DNA of 64,000 nt, from positions 868,001 to 932,000 of the forward strand of contig CP066225.1 in the NCBI GenBank assembly GCA_016350165.1. Reading direction: 5' to 3'. Below are positions 1-64,000 of this stretch, in pieces (within the stretch, counting starts at the first letter, position 1; each line of letters opens with the position of its first letter). The notes beneath the pieces were generated by a model. The model saw only the letters and a program-made list of their open reading frames with translations, searched no databases and was not told the DNA's origin. The translations under genes were made by a program, and so were the position numbers. Origin of the DNA: Planctomycetota bacterium. GTDB lineage: Bacteria; Planctomycetota; Phycisphaerae; Phycisphaerales; Phycisphaeraceae.

Positions 1-2
1 TC

Positions 3-479
3 GTAACAGGTGGCCTCTTTGCACACGACATCGCAGGCAACTTCAGCACAGGCTCACCATATATCCAGGATGTCTACAACCAGAAAAAAACTTTCAAAGC
101 TTTCCAAGCAAAAACAGGTAAAAAATATCCTTGGGATATCTTCGGTTACCACTTCTATATCAGCCAAGGCACAAAGCTTGATCCTGCTTATCTCAACCGT
201 TACTTCGACGACATCATAAAAACCGTCAGAGCCAACGGCGACAAAAGCAACATGCTCATCACTGAATTCGGTTGGCCAACCATCTCACTCGATGAAGAAG
301 GTCAAGCAGAAAACCTCGCAATCACATACGACGTCATGGAATCACGCGATGATGTTGCCGGTTCATACTGGTACCAGTGGCTTGATGAACCTGAAGAACG
401 CCGTGGCCTCATTTACGACAATGTCAAGAATCCTAAAAAAGCTTACATCGAATTCCAAAAGCGATGTAACCAGAAATAA
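3..479 (+). CDS. Secreted clan-A-like glycoside hydrolase, C-terminal part (partial)
   Basis: Frame 3 is open from the left edge to a TAA at 477-479, giving the last 158 residues of a protein whose start lies outside the window. It aligns along its whole length with the next two genes, sharing GLFAHDI, PWDIFGYHFYIS, LITEFGW and YWYQW. The Glu in ITEFGW is the expected catalytic nucleophile of a TIM-barrel clan GH-A enzyme; the acid/base Glu would lie upstream of the window. The substrate is unknown. It is the first of three tandem paralogues and ends before a strong terminator. The family assignment rests on motif and fold pattern; the exact GH family is not determined. Confidence 0.8.
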   Translation, partial: VTGGLFAHDIAGNFSTGSPYIQDVYNQKKTFKAFQAKTGKKYPWDIFGYHFYISQGTKLDPAYLNRYFDDIIKTVRANGDKSNMLITEFGWPTISLDEEGQAENLAITYDVMESRDDVAGSYWYQWLDEPEERRGLIYDNVKNPKKAYIEFQKRCNQK

Positions 480-520
480 TAAACGCTAATACAGCGACAA
501 GCTGTCAAGTCATACAGGCT

Positions 521-556
521 CGGGGACTATCTCACGATAGTCCCCGTACCTCTTTT
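521..556 (+). terminator. Rho-independent terminator
   Basis: A perfect 11-bp inverted repeat (CGGGGACTATC at 521-531 and GATAGTCCCCG at 536-546) with a 4-nt loop is followed by TACCTCTTTT. It lies 41 bases after the stop of the partial glycosidase gene and separates it from its paralogue. Confidence 0.85.
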
Positions 557-650
557 AAAAACCTTCATATACAGTAAAATCTAAACACTCATAAAAAACC
601 AAATACCGACTTTCGCCTGTTACACGCCTAACTTTACGTGAGAGAACCAA

Positions 651-1784
651 ATGTTTAACACGCTATCCACCAAAGCTCACATAATATCTCTCTTCACGTT
701 CTTCTCCCTTCTCCTCTCATCAGCTTCCTACGCACAAAACCTCTACTACGATGTCTCACCATCCCACTACTACGGCATCAACGCTGGTGCTCCCATATGG
801 GACGGCAACGTCATCCTCACCAAACAAACTATCCGCCAAATCGCAGCCACCGGCACAAAAGCCATCCGTCTAAACTTTCGCATCGACGGCAACGAAGAAT
901 GGGATCGCAAGCTGCTTCACCAATACAGAGCCATCGTTAACGAACTCATCAAAGCCGACATTCAAATCCTCGGCGTTCTCTGCAATGATGTCCTCCCACA
1001 AAGCCAGGATCAATGGAACGACACAACCAACGGTCCTTCCAATCAGTATGTAAAAGACTTCGCACAAACAGCAACCGCAATCATTACTTATTTCCCAAGC
1101 ATTAAACGATGGGAAGTTTGGAACGAACCTGATTCATGGACAAATCCCGAATACAAAAAAGATCCACGCGAAGCTGGCGGAACATACATACTCCCCGAAG
1201 TACTTGCGCATCTTCTCATGGAAACACGCATCTCACTCATGGATTCGAAGCACGGCAATTGGTTCAAGTATAAAAACATCCAGCTCGTTCTCGGCGGACT
1301 CTTCGCTCACGACATCGAAGGACAACACCAACCATCCGTCAATTATCTCAGAGAACTCTATAACCAAAAATCAATCTGGGATTCATGCATCAACGAAACC
1401 GGCAAATACTTCCCATGGGATATCATCGGTTACCACTTCTACATCAACCAAGGCACCGACCTCGACACCGGCAAGCTTGCACTCTACATTGATGAAATCG
1501 CCCATGCAGCATGGGAAAACAAAGACTCAAGCAAAATACTCATTACCGAATTCGGATGGGCTTCAAACTATATCTCCGAATCACAAATGAAGAACAACAT
1601 GACTGCTGCTTATAAAGTCTTAAGAGCAAAACCTGACGTCATCGGAACATACTGGTATCAATGGCACGACGAACCGGATCAGAAACGTGGACTCATCACA
1701 ACCGATGTTCGCCACGCCAAAGAAATCCTCAAAGAATTTCGCCGTCATTGCAACTTACCTTACAATCCAACTACCGAAAAATAA
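651..1784 (+). CDS. Secreted clan-A-like glycoside hydrolase (paralogue 2)
   Basis: This 377-residue protein has a signal peptide at residues 1-28 (hydrophobic core, cleavage after SYA) and a TIM-barrel glycosidase-like domain. WEVWNEPD (Glu159) fits the acid/base and ITEFGW (Glu300) the nucleophile of clan GH-A enzymes (GH5/GH39-like). It is probably periplasmic or exported and acts on a polysaccharide of unknown identity. It is the middle of three tandem paralogues; the next starts 47 bases after its stop. The start is the first ATG, with a weak GAGAG upstream. The exact GH family is unresolved. Confidence 0.8.
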   Translation: MFNTLSTKAHIISLFTFFSLLLSSASYAQNLYYDVSPSHYYGINAGAPIWDGNVILTKQTIRQIAATGTKAIRLNFRIDGNEEWDRKLLHQYRAIVNELIKADIQILGVLCNDVLPQSQDQWNDTTNGPSNQYVKDFAQTATAIITYFPSIKRWEVWNEPDSWTNPEYKKDPREAGGTYILPEVLAHLLMETRISLMDSKHGNWFKYKNIQLVLGGLFAHDIEGQHQPSVNYLRELYNQKSIWDSCINETGKYFPWDIIGYHFYINQGTDLDTGKLALYIDEIAHAAWENKDSSKILITEFGWASNYISESQMKNNMTAAYKVLRAKPDVIGTYWYQWHDEPDQKRGLITTDVRHAKEILKEFRRHCNLPYNPTTEK

Positions 1785-1831
1785 CGATGCTTACATGCTC
1801 GTCTTTATTTCATCCTACCGGAGCATCTAAC

Positions 1832-2932
1832 ATGAAATTACGAAGCGTATACCCTTCATTACTAACGTTGCTTATCTGCACGTTACTCGTGACCTCCTCT
1901 GCATTCGCACAAAACAAAAATAGCATCGACCCCGCCAAATTTCATGGCATCAACGCCGGGGCTCCAATCTGGGACGGTGAAATCGAACTCACACCCAGAA
2001 AAATCAGACAAATCGCCGCAACAGGCACACGCGCCATCCGCTTCAATTTCAGACACGATGGCGTCAAAAAGTGGACACCTGAACTTCTCGATCGTTACGA
2101 AGAAGTCATCGACCTTCTACTTGAATACGACTTCGAAATCCTTGGCCTTCTATGCAACGACTGCACACATGGCTGGTTCCATCAATGGAATGACACCTCC
2201 GAAGGCCTCTACAATCAATACACACAAGACTTCGTACACAACGCACAAGTCATCGTGTCTCGCTTCCACACCAAAATTAAAACATGGGAAATTTGGAACG
2301 AGCCCGATGCAATCAACCCCCAAAACAAAGGCGGCACATACATTCCACCAGCCGTCTTCGCCCGTATGCTTCTCGAAACACGTATCGCTATCGTCGAAGC
2401 ACTTCCACAGTATATGGACAGTGATGAACTCAAGATCGTAGTCGGTGGCTTCTTCGCTCATGACATTGATGGCCGTACTCACACCTCCGCTGGCTACCTC
2501 CGTGAACTCTACGAACAAAAAGATGTTTGGGAAATGTGTCTCAACGAACTAGGCCGCCAATACCCATGGGACATCCTCGGCTACCACTTCTACATCGATC
2601 AATACACAAATCTTAATGCCAAGAAACTCAACTTCTTCATCGACGACTTTGTAGCAGTCCGTGACGAATACGACGACGAGAACAGCAAACTACTCATCAC
2701 CGAATTCGGTTGGCACACCGTCAACAAAACTCAAGAACTCCAACGTGACAATGCCGCTCTTTGTTACGACATCCTCGCTGCACGTGAAGAAGTCATTGGC
2801 ACATACTGGTACCAATGGGTAGACGAAATCGTCGAGAAGCGTGGCATGGTCTTCGATGACGCAAGAAACCCCAAAGAACTCCTCAAAGAGTTCCGCAAAC
2901 GCTGCCAACAAACAATCAAAAACAAAAAATAG
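1832..2932 (+). CDS. Secreted clan-A-like glycoside hydrolase (paralogue 3)
   Basis: This 366-residue protein has a signal peptide (residues 1-27, ending SAFA) followed by the same domain as the two preceding genes. TWEIWNEPD places the acid/base at Glu147 and LITEFGW the nucleophile at Glu281; NAGAPIWDG and YWYQW are shared with its neighbours. The open frame extends to 1661, but ATG 1832 is chosen because a GGAG lies 8 bases upstream and a signal peptide follows at once. It is probably cotranscribed with the previous gene, since no terminator separates them. The substrate is unknown. Confidence 0.82.
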   Translation: MKLRSVYPSLLTLLICTLLVTSSAFAQNKNSIDPAKFHGINAGAPIWDGEIELTPRKIRQIAATGTRAIRFNFRHDGVKKWTPELLDRYEEVIDLLLEYDFEILGLLCNDCTHGWFHQWNDTSEGLYNQYTQDFVHNAQVIVSRFHTKIKTWEIWNEPDAINPQNKGGTYIPPAVFARMLLETRIAIVEALPQYMDSDELKIVVGGFFAHDIDGRTHTSAGYLRELYEQKDVWEMCLNELGRQYPWDILGYHFYIDQYTNLNAKKLNFFIDDFVAVRDEYDDENSKLLITEFGWHTVNKTQELQRDNAALCYDILAAREEVIGTYWYQWVDEIVEKRGMVFDDARNPKELLKEFRKRCQQTIKNKK

Positions 2933-2951
2933 AAAATCCACCACACCATAT

Positions 2952-3000
2952 AACACCATCAGCCGATCACCCTCCTGATCTTCTGATGGTGTTTTTCTTT
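2952..3000 (+). terminator. Rho-independent terminator after the glycosidase array
   Basis: AACACCATCAG (2952-2962) pairs with CTGATGGTGTT (2983-2993), and the stem is followed by TTTCTTT. It closes the three-gene glycosidase array. Confidence 0.85.
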
Positions 3001-3149
3001 ACCCATTCATTCCTCACCATACATCCCCCTCCCCTACCCCTAACCCCACTTCACTATTGCCTTTATACATAGAACCCGAAATAATCTATACTTACACACG
3101 TATCAGATTGCATTCCAACCCCACAGCCCCCTGCCCCAAAGGCAACAAC

Positions 3150-3788
3150 GTGAAATTGAAAATCACCAAAACCAGAATCATTGTCTGCTCAATCATCGCA
3201 ACGCTCGCCATTCTCGGCTCCGCTTACGGCGTCCTCTCACTCCTCGACTCCGCCGACACCATCAGCATCAAAGCAATACCCTCAGACGCAAAGTCTGCCC
3301 AACTCGTCAACACCGAAGCTCAAGGCCTTCGTTACGAAATCCAAAACTACGATGGCACCACCGAATTGCTCACACCCGATCAATACGCTTCTGAAATCTA
3401 TTCAGAACACTCGTCTCGCACTCTCGGCAAACAAATCTTCGTCACCATCTTCAATATCACCAACACCGACAAATTCGGATGGGTCGCCCTCGGCCTCCTC
3501 GGACAAATCGTCTTCGCTGGCCGCATGATCGTCCAAATCATCGCTTCAGAAAAGAAACGCCAATCAGTCGTACCAGTCGCATTCTGGTGGATGGCTCTAA
3601 CTGGCGCTTCGATGCTCATGCTCTACTTCGTATGGCGCAAAGATGTCGTCGGCATCATCGGTCAATCAACCGGTTGGCTCATCTACACACGCAACCTTTA
3701 CTTCATCTACCTCAAGCCCAAAGATCACGATACTTACGAAGACACCCAGGAAGGCAACCTCGCCACCGAATCCCCCTCCGACAGCTAA
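3150..3788 (+). CDS. Membrane protein with lipid A synthase N-terminal (LAB_N) domain
   Basis: About 212 residues. There is one N-terminal membrane segment (IIVCSIIATLAILGSAYGVL), an extracytoplasmic stretch, then a LAB_N-type domain of three short membrane helices. Typical family residues are visible: FGWVALGLLGQIVFAGRMIV, SVVPVAFWWMAL and GWLIYTRNLYFI. This domain is known fused to lipid-A-disaccharide synthase or alone in small membrane proteins; its precise role is poorly defined. The frame is open from a TTG at 3057, but GTG 3150 directly precedes a basic residue cluster and the membrane helix. It converges with the TPR gene, with only two bases between the stops. Confidence 0.75.
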   Translation: MKLKITKTRIIVCSIIATLAILGSAYGVLSLLDSADTISIKAIPSDAKSAQLVNTEAQGLRYEIQNYDGTTELLTPDQYASEIYSEHSSRTLGKQIFVTIFNITNTDKFGWVALGLLGQIVFAGRMIVQIIASEKKRQSVVPVAFWWMALTGASMLMLYFVWRKDVVGIIGQSTGWLIYTRNLYFIYLKPKDHDTYEDTQEGNLATESPSDS

Positions 3789-3790
3789 TC

Positions 3791-5395
3791 TCAATCTTCC
3801 TTATCCCATAATTCCAATCGCTGCGACACAGCGATTGCTTTCCCATACTCGCCCAACTGCTCATAACTATCGTGCAAAAATTCCAAACACCCGCGCAACA
3901 CATCCCGTCTCACTTCTTTCTGTGCTTCAATAATCTCAACAGCTTCCTCCAACACCTTCACCGCCTTACCATGCTCCCCACGCTCACTATATAAAGATCC
4001 AATATTGTTCAGCGCAGCAGCATACCCATCCGGATCATCAACATTCTTCTCAAATAGCTTAATCGCATCCAATATAAACTTTTCCCCCTTGTCATCCTCA
4101 TCCATATACCGAAGCGTATCACCTGCCGCCAAATACAACCGTGCCACATCAATACTCTCAACATCACCTCCCGTCTCATGATTCTTGATCGCGGAATTGT
4201 AATAGATCATCGCCTTCTGATACCGCTGCAGCTTAAAGTAAAATTCACCCAACCACTCAAATATCTCACCGCGTTCCTGAGCCCCCTCATCATAAAATTT
4301 CTGACACGCATCCAATCCACGTATCAATAACAACTCCGCTCTCGCATCATCACCTCGCGTCCCCCAAAACTCCGAATACTCCTTGAGTAAAAGCATGTAT
4401 TCATAACAATTCTCTTCAATACAAACTTCAGATAACGCCATTGCCTGCTCAAAGCAGCTCTCCGCCGCGTCGTAATTCTCAATCTTCGAGTAACTATACG
4501 CCAGCTGTTTCAGCGTAATCATCTTTCTCAAATCGTAGCCATCCCCCTCTTTGCCCAATATTCGCAGTACATCAATGTACAGACCTATCGCATCATTATT
4601 TCGCTCTAACATCAAATAGATATGCGCAAGGTTATACAACGCAACCGCATCCATCTGATTATCAGTCTTTTGTATCAACACCACATTTTCAAGAATCTCT
4701 TTCGCGTTGTCATACTGCCCAAGCGACATATATAACTCCGCTAGATTATTCCGAGTCGTTGCTAACTCCAAATCATTCTCATCACAGCACTTCTCTTTAA
4801 TCGCAATCGATCTCAAGTAATACGCTTCACACCCATCAAGCTCTTGCGTTTGATAATACACATCATTCAGCACATCAATTGTCACTGCAATATCGTAATC
4901 ATCTTCATCCAACACCATTTCTCTAATCTTCAAAGCATGCTTTAAATAAAGCTCAGATTTTTCATAATTCTCCATCGACAAAAACAAACACCCCATATTG
5001 TGAATTACACCAGCATACTCAGCAGACATCTCACCAAATATTTGTTTAAAAGCGATCTCAGCAACCTGATAAGCTTCCTCCGCATCTGTATACTTTTCCA
5101 AACACTTCGCGATAAGCCCAAAGTTATTGTAAACCTCTCCCCATCCCTGCGTAATCTCATTCTCATCAACTGCTTCATACCAATCTAGGCACTGCTCATA
5201 TAACTCATAAGCATTCTGATATGCTTCAATCTCTTGAAACTGATATGCCAAATTCAACTTGCATGCAATCACCGCATCATCACCCCCGCTCTCACCCGCA
5301 ACATCTAACGCCTGATTAGCCACCTCAATCGCCCGTTCATATTCTCCTCGCTGACACAACTCGCCAACCTGATCCAATAATACTTCCCAGTTCAT
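3791..5395 (-). CDS. TPR-repeat protein
   Basis: This 534-residue protein consists almost entirely of tetratricopeptide-like helical pairs (repeated patterns such as AIEVANQALDVAGE, AAALNNIGSLYSERGEHGKA). It resembles the kinesin-light-chain/TPR_12 type with about 40-residue spacing. No signal peptide or catalytic domain is seen, so it is probably a cytoplasmic protein-interaction scaffold. The frame continues upstream to 5452, but ATG 5395 has a GGGAG 7 bases before it and begins MNWEVLLDQ. It is acidic. Its partner is unknown; its orientation is divergent from the thiamine gene. Confidence 0.8.
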   Translation of the reverse strand: MNWEVLLDQVGELCQRGEYERAIEVANQALDVAGESGGDDAVIACKLNLAYQFQEIEAYQNAYELYEQCLDWYEAVDENEITQGWGEVYNNFGLIAKCLEKYTDAEEAYQVAEIAFKQIFGEMSAEYAGVIHNMGCLFLSMENYEKSELYLKHALKIREMVLDEDDYDIAVTIDVLNDVYYQTQELDGCEAYYLRSIAIKEKCCDENDLELATTRNNLAELYMSLGQYDNAKEILENVVLIQKTDNQMDAVALYNLAHIYLMLERNNDAIGLYIDVLRILGKEGDGYDLRKMITLKQLAYSYSKIENYDAAESCFEQAMALSEVCIEENCYEYMLLLKEYSEFWGTRGDDARAELLLIRGLDACQKFYDEGAQERGEIFEWLGEFYFKLQRYQKAMIYYNSAIKNHETGGDVESIDVARLYLAAGDTLRYMDEDDKGEKFILDAIKLFEKNVDDPDGYAAALNNIGSLYSERGEHGKAVKVLEEAVEIIEAQKEVRRDVLRGCLEFLHDSYEQLGEYGKAIAVSQRLELWDKED

Positions 5396-5607
5396 TTCGT
5401 CACTCCCGAACTTCCTGATCCTCATATAATGCAATCTGATTAAACACCACATTATACCCGCAATCCCATTTCAAAAAGCACCGTCACAAAAAACCATCCA
5501 TCTAATCAACCGCTGCACACACTGCTATCTAACCATGAGTTATAAACACCCCTCACATATTCTGTAACCATGTTTCTCAAGCACCGCCTCCAAGCTAGAA
5601 TATCAGC

Positions 5608-6675
5608 ATGAATCAGGTTAAGAGAATATTGGATGCGAATGCGAATCGGACACGTGAAGCGATGCGGGTCATGGAAGAAACCGCCCGTTTTTTGCTGGAC
5701 GATCAGGCATTGTGCTCGCAGATCAAATCACTGCGGCATGACTTCGCAGCTGCGATTTCACAAATTTCAGGGCTCGAAGCAAACCGTGACACAGAAGGTG
5801 ATGTTGGCACAAGTGTTTGTACAGCAAGGGAATACGTTCGCTCCAATGTTCGAGAAGTGGTCATCGCAGCAGGAAAACGACTCAGCGAAGCACTGCGTGC
5901 AATCGAAGAGTACTGCAAGGTTTTGGGCGAGGAAGCGAAAGATGTGGTCGGGCAAATTGAACAACTGCGATACCGTGGCTACACCATTGAAAAACAGTTA
6001 ATTCTTTTACTGGCAAGTAGTTGTGAGGCTAAGTGGAAGATATGTCTGCTGCTAACCCAGTCAATGTGCGAGCATCACTCATGGGACGTAATACTCAAAG
6101 AAGCGATCGCGGGCGGTGTTGATTGTGTTCAAATTCGTGAAAAACCATGTTTAGATGGTTTATACGGACGCCCATTAATCGAGTATTCAAAAGAAGTTGT
6201 GAAAATCTGCCATGCGAACAACGTGTCTGTGATCGTGAACGATCGTGCGGATGCAGCGATGATCGCTGGCGCAGACGGCGTCCACGTGGGTCAACAAGAC
6301 GCACGCTGCCATGACATACGTAAACTCTTTGGTGGACAACTGATGATCGGGGTGAGCACGAGCTGCATTGAAGAGGCGGAAGAGGCTTTTGAGATGGGTG
6401 CGGATTATTGCGGAGTTGGGCCGATGTTCCCAACGACGACGAAGGAGAAGAAGGTCATCATGGGCCCTAAGTACTTGGAAGCTTATGGGTTGTGGGGCAA
6501 GCTGCCAGGTTTGGCGATTGGTGGGATTGAGCCGAGTGTTGAGAAGATTGAAGCACTCAAGGCGGCTGGATTGTGGGAAGGTGAAAATGGATTGGGTATT
6601 GCAGTGAGTGCAACGATTTGTCGTGCGGAAGATCCGGGTGCTGTAGCTGCGAAGCTCAGCGGCATGATCGATTAA
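5608..6675 (+). CDS. thiE: Thiamine-phosphate synthase with N-terminal ThiD2-like domain
   Basis: 355 residues. The N-terminal ~130 residues (MNQVKRILDANANRTREAMR) match the ThiD2 family, which phosphorylates HMP in place of ThiD. The C-terminal ~210 residues are a ThiE TIM barrel that joins HMP-diphosphate and thiazole phosphate. Diagnostic ThiE segments are VDCVQIREK, VIVNDRADAAMIAGADGVHV, GADYCGVGPMFPTTTK and LAIGGIE. ThiD2-ThiE fusions are known in planctomycetes and some other bacteria. The start is ATG 5608; the RBS is weak. I saw no TPP riboswitch signature upstream. Confidence 0.92.
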   Translation: MNQVKRILDANANRTREAMRVMEETARFLLDDQALCSQIKSLRHDFAAAISQISGLEANRDTEGDVGTSVCTAREYVRSNVREVVIAAGKRLSEALRAIEEYCKVLGEEAKDVVGQIEQLRYRGYTIEKQLILLLASSCEAKWKICLLLTQSMCEHHSWDVILKEAIAGGVDCVQIREKPCLDGLYGRPLIEYSKEVVKICHANNVSVIVNDRADAAMIAGADGVHVGQQDARCHDIRKLFGGQLMIGVSTSCIEEAEEAFEMGADYCGVGPMFPTTTKEKKVIMGPKYLEAYGLWGKLPGLAIGGIEPSVEKIEALKAAGLWEGENGLGIAVSATICRAEDPGAVAAKLSGMID

Positions 6676-7139
6676 TTTTTCGACATCTAAAAATAACTGT
6701 TCAAACGCGCACGAATTTTGTGCGCGTTTTACATTGGCTGCGCACAAATTATCGTTTTGAATAAACGTTTTTGTGCGCATAAAAGCGCGTTAGAGAAGCG
6801 CATTTGCGCGCATGAACCTGCTTTTTTACGTGTTTATACGTATACAAGAATTGCAAGAAATGAACAGAAACGGTTTAAAACGGCCAACGAATAGTCGGAA
6901 ATGATCAAGAAACAGCGTGTTTCTGACAGTTTCTAAATCGCAAAAACCAAAATTGGCACAAAACGTGCGCATAAAAATAAACTGATACTTTCAAAAATCT
7001 ATTTTATGACAATATTTTTCGGATGTATCAAACCTAATTTCATTGATCGTAATGCGATCAATATAAAAAGCGCAGGTTAATACACCAGACAAGCCTAATC
7101 GTCGATTAGTTAAATTGATTATTACGAAAATCTGATGAA
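6676..7139. other. Intergenic region with GTGCGC/GCGCAC cluster
   Basis: No coding gene is supported in these 464 bases. The left half carries a terminator stem and several copies of GCGCAC/GTGCGC: 6706-6712, 6720-6725, an inverted pair TGCGCACAAA (6739-6748) and TTTGTGCGCA (6770-6779), GCGCATTTGCGCGCA near 6799, and ACGTGCGCATAAAA near 6966. A 15-base perfect palindrome CTAATCGTCGATTAG lies at 7095-7109, just past the 3' end of the leftward lipoprotein gene. A similar GTGCGC cluster occurs at 53.9-54.25 kb. Confidence 0.6.
6703..6733 (+). terminator. Hairpin terminator after thiE
   Basis: AAACGCGCAC (6703-6712) pairs perfectly with GTGCGCGTTT (6720-6729) around a 7-base loop, followed by TTAC. 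The T tract is short, so termination strength is uncertain. The stem is also a member of the GTGCGC cluster. Confidence 0.6.
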
Positions 7140-8225
7140 TTAATTTTCATTTTTGTTAACGCTAAGTATGGATGGTTCTGTAACAATGCGGTGATAAAAT
7201 TCATTGCCTTGCATGTCGCGTGTGACGATATCAACACCGGTTGCGTAATACCATAAACCGGAATCGTCATAACCGATGGTCCCGACTTCACTTGCTTCAT
7301 CATATTTGTCATCAACAAAAATACACTTAGCACTAAAATCACCAATGATATATTCTTCTCCAGGTTTCAGCATGATATCTTTTTCGAACCCAAAAGTATC
7401 AAAGATATGTACAGCATAACCTTCTCCGCGGTGCGTTTGTACTGCACGCTCAGCGAACCGACTGATGTATGTGCGAAGATTTAGGCCGTAGTTTAAAAAC
7501 TGTTCCGGTATCACGATGGGTTGTGAGGTGATATTTTTAACTGAAAGCGTAAAAACGGGACTATCATCAATTGTCGAATTTGTTGTAAATTTAAATGGTT
7601 TTTGTGTTATTAGAAGTGTTGGCGGAGTTTGCGTGTGCGTGCACATGTGCAAGCCGCATTGAGGGCAGATGTCACGAGTATCATTCTTGATTGAAATGTG
7701 TGATTGGTTAGAAACGAGAAAATACTCAGTAGAGTTATTTGCATTGCTTTGTACTTGAATTGTTAGTGAACTTTGAAAATACCAATGCCCATTGGTCATT
7801 TCTCGAAATGCGACATTTAATGAATCGCTCCACCAATCTGTATGGCCAAGAAAAAATTTATCATTCGGTTGAAGGACTTGATCCTGCTCAATTGTCTCTG
7901 CAAATTGCGTGACATAAACTCTATTGCTTCTTATGTAAAAATCCAGGTCATCTTTATCTTTTGCGTATAGAATTTTTATTTGCTGACCTGATTTTAATGT
8001 TTGAGGAATAATGGTTATTGGTTCTGTTGATGTGTTTATTAGCCACAAACGGTGTGCAGTCTTTGTTGGAAAATCTTTGCTGTCTGTAGGTCGACATTCT
8101 TGAATAAGTTGTAAAGGTGGGGGAGTTTCCGAAGTAGGTTGTAGCGTTGGCTTTTCTTTAGCAATTACACAACCTGAAAGTATCATGAATATGAAAAGAA
8201 GTGATACGATGCGTATTGTGTGCAT
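7140..8225 (-). CDS. Hypothetical lipoprotein
   Basis: This 361-residue protein of unknown function begins with a lipoprotein signal peptide: basic start, hydrophobic core and lipobox LSGC, placing the lipidated Cys near residue 19. A Pro/Thr-rich stretch follows. Two similar beta-rich halves (residues ~35-170 and ~195-360) share phrases such as WLINTSTEPITI and LSVKNITSQPIVI, suggesting a duplicated Ig-like fold. A CPQCGLHMC motif between the halves could bind metal or form disulfides. ATG 8225 is chosen over the upstream frame because GGGG lies before it and the signal peptide starts there. Confidence 0.65.
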   Translation of the reverse strand: MHTIRIVSLLFIFMILSGCVIAKEKPTLQPTSETPPPLQLIQECRPTDSKDFPTKTAHRLWLINTSTEPITIIPQTLKSGQQIKILYAKDKDDLDFYIRSNRVYVTQFAETIEQDQVLQPNDKFFLGHTDWWSDSLNVAFREMTNGHWYFQSSLTIQVQSNANNSTEYFLVSNQSHISIKNDTRDICPQCGLHMCTHTQTPPTLLITQKPFKFTTNSTIDDSPVFTLSVKNITSQPIVIPEQFLNYGLNLRTYISRFAERAVQTHRGEGYAVHIFDTFGFEKDIMLKPGEEYIIGDFSAKCIFVDDKYDEASEVGTIGYDDSGLWYYATGVDIVTRDMQGNEFYHRIVTEPSILSVNKNEN

Positions 8226-8434
8226 TATTAAACCCCGGTAATTGATCATTCAGAACTAAATGAGCATGTTGTACGTTGCTACAAGATAACAAAAAAACTG
8301 ATGATTAACAGATATCCTTGAGAGATGGGTTTGTTAATTCTTGCGGGAAATAAGTAGTCTTGTAGAATGTGCAGATAGCAGTGATTTACTGTGGTTCATA
8401 TTCCGAGATTTCATATTTCAAGGGGGCATTGATA

Positions 8435-9133
8435 ATGCTCAATTTTTTCAGCCGCACGACTGGCGTATTTGTTTGTTGTTTGATGATGGTTGGATGTACT
8501 TTGCCGAAAGGGAACTATCACTTTACACAAACGGAAACTCTTGAGCCTGTAGTGATGAAAAATACGCAGGTTAAAGTTGGTGAAGAGATGCTGAAGGTTG
8601 GTTACATGATCGAGTATGATGCGATCTATCTGGAGCGTGAAGCGGTTGTGAGATCAGGGCAGACATGGGGGTATAAATTTTCACCGGGGTATTATGTAAA
8701 GACTGGTGAGGATAAACGTTACTCGTATTATGAGCCTGCGAAAGGAAAGCGTGCTGGTAATATCAAGGTGAGTAAATCAACGATTCCTTTCTGGGCCATG
8801 CAGGTCGATAAACAAGAACACACGCTTTATGGCGTGTCCGTGTTTACCGTGAAAGAACAGGCAAAAGATGCGAAGTTCAGGTTTTGTAAGTTGAAGGGTG
8901 AAAATGAAGATGTGTATATGCAGACTTTGACTTATATGGGTTTAGAAGAAGATGTGCTAACGCTTGTTTACAATGTCTATGAAGGTAATTTGGTAAAACC
9001 TACACATATGGATGTTTTGAAAGTCGAGATGTCTGAATATACTATTGTGGAACATGAAGGCGCGAAACTACGTATTATTGCGGCGTCGGATGAACATATT
9101 GAATATGAAGTATTGAGTTATTTTTCAGAGTAA
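8435..9133 (+). CDS. Hypothetical lipoprotein
   Basis: This 232-residue protein has a lipoprotein signal peptide (FVCCLMMVGC, lipidated Cys near residue 20). The rest is a soluble, mixed-charge domain that I do not recognise. ATG 8435 is supported by AGGGGG about 8 bases upstream; the longer frame from 8369 lacks a signal peptide at its start. The beta-barrel gene follows 77 bases after the stop, so the two may be cotranscribed envelope proteins. Confidence 0.65.
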   Translation: MLNFFSRTTGVFVCCLMMVGCTLPKGNYHFTQTETLEPVVMKNTQVKVGEEMLKVGYMIEYDAIYLEREAVVRSGQTWGYKFSPGYYVKTGEDKRYSYYEPAKGKRAGNIKVSKSTIPFWAMQVDKQEHTLYGVSVFTVKEQAKDAKFRFCKLKGENEDVYMQTLTYMGLEEDVLTLVYNVYEGNLVKPTHMDVLKVEMSEYTIVEHEGAKLRIIAASDEHIEYEVLSYFSE

Positions 9134-9210
9134 AATCTTTATCTGTAAAGTTGTGTTTGTTTGAATCTTTAATAAGCGAATCGTTATTTGTACATCATAG
9201 TGAGCTAATC

Positions 9211-9891
9211 ATGAAGATTGCGAGTTTTCTATTTGTAATCATTTCGTTGTTATGCTGTGTGGTAGTCAATGCGGATGATATGGGGATGTTTGAAGATTAT
9301 TTAAATCGCGATGCGAGAACCTTTGCTGAGGAAGACGTTACGTACTACGTGCAGGGCTTTGGATTATTAAGCTTCAATTCAAGTAGTAAATTACTAGAGG
9401 TGGAGGGTGAAACAGTATCAGGTAAGGATTTTGATTTGGATATGCCTTGGGGTGGTGGACTTGCTATTGGTGCAAGAAAAGGATTGTTGCGTGGTGAGTT
9501 TGAGGTGTCGGGGCAGATGTCGAAGTTTGATGTAGATAATGGAAGTAGTGAAGCTGATGGTGATTTTTTAGCAGTGAATTTCCTTAGTAATGCGTATTAT
9601 GACATGCCTGTGACTGAAAAATTGGATTTTTATATTGGTGGTGGTGCTGGCTTTACTTGGTATACGGCTGATCTTGAAGCGAAGTATGGCGGGCTGAAGG
9701 AAATCAAAACGGAGGAAGATTTTGTCTTCAGTTACCACGTAGATTTAGGCGTGTCGTATTGGCTGGATAAGCAATCTGAGATTTTTGGTGGTTATCGATA
9801 TTTTTCGACAGCTGATCCAGTTTTTGATGATTTGAGATTTGAAGCGCCAGAGTATCATACGCTACAGGTTGGTTTACGATATAACTTCTAA
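9211..9891 (+). CDS. Outer-membrane beta-barrel protein
   Basis: 226 residues. Residues 1-21 form a signal peptide ending VVVNA. The remainder alternates hydrophobic and polar residues in strand-like runs (GGLAIGARKGLLRGEFEVSG, FYIGGGAGFTWYTADLEA) and ends in LQVGLRYNF, a typical C-terminal Phe barrel signature. This matches small porin-like or OmpA-like barrel proteins of unknown specific role. ATG 9211 is chosen because the signal peptide begins there; the frame is open back to 9151. It shares a bidirectional terminator with the convergent PEP-CTERM gene. Confidence 0.75.
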   Translation: MKIASFLFVIISLLCCVVVNADDMGMFEDYLNRDARTFAEEDVTYYVQGFGLLSFNSSSKLLEVEGETVSGKDFDLDMPWGGGLAIGARKGLLRGEFEVSGQMSKFDVDNGSSEADGDFLAVNFLSNAYYDMPVTEKLDFYIGGGAGFTWYTADLEAKYGGLKEIKTEEDFVFSYHVDLGVSYWLDKQSEIFGGYRYFSTADPVFDDLRFEAPEYHTLQVGLRYNF

Positions 9892-9916
9892 CTGTTGAAT
9901 AGATATCTTAAAAATT

Positions 9917-9951
9917 AAAACACCTCGTATGAATCGTATGCGAGGTGTTTT
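9917..9951. terminator. Bidirectional terminator between convergent genes
   Basis: AAAACACCTCG (9917-9927) pairs with CGAGGTGTTTT (9941-9951); both arms end in A/T runs, so it can serve both the rightward barrel gene and the leftward PEP-CTERM gene. Confidence 0.85.
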
Positions 9952-9976
9952 GTGTCAGGTATCGAAACTGTTTGAT

Positions 9977-10723
9977 TTAAGATTGTTCGCGTTTACGACG
10001 AAGTAGCAGGGCCATGAGTGATGCAAGGCCGAGAGAAGCTGCGGCTGGTGTTGGGACAGCGATGTTTGCAGCTTCCTGATCAGCAAGAAATTGGTTGTAG
10101 TCAATGAGTTGGCCATAAAGATTGAAGTTGATGGTTTCGCCGACTTCACCTGAATTGATGGAGGCACTAATATCATCAGCGGATTGGCCGAAGCCGAGGA
10201 GTTCGACTGAGTAAAGTGTACCGTTGAAGTTAGCGGTATAGTCAGTGCTGACTGCACCATAGTCACCGATGTAAATAGAATCAAGACCGCCACCTTCACC
10301 GTTATCGACACTTACATCGATCTGGAATTGACGGTATGAGCCATTGAGTCGAGCGACGATAACGTTACGTAATACTTCGGGTGTTGTGCCATCGATTGTA
10401 CCGATGCCGTTGGTGTATGTGAGTGAACCTAAGACGAAGGTGTCGCCCAAGTCGATGTCATTGAAGCTCGTGTTTTGGCCTGTACTGCGATAGATATCAA
10501 CATCCTCACGATCACCTGTGGAGCTATCTCCAAGATAGACGTTAATGTAGTTATCACGTTCGTAGGTGCTGCCTGCGTTTTCAGGATAGCCGGGACGATA
10601 GACGGAGGAAACACGTGATCGGCCATCGAATGTATCTGCAAACGTAACGGGGGCCATGAGAAGCATGGCGACGGGAACAGTTACGTGTTTAATTATGTTA
10701 GTCAGTTTAGGCATATAAACCAT
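9977..10723 (-). CDS. PEP-CTERM sorting-domain protein
   Basis: This 248-residue secreted protein has a signal peptide (residues ~1-30, cleavage near TFA) and a beta-rich central domain that I do not recognise (FDGRSRVSSVYRPGYPENAG, then strands with DVDIYRSTGQNTSFNDIDLG). The C-terminus has the PEP-CTERM layout: a VPTPAAAS motif replacing VPEPA, a hydrophobic stretch LGLASLMALLL and a basic RRKREQS tail. Such proteins are substrates of exosortases. ATG 10723 follows AAAGGTGGGA and is better than the GTG inside that RBS. The exosortase-like protein at 23.1-24.0 kb is the only candidate sortase in the window. Confidence 0.78.
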   Translation of the reverse strand: MVYMPKLTNIIKHVTVPVAMLLMAPVTFADTFDGRSRVSSVYRPGYPENAGSTYERDNYINVYLGDSSTGDREDVDIYRSTGQNTSFNDIDLGDTFVLGSLTYTNGIGTIDGTTPEVLRNVIVARLNGSYRQFQIDVSVDNGEGGGLDSIYIGDYGAVSTDYTANFNGTLYSVELLGFGQSADDISASINSGEVGETINFNLYGQLIDYNQFLADQEAANIAVPTPAAASLGLASLMALLLRRKREQS

Positions 10724-10915
10724 GACAGATCCCACCTTTCTTCACAGGGTGCGCGTGGGTTCAATAAAAATAGGATGCTCAGATTATGTTGATGCTGAGG
10801 TTACCTGATGCTGAGCAGAATCTTAGGTAGGAATGTTGTGCGATCAATGAAGAGGCGATGAAAGACATGTACGTGTTTCAGTAGAAGTTTCAATGAAAAC
10901 CCGTGAAAAGGCACA

Positions 10916-10943
10916 TAAAAAAGATCACTGAATCCAGTGATCT
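10916..10943 (-). terminator. Terminator of the beta-helix gene
   Basis: AGATCACTG (10922-10930) and CAGTGATCT (10935-10943) form a perfect 9-bp stem with a 4-base loop. Read leftward, a run of six T follows. It lies 24 bases past the stop of the leftward gene. Confidence 0.85.
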
Positions 10944-10967
10944 ATGCTTGGGCAGTCTAACTTTCTA

Positions 10968-12614
10968 TTAGTTGGCATGTTGTTTTTTGAGTTTTTCCCA
11001 TGCTTTTTTGTATTGTTTGATCCATTTGGGAAGCTTGCCACGGTTGCGTAGTGTGAGTTGCGCCTCGAATAAAGACTCGGGGAATGGGCGTTTGTTTTGA
11101 AGTTCGACAATACCCATTGTTTTTGGATTAAATGAACGATTGCCTTGATAACCGATCATGTTTGGATAGGCGACTTTGACGTTGCCAAAGTAGTTATTTT
11201 TACGTTGCTGCTTGGTTTGAGGCAGGTTCCAGAAATCATATTGTCCGCTGGCTAAAGCGTTGTCTTTGAAGTTCCAATAAGTCGCATACTTGAGGTGGTT
11301 TGGTTGATTGACGTAGCTGCCGCCGTTGGAACTAATCGAGCAATAGACTGTGTCGATGAGTGAGGTGTGTGGATATTGTGCATGGAAGTCTGGACCTGCA
11401 CCTTTGTTTGCATGCCAACGCCAAATAACAGCACCAACTTGTTCGTGAGAAGAAGCAGGACCATGCCATGTTCCGTCGTTGGTTATGTCCTGACTTAGCC
11501 CAATGACGTTGCCGTAACCCCAGTTCATGCCGAAGCAGCTATGTCCACGATTGCCAGCGACAGTGTTAAGGAGCATGCTGCTTGAGAGGCAACCTGAGAA
11601 GTGAAAGCCTGCTGAGATGTCGGTGAGTTTGTTGCGTACGATCCAGCCGTTGCGTACACGATTCATATCGAGAATTTTCCAGCCTGAATCGTGAATGAAG
11701 TTTTTGTGGTGCTTAAATTTTTCTTTGAAGTTACCAACGAAGTGAATGTCTTCGACGCCGCAGTTTTCGATCATAGGGTTACTGGTGATAGACCAGTTGT
11801 GTTCAGCAAAAACGTTCATATGGATGGGTTCGGCGAGTGTAATGGTGTTGCCATGAATTGATTTGATGAGATGTTCTTCGTTAACTGAGATGCCGTTGTT
11901 GACGATGCGTGACCAAATGGGTCGGAGTGGGAGGTCTCCGATGAGTTCAGATTGTGGTGCTTTGCCTGAGACATTGAGGGCGATGACCATGCCGGGCTTA
12001 AGTTTGGATGTATCGTCGACGGTAATTGTAAATGATTCACGTGGTGAGTCGGTGGTGATTTTTGCGAGCTTGGTACCTCGTACGGGAACATTGATTTTTT
12101 TGCCGTAGTGATAAGGTGCGGTGAATTTAAATAGAGGTGGAACAGTCCACATTTTGCCGGGCTCTTTTTCGAGCATGTAGTGACGCATGAAGATTTCTGT
12201 ACCATTTTTTGTACTGCCGGCCCCACGTAGCACAATGTTTGATGCGTCGATGATGATTGATTCTTTACGACCTTTGAGTTCGTTGAGATTGAAGCGGCCT
12301 GCGGGGAAGTAGACGACACCGGAGCCGTTGGTTTTGGCGGCGGCGATGGCTTTGATTACGGCATCGCGATCGGATTTATTGTCGTTGGGTACGGCGCCGA
12401 ATTTGGTTACATCAAATATTTTGTAATCAACATGCGGAATGGGTTCGAGACTGTATTTGTAGCCTGCATAGGAATAGTCGGGGAGATCGGGAGTTTTGCC
12501 GTGCTTTTTCGCTTGGACAAATTGCGTCCATGCTTTTGGTGTTTGAGCATGCAGATTTATGGTGCAGGCTAATGTAATAAAAGATAGTGTGAGAATTGTA
12601 ATAATATTTTTCAT
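10968..12614 (-). CDS. Secreted right-handed beta-helix protein (pectate-lyase-3-like)
   Basis: 548 residues with a signal peptide (residues 1-23, ending NLHA). From about residue 60 it has the Pectate_lyase_3/GH28-related start: FDVTKFGAVPNDNKSDRDAV then AIAAAKTNGSGVVYFPAG. This is typical of right-handed beta-helix carbohydrate-active proteins. A long region of short strands and turns follows (GVEDIHFVGNFK, NRVRNGWIVRNKLTDISAGF). It probably binds or cleaves an acidic polysaccharide; no catalytic residues can be assigned by eye. ATG 12614 is chosen at the signal peptide. It is monocistronic, between two terminators. Confidence 0.78.
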   Translation of the reverse strand: MKNIITILTLSFITLACTINLHAQTPKAWTQFVQAKKHGKTPDLPDYSYAGYKYSLEPIPHVDYKIFDVTKFGAVPNDNKSDRDAVIKAIAAAKTNGSGVVYFPAGRFNLNELKGRKESIIIDASNIVLRGAGSTKNGTEIFMRHYMLEKEPGKMWTVPPLFKFTAPYHYGKKINVPVRGTKLAKITTDSPRESFTITVDDTSKLKPGMVIALNVSGKAPQSELIGDLPLRPIWSRIVNNGISVNEEHLIKSIHGNTITLAEPIHMNVFAEHNWSITSNPMIENCGVEDIHFVGNFKEKFKHHKNFIHDSGWKILDMNRVRNGWIVRNKLTDISAGFHFSGCLSSSMLLNTVAGNRGHSCFGMNWGYGNVIGLSQDITNDGTWHGPASSHEQVGAVIWRWHANKGAGPDFHAQYPHTSLIDTVYCSISSNGGSYVNQPNHLKYATYWNFKDNALASGQYDFWNLPQTKQQRKNNYFGNVKVAYPNMIGYQGNRSFNPKTMGIVELQNKRPFPESLFEAQLTLRNRGKLPKWIKQYKKAWEKLKKQHAN

Positions 12615-12681
12615 GGTACAAACTCGATGAAAATTATACGGGGCCATGACGCAGGCTTATCTTAAACTGTATTTTTATTGA

Positions 12682-12718
12682 GTAAATAAAAAGCTCAGAG
12701 TTTCAGGCTCTGAGCTTT
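12682..12718 (-). terminator. Intrinsic terminator of rho
   Basis: AAAGCTCAGAG (12690-12700) pairs with CTCTGAGCTTT (12708-12718); read leftward the stem is followed by TTTATTTACT. It lies about 42 bases after the rho stop codon. Confidence 0.85.
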
Positions 12719-12760
12719 GTGATTATTTGTTCTTATCTAATCAATGTATAGAGCGATTGA

Positions 12761-13990
12761 TCAGGCTCGAGCAGAGGCTTGAGCTGAGGCGGGGGACTGT
12801 GGGTTGCCGACGAGATCGCCGTTGGTTGGGAAACGTTCCATCGCTTTAAGGAGCTGCTCAACCTGTTGGACAGGTGGCATGTTCAACAACCGGCGACGCA
12901 ATGCGTTGATGGTTGTTGTTTCATGTGAAGACATGAGTTTTTCTTCTTTACGTGTGCCTGAAGCAGCGAGGTCAATGGCAGGGAATACACGTTGTTCAGC
13001 GATCTTACGATCGAGAATAAGCTCCATGTTGCCAGTGCCTTTGAACTCTTCGAAGATGACTTGGTCACCACGTGAGCCGGTATCGACGAGTGCTGTTGCG
13101 ATGATGGTGAGTGAACCACCTTCTTCAAATTTACGAGCAGCGCCAAAGATTTGCTTGGGTATTGAGAGTGCGCCGGCATCAAGACCACCAGAGAGCGTGC
13201 GACCGGTGTTTTGCAGATGAGGAGCAGTGTTAAATGCGCGGCCGAGACGTGTGAGTGAGTCCATGAGGATAACGACGTCCTGGCCCTGCTCTGCCCATCG
13301 TTTTGCACGTTCGATGGCCATCATGGCGAGGCCGACGTGTCGTTCAGGGGTATGGTCGTTTGAGGAAGCCCAAACTGTGCATGGGACGTTGCGACGGAAG
13401 TCGGTGACTTCTTCGGGACGTTCGTCGATGAGAAGCGCAAGTGTTTTGGCTTCTGGGTGGTTTTTCTGTATTGCGAAGGCGATATTCTGGAGAAGTGTGG
13501 TTTTGCCTGCTTTTGGTGGGGAAACGATCATGCCGCGTTGGCCGTAGCCGATTGGGCAGAAGAGATCGATGAGTCGGCATGCATCGGGGCAGCCGGGATA
13601 TTCGAGGTCGAGGCGTGGTTGCGGATCGATTGTGGTGAGATCTTCGGCTTTGGGGTGCTCTGTTTTGACGAATTCAGATGCTGGGAGGCCGTCGATTTTG
13701 AGAATTTTGGTCACACGAAGTGCAGAAGGAGCGATTGCGTCAGGTTTTGGACGCTTGAATTGCTGCTTTTTATATCCACCTTGGCGTTTATTTTTATTGT
13801 TTGAGCCGCCCATGGGTTTACCGAGTTCAACTTCGAGTTCCAGACCGGGGCGTAAACCATAGCGGTCGATGAGTTGCGAAGGGATTACAGGGTCTTCGGG
13901 GTCAGCGATATAGGTATCGTTGAGTTGGCGCAGCCGACCATCGACGCGAGCGAGTACTTCTAAAATCCCGGTTTTAGTTTTCATAGTCAT
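12761..13990 (-). CDS. rho: Transcription termination factor Rho
   Basis: About 409 residues. A short RNA-binding domain (GILEVLARVDGRLRQL) is followed by a basic Gly/Asn/Lys/Gln insert (residues ~60-82) and the RecA-like helicase domain. Walker A is PPKAGKTTLL (~158-167), Walker B VVILMDSLTR, and GSRGDQVIFEEFKGTGNMEL is typical of Rho. Rho is the hexameric RNA-dependent ATPase for factor-dependent termination. The N-terminal Rho_N helical subdomain of E. coli Rho seems absent. The frame is open upstream to 14170, but homology begins at ATG 13990 or 13984. The leader is long and GC-rich. Confidence 0.93.
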   Translation of the reverse strand: MTMKTKTGILEVLARVDGRLRQLNDTYIADPEDPVIPSQLIDRYGLRPGLELEVELGKPMGGSNNKNKRQGGYKKQQFKRPKPDAIAPSALRVTKILKIDGLPASEFVKTEHPKAEDLTTIDPQPRLDLEYPGCPDACRLIDLFCPIGYGQRGMIVSPPKAGKTTLLQNIAFAIQKNHPEAKTLALLIDERPEEVTDFRRNVPCTVWASSNDHTPERHVGLAMMAIERAKRWAEQGQDVVILMDSLTRLGRAFNTAPHLQNTGRTLSGGLDAGALSIPKQIFGAARKFEEGGSLTIIATALVDTGSRGDQVIFEEFKGTGNMELILDRKIAEQRVFPAIDLAASGTRKEEKLMSSHETTTINALRRRLLNMPPVQQVEQLLKAMERFPTNGDLVGNPQSPASAQASARA

Positions 13991-14481
13991 CGAATCAAAG
14001 TGGTGGCGCCAGGGGAAGCCACGGATTACAAAAGGCTGAAAGGTGTGGATTTTAGAGAGAGTATTCCACGAACCTCCTGAAAACGACACTGAGTCATGCA
14101 GAGACAATGCGGGAAAAAGCCCGGCCCTGGAGTTTGGGCGAACCCGCGGGTTATACAAATGCATAACCAATTATCTAATAACCACTTACAACCTAAACAC
14201 ACCCCAATACGGAAGTAAAGTAAGTCGTGTGCATCAAAGATTGCAGAAGCACAGAAAAGAGCAATCGGCAGGCGACATGTGCCTGTTTGTGGCTATGCGA
14301 GCAAGTATGCGCGAAGCTTAACCACGGAAAACGATGATCGATACATGTGCATTTATCTCTCCGCCGGTGTTGGTTTTGCGAGGTGAACAAAGTCTGTGAC
14401 AAAAAATGAGTTCACAGTCGATGCGCATTGTTGACCGGGTATTCGGCCTGAGTGGGGTTCAGTGAATGTGTATTTTCCGTT

Positions 14482-14612
14482 GCTGGTCAAATGCCTTCCC
14501 CAAGGCAGATGTCAGCTGGTGGCGTCTGGCCAGAGAGGCAGAGACGGCACCGGAGATACCGGGATAACCGGTGAGATAATCTAAGTTTTACAAGGTTACG
14601 GGCGTAACTTCA
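14482..14612. other. Hairpin-rich segment, possible structured RNA
   Basis: Several short inverted repeats follow one another: TGCCTT-CCCC-AAGGCA near 14492, TCTGGCCAGA near 14525, three CCGG boxes in ACCGGAGATACCGGGATAA and ACCGGT near 14550-14572, and GTTAC-GGGC-GTAAC near 14595. No coding potential is seen. It could be a leader or small RNA. I do not recognise a known RNA family, and the strand is undetermined. Confidence 0.25.
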
Positions 14613-14711
14613 AGTATCATCGGCAAAATGGTGATGATTTACTGGAAATTATCTGAAGTGCTGGGTTCCAGAGGACTTAGGTAAAATATACAATAGTAGT
14701 TGCGTTCCATG

Positions 14712-14729
14712 ATGAGAATCAGTTATCAT
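14712..14729. promoter_or_regulatory. Candidate Fur/Zur-type operator
   Basis: ATGAGAATCAGTTATCAT is an imperfect palindrome (6 of 9 pairs) resembling the AT-rich TGATAAT-type boxes of Fur-family regulators. It lies about 52 bases upstream of a ZIP metal-transporter start, the usual place for a zinc or iron repressor site. The match is weak and no Fur gene is in the window. Confidence 0.3.
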
Positions 14730-14781
14730 TTAAGCCACGTAAGTTGCTATAAGTGTCTATTCATTGCTACGAGGTCCATTC

Positions 14782-16062
14782 ATGCCAAGTCATTTCTATG
14801 TTTATCTGGCCGTGTATTGCGTGTTAATTTTGTTGGCTTCGTTGTTTGGCGGCATGATTCCGATGCTGGTGAAACTGACCCACAAGCGGATGCAACTAGC
14901 GATCAGCGCGGTGGCTGGTTTTATTTTGGGTATTGCAGTGCTGATGCTATTGCCAGCTGCGATCAATGCAGCAGATTCACATCGTGTTGTTTACTGGATG
15001 ATCTTCGGCATGCTTGCAATGTTCTTCCTGGAGCGGTTCTTTTGCTTTCACCATCATGATGTTGATGAAGCAAATATTGACCATGCGTCTTGCCAAGATG
15101 CTCCCAAGGAAGTGAAGCAAGAAGTTGATCGTCACTTACATGGTGATTGTGGCTGCGGGCATAGTCATGGGAATGAACATGGTAATGAACAAATCAGCCT
15201 AGCTGCTCACGAACATAAATTGACTTGGAGCGGCGCGGCGGTTGGTTTGACGTTGCACAGTATTATTGCTGGTATTGCTTTGGCTGCGGCGATGGCAGGT
15301 GAAGTAAAGTCTGGTATATTTTTACCGGGAATTGCAGTGTTTTTGGTGATTGTGTTGCATAAGCCGTTTGACTCGATGACGCTTGGAACGTTGATGGCGG
15401 CGAGTGGCTGGTCGAAGGGTTGGCGTCATATTGTGAATATGCTGTTTGCATTGGCGGTACCTTTGGGAGCGATTTTGTTTGCGATTGGTGCGAGCGGTGC
15501 AGATGTGCATGGTGAGGGGAATGTGTTTGTTGGTTGTGCACTCGCGTTTTCGGCTGGTGTATTTTTGGTTGTCAGTTTGAGCGATTTGTTGCCTGAAATT
15601 CAGTTCCATCATCATGACCGTGTCGCATTGACGGCAGCATTATTGTTGGGCTTGGGGCTTGCGTTTGCTGTTGAGATTTTTGGTCATAGCAAAATGCATG
15701 CTGAGGATGATGGGCATAATCATGGTGCAGCGAGTGCGCATGTTGAGGCGAACGTTCATGCGGATGGTACACTTCACGTTGAGGGTGATAATCATACGGA
15801 ACATGGGAATGAGGTATTGGTGCCTGCGAAAAAGGATGATGGGCACGATCATACTGAACATGCGATTGAACTGATGCATCAGGCAGGGAATGTGATTGAT
15901 GCTCATGAAGAACATGGAGCTGAGGCATATGCAGAAGAAATGCACTCAAAGGAAGCTCACACCGATGAGGGGCATGTAGAATCTAAGCATGACCATGAAG
16001 CAGAGCATGCTGCTGAGGAGAAGGGTGAAAGCGAGCATGTGGAAGACCATGACGAGCATTAA
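14782..16062 (+). CDS. ZIP family metal transporter with His-rich loop and tail
   Basis: 426 residues. It has about eight predicted membrane segments and ZIP signatures: TLHSIIAGIALAAAM with a metal-site His, HKPFDSMTLGTLM, and SDLLPEIQFHHHDR. The cytoplasmic-type loop after the third helix is His/Cys rich (HLHGDCGCGHSHGNEHGNE). The last ~120 residues form an acidic tail with a His every few residues. ZIP proteins move Zn2+, Fe2+ or Mn2+ into the cytoplasm. The tail is unusually long and may buffer metal. ATG 14782 has GAGG 7 bases upstream. A Fur-like repeat precedes the gene; rimO starts 66 bases after it. Confidence 0.85.
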   Translation: MPSHFYVYLAVYCVLILLASLFGGMIPMLVKLTHKRMQLAISAVAGFILGIAVLMLLPAAINAADSHRVVYWMIFGMLAMFFLERFFCFHHHDVDEANIDHASCQDAPKEVKQEVDRHLHGDCGCGHSHGNEHGNEQISLAAHEHKLTWSGAAVGLTLHSIIAGIALAAAMAGEVKSGIFLPGIAVFLVIVLHKPFDSMTLGTLMAASGWSKGWRHIVNMLFALAVPLGAILFAIGASGADVHGEGNVFVGCALAFSAGVFLVVSLSDLLPEIQFHHHDRVALTAALLLGLGLAFAVEIFGHSKMHAEDDGHNHGAASAHVEANVHADGTLHVEGDNHTEHGNEVLVPAKKDDGHDHTEHAIELMHQAGNVIDAHEEHGAEAYAEEMHSKEAHTDEGHVESKHDHEAEHAAEEKGESEHVEDHDEH

Positions 16063-16128
16063 TGGGATAAATGGGTGTTATGTCGGCGAGTGGTTTCAAG
16101 CGAGGGGGATCGCTATACTACCGATCCG

Positions 16129-17667
16129 ATGAACAGTGAAAATAAGCAAAACGGAATGGAAACGAAGACGGCCTTGGAAATCGAGACCGTCTCGTTTGTC
16201 AGTTTAGGGTGCCCGAAGAACCTGGTTGATAGCGAAAAGATGCTGGGTTTGCTGGCTGAAGATGGGCTTGTGCCTGTCGGAAGTGATGAGCCCGCGGATG
16301 CGGTGGTTGTGAATACGTGCGGCTTTCTGGAGGCGGCGAAAGACGAGTCGGTGGGTGAGATCAACCAAGCAGTTGCCATGAAGGAAGAGGGGCTGGTGAA
16401 ACGTGTTGTTGTTGCTGGATGTTTGGTGCAGCGGCAGCGAGCGAAGTTGCTGGAGTGGTGTCCGGGAATTGATGCGATGATTGGCGTGTTTGATCGTGAT
16501 CGCGTGGTTGAAGCAGTTACAGGGAGAAAGAGCGATCAGCGTGATGTTGCGGTTGAGCTGCCGGTGTATTCAAGCATTGCTGCGAATGCTGTGATTGCGA
16601 AGAAGCATCGGGAGATGAGTGAAGATGTGACGGGGTATTTTGAAGATGATGGTGGTCGCATGCGATTGACGCCAAGACACTATGCGTATCTGCGTATTAG
16701 CGAAGGGTGTAATCAGAATTGCGCGTTCTGCACGATCCCATCGATTCGTGGGAAGATGCGAAGCAAGTCTATCGAGCGCATAGTCAATGAAGCTAGAGAG
16801 CTGATGAATGATGGCGCGTATGAACTGAATCTGATTGGCCAGGACACGACGAGCTATGGGGATGATATTGAATTTGAAGGAGGCATGGTGGGGATGCTGG
16901 AAGCGGTGGATGGGGTGACGCGTGAGTATGGTGGCGGTTGGGTGAGGTTGATGTATGCGTATCCCTCGAAGTTCACAGATGAAATGATTGATGCACTTGC
17001 GAAGTTGGAAGGTGTGGTGAAGTATTTAGATATTCCGCTGCAGCATATTAATGATGAAGTGCTGGATCGGATGAGACGGTTTACGAGTCGCGAGTGTATT
17101 GAAACGTTGTTGAGGAAGTTGAAGGAACGGGTGCCGGGAATAGCTATTCGTACGACATTTATTAGTGGGTTCCCGGGCGAAACTGAAGAACAGCATCAAG
17201 AGTTGGTTGAATTTGTGCGTGAGTTTGGGTTTGAAAATATGGGTGTGTTTGGATACTCACCTGAGCCGGGCACTGTAGCGGGGACGATGTATGGGAAAGG
17301 TGAAGCGATTGATGATGAAACGATCGCAAGACGTGTTGATGAACTAATGAAGGTACAGCAAGAAGTTGTGTTTGCGAGACATGACAAGATGGTTGAGGAT
17401 GAGGTTGAGATAGATGTGTTGATCGAGTCGCTAACGGATAGTGTGCTTGAAAGCGATGATGGTGATGTGGCTGGCGTGTTGTATCATGGGAGAACGCCTT
17501 CGCAAGCACCGCAGATCGATGGTGTTACGTATGTTCACAGTGAGAGTGGTGAACAATTTGCGGCTGGCGAAGTGGTGAAATGTCGTATGGTTGGTTATGA
17601 CGGGTACGATCTGATCGTGAAGCCTGTGAAGGAAATGGATAACACAGTATCGCTTACGGTGGTTTGA
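16129..17667 (+). CDS. rimO: Ribosomal protein S12 methylthiotransferase RimO
   Basis: About 512 residues. The N-terminal UPF0004 domain has cluster cysteines in VSFVSLGCPKNLVDSE, VVNTCGF and VAGCLVQ. The radical-SAM domain has ISEGCNQNCAFCTIPSIRGK, and a C-terminal TRAM domain follows (~residue 435 on). The enzyme adds a methylthio group to the conserved Asp of ribosomal protein S12. SLGCPKNLVDSE separates RimO from MiaB. It is longer than the usual ~440 residues because of insertions, for example the acidic stretch before the radical-SAM motif. The start is ambiguous between ATG 16129 and ATG 16156, which lies closer to the conserved core. Confidence 0.93.
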   Translation: MNSENKQNGMETKTALEIETVSFVSLGCPKNLVDSEKMLGLLAEDGLVPVGSDEPADAVVVNTCGFLEAAKDESVGEINQAVAMKEEGLVKRVVVAGCLVQRQRAKLLEWCPGIDAMIGVFDRDRVVEAVTGRKSDQRDVAVELPVYSSIAANAVIAKKHREMSEDVTGYFEDDGGRMRLTPRHYAYLRISEGCNQNCAFCTIPSIRGKMRSKSIERIVNEARELMNDGAYELNLIGQDTTSYGDDIEFEGGMVGMLEAVDGVTREYGGGWVRLMYAYPSKFTDEMIDALAKLEGVVKYLDIPLQHINDEVLDRMRRFTSRECIETLLRKLKERVPGIAIRTTFISGFPGETEEQHQELVEFVREFGFENMGVFGYSPEPGTVAGTMYGKGEAIDDETIARRVDELMKVQQEVVFARHDKMVEDEVEIDVLIESLTDSVLESDDGDVAGVLYHGRTPSQAPQIDGVTYVHSESGEQFAAGEVVKCRMVGYDGYDLIVKPVKEMDNTVSLTVV

Positions 17668-17688
17668 TATATGATATAAATGCGAAGG

Positions 17689-17717
17689 AAAGCACACTGT
17701 AAAAGGTGTGCTTTTTT
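17689..17717 (+). terminator. Terminator after rimO
   Basis: AAAGCACAC (17689-17697) pairs with GTGTGCTTT (17706-17714) and continues into TTTATT. It lies 21 bases past the rimO stop. Confidence 0.85.
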
Positions 17718-17872
17718 ATTTGGCTGGCTGAGGAGGATTGTGCGGATTATAAGGGTAAAAATCGGTAATAAATGGCTGAATATCTGCGAATATATTCAGA
17801 TTGGAGATGTGGTTGTGATATCTTTGAATATCCAAGTGAGGCGGGATTATTATTCAAAGAGAGACGGAACAG

Positions 17873-18544
17873 ATGACGCACTGGTCTGAAAAGCATGGCA
17901 TTGGATGGAGTGAAAGCGTTGAGCGTGATGACGTTCGACGCGAGCTTTATGCGCAAGCTGAAGCAAGACTGGCGTTAGCGCGTCGCCGCCTTGAAGAGGC
18001 GAGACGGCAGAAGGGTGAGTCGAAGCCACAGTTAAAGCTGGTTGGTTTTGATGAAGAACCATCTGTTGATGAATCTGAGTTTGAGAAACCAAAACGGCCA
18101 CATAGTGGTAAGCGAAGGGGTTGGAATCAAGTTCATGAAGAAGAACTAAGTTCCTTTACTACACCTAATCATGAAATAGGCGAGCCGATTGCTGAAACGA
18201 CTGATCCGAGATGGGTTTTGGCGGTACGTACTGCGGCTGTAATGGAAGGTAGTGTTGTGCGGCCTGAGGATCGTGAGAAGATGATTAAGATGGGCAAGTC
18301 GTTTGGCATGAGTGGGTTTGATTGCAATCTAGTTATCGCGATATTGCAAGATCAAGCGAGACGTGGGAACTTGCCTGAATATTGTCCACAGCTAGCGCAT
18401 AAGCAATTACAGCTGATTCCTTTACCCCGCCCCAATCCGTTGAATCAGCCGATTGAAATGAATAGGGGAATGAGAAATTCATTGATCATCACAGGGATAC
18501 TTGCTCTCGAAGTATTCGTGTTATGGATGATGTTCGCTAAATAA
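17873..18544 (+). CDS. Unknown protein with C-terminal membrane anchor
   Basis: This 223-residue protein has no recognised domain. Residues ~15-50 form a charged, Ala/Arg/Glu-rich, likely coiled-coil helix (EAQ-type: AEARLALARRRLEEARRQK). A polar linker follows, then a folded-looking segment (~105-170, DPRWVLAVRTAAVMEGSVVR through DQARRGNLPEY), a Pro-rich stretch and one terminal membrane helix (SLIITGILALEVFVLWMMF). The topology suggests a tail-anchored cytoplasmic protein. The start ATG 17873 follows a purine-rich stretch. It converges with the EPS locus. Confidence 0.6.
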   Translation: MTHWSEKHGIGWSESVERDDVRRELYAQAEARLALARRRLEEARRQKGESKPQLKLVGFDEEPSVDESEFEKPKRPHSGKRRGWNQVHEEELSSFTTPNHEIGEPIAETTDPRWVLAVRTAAVMEGSVVRPEDREKMIKMGKSFGMSGFDCNLVIAILQDQARRGNLPEYCPQLAHKQLQLIPLPRPNPLNQPIEMNRGMRNSLIITGILALEVFVLWMMFAK

Positions 18545-18566
18545 AACAAAATAAAAATCTTCGCCA

Positions 18567-18610
18567 ACAAGATGCTTAACCCGCTCAAATTTGACAGCGG
18601 GTTATCTTGT
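18567..18610. terminator. Hairpin between convergent transcription units
   Basis: Nested arms ACAAGAT (18567-18573) with ATCTTGT (18604-18610) and AACCCGCT (18578-18585) with AGCGGGTT (18596-18603) form one long stem, placed between the rightward unknown gene and the leftward end of the EPS locus. It lacks a clear T tract on either side. Confidence 0.6.
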
Positions 18611-18641
18611 ATTAGGGATGATTGGTGATTGTGAATGATTG

Positions 18642-20078
18642 TTATTTTAAGCCAACGACTTGTTTGAATGTGAGAATGGTGAGTTTTACATCAAGTATGA
18701 AGGACATGTTTTCTACATATTGAAGGTCATACTTAATCCATTCTTGAAAGTCGAGCCCTTCATCGCGTGATCGATAGACCTGCCACATGCCTGTGATGCC
18801 GGGACGTACAGAAAGTCGAGCTTCACGCCATGCAGGACAGAATTGATTTTCACTTCGAGGCGATGGACGAGGGCCGACGATAGACATGTGACCTAACAAG
18901 ACGTTGAGGAATTGAGGTAGTTCATCAATGTTGAGTTTACGAATGATGCGGCCTGTAATGGTGTGTCTTGGATCTTTTTCGATATAGAAGTGAGGACCAT
19001 CTGACACGTTTTCTTTTTGTAAATCTTCTTTGATTTTTTCTGCGTTGTTACGCATAGAACGGAATTTAATACATGGGAATTGTTTGCCGTTGATTGTTTC
19101 TCGCTGATGAGCAAAGAAGAAGGGACGACCATCTTCAAACCAAATTGCGAGCATAACAATTGGGAAAATTGGCAGAACAATTAATAGTACGATAATAGAA
19201 AAAACAATATCAAAAGCGCGTTTCGCAAAACGTTGTGAGGATGAAAGACGTCGGGGTTTCACATCATCAAAATTAAAATTGCGTTTAGGATCAATGTCTG
19301 GCGCAATAAGTTCCCATTTCAATTCTTCAGCTTGTGGGCGTTGATCGGGTGCGTCCCAAATAACTGCGGGGCCAACGACCGAATCAATTTTATGTAGATT
19401 ACGCCCTGCTCCAATCCAAACGGGACCGACGAAACGTGTGCCATTTTGCGGTGCACTATCAGGTAATGTCCAAACATCAAGTTCGCGATTCACACGCTGG
19501 GCAGTATGTATGGTTGCATCGGGGCGTCGCCATGTGTTGACGAGATGACGCATGTATTTCTGCACTTCTGACTCTCGTGTACTGTCGTAAATCGTTGCGG
19601 TGAGTGACGAAGAAGCACGATCAGTTTGAGGAATGTCCTTCCTGAGTTGCCGCCATGCGGAGCGTTCGTCGGCGAAGCGTTGCCATGATTCTGCGATGAC
19701 AATGTCAGGTGTAAGTGCGACACGTTCAACGAGTTGCTGAGAGGAGCCATAGAGGCGTTCAAAGCGAATAAAGTGCTCTTGATGATCTGTGATGATGCGT
19801 TCTTTGTAGCCGTGATCTTGAGGATCATGGAGACGCAGCAAGAGAAGGTGCGGCCGGAGCCAATTGAGGATATCGAGAATGGGCTTGAACTTGAAAGTAA
19901 CCAATGAGTGTTGATCTATGAGTAAATAAAGTTCTGCGGATCGATTGAGTTGTACGTTTGAATTGAGCCGAACCACTTGTGTATTGCGCGCAGCCCAAAA
20001 CCGATCGTGGAGTTGATGAGGCGTGAGACCCCAGATCGTACGTTCGAGTTCAGGCGTATTTGATGCTTGTATGATCAT
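18642..20078 (-). CDS. Undecaprenyl-phosphate sugar transferase
   Basis: 478 residues. The C-terminal ~200 residues are a bacterial sugar-transferase domain (PF02397 type): one membrane segment (FDIVFSIIVLLIVLPIFPIV), then CIKFRSMRNNAE, RKLNIDELPQFLNVLLG, MSIVGPRP and RPGITGMWQVYRS. It starts EPS repeat-unit assembly by moving sugar-1-phosphate to undecaprenyl phosphate. The N-terminal ~270 residues are soluble and of unknown function, in place of the four membrane helices of WbaP-type enzymes. It is the last gene of the leftward EPS locus, 35 bases after the tyrosine kinase gene. Confidence 0.88.
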   Translation of the reverse strand: MIIQASNTPELERTIWGLTPHQLHDRFWAARNTQVVRLNSNVQLNRSAELYLLIDQHSLVTFKFKPILDILNWLRPHLLLLRLHDPQDHGYKERIITDHQEHFIRFERLYGSSQQLVERVALTPDIVIAESWQRFADERSAWRQLRKDIPQTDRASSSLTATIYDSTRESEVQKYMRHLVNTWRRPDATIHTAQRVNRELDVWTLPDSAPQNGTRFVGPVWIGAGRNLHKIDSVVGPAVIWDAPDQRPQAEELKWELIAPDIDPKRNFNFDDVKPRRLSSSQRFAKRAFDIVFSIIVLLIVLPIFPIVMLAIWFEDGRPFFFAHQRETINGKQFPCIKFRSMRNNAEKIKEDLQKENVSDGPHFYIEKDPRHTITGRIIRKLNIDELPQFLNVLLGHMSIVGPRPSPRSENQFCPAWREARLSVRPGITGMWQVYRSRDEGLDFQEWIKYDLQYVENMSFILDVKLTILTFKQVVGLK

Positions 20079-20113
20079 TACCAGGTAAGGATGAATTCAT
20101 GTGTGTGGTATGG

Positions 20114-22546
20114 CTATGCAGTACGTTTGTTTTTTCGGACAGACCCATAGGAAGCGACTGCGGATGCAAGTGGACCGTAGCGTTCGGATTGTTGTTGTGT
20201 GAATACTTCCCGTGGAAGAAGGTCTGACTGCCTGCGTGATTGAGCAGCGGACATGGTTGCGTAGGATGTTTTTTGCATGTCTTCACTGAGTGCGTGATTG
20301 AAGACAACACCTGCAACCTTGGCTTTAAGTGAGTATAGGTGCTCAAAGGATTTATAGGTAAGGCTCTTATTGTCGCCACGTGAAACGACCATAATAACGT
20401 TGTCCACGTTACTGGACATGATGGAAGCCTCGAGTGAGCCGAGAACAGGGCCAGTATCAACGAGGATAATGTCATAATAACGACGAGCTTGGTCTACAAG
20501 CTTACGTAACTCGACTGGTGATAGTTGGCCTGCGTGGTGAGGTTGAGCATTTCCAATTGGTAAGACGTGAAGGTTTTCGATATCAGTGGTGCCAATGGCG
20601 TCACGGAAATTGAGGCCGGCACATACTTCAAGAATACCAACGGCCGTTTCCTGTTGCTGCTCAAGTGCGTGGTTGACTTGTTCTTGTGATGCCATCTGAC
20701 GATCAACGATGAACTGGGCTTCAGTGATGTTTCTATTTCGAACTGCTAAGTGGACTTCGTGTACTTGAGTTTCAGTCAGGATATTATTGTTGAAAAGAAC
20801 TTCTGAAAGCGGCATATGAACAGCGATATCAAGACGCCGAGTCAAGCCACCTGCGACTAGATCGGAGTCGATTAATAATGTTTTAGAGCCCGTTGCAGCA
20901 AACGACAATCCCAATGAAATTGTCATGGAAGTTTTACCTGATCCAGCAGCAGGGCCTGTCACCGAATAAGCAAGGCCCATACGTTCATTTTCATCTGGGG
21001 CTGCAGCAATTTGTAGCAATGCCCGAATGTGATGAACTGCATGTGATGCGATGGCTGCCTGTTCGGGGTCTGTCAGTTCAGATGGCAGTGTTGGCAACAC
21101 ACCAAGCATACGAACATCTTTGAAGCCTGCCTGCGCGTCTTCAGCATGTCGTAAGCGGCGATCTGCGAGGCCGACCAACAGAATAATGCCAACACCAAAG
21201 CCAGCTCCACCAGCAAAACCTACGAGGCCAAATTGCATACGCTTAGCACTGTTGTAAGGTTCGAGTGGATAGTCACCTGAATTGAGAACATCAACTGTTT
21301 GATCTTCTGGCTGCTCAACTTCAAGCTTTTCAAGGCGTGTATTTGTGAAGTTCAGGTCGTCTTTAGTTTCACCAATTTCTTCGTTGATCTGTGCGATCTT
21401 GTTGATTCGTTCTGCAAGGGTCAGTGCTGCAGCTTCTTTCTCGTCAATCTCTTCTTCCAGTGTCTGTTCACGTGCACGCAATTGTTTGATTGGTGATTGA
21501 GGTGCACCGGATGCATCAAGCGCTAGCCCACTACCTGAAAGTACATATTGATCAATTTGCCTTTTCACAGCACGCAACTCGGCACGAGTATTTTGAACTT
21601 CTTGGTGGCCTGCACCGATACCACGTGTGTCGTACATATGAAGACGTGCTTCAAGCAATTCTTTTTGTGAGAGCATTGTGCGGATATGTGGGTCTGTTAA
21701 TGCAAGCTGAGCGACAATTGCATCAGAAGCCATTGCGTTATCTTTGCCACCAGAATCAGAGGTTGGCGCGTTGTTATAGCTTGGAACAAAGGATTTAATT
21801 TTTTCTTGCAGATCTCTTAATTCAAGTTTAATTTCTTGAATGTTATTTCGTAAGTTGTCATGTTCAACAATAATCGTTGTTTCGGTGCCAAACTCACTGA
21901 TGAGGAAATTTTTTTCTTGTTGAAGTCTTGAAATTTTGTTTTGCTCTGCTTGCCTGATTGTACGAATCTGGTTGATCTTATCTGAACCACGTTTCTTATA
22001 TTCATTACGTGTGTAAGTTAAATATGCATCTAGAACGGATTGAACACCAGCTTGCGCTTTATCAGGTGAATCATTAACGAAAGCAAAATTAATCACTTCT
22101 AGCTTACGGGGGTGATTAACGACTAGATTATGCAGAATGATTTCGAGTGCAGTAGCTTTAGGGAGCTTTCCGAAGTACTGTTCGAATCGCGGGTCAATGA
22201 TTGCTTCATTTAAAACTTGCGGTGATTTAATTAGCTGAACTTGAGATTCCATGTATGAATCGAAGGTGTTAATTTGGAAACGTGTATCGACATCGTTGTA
22301 GAGAAGTACATCACGTGATTGAGGGATTCGAATCTGAGCATGCGATTGAAATTCGTTACCTTTTCTGAAATAACCTGCCATTCCGCCTGCAAGACCGAAA
22401 ACTGTCGCAAGAATGATCGCCCAATGATAACGTCCACGTAAGAGCATCAATACACGATTGGTTTGGCGTGGTTGATCCTTGGACTCCATACCATCCCAAT
22501 TTGCCATACCAAATTGCGACATATCATCAAAATCATTAGTGGCCAT
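20114..22546 (-). CDS. Polysaccharide chain-length regulator / BY-type tyrosine kinase
   Basis: 810 residues. It has an N-terminal Wzz domain with membrane helix ~40-58, long coiled coils (~180-415), a second membrane helix (~440-462) and a cytoplasmic CpsD/BY-kinase domain. Walker A is GPAAGSGKTS (531-540), A' LLIDSD and Walker B DIILVDTGP. It controls EPS polymerisation and export. An insertion of about 60 residues (585-650) follows the A' motif and looks like the N-terminal domain of type II secretion ATPases. The C-terminal tail has only two tyrosines (YGPL, YGSV) instead of a cluster. ATG 22546 has GGAG 7 bases upstream; the upstream TTG overlaps that RBS. Confidence 0.9.
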   Translation of the reverse strand: MATNDFDDMSQFGMANWDGMESKDQPRQTNRVLMLLRGRYHWAIILATVFGLAGGMAGYFRKGNEFQSHAQIRIPQSRDVLLYNDVDTRFQINTFDSYMESQVQLIKSPQVLNEAIIDPRFEQYFGKLPKATALEIILHNLVVNHPRKLEVINFAFVNDSPDKAQAGVQSVLDAYLTYTRNEYKKRGSDKINQIRTIRQAEQNKISRLQQEKNFLISEFGTETTIIVEHDNLRNNIQEIKLELRDLQEKIKSFVPSYNNAPTSDSGGKDNAMASDAIVAQLALTDPHIRTMLSQKELLEARLHMYDTRGIGAGHQEVQNTRAELRAVKRQIDQYVLSGSGLALDASGAPQSPIKQLRAREQTLEEEIDEKEAAALTLAERINKIAQINEEIGETKDDLNFTNTRLEKLEVEQPEDQTVDVLNSGDYPLEPYNSAKRMQFGLVGFAGGAGFGVGIILLVGLADRRLRHAEDAQAGFKDVRMLGVLPTLPSELTDPEQAAIASHAVHHIRALLQIAAAPDENERMGLAYSVTGPAAGSGKTSMTISLGLSFAATGSKTLLIDSDLVAGGLTRRLDIAVHMPLSEVLFNNNILTETQVHEVHLAVRNRNITEAQFIVDRQMASQEQVNHALEQQQETAVGILEVCAGLNFRDAIGTTDIENLHVLPIGNAQPHHAGQLSPVELRKLVDQARRYYDIILVDTGPVLGSLEASIMSSNVDNVIMVVSRGDNKSLTYKSFEHLYSLKAKVAGVVFNHALSEDMQKTSYATMSAAQSRRQSDLLPREVFTQQQSERYGPLASAVASYGSVRKNKRTA

Positions 22547-23092
22547 ATAACGCTCCAAAACATCTGATCCATCGCTGCTATATTGCTAAAGCCTTAGCCT
22601 GTATTCTGCTGCAAGCGCAATGTATGCGTGTATTTGTTACAGATTGTTATCACAGACTTTACTGGCTTAAACCCTGTAGCTGATTCTCAACAGATGCTTC
22701 TACTGAACTCATGCCCATTCAATGGGTATTGGTTTAGTAGATTTCTTCTCATTAGATTTTTCGCACCATAGTTTGGTTTAGCAGATTTGAGGGATAAGGA
22801 TTGTCGCCATAGCGGGTTATACTTATTGTCCTCTGTTATCCCTAAACACAATGTAAAAATGCGTATGCATGAAACTTCAGTTCCATGCACAGTGCTACAT
22901 ACATCTGAACATACCCCCCTATTTGCCAGCCTATTGAACAGAAGAAAGACGACTAGACGTCGATCAGGCAGAGATATGTCCTCAACGATAAATAATAACC
23001 AGTAGATGGTTTATATGCCAAAGAAAGGAGGCAAAGGTAGGGTTTATATGTACTCAAATATGCTGCTTATGCACATTGTTTGGGTGAGTTGC
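22547..23092. promoter_or_regulatory. Intergenic regulatory region upstream of the BY-kinase gene
   Basis: The 546 bases hold no supported gene but carry repeats. A 24-base inverted repeat with one mismatch (TGCATGAAACT...AGTTCCATGCA) lies at 22866-22889. Two 16-base direct repeats, TTGGTTTAGTAGATTT at 22729-22744 and TTGGTTTAGCAGATTT at 22773-22788, follow. There is also a CCCATT/AATGGG hairpin at 22713-22725 and an inverted GGGATAA/TTATCCC pair around 22791-22845. The region probably holds the promoter and control sites for the last two EPS genes. Confidence 0.45.
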
Positions 23093-23995
23093 TCACTGTT
23101 CCTTAGGAACCGAAAAACGACGCATTGGAATAGCGGTCCAAAAGAGCAATCTGATGATGATGTAGTAGATAGCGATTGATAAGAATAGTGTGATCCATGC
23201 GATGTAGGGCATGAGACTATGCACCCACAATGGATCGTATACGTTGTATAGCCATGTTGTAGATAGAGATCTTAGGATGCTGGCGAGAAGCGCAATAAAC
23301 GGACTGATGAGCATTAAGATAACACGTGCTGAAGATTTCAAGGGCAAACCAAATGCGAAAGCGTAGGACATCAGAACAAAAGCCATGAATAAACCCATGA
23401 TTCGTCCCGTTTCTGAAATCAAAATAGGTAAATTATCATCATTGATAAGAATGTTGCCTTCACGCATAATCTCGCTGCCAAAAATGCTATAAATAACCTG
23501 CGTAATGTCAGTGGTAGCTGCTTGAATGGGCTCTGATATGAAATACGCAATTGGTGTTGGAATTGGGATTATCATAAAGAGTACGACAAAAGCTGGTAGA
23601 AATCGTCTGGGAATGTTCATGCCGATGACTGATATAACAAAACCAATGACAACCAATAGCGAGCCAAGTGCTGTAATGGTAAATACAGTTTTAAATTTTC
23701 CGTACTCAACCAATCCCCAGCCTAACGCAATAAAAAGAAGCCCTGCCCATGCATGAGATGGTGTACAAAATCGCATACGATGCCGTCTCACATAAAAAAG
23801 CCATACTGATATAAATGGCACAGCAAGTACATAAAGAGCATGATTGTAATATACAGCGGTTATCCAAATTACTCGCCATGTGTTGAAGGTGAGTGTAATA
23901 CTTACCGCAAGCATTATGCATACCAAAACAATATGCGCCATGGTCCAGCCATTACGTGATAATGTTCTTGGGATTATCGATGGTGTGGTATTCAA
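23093..23995 (-). CDS. Exosortase-like membrane protein lacking the catalytic cysteine
   Basis: About 300 residues with eight or so membrane helices and the layout of exosortase/archaeosortase proteins. It has an early YYNHALYVLAVPFISVWLFY segment, a PIPTPIAYF segment, ASILRSLSTTWLY with the conserved Arg (242) and DPLWVHSL with the conserved His (259). Where the family has its catalytic Cys (in an EACSG-type motif), this protein reads ISETGRIMG; its only cysteines (26 and 77) lie elsewhere. It may be inactive or use other chemistry. The start is TTG 23995, one base after the upstream stop, or ATG 23941. It sits inside the EPS locus, as EPS-linked exosortases do. Confidence 0.7.
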   Translation of the reverse strand: MNTTPSIIPRTLSRNGWTMAHIVLVCIMLAVSITLTFNTWRVIWITAVYYNHALYVLAVPFISVWLFYVRRHRMRFCTPSHAWAGLLFIALGWGLVEYGKFKTVFTITALGSLLVVIGFVISVIGMNIPRRFLPAFVVLFMIIPIPTPIAYFISEPIQAATTDITQVIYSIFGSEIMREGNILINDDNLPILISETGRIMGLFMAFVLMSYAFAFGLPLKSSARVILMLISPFIALLASILRSLSTTWLYNVYDPLWVHSLMPYIAWITLFLSIAIYYIIIRLLFWTAIPMRRFSVPKEQ

Positions 23996-23996
23996 T

Positions 23997-24878
23997 TTAT
24001 TCTATGTTTGAACTTATGACTGTATCGACTATTGATTGGTTACTAGCGACATAACCATTAGGAGCAATCACTGATCTTACAATAACAGCATTTTCCTCAA
24101 TGACGCTGCCTTCAAGTACGACAGAGTCATGAACGATTGCGGTTGGATGCATTTTAGCTTTGGTATCAACAATACTAAAGGTTGCCTGCCAATCTTCTAG
24201 AGTCTGCTCCCTATGATCAACAAGATGATTAAAAACGTGAAATTCTTTAATCGCATTCAGGTAACTATCTAAAGTTCGTACTTGGAATGTCTGAACAGTG
24301 TTACTGCGATGCACTCTAACATCATGCTTTTTTGAAATTTGAGGTAATGCTTGCTCTTTAATGTCAACATATCCAACTTTACCAATTGTCTTTAATATAC
24401 CCGATCGAATCAGCATAATATCAGAAGGTGTGCCATCCTGTTCTGCTGCAATTGCGATATCTGCTTTAACTGTGGCAAGTTCTCTAACCATGTCTTTAAC
24501 AGAGCCTAAAACAACTTGTGCAGCATTTGCAACAAACAGGAATTCATCATCATCGTATTCTTCTGCTAAATCACGTAATAAGCCCCCAGTACCACGAAAT
24601 GCAAATGGATCTTGCTCAAAAGTCATCTTAATCCTTGAACTGGCTTGATGCGATAAATCATATAATACACTTGATCGATCCTGCATAATTCTGACATGTA
24701 GCTTTGCCTCTGACAATGAAGTTGCTAAATCGTTGAGCTGCCTTTGCCACGCATCAAGAATCGTGCAGTCCCCGTCAATCGGCAATGATAAAAAACCTTG
24801 ACTGATAGCACGTCTGAGTGGTGACGGACGAACAGAACCCGCGAGCAATACAACTGCTTTTAAGTTCAATTCTTCCAT
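23997..24878 (-). CDS. Degenerate nucleotidyltransferase-like protein with C-terminal beta-helix
   Basis: About 293 residues. It starts LKAVVLLAGSVRPSPLRRAI like sugar-nucleotide pyrophosphorylases (LKAVILAGGxGTRL...). The Gly-rich GTR signature and the downstream Lys are gone, and the metal Asp position after EFLFVANAA is not acidic. The C-terminal ~50 residues (HPTAIVHDSVVLEGSVIEEN) are a short left-handed beta-helix. It may be a regulatory pseudoenzyme or a diverged transferase. It is translationally close to the exosortase-like gene (stop and start one base apart), suggesting a joint role. ATG 24878 is preferred over the upstream TTG. Confidence 0.6.
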   Translation of the reverse strand: MEELNLKAVVLLAGSVRPSPLRRAISQGFLSLPIDGDCTILDAWQRQLNDLATSLSEAKLHVRIMQDRSSVLYDLSHQASSRIKMTFEQDPFAFRGTGGLLRDLAEEYDDDEFLFVANAAQVVLGSVKDMVRELATVKADIAIAAEQDGTPSDIMLIRSGILKTIGKVGYVDIKEQALPQISKKHDVRVHRSNTVQTFQVRTLDSYLNAIKEFHVFNHLVDHREQTLEDWQATFSIVDTKAKMHPTAIVHDSVVLEGSVIEENAVIVRSVIAPNGYVASNQSIVDTVISSNIE

Positions 24879-24931
24879 AGTTATTTCTTTCAATTCAATG
24901 TCTTTGATTTAAGTCGATGCAATAATCCATT

Positions 24932-25714
24932 TTATTTATTACACAATTTTAGACGCTTTTTAATAGATTGATACATTAAATAAAATACAAATGGAACACC
25001 ATGCATCAAATATCTTTTAGCAAGGCGGCCGGGCTCTTGAACCAGCCTGTGCAACCATTCAAGTCCAATCCGCTGCATCCATGCTGGGGCTCTTCTCACA
25101 TGCCCGGAGATAAAAGACAAAGAAATACCAATACCTAAAAACCATGTATTGGGCATCAGCGATTTTAATTCTTTGATTAACAACTCTTGTTTAGGTGATC
25201 CCAAAGCAACATAAACAATATCTGGATGACTATCAGTCAATAACGTTTTGATCTTTTCTATTTGTATTTGATCTTTTTCAAAACCAAAAGGAGGTGAGTA
25301 AAATCCAGCAATTTTCAAATCCGAATGACGTTGATTTAAAACATTGGCTGATTTTTCACAGGCATCTTCTTCCCCTCCTAAAAGATAGATTGAAAAGCCA
25401 TTTGTAGCTGCTGATTCTGTGAGTGAATTAATCAAATTTGAACCTGCAACTCTTTCAGGTAACGGAGTACCTTGAAGTTTGCTCGCCCATACTAACGGCA
25501 TTCCATCCGCAACTATAAGATTAGCTTCACAACATAATTCCTTAAATTCCAAACTATGATGTAAACGATACATGTGATCCAAGTTTGGTGTAATGACCCA
25601 ACCGCCAATATGGCGATGCAATTTTTCGATAATATATTCAATACACTGCGATTCAGTGATTTGATTTATGCTTACATTAAGTAAATCAATATTTGGCAAT
25701 TCACTATTCATCAT
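24932..25714 (-). CDS. WecG/TagA/CpsF family glycosyltransferase
   Basis: 260 residues matching the GT26 family. It has TPNLDHMYRLHHS, VADGMPLVWASKLQGTPLPE, RVAGSNLI, FSIYLLGGEE, PDIVYVALGSPKQE and GIGISLSFISGHVRRAPAWM, with a basic C-terminal helix that binds the membrane. It transfers a sugar (ManNAc/ManNAcA or similar) to a lipid-linked intermediate in EPS or O-antigen assembly. It starts with ATG 25714, just past the preceding stop. Confidence 0.92.
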   Translation of the reverse strand: MMNSELPNIDLLNVSINQITESQCIEYIIEKLHRHIGGWVITPNLDHMYRLHHSLEFKELCCEANLIVADGMPLVWASKLQGTPLPERVAGSNLINSLTESAATNGFSIYLLGGEEDACEKSANVLNQRHSDLKIAGFYSPPFGFEKDQIQIEKIKTLLTDSHPDIVYVALGSPKQELLIKELKSLMPNTWFLGIGISLSFISGHVRRAPAWMQRIGLEWLHRLVQEPGRLAKRYLMHGVPFVFYLMYQSIKKRLKLCNK

Positions 25715-25717
25715 TAT

Positions 25718-26938
25718 TTAGCTGCTAACGTCGTCGTGCGGAGTAGTTTTGCGTTTGGTTTTATTCCATACTGTTTGTCTTTGAAAAACAGCTCGAATAT
25801 AGATTGGCAATTTCCAAATAATATACTTAGGAATCTTTATCCATATATTGTTTGGCAGTTTCTCTTTAGAATGTTTTTTCGTAGACGCAATCATGCAATA
25901 AATAAGTAAGAATATAATAAACACAATAAGTAAAATTGGCAGATATTGACCTAAAACAATACCTATTAATAGAACCAAAAATGACAAGACCACGCACAAT
26001 ATCCCATACAGTATTAATGGGGGATATAGTAAATCAATAGCATAAAACAGAATTGCCAAATCTCTATGCTTAAGTGCATTTACAAGTAATTTCTTGAATG
26101 AAGATTTAATCACTGAAAGATGTCCATGTTCCCAGCGTTGACGTTGATCCTTGGCATCTGAAGCTTGTTCTGGAAGCTCTGAAAAAACTCTCGCATTACT
26201 TAGCTTTGCCCCCTGACCTCGCAAAACTAAATCGACACCCATCTGCATATCTTCAACAATATGCCCGTGCTCAAAATCATATTCGCAAAAAACTTGATAC
26301 GGGAGAGCAAAACCAGATCCAGTTATGTGAACATTATCAGCTATAATATTTAATCCAATCATCCTTGTTTGATTTTTAATCATAAATGCCAAAGCAGAAA
26401 GCTGAATTGGTAAATTCGAATCTTCGGGTACTTTCATCGTATAAATTGCTTGTACTGCTCTATTATACTTTTTAGCTTCAAGAGATATTCTATTTAACGC
26501 GCCATCTTCCAATCTACAATCCGCATCAATAACACACACAACATCAACCGAAGATTCCTTGATACTTTTTTTAGCTGAGGATATCGCATAACTTTTCCCC
26601 TTTTTATTCTCATTATTTACAACTATGACGGCATCTGTATATTGACGTGAAATTTCTTCTGTTTTATCTGAACAATTATGCGCAACTACAATAATCTTAT
26701 CTTTAGGGCTAATTTGCCCTTTAATATCTTTCAATGTGCTTTCAATACATTTCTCTTCATTGTGTGCTGGAACAACAATCGCTTTTGATACAGATTCTAT
26801 TTCTTTATCTGTGATTTGCTTTGAATCCTCGAAATTCGCTAACAATGCTAACCAGCATTCAACAGTTAGGAACAACAGTGATCCTATCAGAATCATGCTG
26901 ATCAACCATAACAGAATATTAAGCATAAAAACGAGCAT
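25718..26938 (-). CDS. Processive GT2 glycosyltransferase, membrane-bound
   Basis: About 406 residues. It has N-terminal membrane helices (~1-30), a GT2 catalytic domain with IVVPAHNEE, VCVIDADCR (DxD), GHIVEDMQMG and RQRWEHGH (Q/RxxRW-like), then two or three C-terminal membrane helices and a basic tail. This is the cellulose/hyaluronan synthase-like arrangement, so it may polymerise or extend a chain rather than add one sugar. A TTG frame runs back to 26965, overlapping the upstream gene; ATG 26938 is chosen at the first membrane segment, with the purine-rich AAGAAAG about 14-20 bases before it. Confidence 0.85.
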   Translation of the reverse strand: MLVFMLNILLWLISMILIGSLLFLTVECWLALLANFEDSKQITDKEIESVSKAIVVPAHNEEKCIESTLKDIKGQISPKDKIIVVAHNCSDKTEEISRQYTDAVIVVNNENKKGKSYAISSAKKSIKESSVDVVCVIDADCRLEDGALNRISLEAKKYNRAVQAIYTMKVPEDSNLPIQLSALAFMIKNQTRMIGLNIIADNVHITGSGFALPYQVFCEYDFEHGHIVEDMQMGVDLVLRGQGAKLSNARVFSELPEQASDAKDQRQRWEHGHLSVIKSSFKKLLVNALKHRDLAILFYAIDLLYPPLILYGILCVVLSFLVLLIGIVLGQYLPILLIVFIIFLLIYCMIASTKKHSKEKLPNNIWIKIPKYIIWKLPIYIRAVFQRQTVWNKTKRKTTPHDDVSS

Positions 26939-26942
26939 CTGT

Positions 26943-28820
26943 CTATTTACTTTCTTTATATTCAATAAGATTAGCTGTCGATGCTGTTACTCTATTTATA
27001 TGAAATTTCATTTGCCCATATACCGCAGGAAATTTACTTAAGGTCATAAACAAAGCGAATAATCGTGATGTTCTACTTGGCCATTTCTTTTGTTTTCCAT
27101 AACGAAATAGCTTTATGAAATGCCATGCATATACACTTAGCAACAAAAGACCCCACGGAAACAAAGTGATAATGAAAAAAGGAAGTATTAAGCCATAAAA
27201 CCAAATATTATGACTCTCCTTTTTCCAATGCCTCTCGGGAGCTTTCCCATGCATTGTGGCACCTTCTGCAAAACCCCATCCACTACGAATCGTTCTTAGC
27301 CACCATTGCTTGAATTTGTGAATATCAGCGTCGTGCATAGTCATTTCACAATCGATTCGATGAATCTCCCAACCATTTTGTCGAATACGAATACATAATT
27401 CAGGTTCTTCTCCACATATCATGGTAGTATTAAAGCCTCCGGTTTGTGTGAGTACTTCAGCTCTAATCATTGCATCGCCATGACAATACTTCACAACACC
27501 AATTTCTGAATCCCACTCAATGTCTGCAAGTTTGTTATATACGGATGCATCGACAAAGCGTTCTCGTCGCCTTCCGCTTACAATTGCTACATTTTTATGT
27601 TTTTTCAGATAACTAACACCTTCTTGAATCCAACCCGGAAGCAATTCACAATCACCATCAATGAATTGGATAAACTGAATTTTAGGATGTAGTTCAATTA
27701 AATGTTTAAACCCGGCATTTCGCCCCTTAGCCATATTCATTGGTTCATCTGGATTCAAGCAAACCACTTCAACACCTTTAGATTTCGCATACTCAACACT
27801 TCCATCACTTGAATCGGAGTCTACATAAACAATCTTATTAGTTTGATCAAGAACTGATTCGATAGAACGTCGTAGACGCTCGCCTTCATTACGGCCAATG
27901 ATCACAACTCCTATTTCATTATTACATTGTTCATTCACTTCAATTGAATCTTTCTTCGAGAAACATACATTAGTTTGATTTTTCACTTTATCTTTAAAAA
28001 TTGTGCAAGTTAAAGTTATGTCAAACCACCTACTTATTTTTTTCAAATCTTGATCAAATATGTATTGCAATCTTTCAATTCTATCGGGCGAAATTACTGG
28101 ACGCTCTTGCATTGTCCAGTGTCGCTTAATTTTATCTCGTACCTTCTGTGATATAAGTTGTTTACGAATAAAAGTAATTGGTTTTGAATATACGATAGCA
28201 TCACGTACTGGTGATATTCTTTCTCGTTGAGACGATATATTTTCGTGTTTGTGATCTTGCCACACCGGCCGCCTATGATATTCAATAAATTTCGCTACAT
28301 TTTCGAGCACCTTTTGTTGGTTTTTTATAAAATGCTCAAAAAAGATCGGCATCACCCGATCACTACCTAACGCGTTCAGATAAGGCTCAATTTGATATGC
28401 ATATTTTGAATAATCAATTAACCTAGGATACCTATCTATTGCCTTATCAATTGGTTCACTTATTGTACGTTCGGTCCATTCATGAATGTAATGCGATGTC
28501 AAACGATCAATCGGGTGTCGCATGATATAGATAACTTTTACATTCGGCACATATTCAAGCATTCGATCAAGTGTACGGGAATAGGTAGGTAATTTGGTGT
28601 AGTGCGTGCTTGATTCACCGCAAATATCAACATCTTTTGCATCCTGATAAAGTGAGGCATACCAGTCTAAACCTTTAGCATAAACTTCATCATTACTGAA
28701 AAAATTGGGTTCTTTAGGCTCGGTCATATATATGCCAGGCTGCTGTGCGAGCTGATCATGCAGTGTAGTAGTTGCACACTTCATTGAGCCAATAATGATA
28801 AAGTCAGGTTTATTCTTCAC
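26943..28820 (-). CDS. Sulfotransferase-glycosyltransferase (GT2) fusion
   Basis: 625 residues, two enzymes in one chain. Residues ~1-285 are a PAPS-dependent sulfotransferase: FIIIGSMKCATTTLHDQL is the 5'-phosphosulfate loop and IYIMRHPIDRLTSHY the 3'-phosphate motif. Residues ~300-530 are a GT2 transferase (GVVIIGRNEGERLRRSIESV, VDSDSSDGS, FIDGDCEL, and HGDAMIRAEV), followed by one or two membrane helices. A joint glycosyl transfer and sulfation step in EPS synthesis is inferred. GTG 28820 overlaps the upstream TGA by four bases (GTGA) and has GGAG before it; no ATG fits. Confidence 0.85.
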   Translation of the reverse strand: MKNKPDFIIIGSMKCATTTLHDQLAQQPGIYMTEPKEPNFFSNDEVYAKGLDWYASLYQDAKDVDICGESSTHYTKLPTYSRTLDRMLEYVPNVKVIYIMRHPIDRLTSHYIHEWTERTISEPIDKAIDRYPRLIDYSKYAYQIEPYLNALGSDRVMPIFFEHFIKNQQKVLENVAKFIEYHRRPVWQDHKHENISSQRERISPVRDAIVYSKPITFIRKQLISQKVRDKIKRHWTMQERPVISPDRIERLQYIFDQDLKKISRWFDITLTCTIFKDKVKNQTNVCFSKKDSIEVNEQCNNEIGVVIIGRNEGERLRRSIESVLDQTNKIVYVDSDSSDGSVEYAKSKGVEVVCLNPDEPMNMAKGRNAGFKHLIELHPKIQFIQFIDGDCELLPGWIQEGVSYLKKHKNVAIVSGRRRERFVDASVYNKLADIEWDSEIGVVKYCHGDAMIRAEVLTQTGGFNTTMICGEEPELCIRIRQNGWEIHRIDCEMTMHDADIHKFKQWWLRTIRSGWGFAEGATMHGKAPERHWKKESHNIWFYGLILPFFIITLFPWGLLLLSVYAWHFIKLFRYGKQKKWPSRTSRLFALFMTLSKFPAVYGQMKFHINRVTASTANLIEYKESK

Positions 28821-29812
28821 TTGGAATCCGCTCCGAGCTGTCCTGTTGTACGCATTGGATGAGACCAATTCGTCCAAATATCTTTAACTTCTGAATCACA
28901 CACATGCTCTTGTTTACGACCAATTTTCTCTCGAATCAAAGAAAGCGATCTTCCTACAAGCCACAACATATTTGTAAACCATAATCCTACACGACCATAA
29001 AATTTCGCCAAATATCTAGCTCTTGATGCATAAAAATATGACGGTCTTCGTTTACGTTCTTTTGTTAAAGATTTAACAGGATTGCTTTTCCCTCGTAAAT
29101 GAACTACTTTTGCTTTTGGCCAATTAAGTACAGCCCAACCATTCTTTTGCGCACGACGGCAAAAGTCGGGGTCATCAAAGTATAAAAAATATCCCGGATC
29201 TAATAAGCCAATTTGATCAAATACTTCTTTACGAATTAATGCGCATGCAAAAGTAGTCCATTGTGGCGTACTGGGACTATCTACGACATCAATCGGTACA
29301 TCAAACTTTTTAAAAATTTTCGTAAAAACACCTGTATGTGCTGCATCAATAAACTCACTAATTGGATTTATGTATCGAAAACAACTTATTTGAGGTGTGC
29401 CATCTGGCCATTCTAATCGTGGACTAATTATCCCTGCTGAAACATTTTCATTTGCCGCTTCTAACAGTTCGTTAATTGCATTTTCCCGAACAATAGTATC
29501 AGCATTTAATAACAAAAAGTTTTCTGGTGGATCAGACCAATTTAAAGCATCTTTCAATACTGCATTGTTACCGCCTGAAAAACCGCGATTCGGTGAAATC
29601 GCTTTCAGCCAACACCACGAAGCCCAATTATTATCTTCAATAGCTTTCGCAATTATTTTCGCATCGGCATCGCCTGTACCGTTCTCACATACTGCTACTT
29701 TAACTAAAGGTAGAGATGCTATTTGCTCACTGATAGATTGCAAACAATCTAATGTTAGACCGGTTGCTTTGTAATTGACAATAACAACAAGTAACTTCAG
29801 TTGTTCTGACAT
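28817..29812 (-). CDS. GT2 family glycosyltransferase (rhamnosyltransferase-like)
   Basis: 331 residues, WcaE/RfbN-like. It begins LKLLVVIVNYKATGLTLDCL, then has SPNRGFSGGNNAVL, FLLLNADTIV (DxD-like), GIISPRLEWPDG and GYFLYFDDPDFCRRAQKNGW. These residues are typical of inverting GT2 rhamnosyl- or glucosyltransferases. A short C-terminal region is basic and may touch the membrane. It lies in the EPS locus and its stop overlaps the start of the sulfotransferase fusion. Confidence 0.9.
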   Translation of the reverse strand: MSEQLKLLVVIVNYKATGLTLDCLQSISEQIASLPLVKVAVCENGTGDADAKIIAKAIEDNNWASWCWLKAISPNRGFSGGNNAVLKDALNWSDPPENFLLLNADTIVRENAINELLEAANENVSAGIISPRLEWPDGTPQISCFRYINPISEFIDAAHTGVFTKIFKKFDVPIDVVDSPSTPQWTTFACALIRKEVFDQIGLLDPGYFLYFDDPDFCRRAQKNGWAVLNWPKAKVVHLRGKSNPVKSLTKERKRRPSYFYASRARYLAKFYGRVGLWFTNMLWLVGRSLSLIREKIGRKQEHVCDSEVKDIWTNWSHPMRTTGQLGADSK

Positions 29813-29834
29813 AGCGGTAATCCGTTATGTTGAT

Positions 29835-30776
29835 TCAGGAAAACTGATACATCCTGTCATAGTAATCTGCAATACCATCCCATGCTGCGGTTTCATCCCA
29901 GTCAGCAACAAGATTCGTTGCGGCATCCTTGTTATATCGGATACGTGGTTCTATAAAAGCTTTTTGTAATTCGAAATCTACAGGAAACTCAAATGCAATC
30001 CGTTTTTGCATCTCCCTGGCAAAGCGTCTTGTAAAAGCACCCTGAGTTTCTACATATCCACTGGGATTGAGTTGCTTGTAATCCTGAGATTTAAGTAATG
30101 ATTCAGCAAACATCACATATGCTTTAGACAACAAAGACACGTGTATATTATCTCGCACGTAATCCGGAGTCATAACTTTAGGTATTTGATGATTCGCCCA
30201 TGTTTTACAAAGATAATTCGTAAAACGTGGCTCTTCAAAAACACCAAAAGGATTAGGTATCACAAATTTCCCCAACGTCATATTAAATTGATCAGCTAAA
30301 TAACGGAAAATCTGCGATGTAATCGTTTTTGAAAATCCATAAGCATTAAAAGCTTGCAATGAGGCACAACCATAACCCTCATTTTCTTCAAATATACTCC
30401 CTGTCAAAAGAATATGCTGACATCCTTTGTCTTTTAAGCTTTCGATAACTGTATACAAATTATGACAGTTATTGTTAACTGCCGACGAGATGTCGAATGC
30501 ATCACTTTTGTAATTCGTCACGTCTGCTGCATGATGGCACAAAAGATCAATTTCATTTTCGGATTTAATAACTTCAAGCAACCGATCATCACCAAAAGAA
30601 CATTCAAAAATTAGTTGGGCATATGGCCGTATTGCATCAATCCGTTTCTTCCTAAGATCATCGTATGCTTGGTCCGAGTTTTGGAATATTGCAACAACGT
30701 GGTGCCCCTGGTCCGTTAATTGCTTTACGAACCAGCATCCAGTAAATGAACTTGCACCAGTCATTAAAATATTCAT
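29835..30776 (-). CDS. NAD-dependent epimerase/dehydratase (SDR)
   Basis: About 313 residues. It has the extended-SDR nucleotide motif MTGASSFTGCWFVKQL, HHAADV, and a YGFSKT motif with the catalytic Tyr-Lys (YxxxK). It probably acts on a nucleotide-activated sugar made by the adjacent cytidylyltransferase, SDR and epimerase genes, perhaps as a final reductase or epimerase. Start ATG 30776 has AGTAGG about 9 bases upstream and is preferred over ATG 30782. It is closely linked to the 3,5-epimerase gene. Confidence 0.85.
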   Translation of the reverse strand: MNILMTGASSFTGCWFVKQLTDQGHHVVAIFQNSDQAYDDLRKKRIDAIRPYAQLIFECSFGDDRLLEVIKSENEIDLLCHHAADVTNYKSDAFDISSAVNNNCHNLYTVIESLKDKGCQHILLTGSIFEENEGYGCASLQAFNAYGFSKTITSQIFRYLADQFNMTLGKFVIPNPFGVFEEPRFTNYLCKTWANHQIPKVMTPDYVRDNIHVSLLSKAYVMFAESLLKSQDYKQLNPSGYVETQGAFTRRFAREMQKRIAFEFPVDFELQKAFIEPRIRYNKDAATNLVADWDETAAWDGIADYYDRMYQFS

Positions 30777-30785
30777 ACACATTAC

Positions 30786-31337
30786 CTACTTATTTGCCAA
30801 ATGATATGCAGGGTCAAAATCCGGATGTGATAAATCTTTATCCGAAACAACAACCGGCTTAATTGGCCACTCAATTCTAAATTTATCGTCATTATATCTC
30901 ACGCCGCGCTCATGTTCAGGTGCATAAAACTCATCTACAAAATAGAACGCTTCTGTATCGCCAGTCAGTGTAATAAATCCGTGAGCAAAGCCTTTTGGCA
31001 CATACATCATTCGGCGATTATCTGCTGATAGTTCCGCACCAAAACTTTGACCAAAAGTAGGTGAATCCGATCTTAAATCAAGAATAACATCGTACAAGGC
31101 ACCTCGTATTGCACGTACAATTTTCGTTTCTGCATACGGTGCTAACTGATAGTGCATCCCACGTAAAGTGCCTTTTTGAGCACTCAGTGAATTATTAACT
31201 TGTACAAACTCAGTAACAAGATCATGATCATTGAATTCATTTTTGCAAAACGTTCTTGCAAAAAAACCACGATCATCACCACGTTTTTCGAGCTCGATAA
31301 TATATGCACCTGGCAATGGTGTTTCATTAAAGATCAT
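30786..31337 (-). CDS. rfbC: dTDP-4-dehydrorhamnose 3,5-epimerase-like protein
   Basis: This 183-residue cupin matches the RmlC family at full length: RGFFARTFCKNEF, NNSLSAQKGTLRGMHYQLAP, KIVRAIRGALYDVILDLR, MYVPKGFAHGFITL and the terminal PIKPVVVSDKD. It epimerises C3 and/or C5 of a 4-keto-6-deoxy sugar nucleotide. In this locus the donor nucleotide may be CDP, because a glucose-1-phosphate cytidylyltransferase lies upstream and no rmlA/rmlB is visible. The symbol reflects the family only. Confidence 0.9.
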   Translation of the reverse strand: MIFNETPLPGAYIIELEKRGDDRGFFARTFCKNEFNDHDLVTEFVQVNNSLSAQKGTLRGMHYQLAPYAETKIVRAIRGALYDVILDLRSDSPTFGQSFGAELSADNRRMMYVPKGFAHGFITLTGDTEAFYFVDEFYAPEHERGVRYNDDKFRIEWPIKPVVVSDKDLSHPDFDPAYHLANK

Positions 31338-31351
31338 TGTTTTGCCCAGTA

Positions 31352-32362
31352 TTAAATATGTGATACACCAAGTAAATCCATACGATTTCTCAGCGTACGT
31401 AAGCGAACAAACTGATCACCATTAAAATCTTTTGCACTAAAATGATGGTCAGTCATTGCTCGATGCAATTCTTCAGTTCCTCGTTGAACGTTGTATTCCA
31501 ATCGAAAATCCGGCAATAATGTGTTTAGTTTATCGAATTTCACACGGTAATTCCGAGGATCATTTCCAACTTCACCCGTGAAAACAATATCTGCCGAAGG
31601 AATGCATCTTCCAACACCATCTGCAACATCTTTAACTTGGTAATTTTCTGTATTACCACCAATATTCACAGCCTGATTGTGAATTGCCACTTGAGGTGCT
31701 TCAGCAAACGCAACAAAAGCGCGTGCAATATCACGACAATGAATCAGTGGACGCCAAGGTGATCCATCACTCTGAATTCGAATCTCATTGAACGCCATCG
31801 CCGAACCCAGCAAGCTATTAACAACCAAATCTATCCGAAGCATAGGTGAATAGCCATATGCCGTTGCGTTGCGTAAAAATGCTGGAGAAAAATGCTCATC
31901 TGCCAATTTTGAAACCGCAGCTTCTGTCTCAATCTTCGATTTGGCATAAGCGGTCAATGGATTCAATGGATCAGTTTCTTCTAAATCCAGTTTTTCCCCT
32001 TGACCATACACTGAGCATGAGCCAGAAAACAAGTACCTTGGTACACCTGCTAATTTTGCCAACTCTGCTATTCGTATCGATGAATCGCGGTTAATGCTGT
32101 ATGTAATCTCAGGATTCACATCACCCATCGGATCATTAGATATTGCAGCAAGATGCATCACACAATCATGACCATCAAGATCATTTTCAGTTATCTCACG
32201 TACATCTTTCACCAGTTCATGATCAGGTGGTACGATAGGGTCCCACTCACAACCATTGAACAAACCTAGGTCGCAACCTGTCACACTGTGACCAGCCTGC
32301 TTAAGCAGATCAACAAGATGAACGCCAATATATCCACGATGCCCTGTTACAAATACCTTCAT
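31352..32362 (-). CDS. NAD-dependent sugar-nucleotide epimerase/dehydratase (SDR)
   Basis: About 336 residues, an extended SDR: MKVFVTGHRGYIGVHLVDLL (Rossmann), HLAAISNDPMG, SGSCSVYG and YAKSK with catalytic Tyr/Lys. It belongs to the branch found next to CDP-sugar genes and may act as the CDP-glucose 4,6-dehydratase (RfbG role) or a downstream epimerase. ATG 32362 is preceded by AGAGGAC, about 8 bases away; the upstream frame from 32419 lacks this. It sits directly after rfbF. Confidence 0.88.
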   Translation of the reverse strand: MKVFVTGHRGYIGVHLVDLLKQAGHSVTGCDLGLFNGCEWDPIVPPDHELVKDVREITENDLDGHDCVMHLAAISNDPMGDVNPEITYSINRDSSIRIAELAKLAGVPRYLFSGSCSVYGQGEKLDLEETDPLNPLTAYAKSKIETEAAVSKLADEHFSPAFLRNATAYGYSPMLRIDLVVNSLLGSAMAFNEIRIQSDGSPWRPLIHCRDIARAFVAFAEAPQVAIHNQAVNIGGNTENYQVKDVADGVGRCIPSADIVFTGEVGNDPRNYRVKFDKLNTLLPDFRLEYNVQRGTEELHRAMTDHHFSAKDFNGDQFVRLRTLRNRMDLLGVSHI

Positions 32363-32428
32363 ATTAAGTCCTCTATAAGCAAGGCCGGTATTTACCAACC
32401 ATTTATCAACCGAAGCCAATACTCACTT

Positions 32429-33223
32429 TTATACAGCCCAAGGAGCTTGGCCTTCTTCCCAAAGTTTGTTTAATGCATCACGGTCCCGTTGAGTATCCAT
32501 ACATTGCCAGAAACCTTGATGCTTATGGATTGCCAACTGCTGATCCGTAGCTAACTGTATTAAAGGTGCTTTTTCAAGTATGAGGTTTTCATGGTCATTT
32601 AAGTAAGTCAGAAAGTCTCTCTTAAAGAAAAAATAGCCACCATTGATCCAATTTTCTGAAAATTCTGGTTTTTCTTCAAAATTCCTTACGGTATGACCTT
32701 CCAATTGCAGTTCACCAAATCTCGAAGGCGGGTTTACACCAAGCACGGTTCCAGTTAATCCATGCGATTGATGAAATTCAAATTCTTGCGTCAGATTCAC
32801 ATCGCAAACACCATCACCATAAGTCACAGCAAAATGCTCCGCATTACCCAAATACTTCTTAGCTGCACGAGCAATGCGTCCGCCGGTCATCGTTAACTCA
32901 CCAGTAAACGCTAAGGTCACTTCCCAATCTTGATCATGATCGACCGAATGCACAGTCACATTGTTACTCTGCAAATCCACTGTAAAATCACTATTCATTG
33001 ATGTGTAATTCAGGAAGTACGACTTGATCGTTTCGGCTTTATATCCCAAACACAAAACAAATTTTTTGAAGCCATGATGCGAATAGCTTTTCATGATATG
33101 CCAAAGAATCGGATGCGAACCGATCGGCACCATCGGTTTGGGAATACGTACTGTCTCTTCTCGAAGACGCGTACCGAGGCCACCACAAAGTACAAAGACT
33201 GGTGTTTCGCTTGGCGTTGACAT
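32429..33223 (-). CDS. rfbF: Glucose-1-phosphate cytidylyltransferase-type nucleotidyltransferase
   Basis: 264 residues, near-typical RfbF length. It has the pyrophosphorylase signature VLCGGLGTRLREET...KPMVPIG, VTYGDGVCDVN (metal Asp), NFEEKPEFSENWINGGYFFF and the C-terminal GFWQCMDTQRD. The reaction is CTP + glucose-1-phosphate to CDP-glucose, the first step to CDP-3,6-dideoxy or branched sugars. It heads the sugar-nucleotide part of the EPS locus, followed by SDR, RmlC-like and SDR genes. Confidence 0.9.
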   Translation of the reverse strand: MSTPSETPVFVLCGGLGTRLREETVRIPKPMVPIGSHPILWHIMKSYSHHGFKKFVLCLGYKAETIKSYFLNYTSMNSDFTVDLQSNNVTVHSVDHDQDWEVTLAFTGELTMTGGRIARAAKKYLGNAEHFAVTYGDGVCDVNLTQEFEFHQSHGLTGTVLGVNPPSRFGELQLEGHTVRNFEEKPEFSENWINGGYFFFKRDFLTYLNDHENLILEKAPLIQLATDQQLAIHKHQGFWQCMDTQRDRDALNKLWEEGQAPWAV

Positions 33224-33261
33224 GATTGATCCCTAATAAAGTTCTAGGTGTTGTACTTATT

Positions 33262-34656
33262 TTACTGGGTATTACTACGAGATGGATGTTCTTGTACGCC
33301 CAAACCTCGTTTTTTTGCTCTATTCATGATAGCTTGCATTTGAATCATAGCGAATACCTTTCGCCATGGCATCGTCGTCAAACCACCTGCAATCATAAGT
33401 GGTATCGGATTGATCTGTGCGTTAAGCAAACGGTCGATCATAAATATCCCCAAGACCATTGCCAACGCAATGGAAGGCCCAATAACAGGATGCCGCCATT
33501 CTTTAGGCGGGACTCGATACGCAACTCGTAACATCGGCAACATCAGCACGCCAAAGAAACTAATTAGCCCTAAAAGACCATTCTGTCCCAACACAATGAT
33601 CCAGGCCGAATCGGTCGTCGATGTGTCCTCTCCTTCTTCATTTTGAATTCTCGAACGGTTATATCCACCCCAGCCAAACAATGGCCGCTCCATCGCCTTA
33701 TCACGCAATTCATTCTCATTATAAATTCGCACCTGCAGCGACTCGACACGTTGAGGCGAAAACACCGAGCCTGCCGTATCCAAAATCGGCTGTGCATCCC
33801 AATCAAAGATCACACGTGAAGATAGGTAAATAGGCAAAGCCATCAGAACTCCCAACATAACCACACGCGTTTTTATGTAATAAGTACTGAAATACAACCC
33901 AATCCCTGCCATACCCAGTACCAGCGCACCTGAAGATTTACAAAATACAAATGTAACCAATTGTATTGGTACTAGCCACGATATAGGCATACCAAACACA
34001 TCTTTCAACTGTTTCGTATGCCAAAGAATCACACCACATATTCCCGCGCCAGCCATCCACAATCCTAAAATCAAACCGTTCTTCATAAACACACGTGGTC
34101 GGTAACCACCCCACCGAATCGAGTGAATAAACTGGTGTGCATGTTGCCCATATACTTTCAGGTGCAACTGCGGACTGATGATCAATTCCAGCCAAACCAA
34201 AGGCAAATAGATAATCGTAGCGATAAACATGATCCGTGCCATCTCTCTAGCCTGAATTGGATTCGACAAATACAATCTACCAATCAGATATGGGAACCCC
34301 CATGGCAAAATTACCTTCAACATACTTGATAAGCCATCATAAACCCCGTCACCATTCACAACTGAACTCATGAAAGGTGCGATACACCAAAGCACAATAG
34401 GCACATCCCAAAGTGACGGCCGAAAACTCGCCAAACGCTGCATATCAAATAAGCAAACGCCCAACATAATCGCGATGGCTGTAGAAGAAACTTTCGTAAA
34501 GTCAGGCAACCCCGGCAACCCAATCCCAAGCTCCGGCAAATACATCCACCCCAACACAAACGCCCACATCGCAGCTTTATGCGGCTTCATCATGGCAAAC
34601 ATCACAACTACGGTTGGGACCCATAGTGCTAAGGTAAGTGGTACCATTGCTGCCAT
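33262..34656 (-). CDS. O-antigen ligase/polymerase-like membrane protein
   Basis: 464 residues with about ten to twelve membrane helices. It fits the O-antigen ligase (Wzy_C) family: a periplasmic loop after PRVFMKNGLILGLWMAG and a segment MERPLFGWGGYNRS preceding ASIIVLG-type helices. In a Wzx/Wzy-type EPS pathway it would polymerise repeat units, or attach the chain. It lies between the flippase and the sugar-nucleotide genes. Start ATG 34656; an AGGA lies about 11 bases upstream. Confidence 0.78.
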   Translation of the reverse strand: MAAMVPLTLALWVPTVVVMFAMMKPHKAAMWAFVLGWMYLPELGIGLPGLPDFTKVSSTAIAIMLGVCLFDMQRLASFRPSLWDVPIVLWCIAPFMSSVVNGDGVYDGLSSMLKVILPWGFPYLIGRLYLSNPIQAREMARIMFIATIIYLPLVWLELIISPQLHLKVYGQHAHQFIHSIRWGGYRPRVFMKNGLILGLWMAGAGICGVILWHTKQLKDVFGMPISWLVPIQLVTFVFCKSSGALVLGMAGIGLYFSTYYIKTRVVMLGVLMALPIYLSSRVIFDWDAQPILDTAGSVFSPQRVESLQVRIYNENELRDKAMERPLFGWGGYNRSRIQNEEGEDTSTTDSAWIIVLGQNGLLGLISFFGVLMLPMLRVAYRVPPKEWRHPVIGPSIALAMVLGIFMIDRLLNAQINPIPLMIAGGLTTMPWRKVFAMIQMQAIMNRAKKRGLGVQEHPSRSNTQ

Positions 34657-34701
34657 GTATTAACAATCCTGTTCAGAGAGCTTCAGATTAGTACGTACAG
34701 G

Positions 34702-36075
34702 TTAGTTCAAAAATGTTCGCCCCAAACCTATCACAACACCCGACAATGCGAGAACTGAAAAATCTAATGCCGGTAACCATACTTTATGCGGCCTAATTGC
34801 CCATATAACTACAGGGTATTCGCTTAACTGAGCTATTATCATGCCAACGATCAAACCACTCAGCCCTCCGTAATACCCACCTATAAGCAAACCAACGATA
34901 TAAATCGATGCGCGTGTACTCTGCATAATCATATAACGCTTCGAATCACGCTTTGCCAATAGCACACTCGTAGCCGTTTGATTCACCACCATCCCCACCG
35001 AACCGATCGCCATTAAACGCAACATCCAACCTGCATCAACATATCGTGCGTCGTACATAATATGAATAATCTTGTCGCCATATATTCCAATAAACCATAC
35101 AAATGGAAGCGACATCCCCATAATCCCACCACGTATCAGCATCGTATTATGGCGTAATTCATCCGTCCCCTTTTCAGCCAATCTCGAATACACCGGAAAC
35201 AATGTGTTATTTGCAAGCCTGTTAATCGCTTGAACGCCCATAGCCGCAAGAGCAAATGCGATACTATAAATACCCAACTCTTCTTTAGTAATCATACGAC
35301 CCAAAATCACTTTGTCCGCATACCCAAGAACAAACATTACACCTGAACTGATAAATATCCATTTGCCAAACTTGATGATGTCATGTATCGCTTCTTTCTC
35401 CCACGCAAACCAACATCGATGCCCCGGCAACATCAGATATGACATTCCTACACGACATATCGCATTGATCAACGTAGAAATCACCAGTACCCAAACTGAC
35501 CGCCAATAAAATGCAACACCAATCAGCAAACCTGTAGAAACAATCTGGGTAATAATGTTGCAAACTTCAATGCGAAAATTCTTAACCTCTCGGCATAGTA
35601 GCCACATCCCTGTCGATTCAAACGACATAATCACATATGAAAACCCAACAACCGCAATCATCGGCGCCATTCCCGGCGACTTCCAGAAAATCGCCATCGG
35701 ATAAGCAAATACCAAAATCACAAGCCATAAAATCAAACTACGAATAATGTTCGTAGTCCAAACCGTATTCATAAACACTGGCTCAGCGCCTCGTTTATGA
35801 TTAATAATATTCTGACCAATCCCCATATCGCTGAACAAATTCAGCCCAACTGCAACAGCCTGTACCAGCACCATCACACCAAACATGTCTGGCACCAACA
35901 ATCTTGTTAGTATCAGGTTACTACCCAGCCTAATGATTGTCGCTAATGCAAAGCTCAACGAAACCACAGCAGTACTGCTGACCGTGCGTTGCTTCAGAGA
36001 AGCTTCACGACCATTGCTGCTCGAACCACGCATACTCCTATACCAATTTGTAATAGCCCTCGTATGCTTGCTCAT
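34702..36075 (-). CDS. Polysaccharide flippase (Wzx-type, MOP family)
   Basis: About 457 residues with twelve to fourteen membrane helices and the polysaccharide-transporter start (TVSSTAVVSLSFALATIIRL, RLLVPDMFGVMVL). FSDMGIGQNIINHKRG and KVILGRMITKEELGIYSIAF are typical of the family. It moves lipid-linked repeat units across the inner membrane. ATG 36075 is chosen over the earlier GTG 36114, but the RBS does not decide. It precedes the ligase/polymerase gene by 45 bases, so the two are probably translated from one transcript. Confidence 0.88.
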   Translation of the reverse strand: MSKHTRAITNWYRSMRGSSSNGREASLKQRTVSSTAVVSLSFALATIIRLGSNLILTRLLVPDMFGVMVLVQAVAVGLNLFSDMGIGQNIINHKRGAEPVFMNTVWTTNIIRSLILWLVILVFAYPMAIFWKSPGMAPMIAVVGFSYVIMSFESTGMWLLCREVKNFRIEVCNIITQIVSTGLLIGVAFYWRSVWVLVISTLINAICRVGMSYLMLPGHRCWFAWEKEAIHDIIKFGKWIFISSGVMFVLGYADKVILGRMITKEELGIYSIAFALAAMGVQAINRLANNTLFPVYSRLAEKGTDELRHNTMLIRGGIMGMSLPFVWFIGIYGDKIIHIMYDARYVDAGWMLRLMAIGSVGMVVNQTATSVLLAKRDSKRYMIMQSTRASIYIVGLLIGGYYGGLSGLIVGMIIAQLSEYPVVIWAIRPHKVWLPALDFSVLALSGVVIGLGRTFLN

Positions 36076-36214
36076 GGTTGTATAGATGATACCCGACGAA
36101 CCCCTGTTTTTCACTCATTACAAAAAACATCAAATCCAACCTCTTGATCGCACGAATTAATCACTCCACATTTTTATCAAAACAATCTCAATTCTTTTCA
36201 CACATCATTCCAAA

Positions 36215-39200
36215 TCAATCAAACATCGATAACTCCAACCGGCTATCCGAATTCAGATAATCAATCAAAGCACGATATTTTACAGCATCTTCCAACGGCT
36301 GATCCTGATAATCCAGATGCCCCCAAGATCCCCACTTCCCGGGTCGATATACATTCGAATATGCCATATATAGTGAACCACCCGACGCCTCAAATGTCTT
36401 CATATTCTCAATCAATGCATGATACATCCCCGTCGTATTCTGCACTGAAATCATCATACTCGTTACAGCATCTTCGCGTGAAGTAAGATGTTGCCCAGCT
36501 TCATACGAGATATATGTAATATCACGTCCCGTTTTATTCGACCACGTCTGAGCCAACTGCTTGTGAGCAGCACGCGCATCTTTACGATTATGCATATCCA
36601 ATACAGCAAGTGCCAATAGCTCATCCTTTGAAGCAGCATTTTGCACATGAGCACCAAAATATGCCGTTGACGCAAGTGCATCCAACCGACCATTCAGTTC
36701 ATACAAAACCATCTCTGCAATCCAAGGGTTACCCTCTTGTCCTGCAAACACGCGAACCAGTCGATCCTCCTGCCCAGCAAACACTTCTGACCAAATATCA
36801 AAATCACGCCCCGCTTCATACGCCCACTGGAATAACCAGCGTTTATTCTCATCTACTGACGAATAAGCAGGATTTGCTTTCCCCTTACTACTGATCCAGT
36901 GATACTGCTGAAACGCGCCATTCCAAACCTCATTTGAATATTCAACATAAACCTTCAAATTCGGATCTAAACGATCTCGGCACATCTCTGCAAACTTACG
37001 GACAAACTCATCATCCGCTTGGTGTGGCATGCAGAACCACGGATTGAACTTCAACGTATTTGCCAAGTCAATCATATGCTCAGGTGCAATTGGCCGATCA
37101 CTTTGATGCACTTCATCTTCACTTGTTTGTTGATCCCAACTAACCAAACTGGAATTATTCGTCAGTTGCCAATCCATAAACCGCACAACACTAAACGGTT
37201 TCAAACGCTCTAAAAACAAAGGATGAAATGTACTACCATCATATTTCTGACCCGGCCCACACAATGGTGCCCACACTCTCACGTTCTCAACTTCACCCTT
37301 CGTACGAATCACCAATCCATTATCACGCTTCTGCAACGTAACTTCACCTTCACCATCAAACTCAATTGTAAAGTTACCTTGGGGCACACTGCGCGAGTCA
37401 GTCAATGCTTCATAAACTTTCCAATCACCTTCCATACGTCTGTAACTGGCTTGCCTAAATACATTCGCCCACACCCAAGCATCCGACCAGAATGTTACAG
37501 AACTCAGATTCATCCCAAGGAATGGATGACGACTAGGCAAACGCTCATCACTCCACACAGGTATATCTGGATCACCTCCGGGATTTGAACCGTTATTGTT
37601 ACCTGAGTCACTACCCGGGCTACCGCCACCACTGTTTCCACCATTATCTCCGCCATTTGTTCCACCGTTAGTGCCACCAGTATTCCCATTATCCCCGCTA
37701 TTATTTCCACCACTGTTATTACCGTTGTCATTACCAGTGTTCGTTCCTCCATCCCCCCCATCATTATTTGGCGATCCCTGATTACCACCATTATCACTAT
37801 CTATGACTTCAATCCATTGCTGAAGATACTTCGTTTCCATATCCTTAGCTGTGTAATAAATAATGATTTTATTTTTACCTTCTGGCAATTGATTTAATTC
37901 ATCTTTTCTTATAACCCACGGTTCCTGCGTTATTTTATTACTTAATCCAGCTACAGTTTGACCTTCTTTCAAAGACCAAAACCAATACCCAAGTGTAAAT
38001 CCATCAGGCAACCCACCGCTCACCTTAACTTCAATATCATCTGCACTACCTTTATTAAACGCAACATTCGCATTTGGATTGACATGAATCGTTGGCAATT
38101 CTAAAACCGGCACATCATCTTTCTTCGGCTTAATCACTTCAATCCAAAATTGCAAATATTGCGTTTCTAATCCATCTGCATATGAATAAACAATAAGTTT
38201 ATTTCGCCCCTCAGGTAACTTACTCAATTCGTCAGCACTAATACTCCATGGCTCATTAGTTAACTTCCTATTCCAGTCCGGCACAGTCTTCCCCAACACT
38301 TGCGACCATGCCCAATAACCAATACCAAATCCATTTGGCAAGTCACCTTCAACATTCAATGAAATACCAGTCAATTCACCTAATTTAAACTGTAAATTTG
38401 AATTCGAATCAACTTGGACCACAGGTAACTTCGCAACTGGCTCATTAGCCACCACTTTATCTTTAACATCAATCCAAAACTGATGGTATTCCGTCTTCAG
38501 ACCATCTGCATACGCATAAAGAATAATCTTATTGCGGCCTTCCGGTAACTTATTAAGATCATCCGTTATTATTTCCCAAGGATCATCTGATATTTTTCGA
38601 CTCCAATCAGGAACCGTCTTACCCAAAGCTTGTGACCATGCCCAATACCCAACTCCAAAACCATCAGGCTTAGATCCACTCACAGATATCTGAATACCAG
38701 CATCTTGATTTTTGATAAATACAATACCATTCCCAGTCTCAACCTTAATACTCGGCAGCGTTTTAACTGTATCATCGTTACCAGATTCATTAGCATTATC
38801 ATCACTAGGCACTTCATCTGGCGTGCTATCTAAAACACTTTTTTTATTAACAATAATAAACTGTGTTTTATACTGTGGGTCAGCATTTGGAACTGATATA
38901 TACGTGTTCAATGTATACTTACCAGGCGACAGTTTATTCAAATCAGCCGCAATAATTTGATATGGAGCAGCCATCAATCCTCTACCCCAATCTGGCTCGT
39001 TCTTCTTCAATTGATGTGACCATGCCCAATATCCACATTTTGTACCTGCAGGCACCACACTCGAAAAAGTAAAAGCCAAATCACTTGCTTTTCCTTCTTC
39101 AAAAATAATTGTTTGCTGATTGTTGATAGAAATACTTGGAACAACAACGACTCCCGGCGTCGTTTCCTCAACAGGAGTATCATCCACTTCCACAACAACT

Positions 39201-39991
39201 TTTTCACCTTCAACATTAACCCACACTGATATATACTTTGCAGCAAGCCCCTGTCCCGCATAAGCCACCTGAATCTTATTTCGCCCATCAGGCAGATTCG
39301 CAATCACATCTCCCGGTATTACCCAATTATTAGCCTTAAAATCAGTTCCCCAATCAGGCACAGTCTTACCCAATTCATGCGACCAAGACCAATAGCTCAT
39401 CACATAACCATTTGGCAATCCGCCATCCACAATCATCTTCACATCAATCGGTTTTTGTCGATTAATGACAGTATGATGCTGAACATTAAATTTCACAGCA
39501 GGCAGAGCAACAGCATTCTCGATCTTATTCGACGCGCTACTTTCAACTTCTTCGATAACTTCCACTTCAACTGGTTTATTAACAACCTCTACCCACTTTG
39601 AACCATACCGCTGTCCAGCATTCGTCACACTAACATAAACAATCAGCTTATTCGCACCGCTCGGCAACTTCGCCAATTCACTATTAGGTATCACATAAGG
39701 CGAACCTTTAACCTGTCCTCCCCATTCAGGCACAGTCTTCCCAAGCTTCTGCGACCACGCCCAATACCCAACCTTCATCTCACCACTAGCCTGACCATCC
39801 AGCTTTATTTCGATCCCTTGCCCGACTGCCATGTTATATTCAGTAGGCACATCACTACCAATATACGGTCGAGGAACCCCCTCATTCGCCCCATAAACCT
39901 TCTCTGTACAGACAAGGCTAAACATCACCAATAACGACAACACGCCAACCGTATACAAATTGGATTGTAAAGTTTGTTTCAAACCAATCAT
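36215..39991 (-). CDS. Giant secreted repeat protein with C-terminal glycosidase-like domain
   Basis: 1258 residues. A signal peptide (~1-35, ending VYG) is followed by six repeats of ~110-128 residues. Each has a GYWAWSQxLGKTVPDW-like core, near residues 75, 199, 320, 448, 558 and 668, and ends in NKLIVYxYADGL-type strands, fitting an Ig-like or jelly-roll adhesive module. A Gly/Asn/Ser-rich linker (~733-810) leads to a ~430-residue domain. That domain has YSNEVWNG (Glu1021) and ISYEAGQH (Glu1164), spaced like the acid/base and nucleophile of a TIM-barrel glycosidase. It is the first gene of the leftward EPS locus and may trim or anchor the polymer. Start ATG 39991 follows AAGGTGA. Confidence 0.8.
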   Translation of the reverse strand: MIGLKQTLQSNLYTVGVLSLLVMFSLVCTEKVYGANEGVPRPYIGSDVPTEYNMAVGQGIEIKLDGQASGEMKVGYWAWSQKLGKTVPEWGGQVKGSPYVIPNSELAKLPSGANKLIVYVSVTNAGQRYGSKWVEVVNKPVEVEVIEEVESSASNKIENAVALPAVKFNVQHHTVINRQKPIDVKMIVDGGLPNGYVMSYWSWSHELGKTVPDWGTDFKANNWVIPGDVIANLPDGRNKIQVAYAGQGLAAKYISVWVNVEGEKVVVEVDDTPVEETTPGVVVVPSISINNQQTIIFEEGKASDLAFTFSSVVPAGTKCGYWAWSHQLKKNEPDWGRGLMAAPYQIIAADLNKLSPGKYTLNTYISVPNADPQYKTQFIIVNKKSVLDSTPDEVPSDDNANESGNDDTVKTLPSIKVETGNGIVFIKNQDAGIQISVSGSKPDGFGVGYWAWSQALGKTVPDWSRKISDDPWEIITDDLNKLPEGRNKIILYAYADGLKTEYHQFWIDVKDKVVANEPVAKLPVVQVDSNSNLQFKLGELTGISLNVEGDLPNGFGIGYWAWSQVLGKTVPDWNRKLTNEPWSISADELSKLPEGRNKLIVYSYADGLETQYLQFWIEVIKPKKDDVPVLELPTIHVNPNANVAFNKGSADDIEVKVSGGLPDGFTLGYWFWSLKEGQTVAGLSNKITQEPWVIRKDELNQLPEGKNKIIIYYTAKDMETKYLQQWIEVIDSDNGGNQGSPNNDGGDGGTNTGNDNGNNSGGNNSGDNGNTGGTNGGTNGGDNGGNSGGGSPGSDSGNNNGSNPGGDPDIPVWSDERLPSRHPFLGMNLSSVTFWSDAWVWANVFRQASYRRMEGDWKVYEALTDSRSVPQGNFTIEFDGEGEVTLQKRDNGLVIRTKGEVENVRVWAPLCGPGQKYDGSTFHPLFLERLKPFSVVRFMDWQLTNNSSLVSWDQQTSEDEVHQSDRPIAPEHMIDLANTLKFNPWFCMPHQADDEFVRKFAEMCRDRLDPNLKVYVEYSNEVWNGAFQQYHWISSKGKANPAYSSVDENKRWLFQWAYEAGRDFDIWSEVFAGQEDRLVRVFAGQEGNPWIAEMVLYELNGRLDALASTAYFGAHVQNAASKDELLALAVLDMHNRKDARAAHKQLAQTWSNKTGRDITYISYEAGQHLTSREDAVTSMMISVQNTTGMYHALIENMKTFEASGGSLYMAYSNVYRPGKWGSWGHLDYQDQPLEDAVKYRALIDYLNSDSRLELSMFD

Positions 39992-40508
39992 GTTTTCACC
40001 TTCTCAACGCATCATCATTCAGGATAGTTTTTGATTCATGCAACTGATAAAAACCAAACGACATAACCGCCAACTTTTCTCTAATTTGCGTGCTTTACTT
40101 GAATTCTCAAGCCCACAAAATCAGCACAACCCATACAAACGGTATATCTGGTTTCAGTGTAAAAATATGATTCACAAGTCCTGCCGTTCAACTGCATTAC
40201 TTAGAACGCATAGCAATCTTTCAGCAACAACTTCATACAACCACCCACATACCTAATCGGACAATTCGTATTTCAATTAACGCGACCATAGACTTCCCCC
40301 CCATATCCACCACCCGATTCAACGATAGTGAGGCCCATGCCCAAAACATTACCTGTAACAACTGTACCACCTGTACCTGTTAATCAACTTCCAATCACCA
40401 CTAAACCATCCTCAATACCCATAAACACATATTAAAAAGACCGCCTCAAACATAGCTATCCGGTAAGCAGCTACATTTGAAGCGGTCTTATATCTTCAAT
40501 TCAATCTT
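39992..40508. other. Intergenic region between EPS locus and KDPG aldolase gene
   Basis: No gene is supported in these 517 bases; the 72-codon rightward frame at 40038-40256 has no domain and no RBS. The region should contain the leftward promoter of the giant repeat protein. Its left part is A/C-rich on the + strand, and its right end is the terminator of the KDPG aldolase gene. Confidence 0.5.
40435..40490 (-). terminator. Long hairpin terminator after the KDPG aldolase gene
   Basis: Read leftward, AAGACCGCTTCAAATGTAGC pairs with GCTATGTTTGAGGCGGTCTT (single mismatches) and ends in TTTTTAAT. It lies about 20 bases after the aldolase stop. Confidence 0.88.
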
Positions 40509-41144
40509 TTACTCAGCAGCACTCGCAGCCAATGCCAGCGCCTCTTTAACCTGAGCCGTGATCTCACCCCACTGTTTGTTTTTTATCTGATCGCGTGCCG
40601 CCAACCATGACCCACCAATACAACGCACCACTGGCGCCGCCAAATACTCCTGCATATTCCCAACATTAATCCCACCAGTTGGGCAGAAGCTAACGCCTTG
40701 TGATTGATACGGCCCCGCAAGTGCTTTCAGCATCTTTACACCACCAGCATTACCTGCAGGGAAAAACTTCAGCAACTTACATCCTAATGACAAGCCTTGC
40801 TCAATCTCCGAAGGAGTCATCACACCCGGCACAAACAACGTGTCATTCGCCTGAAACTTCTTAACAATCTCTGGATTCAGACCTGGCGCCAAACCAAAAT
40901 CAACACCCAAATCCAAACACGTTTGTGCCTGCTCAGGTGTCACAACTGTGCCTGCTCCAACCAACATATCAGGAAAGGCTTTCTTCACTCGTGAAATCGC
41001 TTCTGGCGCAGCTGCTGTCCTGAATGTAATCTCAACAACATCCAAACCACCTGCAAGCATCGCTTCAGCCAACGGCTCCGCATCACTCGCATCATCAATC
41101 ACAACAACCGGAACTATCGGCTGAACTATCTCTTTAATAGCCAT
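40509..41144 (-). CDS. eda: 2-dehydro-3-deoxyphosphogluconate (KDPG) aldolase
   Basis: 211 residues, TIM barrel. DVVEITFRT carries the catalytic Glu, ISRVKKAFPDMLVGAGTV is typical, LGCKLLKFFPAGNAGG has the Schiff-base Lys, and CPTGGINVGN binds phosphate. It cleaves KDPG to pyruvate and glyceraldehyde-3-phosphate, the last step of Entner-Doudoroff and uronate catabolism. ATG 41144 has GGAG 8 bases upstream. It is the last gene of a leftward operon (GH88 - SDR - eda) that probably processes uronate oligosaccharides. Confidence 0.93.
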   Translation of the reverse strand: MAIKEIVQPIVPVVVIDDASDAEPLAEAMLAGGLDVVEITFRTAAAPEAISRVKKAFPDMLVGAGTVVTPEQAQTCLDLGVDFGLAPGLNPEIVKKFQANDTLFVPGVMTPSEIEQGLSLGCKLLKFFPAGNAGGVKMLKALAGPYQSQGVSFCPTGGINVGNMQEYLAAPVVRCIGGSWLAARDQIKNKQWGEITAQVKEALALAASAAE

Positions 41145-41220
41145 CTTATGACTCCATTTCACTTCTCATTTAAAAGCAAACATGCAATTCACACTCTAAA
41201 CATATCACAATCATTAGAGT

Positions 41221-41997
41221 TTAAAGTCGGTGCATCATCAAGCCACCATCAACCGTAACAACCTGCCCAGTTGCATAAGGCATGTCACCACGAACCATCG
41301 CCGCTGCTACCTTACCAACATCCTCAGGCGTCCCCCAACGCTTCTGCAATGTCAGACCATTCTCAAACATCGCATCATATTTCTCTTTAACCCCACCAGT
41401 CATATCTGTCGCAATCACACCAGGTCGAATCTCAAAAACATCAATATCAAACTCAGCCAAACGCACCGCCCACAACTTCGTCGCCATGCCAATCCCTGCC
41501 TTCGTCAAACAGTAATCACCACGATTCACCGAAGCAACCTCAGCACTAATTGAACCAACATTCACAATACGACCTTCAAAACTGGGGTCTTTTTGCTTCT
41601 GTTCAACCATGCAGTTAGCAGCAGCCTGCGTCAGGAAATAAGGACCTTTCAAGTTGATATTCATCAACCGATCAAAACTTTCTTCACTCGCGTCAAGCAC
41701 ATCCGCACGAACATTCGGAGCAACACCAGCATTATTAATCAATACATTCAAACGCCCAAAGCGTTCAATCGTCTCATCAATCAACTTCTTACGGTCGTCA
41801 GCACTGGATACATCTGCAATCACATATGCAACCTCCGCGCCCATTGCTTCCAGCTTCTCAACCACCGGCTGCACATCTTCTGCCGAGCGACGACCGCACA
41901 AAACCAACTTCGCACCTTCTTTTGCCAAGCATTCAGCAATCCCCAAACCAATCCCTCTTGTTCCCCCTGTTACGATGACCACTGGAGCATTTCCCAT
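41221..41997 (-). CDS. Short-chain dehydrogenase/reductase
   Basis: 258 residues, classic SDR: VIVTGGTRGIGLG, NNAG, SISAEVASVNRGDYCLTKAG with catalytic Ser/Tyr/Lys, and EIRPGVIATDM. Linked to the GH88 and KDPG aldolase genes, it most plausibly reduces an unsaturated uronate product (DEH reductase or KduD role) before KDG phosphorylation. That specific role is inferred from context; no KDG kinase is in the window. The gap to eda is 76 bases. Confidence 0.85.
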   Translation of the reverse strand: MGNAPVVIVTGGTRGIGLGIAECLAKEGAKLVLCGRRSAEDVQPVVEKLEAMGAEVAYVIADVSSADDRKKLIDETIERFGRLNVLINNAGVAPNVRADVLDASEESFDRLMNINLKGPYFLTQAAANCMVEQKQKDPSFEGRIVNVGSISAEVASVNRGDYCLTKAGIGMATKLWAVRLAEFDIDVFEIRPGVIATDMTGGVKEKYDAMFENGLTLQKRWGTPEDVGKVAAAMVRGDMPYATGQVVTVDGGLMMHRL

Positions 41998-42062
41998 GGC
42001 TATTTCCTTTTCACTTTAGTTCTTAACAAACAATCAACATCCCATACTTCTCTATCCATTGA

Positions 42063-43430
42063 TTAGCCGCCAAAGAACGTGTAATAACGTTCATCTTTCG
42101 CCAATCTTTGCACTAACAATGCAAGTTCACGAAGATGATAATCGCCCCACATGCAAGATTCATCGCAAGGTACCTTACGATTCGGCGCAACATAGTCCCA
42201 GCCATTCGGCCAGTGATACACACTATGCAACAACAAACCTTGATGCTCAGCATTCATACTCAAATATGGCTCTTCAAGCAGGCGACTCAATACAGTCAAC
42301 CCTGCCTGCATATATTTATCTCCCTCTTCTCCGCCGAGATATTTACCCAAGCGAATCAAACCCTGTGCACCAATTGCTGACGCCGAACTATCCACCGGTT
42401 CATACTCGTTGTACGGATCAGCCGCACGTTCAAGATAATCATCACCCAACTTCACCAAACCCGGTGCACCTGTATCCCAGTAGCAAATACCATCTGCAGC
42501 AGAACCTAGTTCAATATAAAAATCACAAGTCGCCTTAGCCGTTTTCAAAAACGCATCTTCCAAAGCTTCAAAGCCACCCCATGCTTCCAGCTCTTCTTTA
42601 CGTGTCGCTAAGAATTCAAGCTCTTCAATAAACCCAACCATCGCCCACGCTAAGCCGCGTGTCCATGTTGTGAACGCTGAATAACCTTGCTGCGTACTCG
42701 GCGCTCTAAACGCACCATTATTCGCATTAAACAATGCTTCGTGTGCAGTTCGTCCACGCAAATCATACGTATCACGCCCTTCACCGTACCAAACATTGTA
42801 TTTCGCTGTACTTTTCGCATGATCAATCACTCTACCTAACAATGAGATAGACTCATCCTGCTCACCCATCAAGCTATGACCAAGCATGTGGCTCACTGAC
42901 AGAGCACGGCATGTTCTGATCGTATCAACAAACAAACTCTGCGGACCATTAAACGAATACATATACCCACCACCATCAGCTGTCTTCGCCCAACGCGCCG
43001 CTTGCACAGCACCACTCACCTTAAGTGCCAATTCATAAAAATGCTTTTCCCAGGCATTCTCTTCAATCACACCCTCTTGCATCAATCGCCAAAGGTTGCC
43101 GTATGTACTCACATTATTAAAACCATGATCGTGCACACCAACATGCGTCAAGTGACTCGCCATGCTATTCAGCGTACTCTCACGACCGATCTCTAAAAAC
43201 TTCTCATCACGCGTTGCATCAAACTGCAGCACAGCCGATCCATACTGAAAACCTTCTGTCCATTCAGTCCAGCCTTGCTTCTGATACACACCCTTCACAG
43301 TAAATACAGGTGCACCATCAACACGATCAAAGCTCTTCTGAATGCTTTCGATCTTCTTCCCCGAAACGTCCCACATCTTCTCAATCTTTGGCAGCAGATC
43401 CGCAGCCTTAATTCCCATATCAATCTTCAT
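42063..43430 (-). CDS. GH88 unsaturated glucuronyl hydrolase
   Basis: 455 residues, (alpha/alpha)6-barrel of the GH88/GH105 group. It has GVHDHGFNN (Asp101), NNGAFRAPSTQQGYSAFTTW, RGLAWAM, YWDTGAP, DSSASAIGAQGL and SCMWGDYHLREL. These enzymes hydrate the vinyl ether of unsaturated uronic acids left by polysaccharide lyases. No signal peptide is present, so it acts in the cytoplasm on imported oligosaccharides. AAAGGAAG lies just upstream of ATG 43430. It is divergent from an AraC-family regulator, its likely controller. Confidence 0.88.
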   Translation of the reverse strand: MKIDMGIKAADLLPKIEKMWDVSGKKIESIQKSFDRVDGAPVFTVKGVYQKQGWTEWTEGFQYGSAVLQFDATRDEKFLEIGRESTLNSMASHLTHVGVHDHGFNNVSTYGNLWRLMQEGVIEENAWEKHFYELALKVSGAVQAARWAKTADGGGYMYSFNGPQSLFVDTIRTCRALSVSHMLGHSLMGEQDESISLLGRVIDHAKSTAKYNVWYGEGRDTYDLRGRTAHEALFNANNGAFRAPSTQQGYSAFTTWTRGLAWAMVGFIEELEFLATRKEELEAWGGFEALEDAFLKTAKATCDFYIELGSAADGICYWDTGAPGLVKLGDDYLERAADPYNEYEPVDSSASAIGAQGLIRLGKYLGGEEGDKYMQAGLTVLSRLLEEPYLSMNAEHQGLLLHSVYHWPNGWDYVAPNRKVPCDESCMWGDYHLRELALLVQRLAKDERYYTFFGG

Positions 43431-43587
43431 CGCATCTTCCTTTTTACCAAGATCGGCTTTTGCGAGTTTCTTACATTCTCTAGCCGCTTCATGCAGCTAT
43501 CACTTCAATCATATACTACCCCATCATCTCGCCCCCGCAATGACATTATTCTTGCCATGCGTGTCCAGATATGCAAAACTATCCCAC

Positions 43588-44502
43588 ATGAAGAAGCAAC
43601 CAATACCCAACAACCTCGCCGCCTCCCTCAGTAAACTATCATCTCCTTCAGACGAAAGATCCATCCGCGATCTCTTCAGCCAACTCTTTATTTCACCCTC
43701 AAAACTCATCCAAACCTTCTCCTATGAACTCAACAACACCGTCGAGTTCACCCCCCATAAACACAGCAACCAAATACAGTTCGACCTATTCGACAACTGT
43801 GTCGGCGAAATCTACATCGAAGATAAATGGCACCCCATCACAGGCTCCACCGCTATGGTCGCATACCCCGGCTCCATGCACGGCTACAAAATCTCGCCAA
43901 AGAACAAACACTCCTACGTTTACCACATCAAAATCCAAACTCAAAAACATTGGCCAGTCTGCAAATACAAGCCGTGGCCTGAGATAATTGTCGACTTTGG
44001 CAAAAAAGAAACACTCATTTCAACACTCAAATCTGTCATGAATTTAAGCTTTTTCTCCAAAGAAAAATCCATCCCACTCGTACTCAGACTCTGCGAATCC
44101 CTCTACCTTTGGCCACGCACCGACACCTATTCAACATCCATTCTCGACATCATCGCAACTGCTGACCAGGACAGCACCGATCGTCGCATTATTAAGTCAC
44201 TTGAACTCATCGAACGCTCCCCTTCCCTACCTCCAACACAGGAAGAACTCGCCCAAGCTTGCCACCTTTCGCCCCGTCATTTTGCTCGACGTTTCCGCGC
44301 TTTACTAGGCTGTACACCTCACGAATACGCCACCGCTCGGCGACTCCAAAAAGCCTCTTCCATGCTCCTCGATGACCGTCTAAAGATCTATCAAATCGCC
44401 GAAGCACTCGGCTTTAGCAGCGTTGGTGTCTTCTCCAGATGGTTCACTTCGCACACAGGTCAAAGCCCCACTAACTTCCGCAATCATCCCAATATTATCT
44501 AA
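43588..44502 (+). CDS. AraC-family transcriptional regulator
   Basis: About 304 residues. The N-terminal ~190 residues look like a cupin ligand-binding domain (NNTVEFTPHKHSNQIQFDLF, MVAYPGSMHGYKIS). The C-terminal ~100 residues have two helix-turn-helix motifs: EELAQACHLSPRHFARRFRA and IYQIAEALGFSSVGVFSRWF, with the FT-HTGQSPTNFR end. It is divergent from the GH88-SDR-eda operon and probably responds to a uronate or oligosaccharide. The frame is open to 43342 but overlaps the GH88 5' end; ATG 43588 gives the usual length. No clear RBS precedes it. Confidence 0.85.
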   Translation: MKKQPIPNNLAASLSKLSSPSDERSIRDLFSQLFISPSKLIQTFSYELNNTVEFTPHKHSNQIQFDLFDNCVGEIYIEDKWHPITGSTAMVAYPGSMHGYKISPKNKHSYVYHIKIQTQKHWPVCKYKPWPEIIVDFGKKETLISTLKSVMNLSFFSKEKSIPLVLRLCESLYLWPRTDTYSTSILDIIATADQDSTDRRIIKSLELIERSPSLPPTQEELAQACHLSPRHFARRFRALLGCTPHEYATARRLQKASSMLLDDRLKIYQIAEALGFSSVGVFSRWFTSHTGQSPTNFRNHPNII

Positions 44503-44592
44503 CCGGCATCCAAAATGTCGCTTTTTGCTAAAGTAAAAGTCACACATCCCCATCGCGATCACCTCGATGGACCGCTATCATACGTTCCGTCA

Positions 44593-44610
44593 AATGAACA
44601 ATTGTTCATT
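44593..44610. promoter_or_regulatory. Perfect 18-bp palindrome, candidate operator
   Basis: AATGAACAATTGTTCATT is fully self-complementary and lies 108 bases before the start of the first oxidoreductase gene, in the space downstream of the AraC gene. It has the form of a TetR- or GntR-type dimer site. Its regulator is unknown. Confidence 0.45.
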
Positions 44611-44717
44611 CGCAACGCTCGCGTACCCCACCAGACATACCACGCAAATTAACGTCAAACACACAGGCAGATCTTGCCTTCTAATCGACCACGCTTATTG
44701 CGAAACCGAGGAAGAAA

Positions 44718-45914
44718 ATGGAAATCAAACCAGTCAAAATCATCATGAACGGTGTCACCGGACGTATGGGCACAAACCAGCACCTCGTTCGCTCCATCTT
44801 GGCAATCATCAAAGAGGGTGGCCTCAAAATCAGCGACGACCTCATCCTCATGCCAAAGCCTCTCCTCACTGGACGCAATGAGAACAAGCTCAAAAACCTC
44901 GCTGAAAAGTTCGGCCCTGACGCAATCGGCAAACCACTCGAATATACAACCGACGTCCAAGGCGCAATCAACGGCAAGTACGGCAAAGCTGATATCTTCT
45001 TCGACGCATCAGGTACGCTCCAGCGTGCTAAGTTCATCGAAATGGCTGTCGAAGCTGGCCTCCCAATCTACTGCGAAAAACCAACTGCAGTCACAACCGA
45101 CGAAGCACTTCGCCTTGCAGAACTCACCGAATCAGCAGGTCTCAAAAACGGCGTCGTTCAGGACAAACTCTGGCTCCCCGGCTTCCGCAAGCTCGTCGCT
45201 CTTCAAGAGCAAAATTTCTTCGGCAAGATACTCTCCATCCGCGGCGACTTCGGCTACTGGGTCTTCTCCGGTGAGGTTGCAGATCAGCCAACACAACGTC
45301 CAAGCTGGAACTACCGAGAAGAAGATGGCGGCGGCATGATGATCGACATGTTCTGTCACTGGCGTTACGTCATCGACAACGTCTTTGGCCCTGTAAAATC
45401 AGTCGTTTCATACGGCAACGTCGATCTCGACAAACGCTTTGACGAACAAGGCATCGAATACAAAGCAACCGCCGACGATTCAGCCTACGCAATCTTCCTC
45501 CTCGAAAACGGCACCGTCTGCCAGTTCAACTCTTCATGGTGCACACGCGTTCGCCGTGACGACCTCCTCACTGTTCAAGTGGACGGCACACACGGCTCCG
45601 CTGTCGCAACACTCCGCGACTGCTATGTACAGGACATCTCCATGACACCAAAACCTGTCTGGAATCCTGACATCGAACAACCAATCAACTTCTACGACGG
45701 TTGGCACAAAGTTCCTGATAACTGCGAATACGACAACGCATTCAAGATTCAATGGGAATACTTCCTCCGCCACGTCATGCTCGACGAACCATTCCGCTGG
45801 ACGCTCCGCGAAGGCGCCAAGGGCGTACAGCTTGCCGAACTAGGTATGCAAAGCTGGAAGAACCGTGAATGGGTTGACCTCCCAGAACTCGCACCAGCAA
45901 ACGCTGCTAAATAA
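44718..45914 (+). CDS. Gfo/Idh/MocA family oxidoreductase
   Basis: 398 residues. The N-terminal Rossmann domain (KIIMNGVTGRMGTNQHLVRS) has an unusual dihydrodipicolinate-reductase-like glycine loop. The family motif is YCEKPTAVT with the Lys-Pro pair, and the C-terminal dimer domain has GGGMMIDMFCHWRYV with the active-site His. It oxidises or reduces a sugar or inositol derivative using NAD(P). It has a GAGGAAG just before ATG 44718 and is followed 39 bases later by a sugar isomerase, a common catabolic pairing. Confidence 0.88.
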   Translation: MEIKPVKIIMNGVTGRMGTNQHLVRSILAIIKEGGLKISDDLILMPKPLLTGRNENKLKNLAEKFGPDAIGKPLEYTTDVQGAINGKYGKADIFFDASGTLQRAKFIEMAVEAGLPIYCEKPTAVTTDEALRLAELTESAGLKNGVVQDKLWLPGFRKLVALQEQNFFGKILSIRGDFGYWVFSGEVADQPTQRPSWNYREEDGGGMMIDMFCHWRYVIDNVFGPVKSVVSYGNVDLDKRFDEQGIEYKATADDSAYAIFLLENGTVCQFNSSWCTRVRRDDLLTVQVDGTHGSAVATLRDCYVQDISMTPKPVWNPDIEQPINFYDGWHKVPDNCEYDNAFKIQWEYFLRHVMLDEPFRWTLREGAKGVQLAELGMQSWKNREWVDLPELAPANAAK

Positions 45915-45953
45915 GTAAGATGTCTCTCATCTAACTCTTGATTAGGCAAAACA

Positions 45954-46784
45954 ATGACAGATTCTAACCCCAATCCACGCTTCGCCATTCACACAATGAC
46001 CAACAAACCATGGTCATTGCGTGAATGCGTTGAGGCGTATGCCGCAAAGGGTATCGACGGCATCAGCGTTTGGCGCAACGTCATCGAAAATATCTCGCTT
46101 GATGACGCAAAAGCCATCCTCACCGACAACAACATGTCTGTACCAGCTCTCGTTCGTGGCGGTTTTTTCCCTGCAATCGAAGCTGACGCAAGACAAAAAG
46201 CCATCGACGAAAACCGTGCAATCATCGACGAAGCAGCAGCCATCAACGCTGAAATGGTCGTCTATGTAGTCGGTGCAGCCCCAGGCCAGTCACTCGAAGA
46301 ATCACGCAAACAAACTCAAGACGCATTCGCAGCACTCCTCCCACACGCCGAAGCTCGCAACGTTAAACTTGCCATCGAGCCTCTGCACCCAATGTATGCA
46401 GCCGATCGTTCATGTATCAACCGCATGGCCGAAGCTCGCATCATCTGCGAACAACTCAAGCACCCACTCATCGGCATCGCCGCAGATGTCTTCCACATCT
46501 GGTGGGACCCCGACGTTGATGCAGAAATCAAACTCGCTGCAGAACAGAACACCCTCTTCGGCTTCCACATCTGTGACTGGAAAGTCCAGATGAACGATAT
46601 GCTCAACGACCGAGGCTTAATGGGTGATGGATGCATCGACCTCAAACACTTTAAAAACCTCATCGATTCAGTCGGTTTCACCGGCTACCATGAAGTTGAA
46701 GTGTTCTCCACTGACTACTGGAACATGAATCAGGATGAGTATCTTGATACAATCATCCAACGCTGCAACCAGTACGCAGAATAA
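45954..46784 (+). CDS. Sugar phosphate isomerase/epimerase (IolE-like TIM barrel)
   Basis: 276 residues of the xylose-isomerase-like AP_endonuc_2 fold. Metal and substrate ligands are visible in KLAIEPLHPMYAADRSCIN (Glu, His), DVFHIWWDPD (Asp, His), FHICDW (His) and HEVEVFS (Glu). It probably isomerises or dehydrates a keto-sugar or inosose product made by the flanking oxidoreductases. The exact substrate is unknown. It lies between two Gfo/Idh/MocA genes in one rightward unit. Confidence 0.86.
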   Translation: MTDSNPNPRFAIHTMTNKPWSLRECVEAYAAKGIDGISVWRNVIENISLDDAKAILTDNNMSVPALVRGGFFPAIEADARQKAIDENRAIIDEAAAINAEMVVYVVGAAPGQSLEESRKQTQDAFAALLPHAEARNVKLAIEPLHPMYAADRSCINRMAEARIICEQLKHPLIGIAADVFHIWWDPDVDAEIKLAAEQNTLFGFHICDWKVQMNDMLNDRGLMGDGCIDLKHFKNLIDSVGFTGYHEVEVFSTDYWNMNQDEYLDTIIQRCNQYAE

Positions 46785-46937
46785 ACACTACAACAAGCAA
46801 ACTAAAATTTGCGTGGTAATCTCACCACTCACTGCCTCAATCATAAACAGTAGGCTATTGCTACTAAAACTTCATTGATAGCAATCAACTACTTAAAGAG
46901 ATAGCACAACGCAAAGCGAATAAAAAGCTGACCCAAC

Positions 46938-48119
46938 ATGAGTCGTAATAAAATCAACATCGGTGTCGTAGGTATCGGCGGATACGCAGAATCAATCACA
47001 AACTTGGTTCTCGAATCAAACGATAAACTCGACACCGATTTCGCATTAATCGCCGTCTGCGACCCTGCACTCGATCAATTCACCGATCGAGTCAAACAAC
47101 TCAAGCAGCAAGGCATTCAGGTTTCTGATAACTACGATGACCTTCTAAATAATCCAGACATCCAAGCCATCTGGCTTCCAGTCCCTCACCACCTACATGC
47201 TTCCTTCTCTATCCGTGCGTTAGAAGCAGGTAAAGCTGTCATGTGCGAAAAACCTGCCGCTGGCAACCTCGCAGAAGTCGACAGCATGATCGATGCCGAA
47301 ACCAAAACCAAACTCCCACTCCTCATCGGCTTCCAGGAAATCTACGACCCAAACACACTACTCCTCAAGAAGCGACTCCTCAACAACGACTTCGGCAAAA
47401 TTCAAACCGTCTCTTGCCGCGCATCGTGGCCCAAGAAACTCTCCTACTACAACCGCAACCAATGGGCTGGCAAAGCAGTCTTCAATGATCACATCATTAA
47501 CGACAGCCCCGTCACTAACGCGATGGGCCACTTCGCCAACCTCTGCCTCTTCTTTGCAGGCCCCTCCCCCAAGCAAAACGCAACACCACTCTCCGTACAA
47601 GGCCAAACCCTCCGTGCACATAACATCGAAAACTTCGACACCGCATCCATCACTGCAACCACAGACACCAACATCCCCATCACACTCCTCCTCACCCATG
47701 CAGGCGACCAGCTCCTCAATCCAGTCATCATGATTCATTGTGACAACGCAATCATCACGCGCACCCTCGAACAAATCACAATCGAATATAAAGACAGCAC
47801 TCCAACCGAAACAATCAACCTCATCCTCCGCGATCGAATCCCAATGCTCCAAGGATTCGCCGACGCAATCCAGAACCACCCTGCCCGTGACAACCAAATC
47901 TGGGCTACCCTCAACATCGCTCGCAAGCATGTTCAGCTCATTGAACTTGTCAGTCAGCTACCCATCACTTCAGTCCCCAATACCCTCATCGCTCACACCA
48001 ACAAAGACACCGACCGCGGCACAATCATTCCCAACCTCATGAATATTTTCGAGCAGGCGCAACTATCCCAACAGCGACCAGAATCACTCCTCGAAACCAT
48101 CGAATCCGCCCACAACTAA
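46938..48119 (+). CDS. Gfo/Idh/MocA family oxidoreductase
   Basis: 393 residues. N-terminal Rossmann fold NIGVVGIGGYAESITNLVLE, motif MCEKPAAGNLAEVD with Lys-Pro, and a catalytic-region stretch VTNAMGHFANLCLFFAG with His. It differs strongly from the oxidoreductase at 44.7 kb, so the two probably act on different intermediates. It lies 153 bases after the isomerase gene and is followed by a terminator-like hairpin. Confidence 0.85.
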   Translation: MSRNKINIGVVGIGGYAESITNLVLESNDKLDTDFALIAVCDPALDQFTDRVKQLKQQGIQVSDNYDDLLNNPDIQAIWLPVPHHLHASFSIRALEAGKAVMCEKPAAGNLAEVDSMIDAETKTKLPLLIGFQEIYDPNTLLLKKRLLNNDFGKIQTVSCRASWPKKLSYYNRNQWAGKAVFNDHIINDSPVTNAMGHFANLCLFFAGPSPKQNATPLSVQGQTLRAHNIENFDTASITATTDTNIPITLLLTHAGDQLLNPVIMIHCDNAIITRTLEQITIEYKDSTPTETINLILRDRIPMLQGFADAIQNHPARDNQIWATLNIARKHVQLIELVSQLPITSVPNTLIAHTNKDTDRGTIIPNLMNIFEQAQLSQQRPESLLETIESAHN

Positions 48120-48149
48120 CCTCAAAACCCAATTCACGCATACACCAAG

Positions 48150-48180
48150 CGCTGCAACAAAAATTTGCGGCGTTTTCTCT
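48150..48180 (+). terminator. Terminator after the oxidoreductase gene
   Basis: CGCTGCAA (48150-48157) pairs with TTGCGGCG (48165-48172, one G-U pair) and is followed by TTTTCTCTT. It closes the 44.7-48.1 kb sugar operon. Confidence 0.65.
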
Positions 48181-48264
48181 TACACAAATCACATCCAAAA
48201 ATATAATCTCTTCTATGAAAAACACTTAAAACATCACACAGCCATTCAAATCACCGCAAACTAT

Positions 48265-48276
48265 GTAATCGTTTAC
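48265..48276. promoter_or_regulatory. LacI-type operator-like site
   Basis: GTAATCGTTTAC fits the GTAAWCGWTTAC pattern of LacI/GalR-family operators (5 of 6 dyad pairs) and is preceded by AT as in the other three copies. No LacI gene lies in the window. Confidence 0.45.
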
Positions 48277-48404
48277 TCCACTTTACAAGCGTATAAGGCG
48301 TATCAATTTTGTATGAAAGCGCCGTGTAAATAAAATTTTTACCACTTTAATTTCTTTATTTATAAATATTTACAATCTTACAAATTACAAAAGTCATATT
48401 CGTA

Positions 48405-48445
48405 TTGACACTAAAGAGATATGTGATAAATTTGTAATCGTTTGC
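48405..48445 (+). promoter_or_regulatory. Promoter with overlapping operator-like site
   Basis: A sigma70-like -35 TTGACA (48405-48410) and a -10-like TAAATT (48427-48432) are spaced 16 bases apart. GTAATCGTTTGC (48434-48445) starts right after, where repressor binding would block initiation. It fits control of the PEP-CTERM gene at 48612. Confidence 0.4.
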
Positions 48446-48611
48446 TTTACGTATTTTTTACTTCCAAACACATCAACGCAGTATTGCCACATCAATCAAA
48501 TCGTGCCATTCCAACACGATCACACCCTAAAGCATCTATCAATATCCAGCAGTTTAAGCTGCAACTTATATAGACGAATCAGCACCACTGCTATCATCGA
48601 AGGAGACAGGA

Positions 48612-49382
48612 ATGAAACGCATATTAACCGGAGCAGCAGCATTCGCACTGACGCTGCCCCTTCTAACCCAAGCCAACGCAGCCACCGTCACAGGCGAACT
48701 CATCGCCAACAGCGATTTCGCTGGCGCCGACAACACTGAACGCTATGAAGGATGGACCACAAACGGTATCTGGCGACCAGGCGGCAACAAAGAACAACTC
48801 ACAACCGACCTTAAAACCGATGGTAACGCTGGCTATTTCAACGCCAACACCATTGCCATCACACTCACCGACGACATCGCAATCACCTCGACCCCAGACT
48901 ACGACCCAACAACCGCAATGCTCACCGACATCACTATCAATAACCCATCAGTAAAATCGTCTGGCATACTCAAAGCTGGCGCAAACCTTAGTGCCGAAAT
49001 TTACGTCGAAATCGATATCAACACCGTTGGCGGCGACCAATATCGCGTCTCATCTACACACATCCCAATCAGCCAAGGCAACTTCCCAGCCAACGGCACT
49101 CTCACCCTCAACGACACAACCACATGGGCAACCTACAGCACCTTCGACGGCGACCCATTCACCGGCACATCTGGCATCGCCCTCTCAAACATCGACGAAA
49201 TTAAATACAAGTGGGTCATGCGTGTCATCGCACCAAACACCGACGGCACTGGCACAGTCTTCGTAAGTCTTGATGACGCTTCCGCGACATACACCGTCGA
49301 CATCCCCGCAATCCCAGAACCAGCCTCACTCGCACTCATCTCTCTCGGCGGCCTCCTCACTCTCTCACGCAGAAGAAGCTAA
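48612..49382 (+). CDS. PEP-CTERM protein, paralogue of the following lipoprotein
   Basis: 256 residues. Signal peptide 1-23 (ending ANA), a beta-rich domain (~25-230), and the C-terminal IPEPASLALISLGGLLTLSR sorting signal with a basic end. The domain has DLKTDGNAGYF (from Asp66) and DDASATYTVDIP, and is clearly homologous to residues ~65-278 of the next gene. The domain itself is not recognised; it resembles carbohydrate-binding modules in strand pattern only. Strong RBS GAAGGAGACAGGA precedes ATG 48612. The sorting signal predicts exosortase-dependent surface delivery. Confidence 0.85.
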   Translation: MKRILTGAAAFALTLPLLTQANAATVTGELIANSDFAGADNTERYEGWTTNGIWRPGGNKEQLTTDLKTDGNAGYFNANTIAITLTDDIAITSTPDYDPTTAMLTDITINNPSVKSSGILKAGANLSAEIYVEIDINTVGGDQYRVSSTHIPISQGNFPANGTLTLNDTTTWATYSTFDGDPFTGTSGIALSNIDEIKYKWVMRVIAPNTDGTGTVFVSLDDASATYTVDIPAIPEPASLALISLGGLLTLSRRRS

Positions 49383-49402
49383 CAACAAATAATTTCCTCC
49401 TG

Positions 49403-49442
49403 GACTGGGCTTGTCTAACAGCAAGTCCAGTCATTCAATTTT
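49403..49442 (+). terminator. Hairpin between the PEP-CTERM and lipoprotein genes
   Basis: GACTGGGCTTG (49403-49413) pairs with CAAGTCCAGTC (49422-49432, one G-U pair), then ATTCAATTTTC. It may terminate partially, or stabilise the upstream message, and would set a higher level of the first protein. Confidence 0.65.
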
Positions 49443-49500
49443 CACTTAAACTCAACTACTCATTCCTGATCACTCTCACATTTCAATCAAAGGACTGATC

Positions 49501-50346
49501 ATGAAAACAGCATTTGTAATCACCATTCTTTCACTCACCTTATCACTCACAGCTTGTTCTGACTCCAAACCCTCAGCATCAACTTCCACCCCAACCCAAA
49601 CCTCCCAAGCCAATCAGACCACACCTCAAACCCCTATAAATACAGTCAAAAACACGCAAACTAAAATTCAGCCTCAAGTCACACCAATCACCATCAACGA
49701 CGAACTCGTCATCAATCGCAAGTTCACAGGCGAAGACGATGCACAACGCTATCACAACTGGAAACTCAACAAACCTTGGCGCACCAACGGTCTCCACAAC
49801 AACCTCGTCTTCGATCTCAAAACCGATGGCAAGACAGGCTACTTCGCAGCACAAACATTCATCAACAACATCACCTCATATCCCAAACTCACCTCATCCC
49901 CACACTTCAACCCAGACTCAACAGCTCTCACAAACATCAAACTCAACAGCATCACCTATGCACCAGCAGCCGCACTCAAACTAGGCTCACAATTTCAAGG
50001 CCGCTTCTTTATTCAAATCGAAATCGAAACAAATACAGGTCAAAAATACAGAGGCCAAACCAACCCCATCAACCTAGGCCAAAACCATCCCGACTTTCCC
50101 GACAATAAACTTCCCTACGAAGGCGAACTCAAAGTCGACCCAACCCTTCAATGGGCAACATATAAACCATACGCGAACAATCCATTTACCAACGGCGCAA
50201 GCATACCTCTCTCCAATATCAAAACTATTGCATATAAGTGGATCGTAAATGTGCAAAAAGCAAACACCGACGGCGCAGGCACAGTATTTCTCACTTTCGA
50301 TAACGCCTCCGCCACTTACACCGTATCAGTTCAACCGAAACCTTAA
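49501..50346 (+). CDS. Lipoprotein, paralogue of the PEP-CTERM protein
   Basis: 281 residues. The signal peptide ends in the lipobox LTAC (Cys19), followed by a Ser/Thr/Pro/Gln-rich linker (~20-60) and a domain of ~215 residues homologous to the preceding gene: DLKTDGKTGYF (from Asp105), IPLSNIKTIAYKW, GAGTVFLTFDNASATYTV. It has no C-terminal sorting signal. The same domain is thus anchored by lipid here and by PEP-CTERM next door. ATG 49501 has AAAGGA upstream. The function is unknown. Confidence 0.82.
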   Translation: MKTAFVITILSLTLSLTACSDSKPSASTSTPTQTSQANQTTPQTPINTVKNTQTKIQPQVTPITINDELVINRKFTGEDDAQRYHNWKLNKPWRTNGLHNNLVFDLKTDGKTGYFAAQTFINNITSYPKLTSSPHFNPDSTALTNIKLNSITYAPAAALKLGSQFQGRFFIQIEIETNTGQKYRGQTNPINLGQNHPDFPDNKLPYEGELKVDPTLQWATYKPYANNPFTNGASIPLSNIKTIAYKWIVNVQKANTDGAGTVFLTFDNASATYTVSVQPKP

Positions 50347-50423
50347 TCGAAACATCTAATCTTCATTTATGACATCCATTTTCTCCGACTCGTCTCGACA
50401 ATCATTCTCAAAGAGAGCACAAC

Positions 50424-51311
50424 ATGTCTAACAAAACCAGACTATTCAAAGCATTCACATTAATTGAACTACTCGTCGTCATCAGTATCATTGCCCTACT
50501 CATCGGCATCCTTCTCCCCGCACTCGGTGCAGCAAGAAGTACCGCACGCGATATGAGTTGCATGTCCAACCAACGTCAACTCGCACTTGCCTTATACAAC
50601 TACGCAACCGATAACGACAACGACCTCCCACTAGGCTCCGGACGCGACACATCTCGCCCCAAAACCTCGCCCGGCCACTTCCACTACTGGACGCTCACAC
50701 TCAGCGACGTCATGGTCAAAGCAGGCACAACCTCAACTTCCAAACGTCATCAAATCGCACAATGCCCTAGCGCACTCTACGACGACGAACGTGGCGGCGA
50801 CAACCCTTACCAACACTACTCTGCAAACCCACTCGTCCTCCTCGACGTCGGCAAATTCAACTCATTCGATGCATCCTCAGGCCGCTCATCCATCTCCAAC
50901 CGCCAAGGCCACGCTTCATACAACCTCGACATGTCCAAACGCCCCTCTGAAACCATCGCTTTCTTCGACGGCCAACAAAACAGCTCACCATCCTCACTCG
51001 CTCACCCTGCCCCACTCGTCGCTCGTGGCATCGACAACGGCACTCTCAACAACAACCCAAACGTACCAACCAACACCCCCTGGTGGTTCAACAGTTCAGA
51101 CATCGATAACAACGACCCAATCGATCCCGGACCAAACGCTGACCTCGGACCAATCCCCTTCGGCACAGAAAACTTCCGATTCCGTCATGCTGGCTATAGC
51201 GGCGACCCTGGCAGTGGCAACACCAACGCAGCATTCCTTGACGGCCACGTCGAATCCAGAGGACAAAAAGACATCCTCAAACGCAACGTCCGCGCCGATG
51301 GCCCTCAATAA
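50424..51311 (+). CDS. Prepilin-like protein of the planctomycete type (DUF1559-related)
   Basis: 295 residues. The class III prepilin signal is [20 protein letters not shown], with Ala rather than Gly at -1 and Glu at +5, followed by [20 protein letters not shown], the usual family start. The C-terminal part has FRHAGYS...[10 protein letters not shown], the processing-associated H..FxDGH motif. Planctomycetes carry many such proteins, probably surface or type II secretion pseudopilins. It follows the two paralogous surface proteins by 77 bases and may be part of the same unit. Confidence 0.88.
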
Positions 51312-51350
51312 TCAAAACTAATATTCAAGCTCAGCATTCAACAGATGTAC

Positions 51351-51782
51351 TTAAAGCTTTACCAATAACTGGTAAAGCTTTTCTTTTTCTTCATCATTCA
51401 AATTCAAAGGCAAATCCACAATAAATTTATCCGCCTCATCATGATACTCACGCCCCTTGTCCGTCACCGTGATATGCACCACCCGCTGATCCTCCGTGCT
51501 CCGTTCCTTCACAATAAGCTCATTCTCCATCAGCTTATTCAACGACCGCGAAACGTTCGGACTATCCACCACCATCGCACCCTTAATCTGATTCACCGTC
51601 AATCGCCCCTCAGGACTGTGTGACAGCACATGCAAAATCTGCACCTGTGTCAATGACAGATTCAGATGCTTTATACTCCGCTCCATCTCCGTCACCATCT
51701 CTTGCGCAATGCACGCAATCAGCGCAACGACCTTCTGTCCTGTATCCAAATCTGAATTGATGATTAAACCTTTATTCGCCAT
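51351..51782 (-). CDS. MarR-family transcriptional regulator
   Basis: 143 residues, winged helix: LTVNQIKGAMVVDSPNVSRS is the recognition-helix region and RSTEDQRVVHITVTDKGREY the wing. N- and C-terminal helices dimerise. It lies immediately downstream of two leftward flavodoxin-ferredoxin genes and may regulate them in response to an oxidant or phenolic ligand. Its 3' end overlaps a terminator stem (the last codons read ...YQLLVKL). ATG 51782; no strong RBS. Confidence 0.88.
   Translation of the reverse strand: MANKGLIINSDLDTGQKVVALIACIAQEMVTEMERSIKHLNLSLTQVQILHVLSHSPEGRLTVNQIKGAMVVDSPNVSRSLNKLMENELIVKERSTEDQRVVHITVTDKGREYHDEADKFIVDLPLNLNDEEKEKLYQLLVKL
51353..51392. terminator. Bidirectional terminator inside the MarR 3' end
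   Basis: AAAGCTTTACCA (51353-51364) pairs perfectly with TGGTAAAGCTTT (51370-51381), then TCTTTTTC. It ends the rightward prepilin gene and also encodes the last residues of the convergent MarR gene. Confidence 0.85.
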
Positions 51783-51914
51783 GTATATAGAAAAATACCA
51801 ATGCTAATTTCAACTGTCAAAGACATTACGCCATAACCCTTTGAAATTGCCTTACATACACACCATCACACCCCACCCATATGCGACACCCCACCCCTTC
51901 ACAATCCTCATCAT

Positions 51915-52793
51915 CTACGCCAAAAACGTCACAGGCTCTCTTCTCGCCTGGCAATGCGTCTCACAACTCACCATCGCCTTCTTCATAAACCAGTTCGTAA
52001 ACGCAATCGCATCCACCGGACACCCATTCAAACAACCAAAGCAACCAATACACTTCTTCAAATCATGCTCACGCGTTTCAAAATCAATCGCACCCACCGG
52101 ACACTGTTTCGCACACTTATTACACGCAATACATTCATCCGACACCGACATCGCATTAAAAGGCGAAGGCAACTTCAACGACTTCCCTGGCATCGCCAAA
52201 ATCAAATTCGCCTTCAAAGGTACAAACACACCCTGTCCCTTCGGACGATCCGTCTTCAACTTCGTCTTAAACGCATAATCCTTTCGCACACAGACTTTCT
52301 CATAGATCGCCCTCCCAAACTTATGCTGCACATCTAAATCTTTCTCATCAGGCCTCCCCACCGCAATCCCCCGCTCACTAGGCACTGCATTCTGCCCAAT
52401 AAACGCGCCCGCACCCACCATCACAAACCCTTTCTTCTCAACCTCACGCCGCATCGTCTTCAGCCCGCGTCCATAATACGAGTTACCAAACATCACCACC
52501 CCAACCAAAGGCGTACCTTCCCCTTCCATACATGCAAAAATTTCCTCAGGCACACCAAACAACTTCGTTGCCGTAAACATCCCCAAAATCACAATCTCAT
52601 CCTTAACAAAACGTAACTTCTTCTGACGATTCTCCGCCTTCTTCATGTCATGCTCAATCACCTCAATCTCATCCCACTTCTCCAAATGCATCTCACGAAT
52701 CTTTCTCGCTTCCTTCATCCCTTTCGCAATATGACGTACTGTCTTCTTCGTCGTGCCACTACCACTAAAATAAACCAGATGTACTTTCTGCAT
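51915..52793 (-). CDS. EFR1-type flavodoxin-ferredoxin protein
   Basis: 292 residues. The N-terminal ~170 residues are a flavodoxin-like domain (HLVYFSGSGTTKKTVRHIAK binding FMN phosphate, GVVMFGNSYYGRGLKTM). The C-terminal half has two 4Fe-4S motifs: CIACNKCAKQCPVGAI and CIGCFGCLNGCPVDAI. It should shuttle electrons from flavin to clusters in the cytoplasm; no partner enzyme is adjacent. It is a tandem paralogue of the next gene, 24 bases apart. Start ATG 52793 with GAGG about 10 bases upstream. Confidence 0.85.
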   Translation of the reverse strand: MQKVHLVYFSGSGTTKKTVRHIAKGMKEARKIREMHLEKWDEIEVIEHDMKKAENRQKKLRFVKDEIVILGMFTATKLFGVPEEIFACMEGEGTPLVGVVMFGNSYYGRGLKTMRREVEKKGFVMVGAGAFIGQNAVPSERGIAVGRPDEKDLDVQHKFGRAIYEKVCVRKDYAFKTKLKTDRPKGQGVFVPLKANLILAMPGKSLKLPSPFNAMSVSDECIACNKCAKQCPVGAIDFETREHDLKKCIGCFGCLNGCPVDAIAFTNWFMKKAMVSCETHCQARREPVTFLA

Positions 52794-52817
52794 GAGAATA
52801 ATCCTCTAAATATAGGC

Positions 52818-53729
52818 TCAACGTAAAAACAGTACTGGCTCCCGCCTTTTCACATTGCGTGGCTCAACCAAATGTTCCATACACTTCTTCAGCGCCTTCG
52901 ATTCATGTTTAATCGCGCCAACCGGACAGCCCTTCACGCAACCCGAACACCCTATGCATTGATTAGTGTCATGAAACCGCCTCGTAATATCGATCGCGCC
53001 AACAGGACAATGCTTCTCGCACTTCCTGCACTCAATACAATCATCCGTAAACAACAATCGCTTCCACGACTCAGGCAACTTCACCGACTTATTTGGTACT
53101 AACGTGATGATCGTCGCTTTAGCAACTGAAAAAGCGCCCTCACCGCGAGGCCAATCAAAACGAATCCGACTCCCAAACCGGCTGTCTGCATGGATCACTA
53201 CCTTCTGATAAATTGATCGTCCAAAACGAAGCTGCACCGCTCGATCCTTCGCGTCAGGCCGCCCCGTCGCAATCCGACCATCAATCGGATGCTCACCAAT
53301 AAACGCGCCGCACGCCACCCACTTAAACCCCCGCTTCTCAACCTCACGCTTCATCTGCTTCAACGACGAACCGTAATACCCATTCCCAAACATCACCACC
53401 CCAACCAAAGGCGTGCCCTCCCCTTCCAAACAATCCATCACCTCACCCACCAACCCAAACAACTTCGTCGCCGTCATCATCCCCAACACCACAACATCAT
53501 CCCTCCCAAACCGCAACCTCTTCCCCCGATTCTCCGCCTTCAACATGTCATACTCCACCACCTCAAAATCATCACGCACACCCTCTCCCCCACCCTCCTC
53601 CTCAACATCATCCGCAATACGCTCCTGAAAATATTCACGATGCTTCTGAACCATCCCCTTACCAATCTGCCTCACCGACTTCTTGGTCGTCCCGCCCGGA
53701 CTGAAATAGATCAGATTCAACCTTCGCAT
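52818..53729 (-). CDS. EFR1-type flavodoxin-ferredoxin protein (paralogue)
   Basis: About 303 residues. It has the same order as its neighbour: flavodoxin part (LNLIYFSPGGTTKKSVRQIG, GVVMFGNGYYGSSLKQM) then clusters CIECRKCEKHCPVGAI and CIGCSGCVKGCPVGAI. The acidic insert around residues 50-65 is its own. The two copies are diverged, so they are not a recent duplication. ATG 53729 has AGGA 8 bases upstream and directly precedes the flavodoxin start; the frame continues to 53801 without support. Confidence 0.85.
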   Translation of the reverse strand: MRRLNLIYFSPGGTTKKSVRQIGKGMVQKHREYFQERIADDVEEEGGGEGVRDDFEVVEYDMLKAENRGKRLRFGRDDVVVLGMMTATKLFGLVGEVMDCLEGEGTPLVGVVMFGNGYYGSSLKQMKREVEKRGFKWVACGAFIGEHPIDGRIATGRPDAKDRAVQLRFGRSIYQKVVIHADSRFGSRIRFDWPRGEGAFSVAKATIITLVPNKSVKLPESWKRLLFTDDCIECRKCEKHCPVGAIDITRRFHDTNQCIGCSGCVKGCPVGAIKHESKALKKCMEHLVEPRNVKRREPVLFLR

Positions 53730-54366
53730 CACAGCGTCCTTTAAACTACGTGGATTTATATTCCATATATTTATATTCCGCGGATTATATTTGTCAAACA
53801 AATTCTCTCCCTAAAAAGCTGTTATTTTCATCTGAATCTCTCAACCCCAATCCCAGCAACAACTTACCTTCCCCATTTTGTGCGCGCGTTCTGAATCCAC
53901 CAGCGCGCACGAAATGAAACCACCTCTCCATTTCAGCCCACTTTTAGCTAAAACCGCGCCGTTTCTGGTCAATTCCAACCCAAAACAGTCCAAAACCACC
54001 CAAACCCCCAAAACACTTAAAATTCGCATCAAAACCCACCACAACACTAACCCACTACCCCGTCATCGCTTACATTTAGCACCTAATCCCTCCCCTTCAC
54101 TTTTGTGCGCGCAAGCTTCAACAAGCCAAGCGCTTTCATGCGCACAAACGCGCGCCTACCGCACGCTTTTGTGCGAAAACCTCACACAAAATCACCCACT
54201 CATCTACATCCCAAACCAATTAAAAATTGTGCGTGCTTATCGCACGCACAATCATCATCAATCCAGGTTCCCACCTGCCCACAATTTACCTAGCCAATCT
54301 AAACCCCATGCCACCTCCCCTAACGCCATCTGGCACCCATTCTATCCTATTAATAGTAATAATTAA
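53730..54366. other. Intergenic region with second GTGCGC cluster
   Basis: No gene is supported in these 637 C/A-rich bases; rightward frames at 53878-54366 have no domain. It carries GTGCGCGC (53880-53887) inverted to GCGCGCAC (53903-53910), TTTTGTGCGCGCAAGC near 54111, ATGCGCACAAACGCGCGC near 54138, GCACGC...TTTTGTGCG near 54161 and a perfect hairpin at 54226-54252. Composition and motif resemble 6.70-6.98 kb. Confidence 0.55.
54221..54252 (-). terminator. Terminator downstream of the leftward sulfatase gene
   Basis: ATTGTGCGTGC (54226-54236) and GCACGCACAAT (54242-54252) are fully complementary around a 5-base loop. Read leftward the stem is followed by TTTTTAATT. It lies about 115 bases after the sulfatase stop and is built on the GTGCGC motif. 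Confidence 0.75.
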
Positions 54367-55920
54367 TTACTTTTTATTTCTACCTTTACGATTTTTGTTA
54401 CGTTTAGCCTGACGCTCCTTCATCTTCTTAACCTGAGCCTCAGTCATCATTGATTCTTTGCTTGGATAATCAGCTTCCAGCGCCTTATCCATGCTTTCTT
54501 CGTTATCACGAGCAACATAAGCGTTCAGTAGCGGATCGCCTGTTTCAACCATCCATTCTTCCAGACGCGTCTGCATTTTCACGATCTCACCCTGCATCGC
54601 AGAATCATCAATCAGGTTCTTCGTACAGTCCGGGTCCACACGAACATCAAAGAACTCCTGCAAGTCACGATGTCGATAAACTCTTACGCGTTCTGCTATT
54701 GCAGCATTACCACTCGCAGCTTCATCCATTGCTTTCATCGTCATACCTTCATTATTATTCCGGTATGTATAGTCCGCACCAGCCCATGGATTGAAGATAT
54801 ATCTAAAGCGTGCATTCTCAATTGACCGCATCGGCGAAGCTGGCCCACCAATCTTGTAATCAATCTGCGTGAATACTTCTTCACGTCCCGCAACGCCCTT
54901 CTTGCCCTTTAGCAGCGGCACAATCGACTTCCCATCCATACCACCCGGATTCTCAATCCCCGTTGCATCCAGGAAAGTTGGGAACATATCGATTGAAGAA
55001 ACGAAGTCTATCTCATTAATAGAACCAGCTTTAGCAATGCCCGGCCATCTCACGAAGCAATTCGTCTTCGTACTTGGTACATACGCATTCGCCTTCGCAA
55101 ACGGGAATGCTGACCCATTATCCGACACAAAAACCACCAGCGTATGATCTGCCTGCCCTGATTCTTCCAGTGCATCCATCACGCGGCCAAACGTATCATC
55201 CAACCTTCTCACCGAGTTGTAATAGTGGCTCATCTCAAGTCGTACGCCCGGCAAGTCAGGCAAAAACTTTGGCACAACGACCTCGTTCGGCCCATACAGC
55301 TTTGATGGCGCCGCTGCGTTTCGCATCGGCTTACTCGGATCATGGAACGGGCGATGCGGGTCATGCGAATTCACCATAAAGTAAAACGGCTTATTCGAGT
55401 CTTTACAGTCCTTAATGAATTCAACACTGTATTTATAGTATTTTTCGGGATCACGCCCTGCCCCAAGCTCTGCATAATCATGCACAAAATCCCACTCAAA
55501 ATCCTCAGGCGGCGTCGAGTGATTCACCTTGCCAAGTATCCCAGCCTTGTACCCATTGCTCTGGAATGTCTGCATTACAGTCGGAATATCGCGTTTCAAA
55601 TGGAAGAAACCCATCATGCCTGATGTGTGTCCATATCTGCCGGTCGCCAACATCGAACGGCTCGGCTGACTGATCGGCATGTTCATATGAGCACGCGCAA
55701 AACTCATTGCCTGCTGAGCAAATTTGTTCAAATTCGGTGCAAGATCTGGTTTCTGCGTGATCGCTTCATAACCCAAATCGTCTGCGGTAAACAGCAGTAT
55801 ATTCAAAGGTTTATTTGAATCAGCTGCGTGCGCGGCCGACGAACTCAGCGCGAATTGCGAACCCACAACCATCGAACAAGCACACACCCCAGCCAATGAT
55901 TGATTGGCTCGCTTAAACAT
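54367..55920 (-). CDS. Serine-type sulfatase
   Basis: About 517 residues, secreted (signal peptide ending AAHAA). It has the alkaline-phosphatase-like sulfatase fold: LLFTADDLGY (Ca2+ Asp47/48), ISQPSRSMLATG with Ser84 at the formylglycine position (SxPSR), GKVNHSTPPEDFEWD and FVSDNGS. The Ser form needs a radical-SAM maturase (AtsB type), which is not in this window. A Lys/Arg-rich C-terminus (KKMKERQAKRNKNRKG) is unusual. It probably removes sulfate from a polysaccharide. ATG 55920 starts the signal peptide; the frame extends to 56001. Confidence 0.9.
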   Translation of the reverse strand: MFKRANQSLAGVCACSMVVGSQFALSSSAAHAADSNKPLNILLFTADDLGYEAITQKPDLAPNLNKFAQQAMSFARAHMNMPISQPSRSMLATGRYGHTSGMMGFFHLKRDIPTVMQTFQSNGYKAGILGKVNHSTPPEDFEWDFVHDYAELGAGRDPEKYYKYSVEFIKDCKDSNKPFYFMVNSHDPHRPFHDPSKPMRNAAAPSKLYGPNEVVVPKFLPDLPGVRLEMSHYYNSVRRLDDTFGRVMDALEESGQADHTLVVFVSDNGSAFPFAKANAYVPSTKTNCFVRWPGIAKAGSINEIDFVSSIDMFPTFLDATGIENPGGMDGKSIVPLLKGKKGVAGREEVFTQIDYKIGGPASPMRSIENARFRYIFNPWAGADYTYRNNNEGMTMKAMDEAASGNAAIAERVRVYRHRDLQEFFDVRVDPDCTKNLIDDSAMQGEIVKMQTRLEEWMVETGDPLLNAYVARDNEESMDKALEADYPSKESMMTEAQVKKMKERQAKRNKNRKGRNKK

Positions 55921-56132
55921 TCCATTTTGAGAGATACTCACCACGATCCCTGCTCCAATATGCGAATTGACTGATATCAATTTGAGCACACAAATGCGCA
56001 TAACATATGTATGTTCAAAGTCTTAAGTGTTTTTGAATGAGGTGCTACAAATATTGTCGTGCATTTTAAAATCAAAAACAACACACTTTTCATCCAGTGC
56101 TTCATTCAATTTACCCAATTTACAAACGCCAT

Positions 56133-56144
56133 GCAATCGTTTTC
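56133..56144. promoter_or_regulatory. LacI-type operator-like site
   Basis: GCAATCGTTTTC, preceded by AT, is a variant of the ATGTAATCGTTTAC motif found three more times in the window. It lies about 210 bases before the sulfatase start, reading leftward. Confidence 0.35.
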
Positions 56145-56312
56145 ACGATATTTTTGTCTTAATCTACGCTAAATACAGTAAATGCGTGCCTTTGCGAAAC
56201 ATTTTAATGTATTTTTTTATCGCTTATTACATAGTTTATTATGATTTAAGACTATGTTTTTAGCTAAAAGGGGGGCTCTCCCTATTGTAAACAGTATTCA
56301 AAATGCTAACAT

Positions 56313-56324
56313 GTAATCGTTATC
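56313..56324. promoter_or_regulatory. LacI-type operator-like site
   Basis: GTAATCGTTATC, preceded by AT and followed by ACA, matches the core of the 48265 site in its first nine bases. It lies about 96 bases before the PEP-CTERM start at 56420. Confidence 0.4.
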
Positions 56325-56419
56325 ACATTCACAGGCATTCTATTTCAGCCTTAAGTTGTTTACTTACTTATCTTTACAATGAAATCACACACATTTCGAT
56401 CACAAAATGGAGGAAACCG

Positions 56420-57190
56420 ATGAGAGCAATGAAGATACTGACTTTTGGTGCAATCACTTTATTTACAGCTACAGTTTCAAATGCAGCCATGGTGTCGTTT
56501 GATGAGTGGAAAAACACCTCAAACATCCCATCAATCCCCAACAACGGTAACACTGGCACGACTAGCGTCGTATTCACACTCATACAGGATGACATCACTT
56601 TTGAATTGACTGCACAGACCGCACCCGGCAATGTTTTTGCTGGCAAAGCAGGTACGAATTCACCTGATACATATCCACTTGCTGTCATTGGTGGTAGTAA
56701 GAACTATTTGATTGACCAAGGTACTGATGAAGCTGCGACCACCGATGATGAATCATTGCAATTGAGCTTGAATGTTAGTGGTAGCGGCGTTTCCTCACTT
56801 GCTTCAATCAAAATTGCAGGCGTTACGCTTCGCTATTTTGCGGCACAAGATAAAGGCGAATTCACTGATGGTACAAATACTATCAATGTATTAGGTAATA
56901 CTGGCAGTGGCGGCGTACCTATGGTTGCGTATGACGGTGTTGCATCGGATACCCATTTGCTACTGGAAGAAGGCGGAACGAGTTTGACGCCGTTGTCATT
57001 GGTGAATGTTGGCGGTGCTGGTGATGGCAGTTGGTTATTAGGCGTGACTGCACGTAATCTTGAAGCTGGTAAAGAAAGCAGTTTCCAGATTACAAGCTTG
57101 GATATTGAATATACGCTAATACCTGAGCCTGCATCATTCGCGATGATTGGTTTGGGTGGCGTACTGATGATTAGCCGCAGAAAGAAGTAG
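56420..57190 (+). CDS. PEP-CTERM sorting-domain protein
   Basis: 256 residues. Signal peptide 1-23 (ending SNA), a beta-rich domain (MVSFDEWKNTSNIPSIPNNG, LQLSLNVSGSGVSSLASIKI) of unknown function and a C-terminal IPEPASFAMIGLGGVLMISR signal with KK end. It is strongly supported at ATG 56420 by TGGAGGAAACC. It lies between two sulfatase genes and 166 bases before the second. It may bind the same polysaccharide or present it on the surface. Confidence 0.88.
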   Translation: MRAMKILTFGAITLFTATVSNAAMVSFDEWKNTSNIPSIPNNGNTGTTSVVFTLIQDDITFELTAQTAPGNVFAGKAGTNSPDTYPLAVIGGSKNYLIDQGTDEAATTDDESLQLSLNVSGSGVSSLASIKIAGVTLRYFAAQDKGEFTDGTNTINVLGNTGSGGVPMVAYDGVASDTHLLLEEGGTSLTPLSLVNVGGAGDGSWLLGVTARNLEAGKESSFQITSLDIEYTLIPEPASFAMIGLGGVLMISRRKK

Positions 57191-57356
57191 TGCTGTGATT
57201 TAGAAAAATGAAAGTTCTCATGGGGATAGACAAGTGCGCGTGGGTTGAAGATCAAGTGCGAAGATGAAATAAATCAATTCATAGCGCGTTAAAGGGAATC
57301 GGGTGAGAACTCGATTTCTTTTTTTATATATCAATCGCTAATTGAAGGATCAAGAA

Positions 57357-58985
57357 ATGAAGAATGCGTGGCAGAGTGTGGCTGCTGGAACGGCGATGCT
57401 CACAATGAGTGGTACGCCTTGTTTGGCGGCAGAGAGACAAACGAATCCATTGCCTAATGTTGTGGTGATTTTTGCTGATGATCTTGGGTATGGTGATTTG
57501 GGATGTTATGGCAGTACGATTCCGACGCCGAATATTGATAGGCTAGCAGCAGAGGGAATGTTGTTTACTGATGCGCATTCAGCTGCAGCATTGAGTGCTC
57601 CATCTCGGTTCAGTATGTTGACTGGTAATAATCCATATCGCAATGGTCGTCCGGGCGGGTCATGGAATATCAATCATAGCTCGGGGTTCTCGTTTAATGG
57701 TGACAAGAAGAAAGCTGGGAAGCATGTTACAGCTGCGGAAGTACTGAAAAACGCGGGGTATCGAACTGCGTTCTTTGGAAAGATGCACTTGGGTGGGACG
57801 GTGTTTACTCATGAAGGTAAACCGATTCGTGTGCAAGATGATATTGACAAGATGGATTTTTCAAAGGGAATTTCAGATGGTTTGAATGAACATGGTTTTG
57901 ACTATTCATATTCATTGCCGAGTGGAATCCAACATGAACCTTATGCGTTCTTTGAGAATGGTCAGTATGCACCGATAGGTAAGGGACGTGTGGCGGATAA
58001 TCGCAGTACACGTATGTATGTTGATGGTAAGTATAAGATTGGTGAGAATGGCGTCAGTGAGATTGTAGAACATCCGAAGAAGAATCCGGGGCGTGGTGAT
58101 GCAATGTATGACTCGAGTCAGGTGGGAATTATTCTTTCGGATAAGGCTGTTGATTTTATTGATGATCATTTGAAGTTAAATAAGAAGGAAGGCATGGCGA
58201 GGCCGTTCTTTGTGTATTATGCAAGCCAGGCAATTCATGTACCACATACGCCGCCGATTGATTTTGATGGTGATCCTAGTTCAATTGATATTCCTGTTGA
58301 TGGTGTGACGGGTGGTTACACATCTGACATGATTTATGAATTGGACCTGCAAGTTGGCAAGATTGTGAAGAAGCTGGAGGATGAAGGTGTTGCGGATAAT
58401 ACGATGATTGTTTTTGCGAGCGATAATGGTGCGTTGTGGCCACGTGCGACTGAGTATGGTGATAAGAATCACGATAATAATGGCGTTTTACGTGACTATA
58501 AGGCTTCAGTATATGAGGGTGGGCATCGTGTGCCGTTTATTGTGAAGTGGGCGAGCGATGGGAAGTCGCGGGTTCCTGTGAACAGTCAGTGCGATGAGAC
58601 AGTGATTGTTCATGATTGGGTTGCGACGATTTATGATATAACAGGCCAAAGTATGGATGAGGATCAGGCGATGGATTCGGCTTCGCTTCTGCCTGTATTT
58701 GAAGATCCTAAAACGAAGGTGCATGACTTTGTGATTTATCAAGCAGGTTATGCTTATGATGGTGCGATCCGTGTTGATGACTGGGTTTTGCTTGTGGATC
58801 GTAATAATGAAGCGACTGAGTTGTATAATCTTGAGAATGATCTGTCGCAGAAGCATAATTTGATTGATAAGAAGGAACAACAGAAACGCGTGAAGGAAAT
58901 GAAGGCAATGTTCCTGAAATATAATGATCATAATGACAAGACGTTCCACGAGCCTCGCACGACGGCGGTGGTTAGCCATCGTTGA
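57357..58985 (+). CDS. Serine-type sulfatase
   Basis: About 542 residues. Signal peptide (ending CLAA), then the sulfatase fold: NVVVIFADDLGYGDLGCYGS (Asp41/42), LSAPSRFSMLTG with Ser80 at the formylglycine site (SxPSR), GKMHLGG, IVFASDNGALWPR and a C-terminal subdomain ending in LSQKHNL. It is arylsulfatase A-like and exported; the substrate is probably a sulfated algal polysaccharide. ATG 57357 has AAGGA 7 bases upstream. It is followed by a perfect terminator. The Ser-type motif implies an anaerobic-type maturase elsewhere in the genome. Confidence 0.9.
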   Translation: MKNAWQSVAAGTAMLTMSGTPCLAAERQTNPLPNVVVIFADDLGYGDLGCYGSTIPTPNIDRLAAEGMLFTDAHSAAALSAPSRFSMLTGNNPYRNGRPGGSWNINHSSGFSFNGDKKKAGKHVTAAEVLKNAGYRTAFFGKMHLGGTVFTHEGKPIRVQDDIDKMDFSKGISDGLNEHGFDYSYSLPSGIQHEPYAFFENGQYAPIGKGRVADNRSTRMYVDGKYKIGENGVSEIVEHPKKNPGRGDAMYDSSQVGIILSDKAVDFIDDHLKLNKKEGMARPFFVYYASQAIHVPHTPPIDFDGDPSSIDIPVDGVTGGYTSDMIYELDLQVGKIVKKLEDEGVADNTMIVFASDNGALWPRATEYGDKNHDNNGVLRDYKASVYEGGHRVPFIVKWASDGKSRVPVNSQCDETVIVHDWVATIYDITGQSMDEDQAMDSASLLPVFEDPKTKVHDFVIYQAGYAYDGAIRVDDWVLLVDRNNEATELYNLENDLSQKHNLIDKKEQQKRVKEMKAMFLKYNDHNDKTFHEPRTTAVVSHR

Positions 58986-59006
58986 TGATGTGATTAGTGC
59001 AAGAAT

Positions 59007-59032
59007 AAAACCCAGCTTAGGCTGGGTTTTTT
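59007..59032 (+). terminator. Terminator after the sulfatase gene
   Basis: AAAACCCAGC (59007-59016) pairs with GCTGGGTTTT (59021-59030) and runs into TT. It lies 22 bases past the stop. Confidence 0.88.
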
Positions 59033-59049
59033 AGTGGGTTTTAATGCAT

Positions 59050-59092
59050 AAAAAAAACGAGCAATCTATGAAAGGATATAGAATTGCTCGTT
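59050..59092 (-). terminator. Terminator after the serine hydrolase gene
   Basis: AACGAGCAAT (59056-59065) pairs with ATTGCTCGTT (59083-59092); read leftward a run of eight T follows. It ends the leftward 59-64 kb unit. Confidence 0.82.
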
Positions 59093-59108
59093 CTCCAATG
59101 TGCAGTTA

Positions 59109-60350
59109 TTATTTGTCGAAGGCAGGGATGATTACGTTTGCGAACAGTGAAATTGGTTCGTTTGTCGCGTAGTAACTTGTGAAGACGGCGGCGAGTTTAA
59201 GCTCTGGTACCATGAAAATAAATTGGCCACCTGCACCTCTTGCAGACCGAACACGATATGTTTTACCGTTGTGCTTTACACTGTTACTCCACCAGAAGTA
59301 GCCGTATTGGTGAGGCTGGTGCTGGTTAACGTGAACAGCGGTTGCTTTTTCTATCCACTGTGGATTAAGGATTTGTTTATCGTTCCATTTACCGTCGTCC
59401 ATGGTCATGAGAGCAATTTTCATCATATCACGCGAACGAAGTGACATGCCTGCAGCACCTTTATCTAACCCACAGATAGACTTTCCAAACTTAAAGTTGT
59501 TAATACCCATGGGCCCAAAGAGGTATTGCTCGGTGTACTCCGATAGTGATTGACCTGTGGTGTTGTAGAGTATGTGACAAAGAATGTCGAGATTTGCGCC
59601 ATCGTATTTATATTGCTTATTTTTTGTAATAGGGGTTGTGTTGATGAGATACAGTTCAGCGTGGTTATCTTTAGTAATTTTAGCTTGACGGCCTTTAACT
59701 TTATAGCGAATACCTGAACTCATCGTTAGAAGATCTGCTATTTTAAGTGTCTCTACACCTTTAGCGATTTTAGTTTTATCAACTTCAGGAAGATATTGAA
59801 GGATAAGGTCTTGATCACTTTTAATATGGCCCTGCTCTATCGCTTTGCCGATGGCATATGAAACGATGCTTTTAGTAATCGACATTTGATAATGTGGCTT
59901 ATCACGATTTGCGTCTGCAAAGTATTCTTCAAGAATTAGTTTGCCGTCTTTGGCAATGAGTACACTATCAATGCAACCATTGATAGGTGGGTTTCTATTT
60001 GACTCACGTTTTTTAGAGCGAACAGGTTTACCCTTGCCTTGCTTGAAGTCTTGATTTTGTTTTTCAATACGATTGAGTAGTGAGATAATTTCTGAAATAT
60101 TATCTAGAGATTTTGCATTAGCGACTCGTATACCATCGTCAAGTTTTTGTGGCACTTGATATGCGATCGTGTCACGCGTTTGGAATTTTGTTAAATCAAC
60201 AAACGGGTATTTTGATTTGATATTGAGCGTGGTCGTTTCAGCAGCAGTACCATCTGATTCTAACGCATGAATAGGCTGATGAAAATTAAGCGTGATTATG
60301 CCAAGTGAAGCAAGTAATAGTAAGTGATGAAGTTTTATGTGAAGTTTCAT
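59109..60350 (-). CDS. Secreted serine hydrolase (beta-lactamase/class C-like fold)
   Basis: 413 residues. Signal peptide 1-29 (ending IHA). The SxxK motif SITK (Ser157-Lys160) sits after HYQM, with YDGANLDIL holding the second catalytic Tyr near 249, and GAGGQF near the end replaces the KTG box. This fits esterases and amidases of the penicillin-binding-like family (6-aminohexanoate-dimer hydrolase-like) rather than a beta-lactamase. The substrate is unknown. ATG 60350 lies 30 bases past the stop of the upstream esterase, so both are probably in one unit. Confidence 0.82.
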   Translation of the reverse strand: MKLHIKLHHLLLLASLGIITLNFHQPIHALESDGTAAETTTLNIKSKYPFVDLTKFQTRDTIAYQVPQKLDDGIRVANAKSLDNISEIISLLNRIEKQNQDFKQGKGKPVRSKKRESNRNPPINGCIDSVLIAKDGKLILEEYFADANRDKPHYQMSITKSIVSYAIGKAIEQGHIKSDQDLILQYLPEVDKTKIAKGVETLKIADLLTMSSGIRYKVKGRQAKITKDNHAELYLINTTPITKNKQYKYDGANLDILCHILYNTTGQSLSEYTEQYLFGPMGINNFKFGKSICGLDKGAAGMSLRSRDMMKIALMTMDDGKWNDKQILNPQWIEKATAVHVNQHQPHQYGYFWWSNSVKHNGKTYRVRSARGAGGQFIFMVPELKLAAVFTSYYATNEPISLFANVIIPAFDK

Positions 60351-60380
60351 CTGTGTACCTTATATATTTAAATATACGAC

Positions 60381-62081
60381 TTATTGCGTCATTTCGGGGC
60401 GATCCCAATCTTTGGCTTGATACCCTTTTGGTTTCGAAGGTTTGTGGACCGTAACGATTTCATCATTTTCATTAAAAAGTGGCCAATCATCTGTTCGGAA
60501 AGGTGAAGCTGGTATACCTTCTTTGTTGTAAAGAAGGTTTCGCTGCGATGGATTCATCGCCCATGCATATCTTGCAGCTACGGGACTCATGACGTTTACT
60601 GAAGTAAGAATGATTGTATTACCTGAGATAGATGCATCAGCCCAATGCCACTTTTGATCCTTGCCTGCGATTGCGAAACTGTTTAATTGACCTGGTTTGC
60701 CTGTGGCCAAGCCGCTACCGACAGAATCAAATTCGAGAATGAGCTTATTGCCTTTGATGGTTTGTTTTGTATGACGAGGGCCGTAGTCGACGAATTTTTT
60801 ATTGTAGGTTTGTTTGAGAGCTAGATAAGCGAGGCGAATGCCAATTGGTTTTTTGTTTTTTGGATGTAGAAGAACTTCATCACCAGTATCAATTGAAACG
60901 GCTACACCTGAATTTGGAACATCGTATGAAACGAGTCTCATCATTTCACGGTTGATTGCCCATGAAGCTTCGAGGCCTTCAACAGGCTGTGTTTGAGCTG
61001 GGTTCCAGCTTGGGAGTTGTGTGAAATAGAATGGGAAGTTTGGATCTGTGTTGCCTTCAGATTGCTCATACCATGAGGAACGGTAAAAGTCGATGAGTTT
61101 AGCAAGCTGATTACGATAATTGGTTGCTTGTGGAACGTTTTTTGAATTACGTTCGCCTTGATACCAGATTGCACCACGTATGCCATAGGGACGGATGGGG
61201 TTGATCATTGCGTTGTAGATGTGACCTGGATATTGATGGCCGAGAATCGAAGGTTTAACAATCGTTGGCGGCTTGAGTGCTCTGACTTTATTCTTCATCG
61301 TTTCGCCACGATCAATCTTAGCATTGTAATTTTTTAGGTCTTTATCATACTGCGCTTTGGCAGCTTCAATAGTAATACCTTTAGATTCAAGTCTTTTGGA
61401 GTTGGCTTTTAACTGGGCGACAGTTTCGATTAAACGAGGATCATCTTGCTGAATATTCTCCGGCATCCAACCTTCAATTGGTGTACCTGCATAGGCCTGC
61501 ACGATGATGCCGACTGGGATGTCGAGTTCTTTCTGCAGTTTTCTGCCGAAATAATAAGAAACTGCTGAAGTACTTGCAGCAGAAGTTGGATTACAGCGTG
61601 ACCATTTTGCAAGACGATCGTGTGATTGATCGAGAGGTTCATGCCAATGTTCACGAGCGGATTTAAAGATGCGGTAATTAGCGTTCGTTGCGCTTTGTGC
61701 TTCTTCTTCGCCTCCGAAGCTTTGCCCTAATGCCCATCCCATATTTGATTGACCTGCACATAACCAAACTTCGCCGATTGCAACACCGTTGATTTTTATT
61801 GTGTTTTTACCCTTTATCGTGAGCGTATGATCTGTGCTGTACTTTGGCGTAGGAAGCATAACTTTCCATTTACCATCTTTGTCAGCTTGGGCTGTAACTG
61901 ATTCACCCCACGAAGCGGTTATTGTGATTTTCTCGTTTGGATCCGCCCAACCCCAGACAGCGTTATGTGTTTGTTGCTGCAGGATCATGTGGTCGGTAAA
62001 AAGTGGTGGCAAAGAAACATCGGCACTGACAATTGTGGAACTCAAACAAAGGCTTAAAAAAACTGCGATATATTTCATCAT
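60381..62081 (-). CDS. Sialate O-acetylesterase-type carbohydrate esterase
   Basis: 566 residues with signal peptide (1-20). It has an N-terminal beta domain, the SGNH block VWLCAGQSNMGW (Ser112), SYYFGRKLQ, GAIWYQGERNSKN and the late block LLHPKNKKPIGIRLA. The usual DIHP in that last block, which supplies the catalytic Asp, reads LLHP here, so activity is questionable. Family members remove acetyl esters from sugars. It is a paralogue of the next gene. The start is ATG 62081, with AAAGGAAC upstream. Confidence 0.82.
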   Translation of the reverse strand: MMKYIAVFLSLCLSSTIVSADVSLPPLFTDHMILQQQTHNAVWGWADPNEKITITASWGESVTAQADKDGKWKVMLPTPKYSTDHTLTIKGKNTIKINGVAIGEVWLCAGQSNMGWALGQSFGGEEEAQSATNANYRIFKSAREHWHEPLDQSHDRLAKWSRCNPTSAASTSAVSYYFGRKLQKELDIPVGIIVQAYAGTPIEGWMPENIQQDDPRLIETVAQLKANSKRLESKGITIEAAKAQYDKDLKNYNAKIDRGETMKNKVRALKPPTIVKPSILGHQYPGHIYNAMINPIRPYGIRGAIWYQGERNSKNVPQATNYRNQLAKLIDFYRSSWYEQSEGNTDPNFPFYFTQLPSWNPAQTQPVEGLEASWAINREMMRLVSYDVPNSGVAVSIDTGDEVLLHPKNKKPIGIRLAYLALKQTYNKKFVDYGPRHTKQTIKGNKLILEFDSVGSGLATGKPGQLNSFAIAGKDQKWHWADASISGNTIILTSVNVMSPVAARYAWAMNPSQRNLLYNKEGIPASPFRTDDWPLFNENDEIVTVHKPSKPKGYQAKDWDRPEMTQ

Positions 62082-62144
62082 AATTATGTTCCTTTTATGT
62101 TGTAATGCGCGATGCTCTGCAGCTTTATGAAGCGATGTAAAGGT

Positions 62145-63686
62145 TTATTGTAAAGGTGGCAAGTTGTAAGCGTCAGTTCTAAATGGTTGAGCTGGGAGCC
62201 CCTCTGTGTTGAATAAATTACATATCGGGAAGGGTGCAAAACCGTAACGAATATCGATAATTTTTGATACTTTATCAGATGTCAATGTTACTTGGTCTGG
62301 TGCTGTTATGTTTGCTTCTGCTGGATAGAATTTGCCATCGGAATCTGCAACTTCAAAACCCATTAGATAGCCAAACTCAATTTTTACTTCTGTTGTTTTC
62401 TTATTGTTACTTGTAGGTATGTCTTTGAAGATGAGCTGTTTTGCAATAAGACCTGTAGGGCAATTGTAAAATTTGAGTGTTGTTGATTTTTTATCTTTGT
62501 GAATACTCTTAACAATAGGACCATTTGCAATGATGTTCTGTTTCTCTAATGCGATTGCATGCAATGCGAGTCGTTTGCCTACCATATACTTGTATTTTGG
62601 GTGAATGTCTGAGTATTCGCCGAGATCCAGAGTTACAGCCATTGAAACATTATTGAGATTCTGTGCTTTAGCCTGTGCTTCACGTTGGTATGGCCACAAT
62701 GCAGTCCGTTGTTTTTGCCAATCATTTTTACCGCCGAATGCGGGGAGCTGCACAAAAATAAATGGGAATTCATCTTGTGCCCATGCTGTACGCCAACCTT
62801 TGATTGCTTCGGTAAAAAGCTCCTCGTAGTTATTATAACGAGGTGCGTTGTTTTCACCTTGATACCAAATCATTCCTTTGATTGACAATCGCGTTAGTGG
62901 GTGCATCATGCCGTTGTATAAATCTGATGGATGCTTTTGCTTGTAGGTTTCTATTACTTTAGGATTTTTAGCATGATTCTCCGCCCATGTGATTTCTTTG
63001 GTGTAATGGGCCATGACGCTGTTGTAGCAATTAAGTTCTTCAAGTACTGGTATTGGCATCCAAGATGCGATATCAGTTCCGCCTAATGCTACCTCGATAA
63101 GGCCGATGGGTACATCTAAATTGTGATTCACTTTTAAGCCGAAATAGTATGATACTGCAGAGAATTTAGAAGCGTATTGTTCATTCGCGTGCTGCCACGA
63201 ACTGTTGAAGTCTGGGTTAATTTGGAATTTTGTTTGCGGAGTTTTTGATCCGTTGGGTGTTTTTGCTCTAAGTAATCTTAAATATTGTGCAGCGGGATAG
63301 GCTGTGGGTTGTGGCAATGTTTGATGCACTGCCCATCCCATATTGCTTTGCCCTGCACAAACCCAAACATCGCCAACTAATATGTCTCTTAATATTTTAG
63401 ATTTCTTGGATTTATTTGAAGTTAGCTTGAGTTCATAATTTTGTTTTGAAGCTTTTTGGGGTGCTAGGCTAACGTTCCATATTTTATCTTTATTGACGAC
63501 AGTAGATACGGTTTGGTTAACAAAAGTGATTGTAATTTCTTCATTTGGCTCACCTGTACCAAAGACACGGATCGGTTTGTTTCTCTGCAATACCATATTA
63601 CTGGTAAAAAGAGTATCAAAATCCGCTGCGACAGAGCTTGTCACTAGAACAAATAAACATGCTATAGATACAACGACCCGTGTCAT
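62145..63686 (-). CDS. Sialate O-acetylesterase-type carbohydrate esterase
   Basis: About 513 residues with signal peptide (ending VAA). VWVCAGQSNMGW holds the nucleophile Ser114; MIWYQGENNAPRYNN and YSDIHPKYKYMVGKRLALHA give the oxyanion and Asp/His blocks, all intact. It should deacetylate a cell-surface or dietary glycan outside the cytoplasm. ATG 63686 follows AGAGGTGATT; the frame runs further to 63716. The next gene downstream (60381) has a degraded active site. Confidence 0.86.
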   Translation of the reverse strand: MTRVVVSIACLFVLVTSSVAADFDTLFTSNMVLQRNKPIRVFGTGEPNEEITITFVNQTVSTVVNKDKIWNVSLAPQKASKQNYELKLTSNKSKKSKILRDILVGDVWVCAGQSNMGWAVHQTLPQPTAYPAAQYLRLLRAKTPNGSKTPQTKFQINPDFNSSWQHANEQYASKFSAVSYYFGLKVNHNLDVPIGLIEVALGGTDIASWMPIPVLEELNCYNSVMAHYTKEITWAENHAKNPKVIETYKQKHPSDLYNGMMHPLTRLSIKGMIWYQGENNAPRYNNYEELFTEAIKGWRTAWAQDEFPFIFVQLPAFGGKNDWQKQRTALWPYQREAQAKAQNLNNVSMAVTLDLGEYSDIHPKYKYMVGKRLALHAIALEKQNIIANGPIVKSIHKDKKSTTLKFYNCPTGLIAKQLIFKDIPTSNNKKTTEVKIEFGYLMGFEVADSDGKFYPAEANITAPDQVTLTSDKVSKIIDIRYGFAPFPICNLFNTEGLPAQPFRTDAYNLPPLQ

Positions 63687-63740
63687 AATCACCTCTGTTT
63701 TGTTATGTAACAACAAACGTTCTTTATAAATTAACCAGAT

Positions 63741-63998
63741 TTAATAATAAATTATCATCGTATTAATTGTTTGATTTGCGAATTGATCTATTGTCTGTTT
63801 TTCGATCATGATACCGCCTTCGCGATATGGCTTATTATGCATTGGTACAGCAGGTGCATTGTTTCCGTTGATCACTACTGTCATATATTTTTGGTTCGTT
63901 TTATAGTATTGAATTGAAAATTTCTTGCCAAGAATCGTTATGTCACAAGTTGTGCCTGACATTTGCTTGGTCATAATTGGATCTATTACTAAGTTACC
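63741..63998 (-). CDS. Unknown protein, C-terminal end (partial)
   Basis: A leftward frame is open from the right edge (63998) to a stop at 63741, giving the last ~85 residues of a gene that begins beyond the window. The visible part (MTKQMSGTTCDITILGKKFS, then PYREGGIMIEKQTIDQF) is beta-rich with a conserved-looking PYREGG. It resembles C-terminal accessory domains of carbohydrate enzymes, but I do not recognise the family. It ends 54 bases before the esterase gene. Confidence 0.55.
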   Translation of the reverse strand, partial: GNLVIDPIMTKQMSGTTCDITILGKKFSIQYYKTNQKYMTVVINGNNAPAVPMHNKPYREGGIMIEKQTIDQFANQTINTMIIYY

Positions 63999-64000
63999 AT

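Follow-up and report, generated by a model that had tools for sequence, protein, structure and literature searches.

The window analyzed here, a stretch of 64,000 nucleotides, belongs to a single-contig genome of 5,234,020 bp that is taken to be that of the deep-sea planctomycete Poriferisphaera heterotrophicis ZRK32. It carries an EPS locus in which a 300-aa protein with a TTG start occupies the position of an exosortase, its start codon lying one base past the stop of the upstream gene for a nucleotidyltransferase-like/hexapeptide protein (NTlike). The gene order WecG, NTlike, exosortase, Wzc, and sugar transferase recurs across Phycisphaerales, and the locus in the window fits this arrangement (Table 1). 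Glycosyltransferases, a sulfotransferase-glycosyltransferase fusion, and candidates for Wzx and Wzy are encoded farther upstream. The gene for EpsI (PF11984/DUF3485; TIGR02914), which directly follows the exosortase in relatives with an intact catalytic triad, is absent beside the exosortase homologue in the window.

Table 1. Features of the window discussed in the text, with positions numbered from its first nucleotide
Feature	Coordinates	Strand	Remarks
Polyprenyl glycosylphosphotransferase (PF02397)	18642..20078	-	Downstream of Wzc-like gene
Wzc-like co-polymerase, kinase-type ATPase domain	20114..22558	-	Downstream gene
Gap where intact relatives carry EpsI	22559..23092	.	534 bp, no EpsI
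Pseudo-exosortase, PF09721 homologue	23093..23995	-	300 aa, TTG start
Codon 262 (Met), column of catalytic His	23210..23212	-	From alignment
Codon 242 (Arg), sole triad residue kept	23270..23272	-	From alignment
Codon 197 (Gly), column of catalytic Cys	23405..23407	-	From alignment; coordinates computed from ORF
NTlike, nucleotidyltransferase-like/hexapeptide protein	23997..24893	-	Directly upstream of exosortase homologue in most relatives having one
WecG/TagA/CpsF glycosyltransferase	24932..25714	-	Member of syntenic block
Wzy-like polymerase candidate	33262..34656	-	Below Pfam cut-off
Wzx-like flippase candidate (PF13440)	34702..36114	-	Pfam match
PEP-CTERM gene	48612-49382		Passes models
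PEP-CTERM gene	56303-57190		Passes models

A first-pass annotation had described the protein as an exosortase homologue within an EPS locus. Matches of the neighboring genes bear out the position, and a profile search bears out the homology, with PF09721 (EpsH/exosortase) matching residues 29-280 at 75.9 bits against a cut-off of 25.7 (E 4e-21). The model for active exosortases, TIGR02602 (8TM_EpsH), gives 28.1 bits, below its cut-off of 105.55, compared with 104-112 bits for three intact exosortases from the same genome or order. TIGR04178, the exosortase/archaeosortase signature that covers the catalytic region, does not match the window protein, whereas intact exosortases score 53-61 bits (cut-off 23). 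Judged from these profiles and from the motifs described below, the protein is a member of a known superfamily but lacks the features by which the exosortase enzyme is defined, and is a pseudoenzyme variant of it. Its AlphaFold2 model has long helices throughout (mean pLDDT 81.7), and Foldseek and VIA-align returned only weak helical-bundle matches, a comparison of folds that is uninformative either way. No solved structure related by sequence to the protein was found, and the active-site positions were inferred from motifs. A search of the genome contigs with the single protein gave no matches; a profile search of the same contigs yielded 12 relatives, which were used for a structure alignment.

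Haft and colleagues defined the exosortase family by six invariant residues, contained in the motifs C-x-G, N-x-x-R, and H-x-x-x-G (PMC1569441). When the window protein is aligned with intact relatives, these columns are occupied by Gly197, Ile199, Ser239, Arg242, Met262, and Ala266, corresponding to the changes C197G, G199I, N239S, H262M, and G266A, such that Arg242 alone of the six remains and two of the three triad residues, Cys and His, are gone. The region of the catalytic Cys reads ISETGRIMG, as opposed to IAEACNGMRM in intact relatives. Alignment of broken copies alone with MAFFT can move the Gly197 column, but alignments anchored on intact copies concur in placing Gly at the Cys position. 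The earlier annotation was right that the catalytic Cys is missing and that the two Cys residues present (only Cys26 and Cys77) lie elsewhere, and the Arg that it recognized in ASILRS is indeed Arg242, in the Arg column. The His that it recognized in WVHS is a misassignment: this residue, His259, is three positions upstream of the His column and is a Tyr in the sister genome KS4.

That genome (G049; 4,291,168 bp), which is taken to be P. corsica KS4, is the sole other member of the genus among those compared. Its homologue is 56% identical overall and has the same Gly and Met in place of the catalytic Cys and His; it keeps the Asn of N-x-x-R, which is Ser239 in the window protein. A wider view is provided by a survey of the 64 columns for which conservation reaches at least 85% among 48 intact copies, in which 16 broken copies were also scored. 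Columns lost in the window protein include E52, R150, most of the EACNG-x-R block (the run A196-C197-N198-G199), and H262, and it has kept W17, W40, R70, G85, G111, G125, P144, P146, R224, P232, W267, and P290. The kept columns are mostly Gly, Pro, Trp, and Arg, scattered over the remainder of the protein. On the strength of these alignments, a loss of catalysis in the window protein is well supported.

The state of the triad is closely tied to the presence of EpsI. Across the NTlike loci surveyed, most of them in Phycisphaerales and a small number in other groups of the phylum, EpsI accompanies every one of the more than 60 intact stand-alone exosortases (an approximate count, as some loci are doubled) and none of the 17 distinct copies in which two or three triad residues have been lost, among them those of the window, KS4, and G046. 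An earlier count of all copies, arranged as a two-by-two table of triad state against EpsI, gives a p of 1e-10, a value that ignores relatedness. The one exception is a copy in genome G041 (L168, 8960-9814; EAYNGMR), in which only the catalytic Cys is changed, to Tyr, and His, Arg, and EpsI are all kept; this copy may stem from an erroneous base in the assembled sequence or may represent loss at an early stage. No EpsI remnant was detected in the gaps tested, including that of the window, and an Rfam search of the gap gave no match. So strict an association points to a role for EpsI in the catalytic step.

Not all broken copies have lost the same residues. The window genus has Gly, Arg, and Met at the triad columns; in genus g6, G046, and G064, Cys is kept and Arg and His are replaced; in six species of g34, which belongs to another family, Cys and His are lost; and in G035 all three residues are lost. 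In G498, from another class, these columns hold Leu, Arg, and Phe. In the exosortase tree, 16 broken copies fall in one weak group (60/93); a broken copy besides these, L167, comes from another class of the phylum. The sugar-transferase tree implies three changes to the broken state and the NTlike tree two; a single clade of broken copies is not rejected (p-AU 0.12). The idea that the exosortase fold is always retained in the locus was rejected, as approximately 16 loci have NTlike with no exosortase next to it, most of them running directly into Wzc (for example, L171, L173-L175, L177-L180, L182, and L187, which have neither exosortase nor EpsI). The exosortase is missing from the locus in six g13 species, two g9 species, two g5 species, and others. 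Because several relatives lack it, the role of the protein is dispensable in some lineages.

The first-pass annotation connected the protein with three PEP-CTERM genes in the window. Two of these pass the corresponding models; the tail of the third does not. The connection is also unspecific: PEP-CTERM matches number at least 88 across the genome, which also encodes two intact exosortases at other sites, L001, which adjoins EpsI, and L002, which is fused to a PF11984 domain. Family-wide, all 10 genomes that have a broken EPS-locus copy carry a second exosortase copy, as against 1 of 22 others; among the broken-copy genomes checked, which comprise all but G498, nearly all have an intact exosortase elsewhere, and it adjoins EpsI wherever the flank was read. 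It would seem, then, that the window protein is neither needed for the cleavage chemistry of PEP-CTERM proteins nor equipped for it. The product of the third gene (9977-10735) has a choice-of-anchor K domain and a PEP-CTERM-like tail (VPTPAAASLGLASLMALLLRRKREQS; VPTPAA) that no PEP-CTERM model accepts.

Compared with the XrtA-like EpsH/exosortases (PF09721, TIGR02602), which are accompanied by EpsI (PF11984, TIGR02914), the window protein shares homology over nearly its full length, a place in an EPS locus, and the triad Arg, but it is without the catalytic Cys and His, the C-x-G and H-x-x-x-G motifs, the TIGR04178 signature, and EpsI, and scores far below the TIGR02602 cut-off. Another point of comparison is provided by the intact EPS-locus exosortases of other Phycisphaerales (for example, L058, L062, and L069), which have the same gene order and are 33-35% identical to it, but which retain EACNG, N-x-x-R, FH-x-x-x-G, and an adjacent EpsI. 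Sequence and gene order show the window protein to be related to this EPS-locus exosortase, which is intact and accompanied by EpsI in most relatives. In the window, the catalytic Cys and His, most other conserved residues of the active-site motifs, and EpsI have been lost, with the scaffold residues and the reading frame kept by selection. Cleavage or transfer based on Cys would no longer be possible for the window protein, and PEP-CTERM processing in the cell would fall to the two intact exosortases elsewhere. We consider it reasonably probable that the pseudo-exosortase has been kept as a non-catalytic membrane component of the polysaccharide machine, either a scaffold or a substrate-binding part, with catalysis having moved elsewhere. 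Its most likely place is in the EPS machine, either as a scaffold or holding PEP-CTERM tails: the retained membrane fold could hold NTlike, Wzc, and the sugar transferase together, or bind the membrane tails of PEP-CTERM proteins and leave them uncut, in the way that iRhoms bind the clients of rhomboids. The iRhoms (rhomboid pseudoproteases) and bacterial pseudoproteases such as CspC are analogs in their manner of working, each a non-catalytic protease fold under selection that binds clients or signals; they are not homologous to the window protein, and their roles have been shown by experiment, as opposed to the one proposed here. The pseudo-sortase or scaffold that was among the suggestions of the earlier annotation thus gains support from the losses in the triad and motifs, the kept scaffold residues, the absence of EpsI, and purifying selection. 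The continued conservation of Arg242 in the window protein counts against this explanation, as do the absence of an exosortase from the locus in several relatives and the slower evolution of intact copies in some groups.

A different EPS-related membrane job, such as the handling of lipid-linked sugars or an accessory function for Wzx or Wzy, with no relation to PEP-CTERM tails, is an unlikely but credible alternative. Without exception the gene lies in an EPS block with NTlike as its neighbor, and in most cases Wzc or the sugar transferase follows; a flippase or polymerase function was at one time conjectured for the original EpsH (PMC1569441). However, the locus already has candidates for both Wzx and Wzy, and no conserved polar motif of a new kind came to light.

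Conceivably, the gene is instead a decaying relic whose activity has moved to another locus, with EpsI and the triad gone and the gene itself to follow. Such an outcome would resemble the loci in which NTlike directly precedes Wzc, and the copy at the locus is broken in G046 but missing in G061 and G136, which belong to the same genus. Nevertheless, the reading frame in the window is intact, and pN between ZRK32 and KS4 is 0.28, mid-range among neighboring genes, despite saturated synonymous sites (pS 0.77). In two other genera, where synonymous change is mostly unsaturated, the broken copies give dN/dS values of 0.13-0.33 (g6) and 0.10-0.25 (g34), similar to those of intact copies in the same genera (0.28 and 0.17-0.23, respectively); the intact copies of some groups evolve more slowly (0.035-0.08). 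Retention of a broken copy also extends to six species sampled from one genus and to five from a second. Given this purifying selection, the broken proteins are very likely functional in these lineages, and decay seems a decidedly improbable account.

Still less plausible is that the protein is still an enzyme, using Thr196 or Ser194 as its nucleophile, a Ser/Thr chemistry that the first-pass annotation had also entertained. Thr196-Gly197-Arg198 is indeed common to ZRK32 and KS4, and Arg242 is kept; in most other broken lineages, however, column 196 is Val, Ala, or a gap, and Ser194 is Ala in KS4. None of the 16 broken copies in the column survey keeps the catalytic His or Arg150, Gly199 is lost in the window genus, and EpsI is missing, all of which makes such chemistry very improbable. 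A sequencing or assembly error, raised earlier as a possible cause of the altered motif, has a negligible chance of being the explanation, because the separately sequenced, finished KS4 genome has the same columns changed and likewise no EpsI.

A broader proposition, which we advance tentatively and hold to be possible rather than probable, is that the non-catalytic component envisaged here is one of a class that has arisen repeatedly and been kept by selection: the EPS-locus exosortase would independently have become a structural or client-binding part in several lineages of planctomycetes, with EpsI discarded each time because it served catalysis only. No published pseudo-exosortase was found in the open-access literature searched, which does not prove absence. 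The 2006 paper that described the family (PMC1569441) settled neither the role of exosortases in EPS loci nor the function of EpsI. A conserved dead form separates two possible exosortase roles, the cutting of PEP-CTERM tails and service as a part of the EPS machine. This separation, like the suggested link of EpsI to catalysis, can be tested directly in two cultured strains whose genomes are finished.

Several other elements of the locus merit description. Downstream of the pseudo-exosortase, a terminator-like hairpin on the minus strand (22864-22891) may end the upstream transcription unit ahead of Wzc; a promoter scan gave nothing above chance. NTlike resembles a sugar nucleotidyltransferase, but its nucleotide-binding motif is altered in all the relatives seen, with LLAGSVRPSPL where a G-x-G-T-R loop is usual; by this motif it, too, may be a pseudoenzyme. 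A 1258-aa protein (36215-39991) without a clear Pfam match is encoded where the locus ends upstream, and a partial relative is present in L067. Among bacteria, only cyanobacteria make sulfated EPS according to a 2021 paper (PMC8205485). The EPS locus in the window encodes a sulfotransferase domain fused with a glycosyltransferase of family 2 (26943-28877), which suggests a sulfated polysaccharide in a planctomycete.
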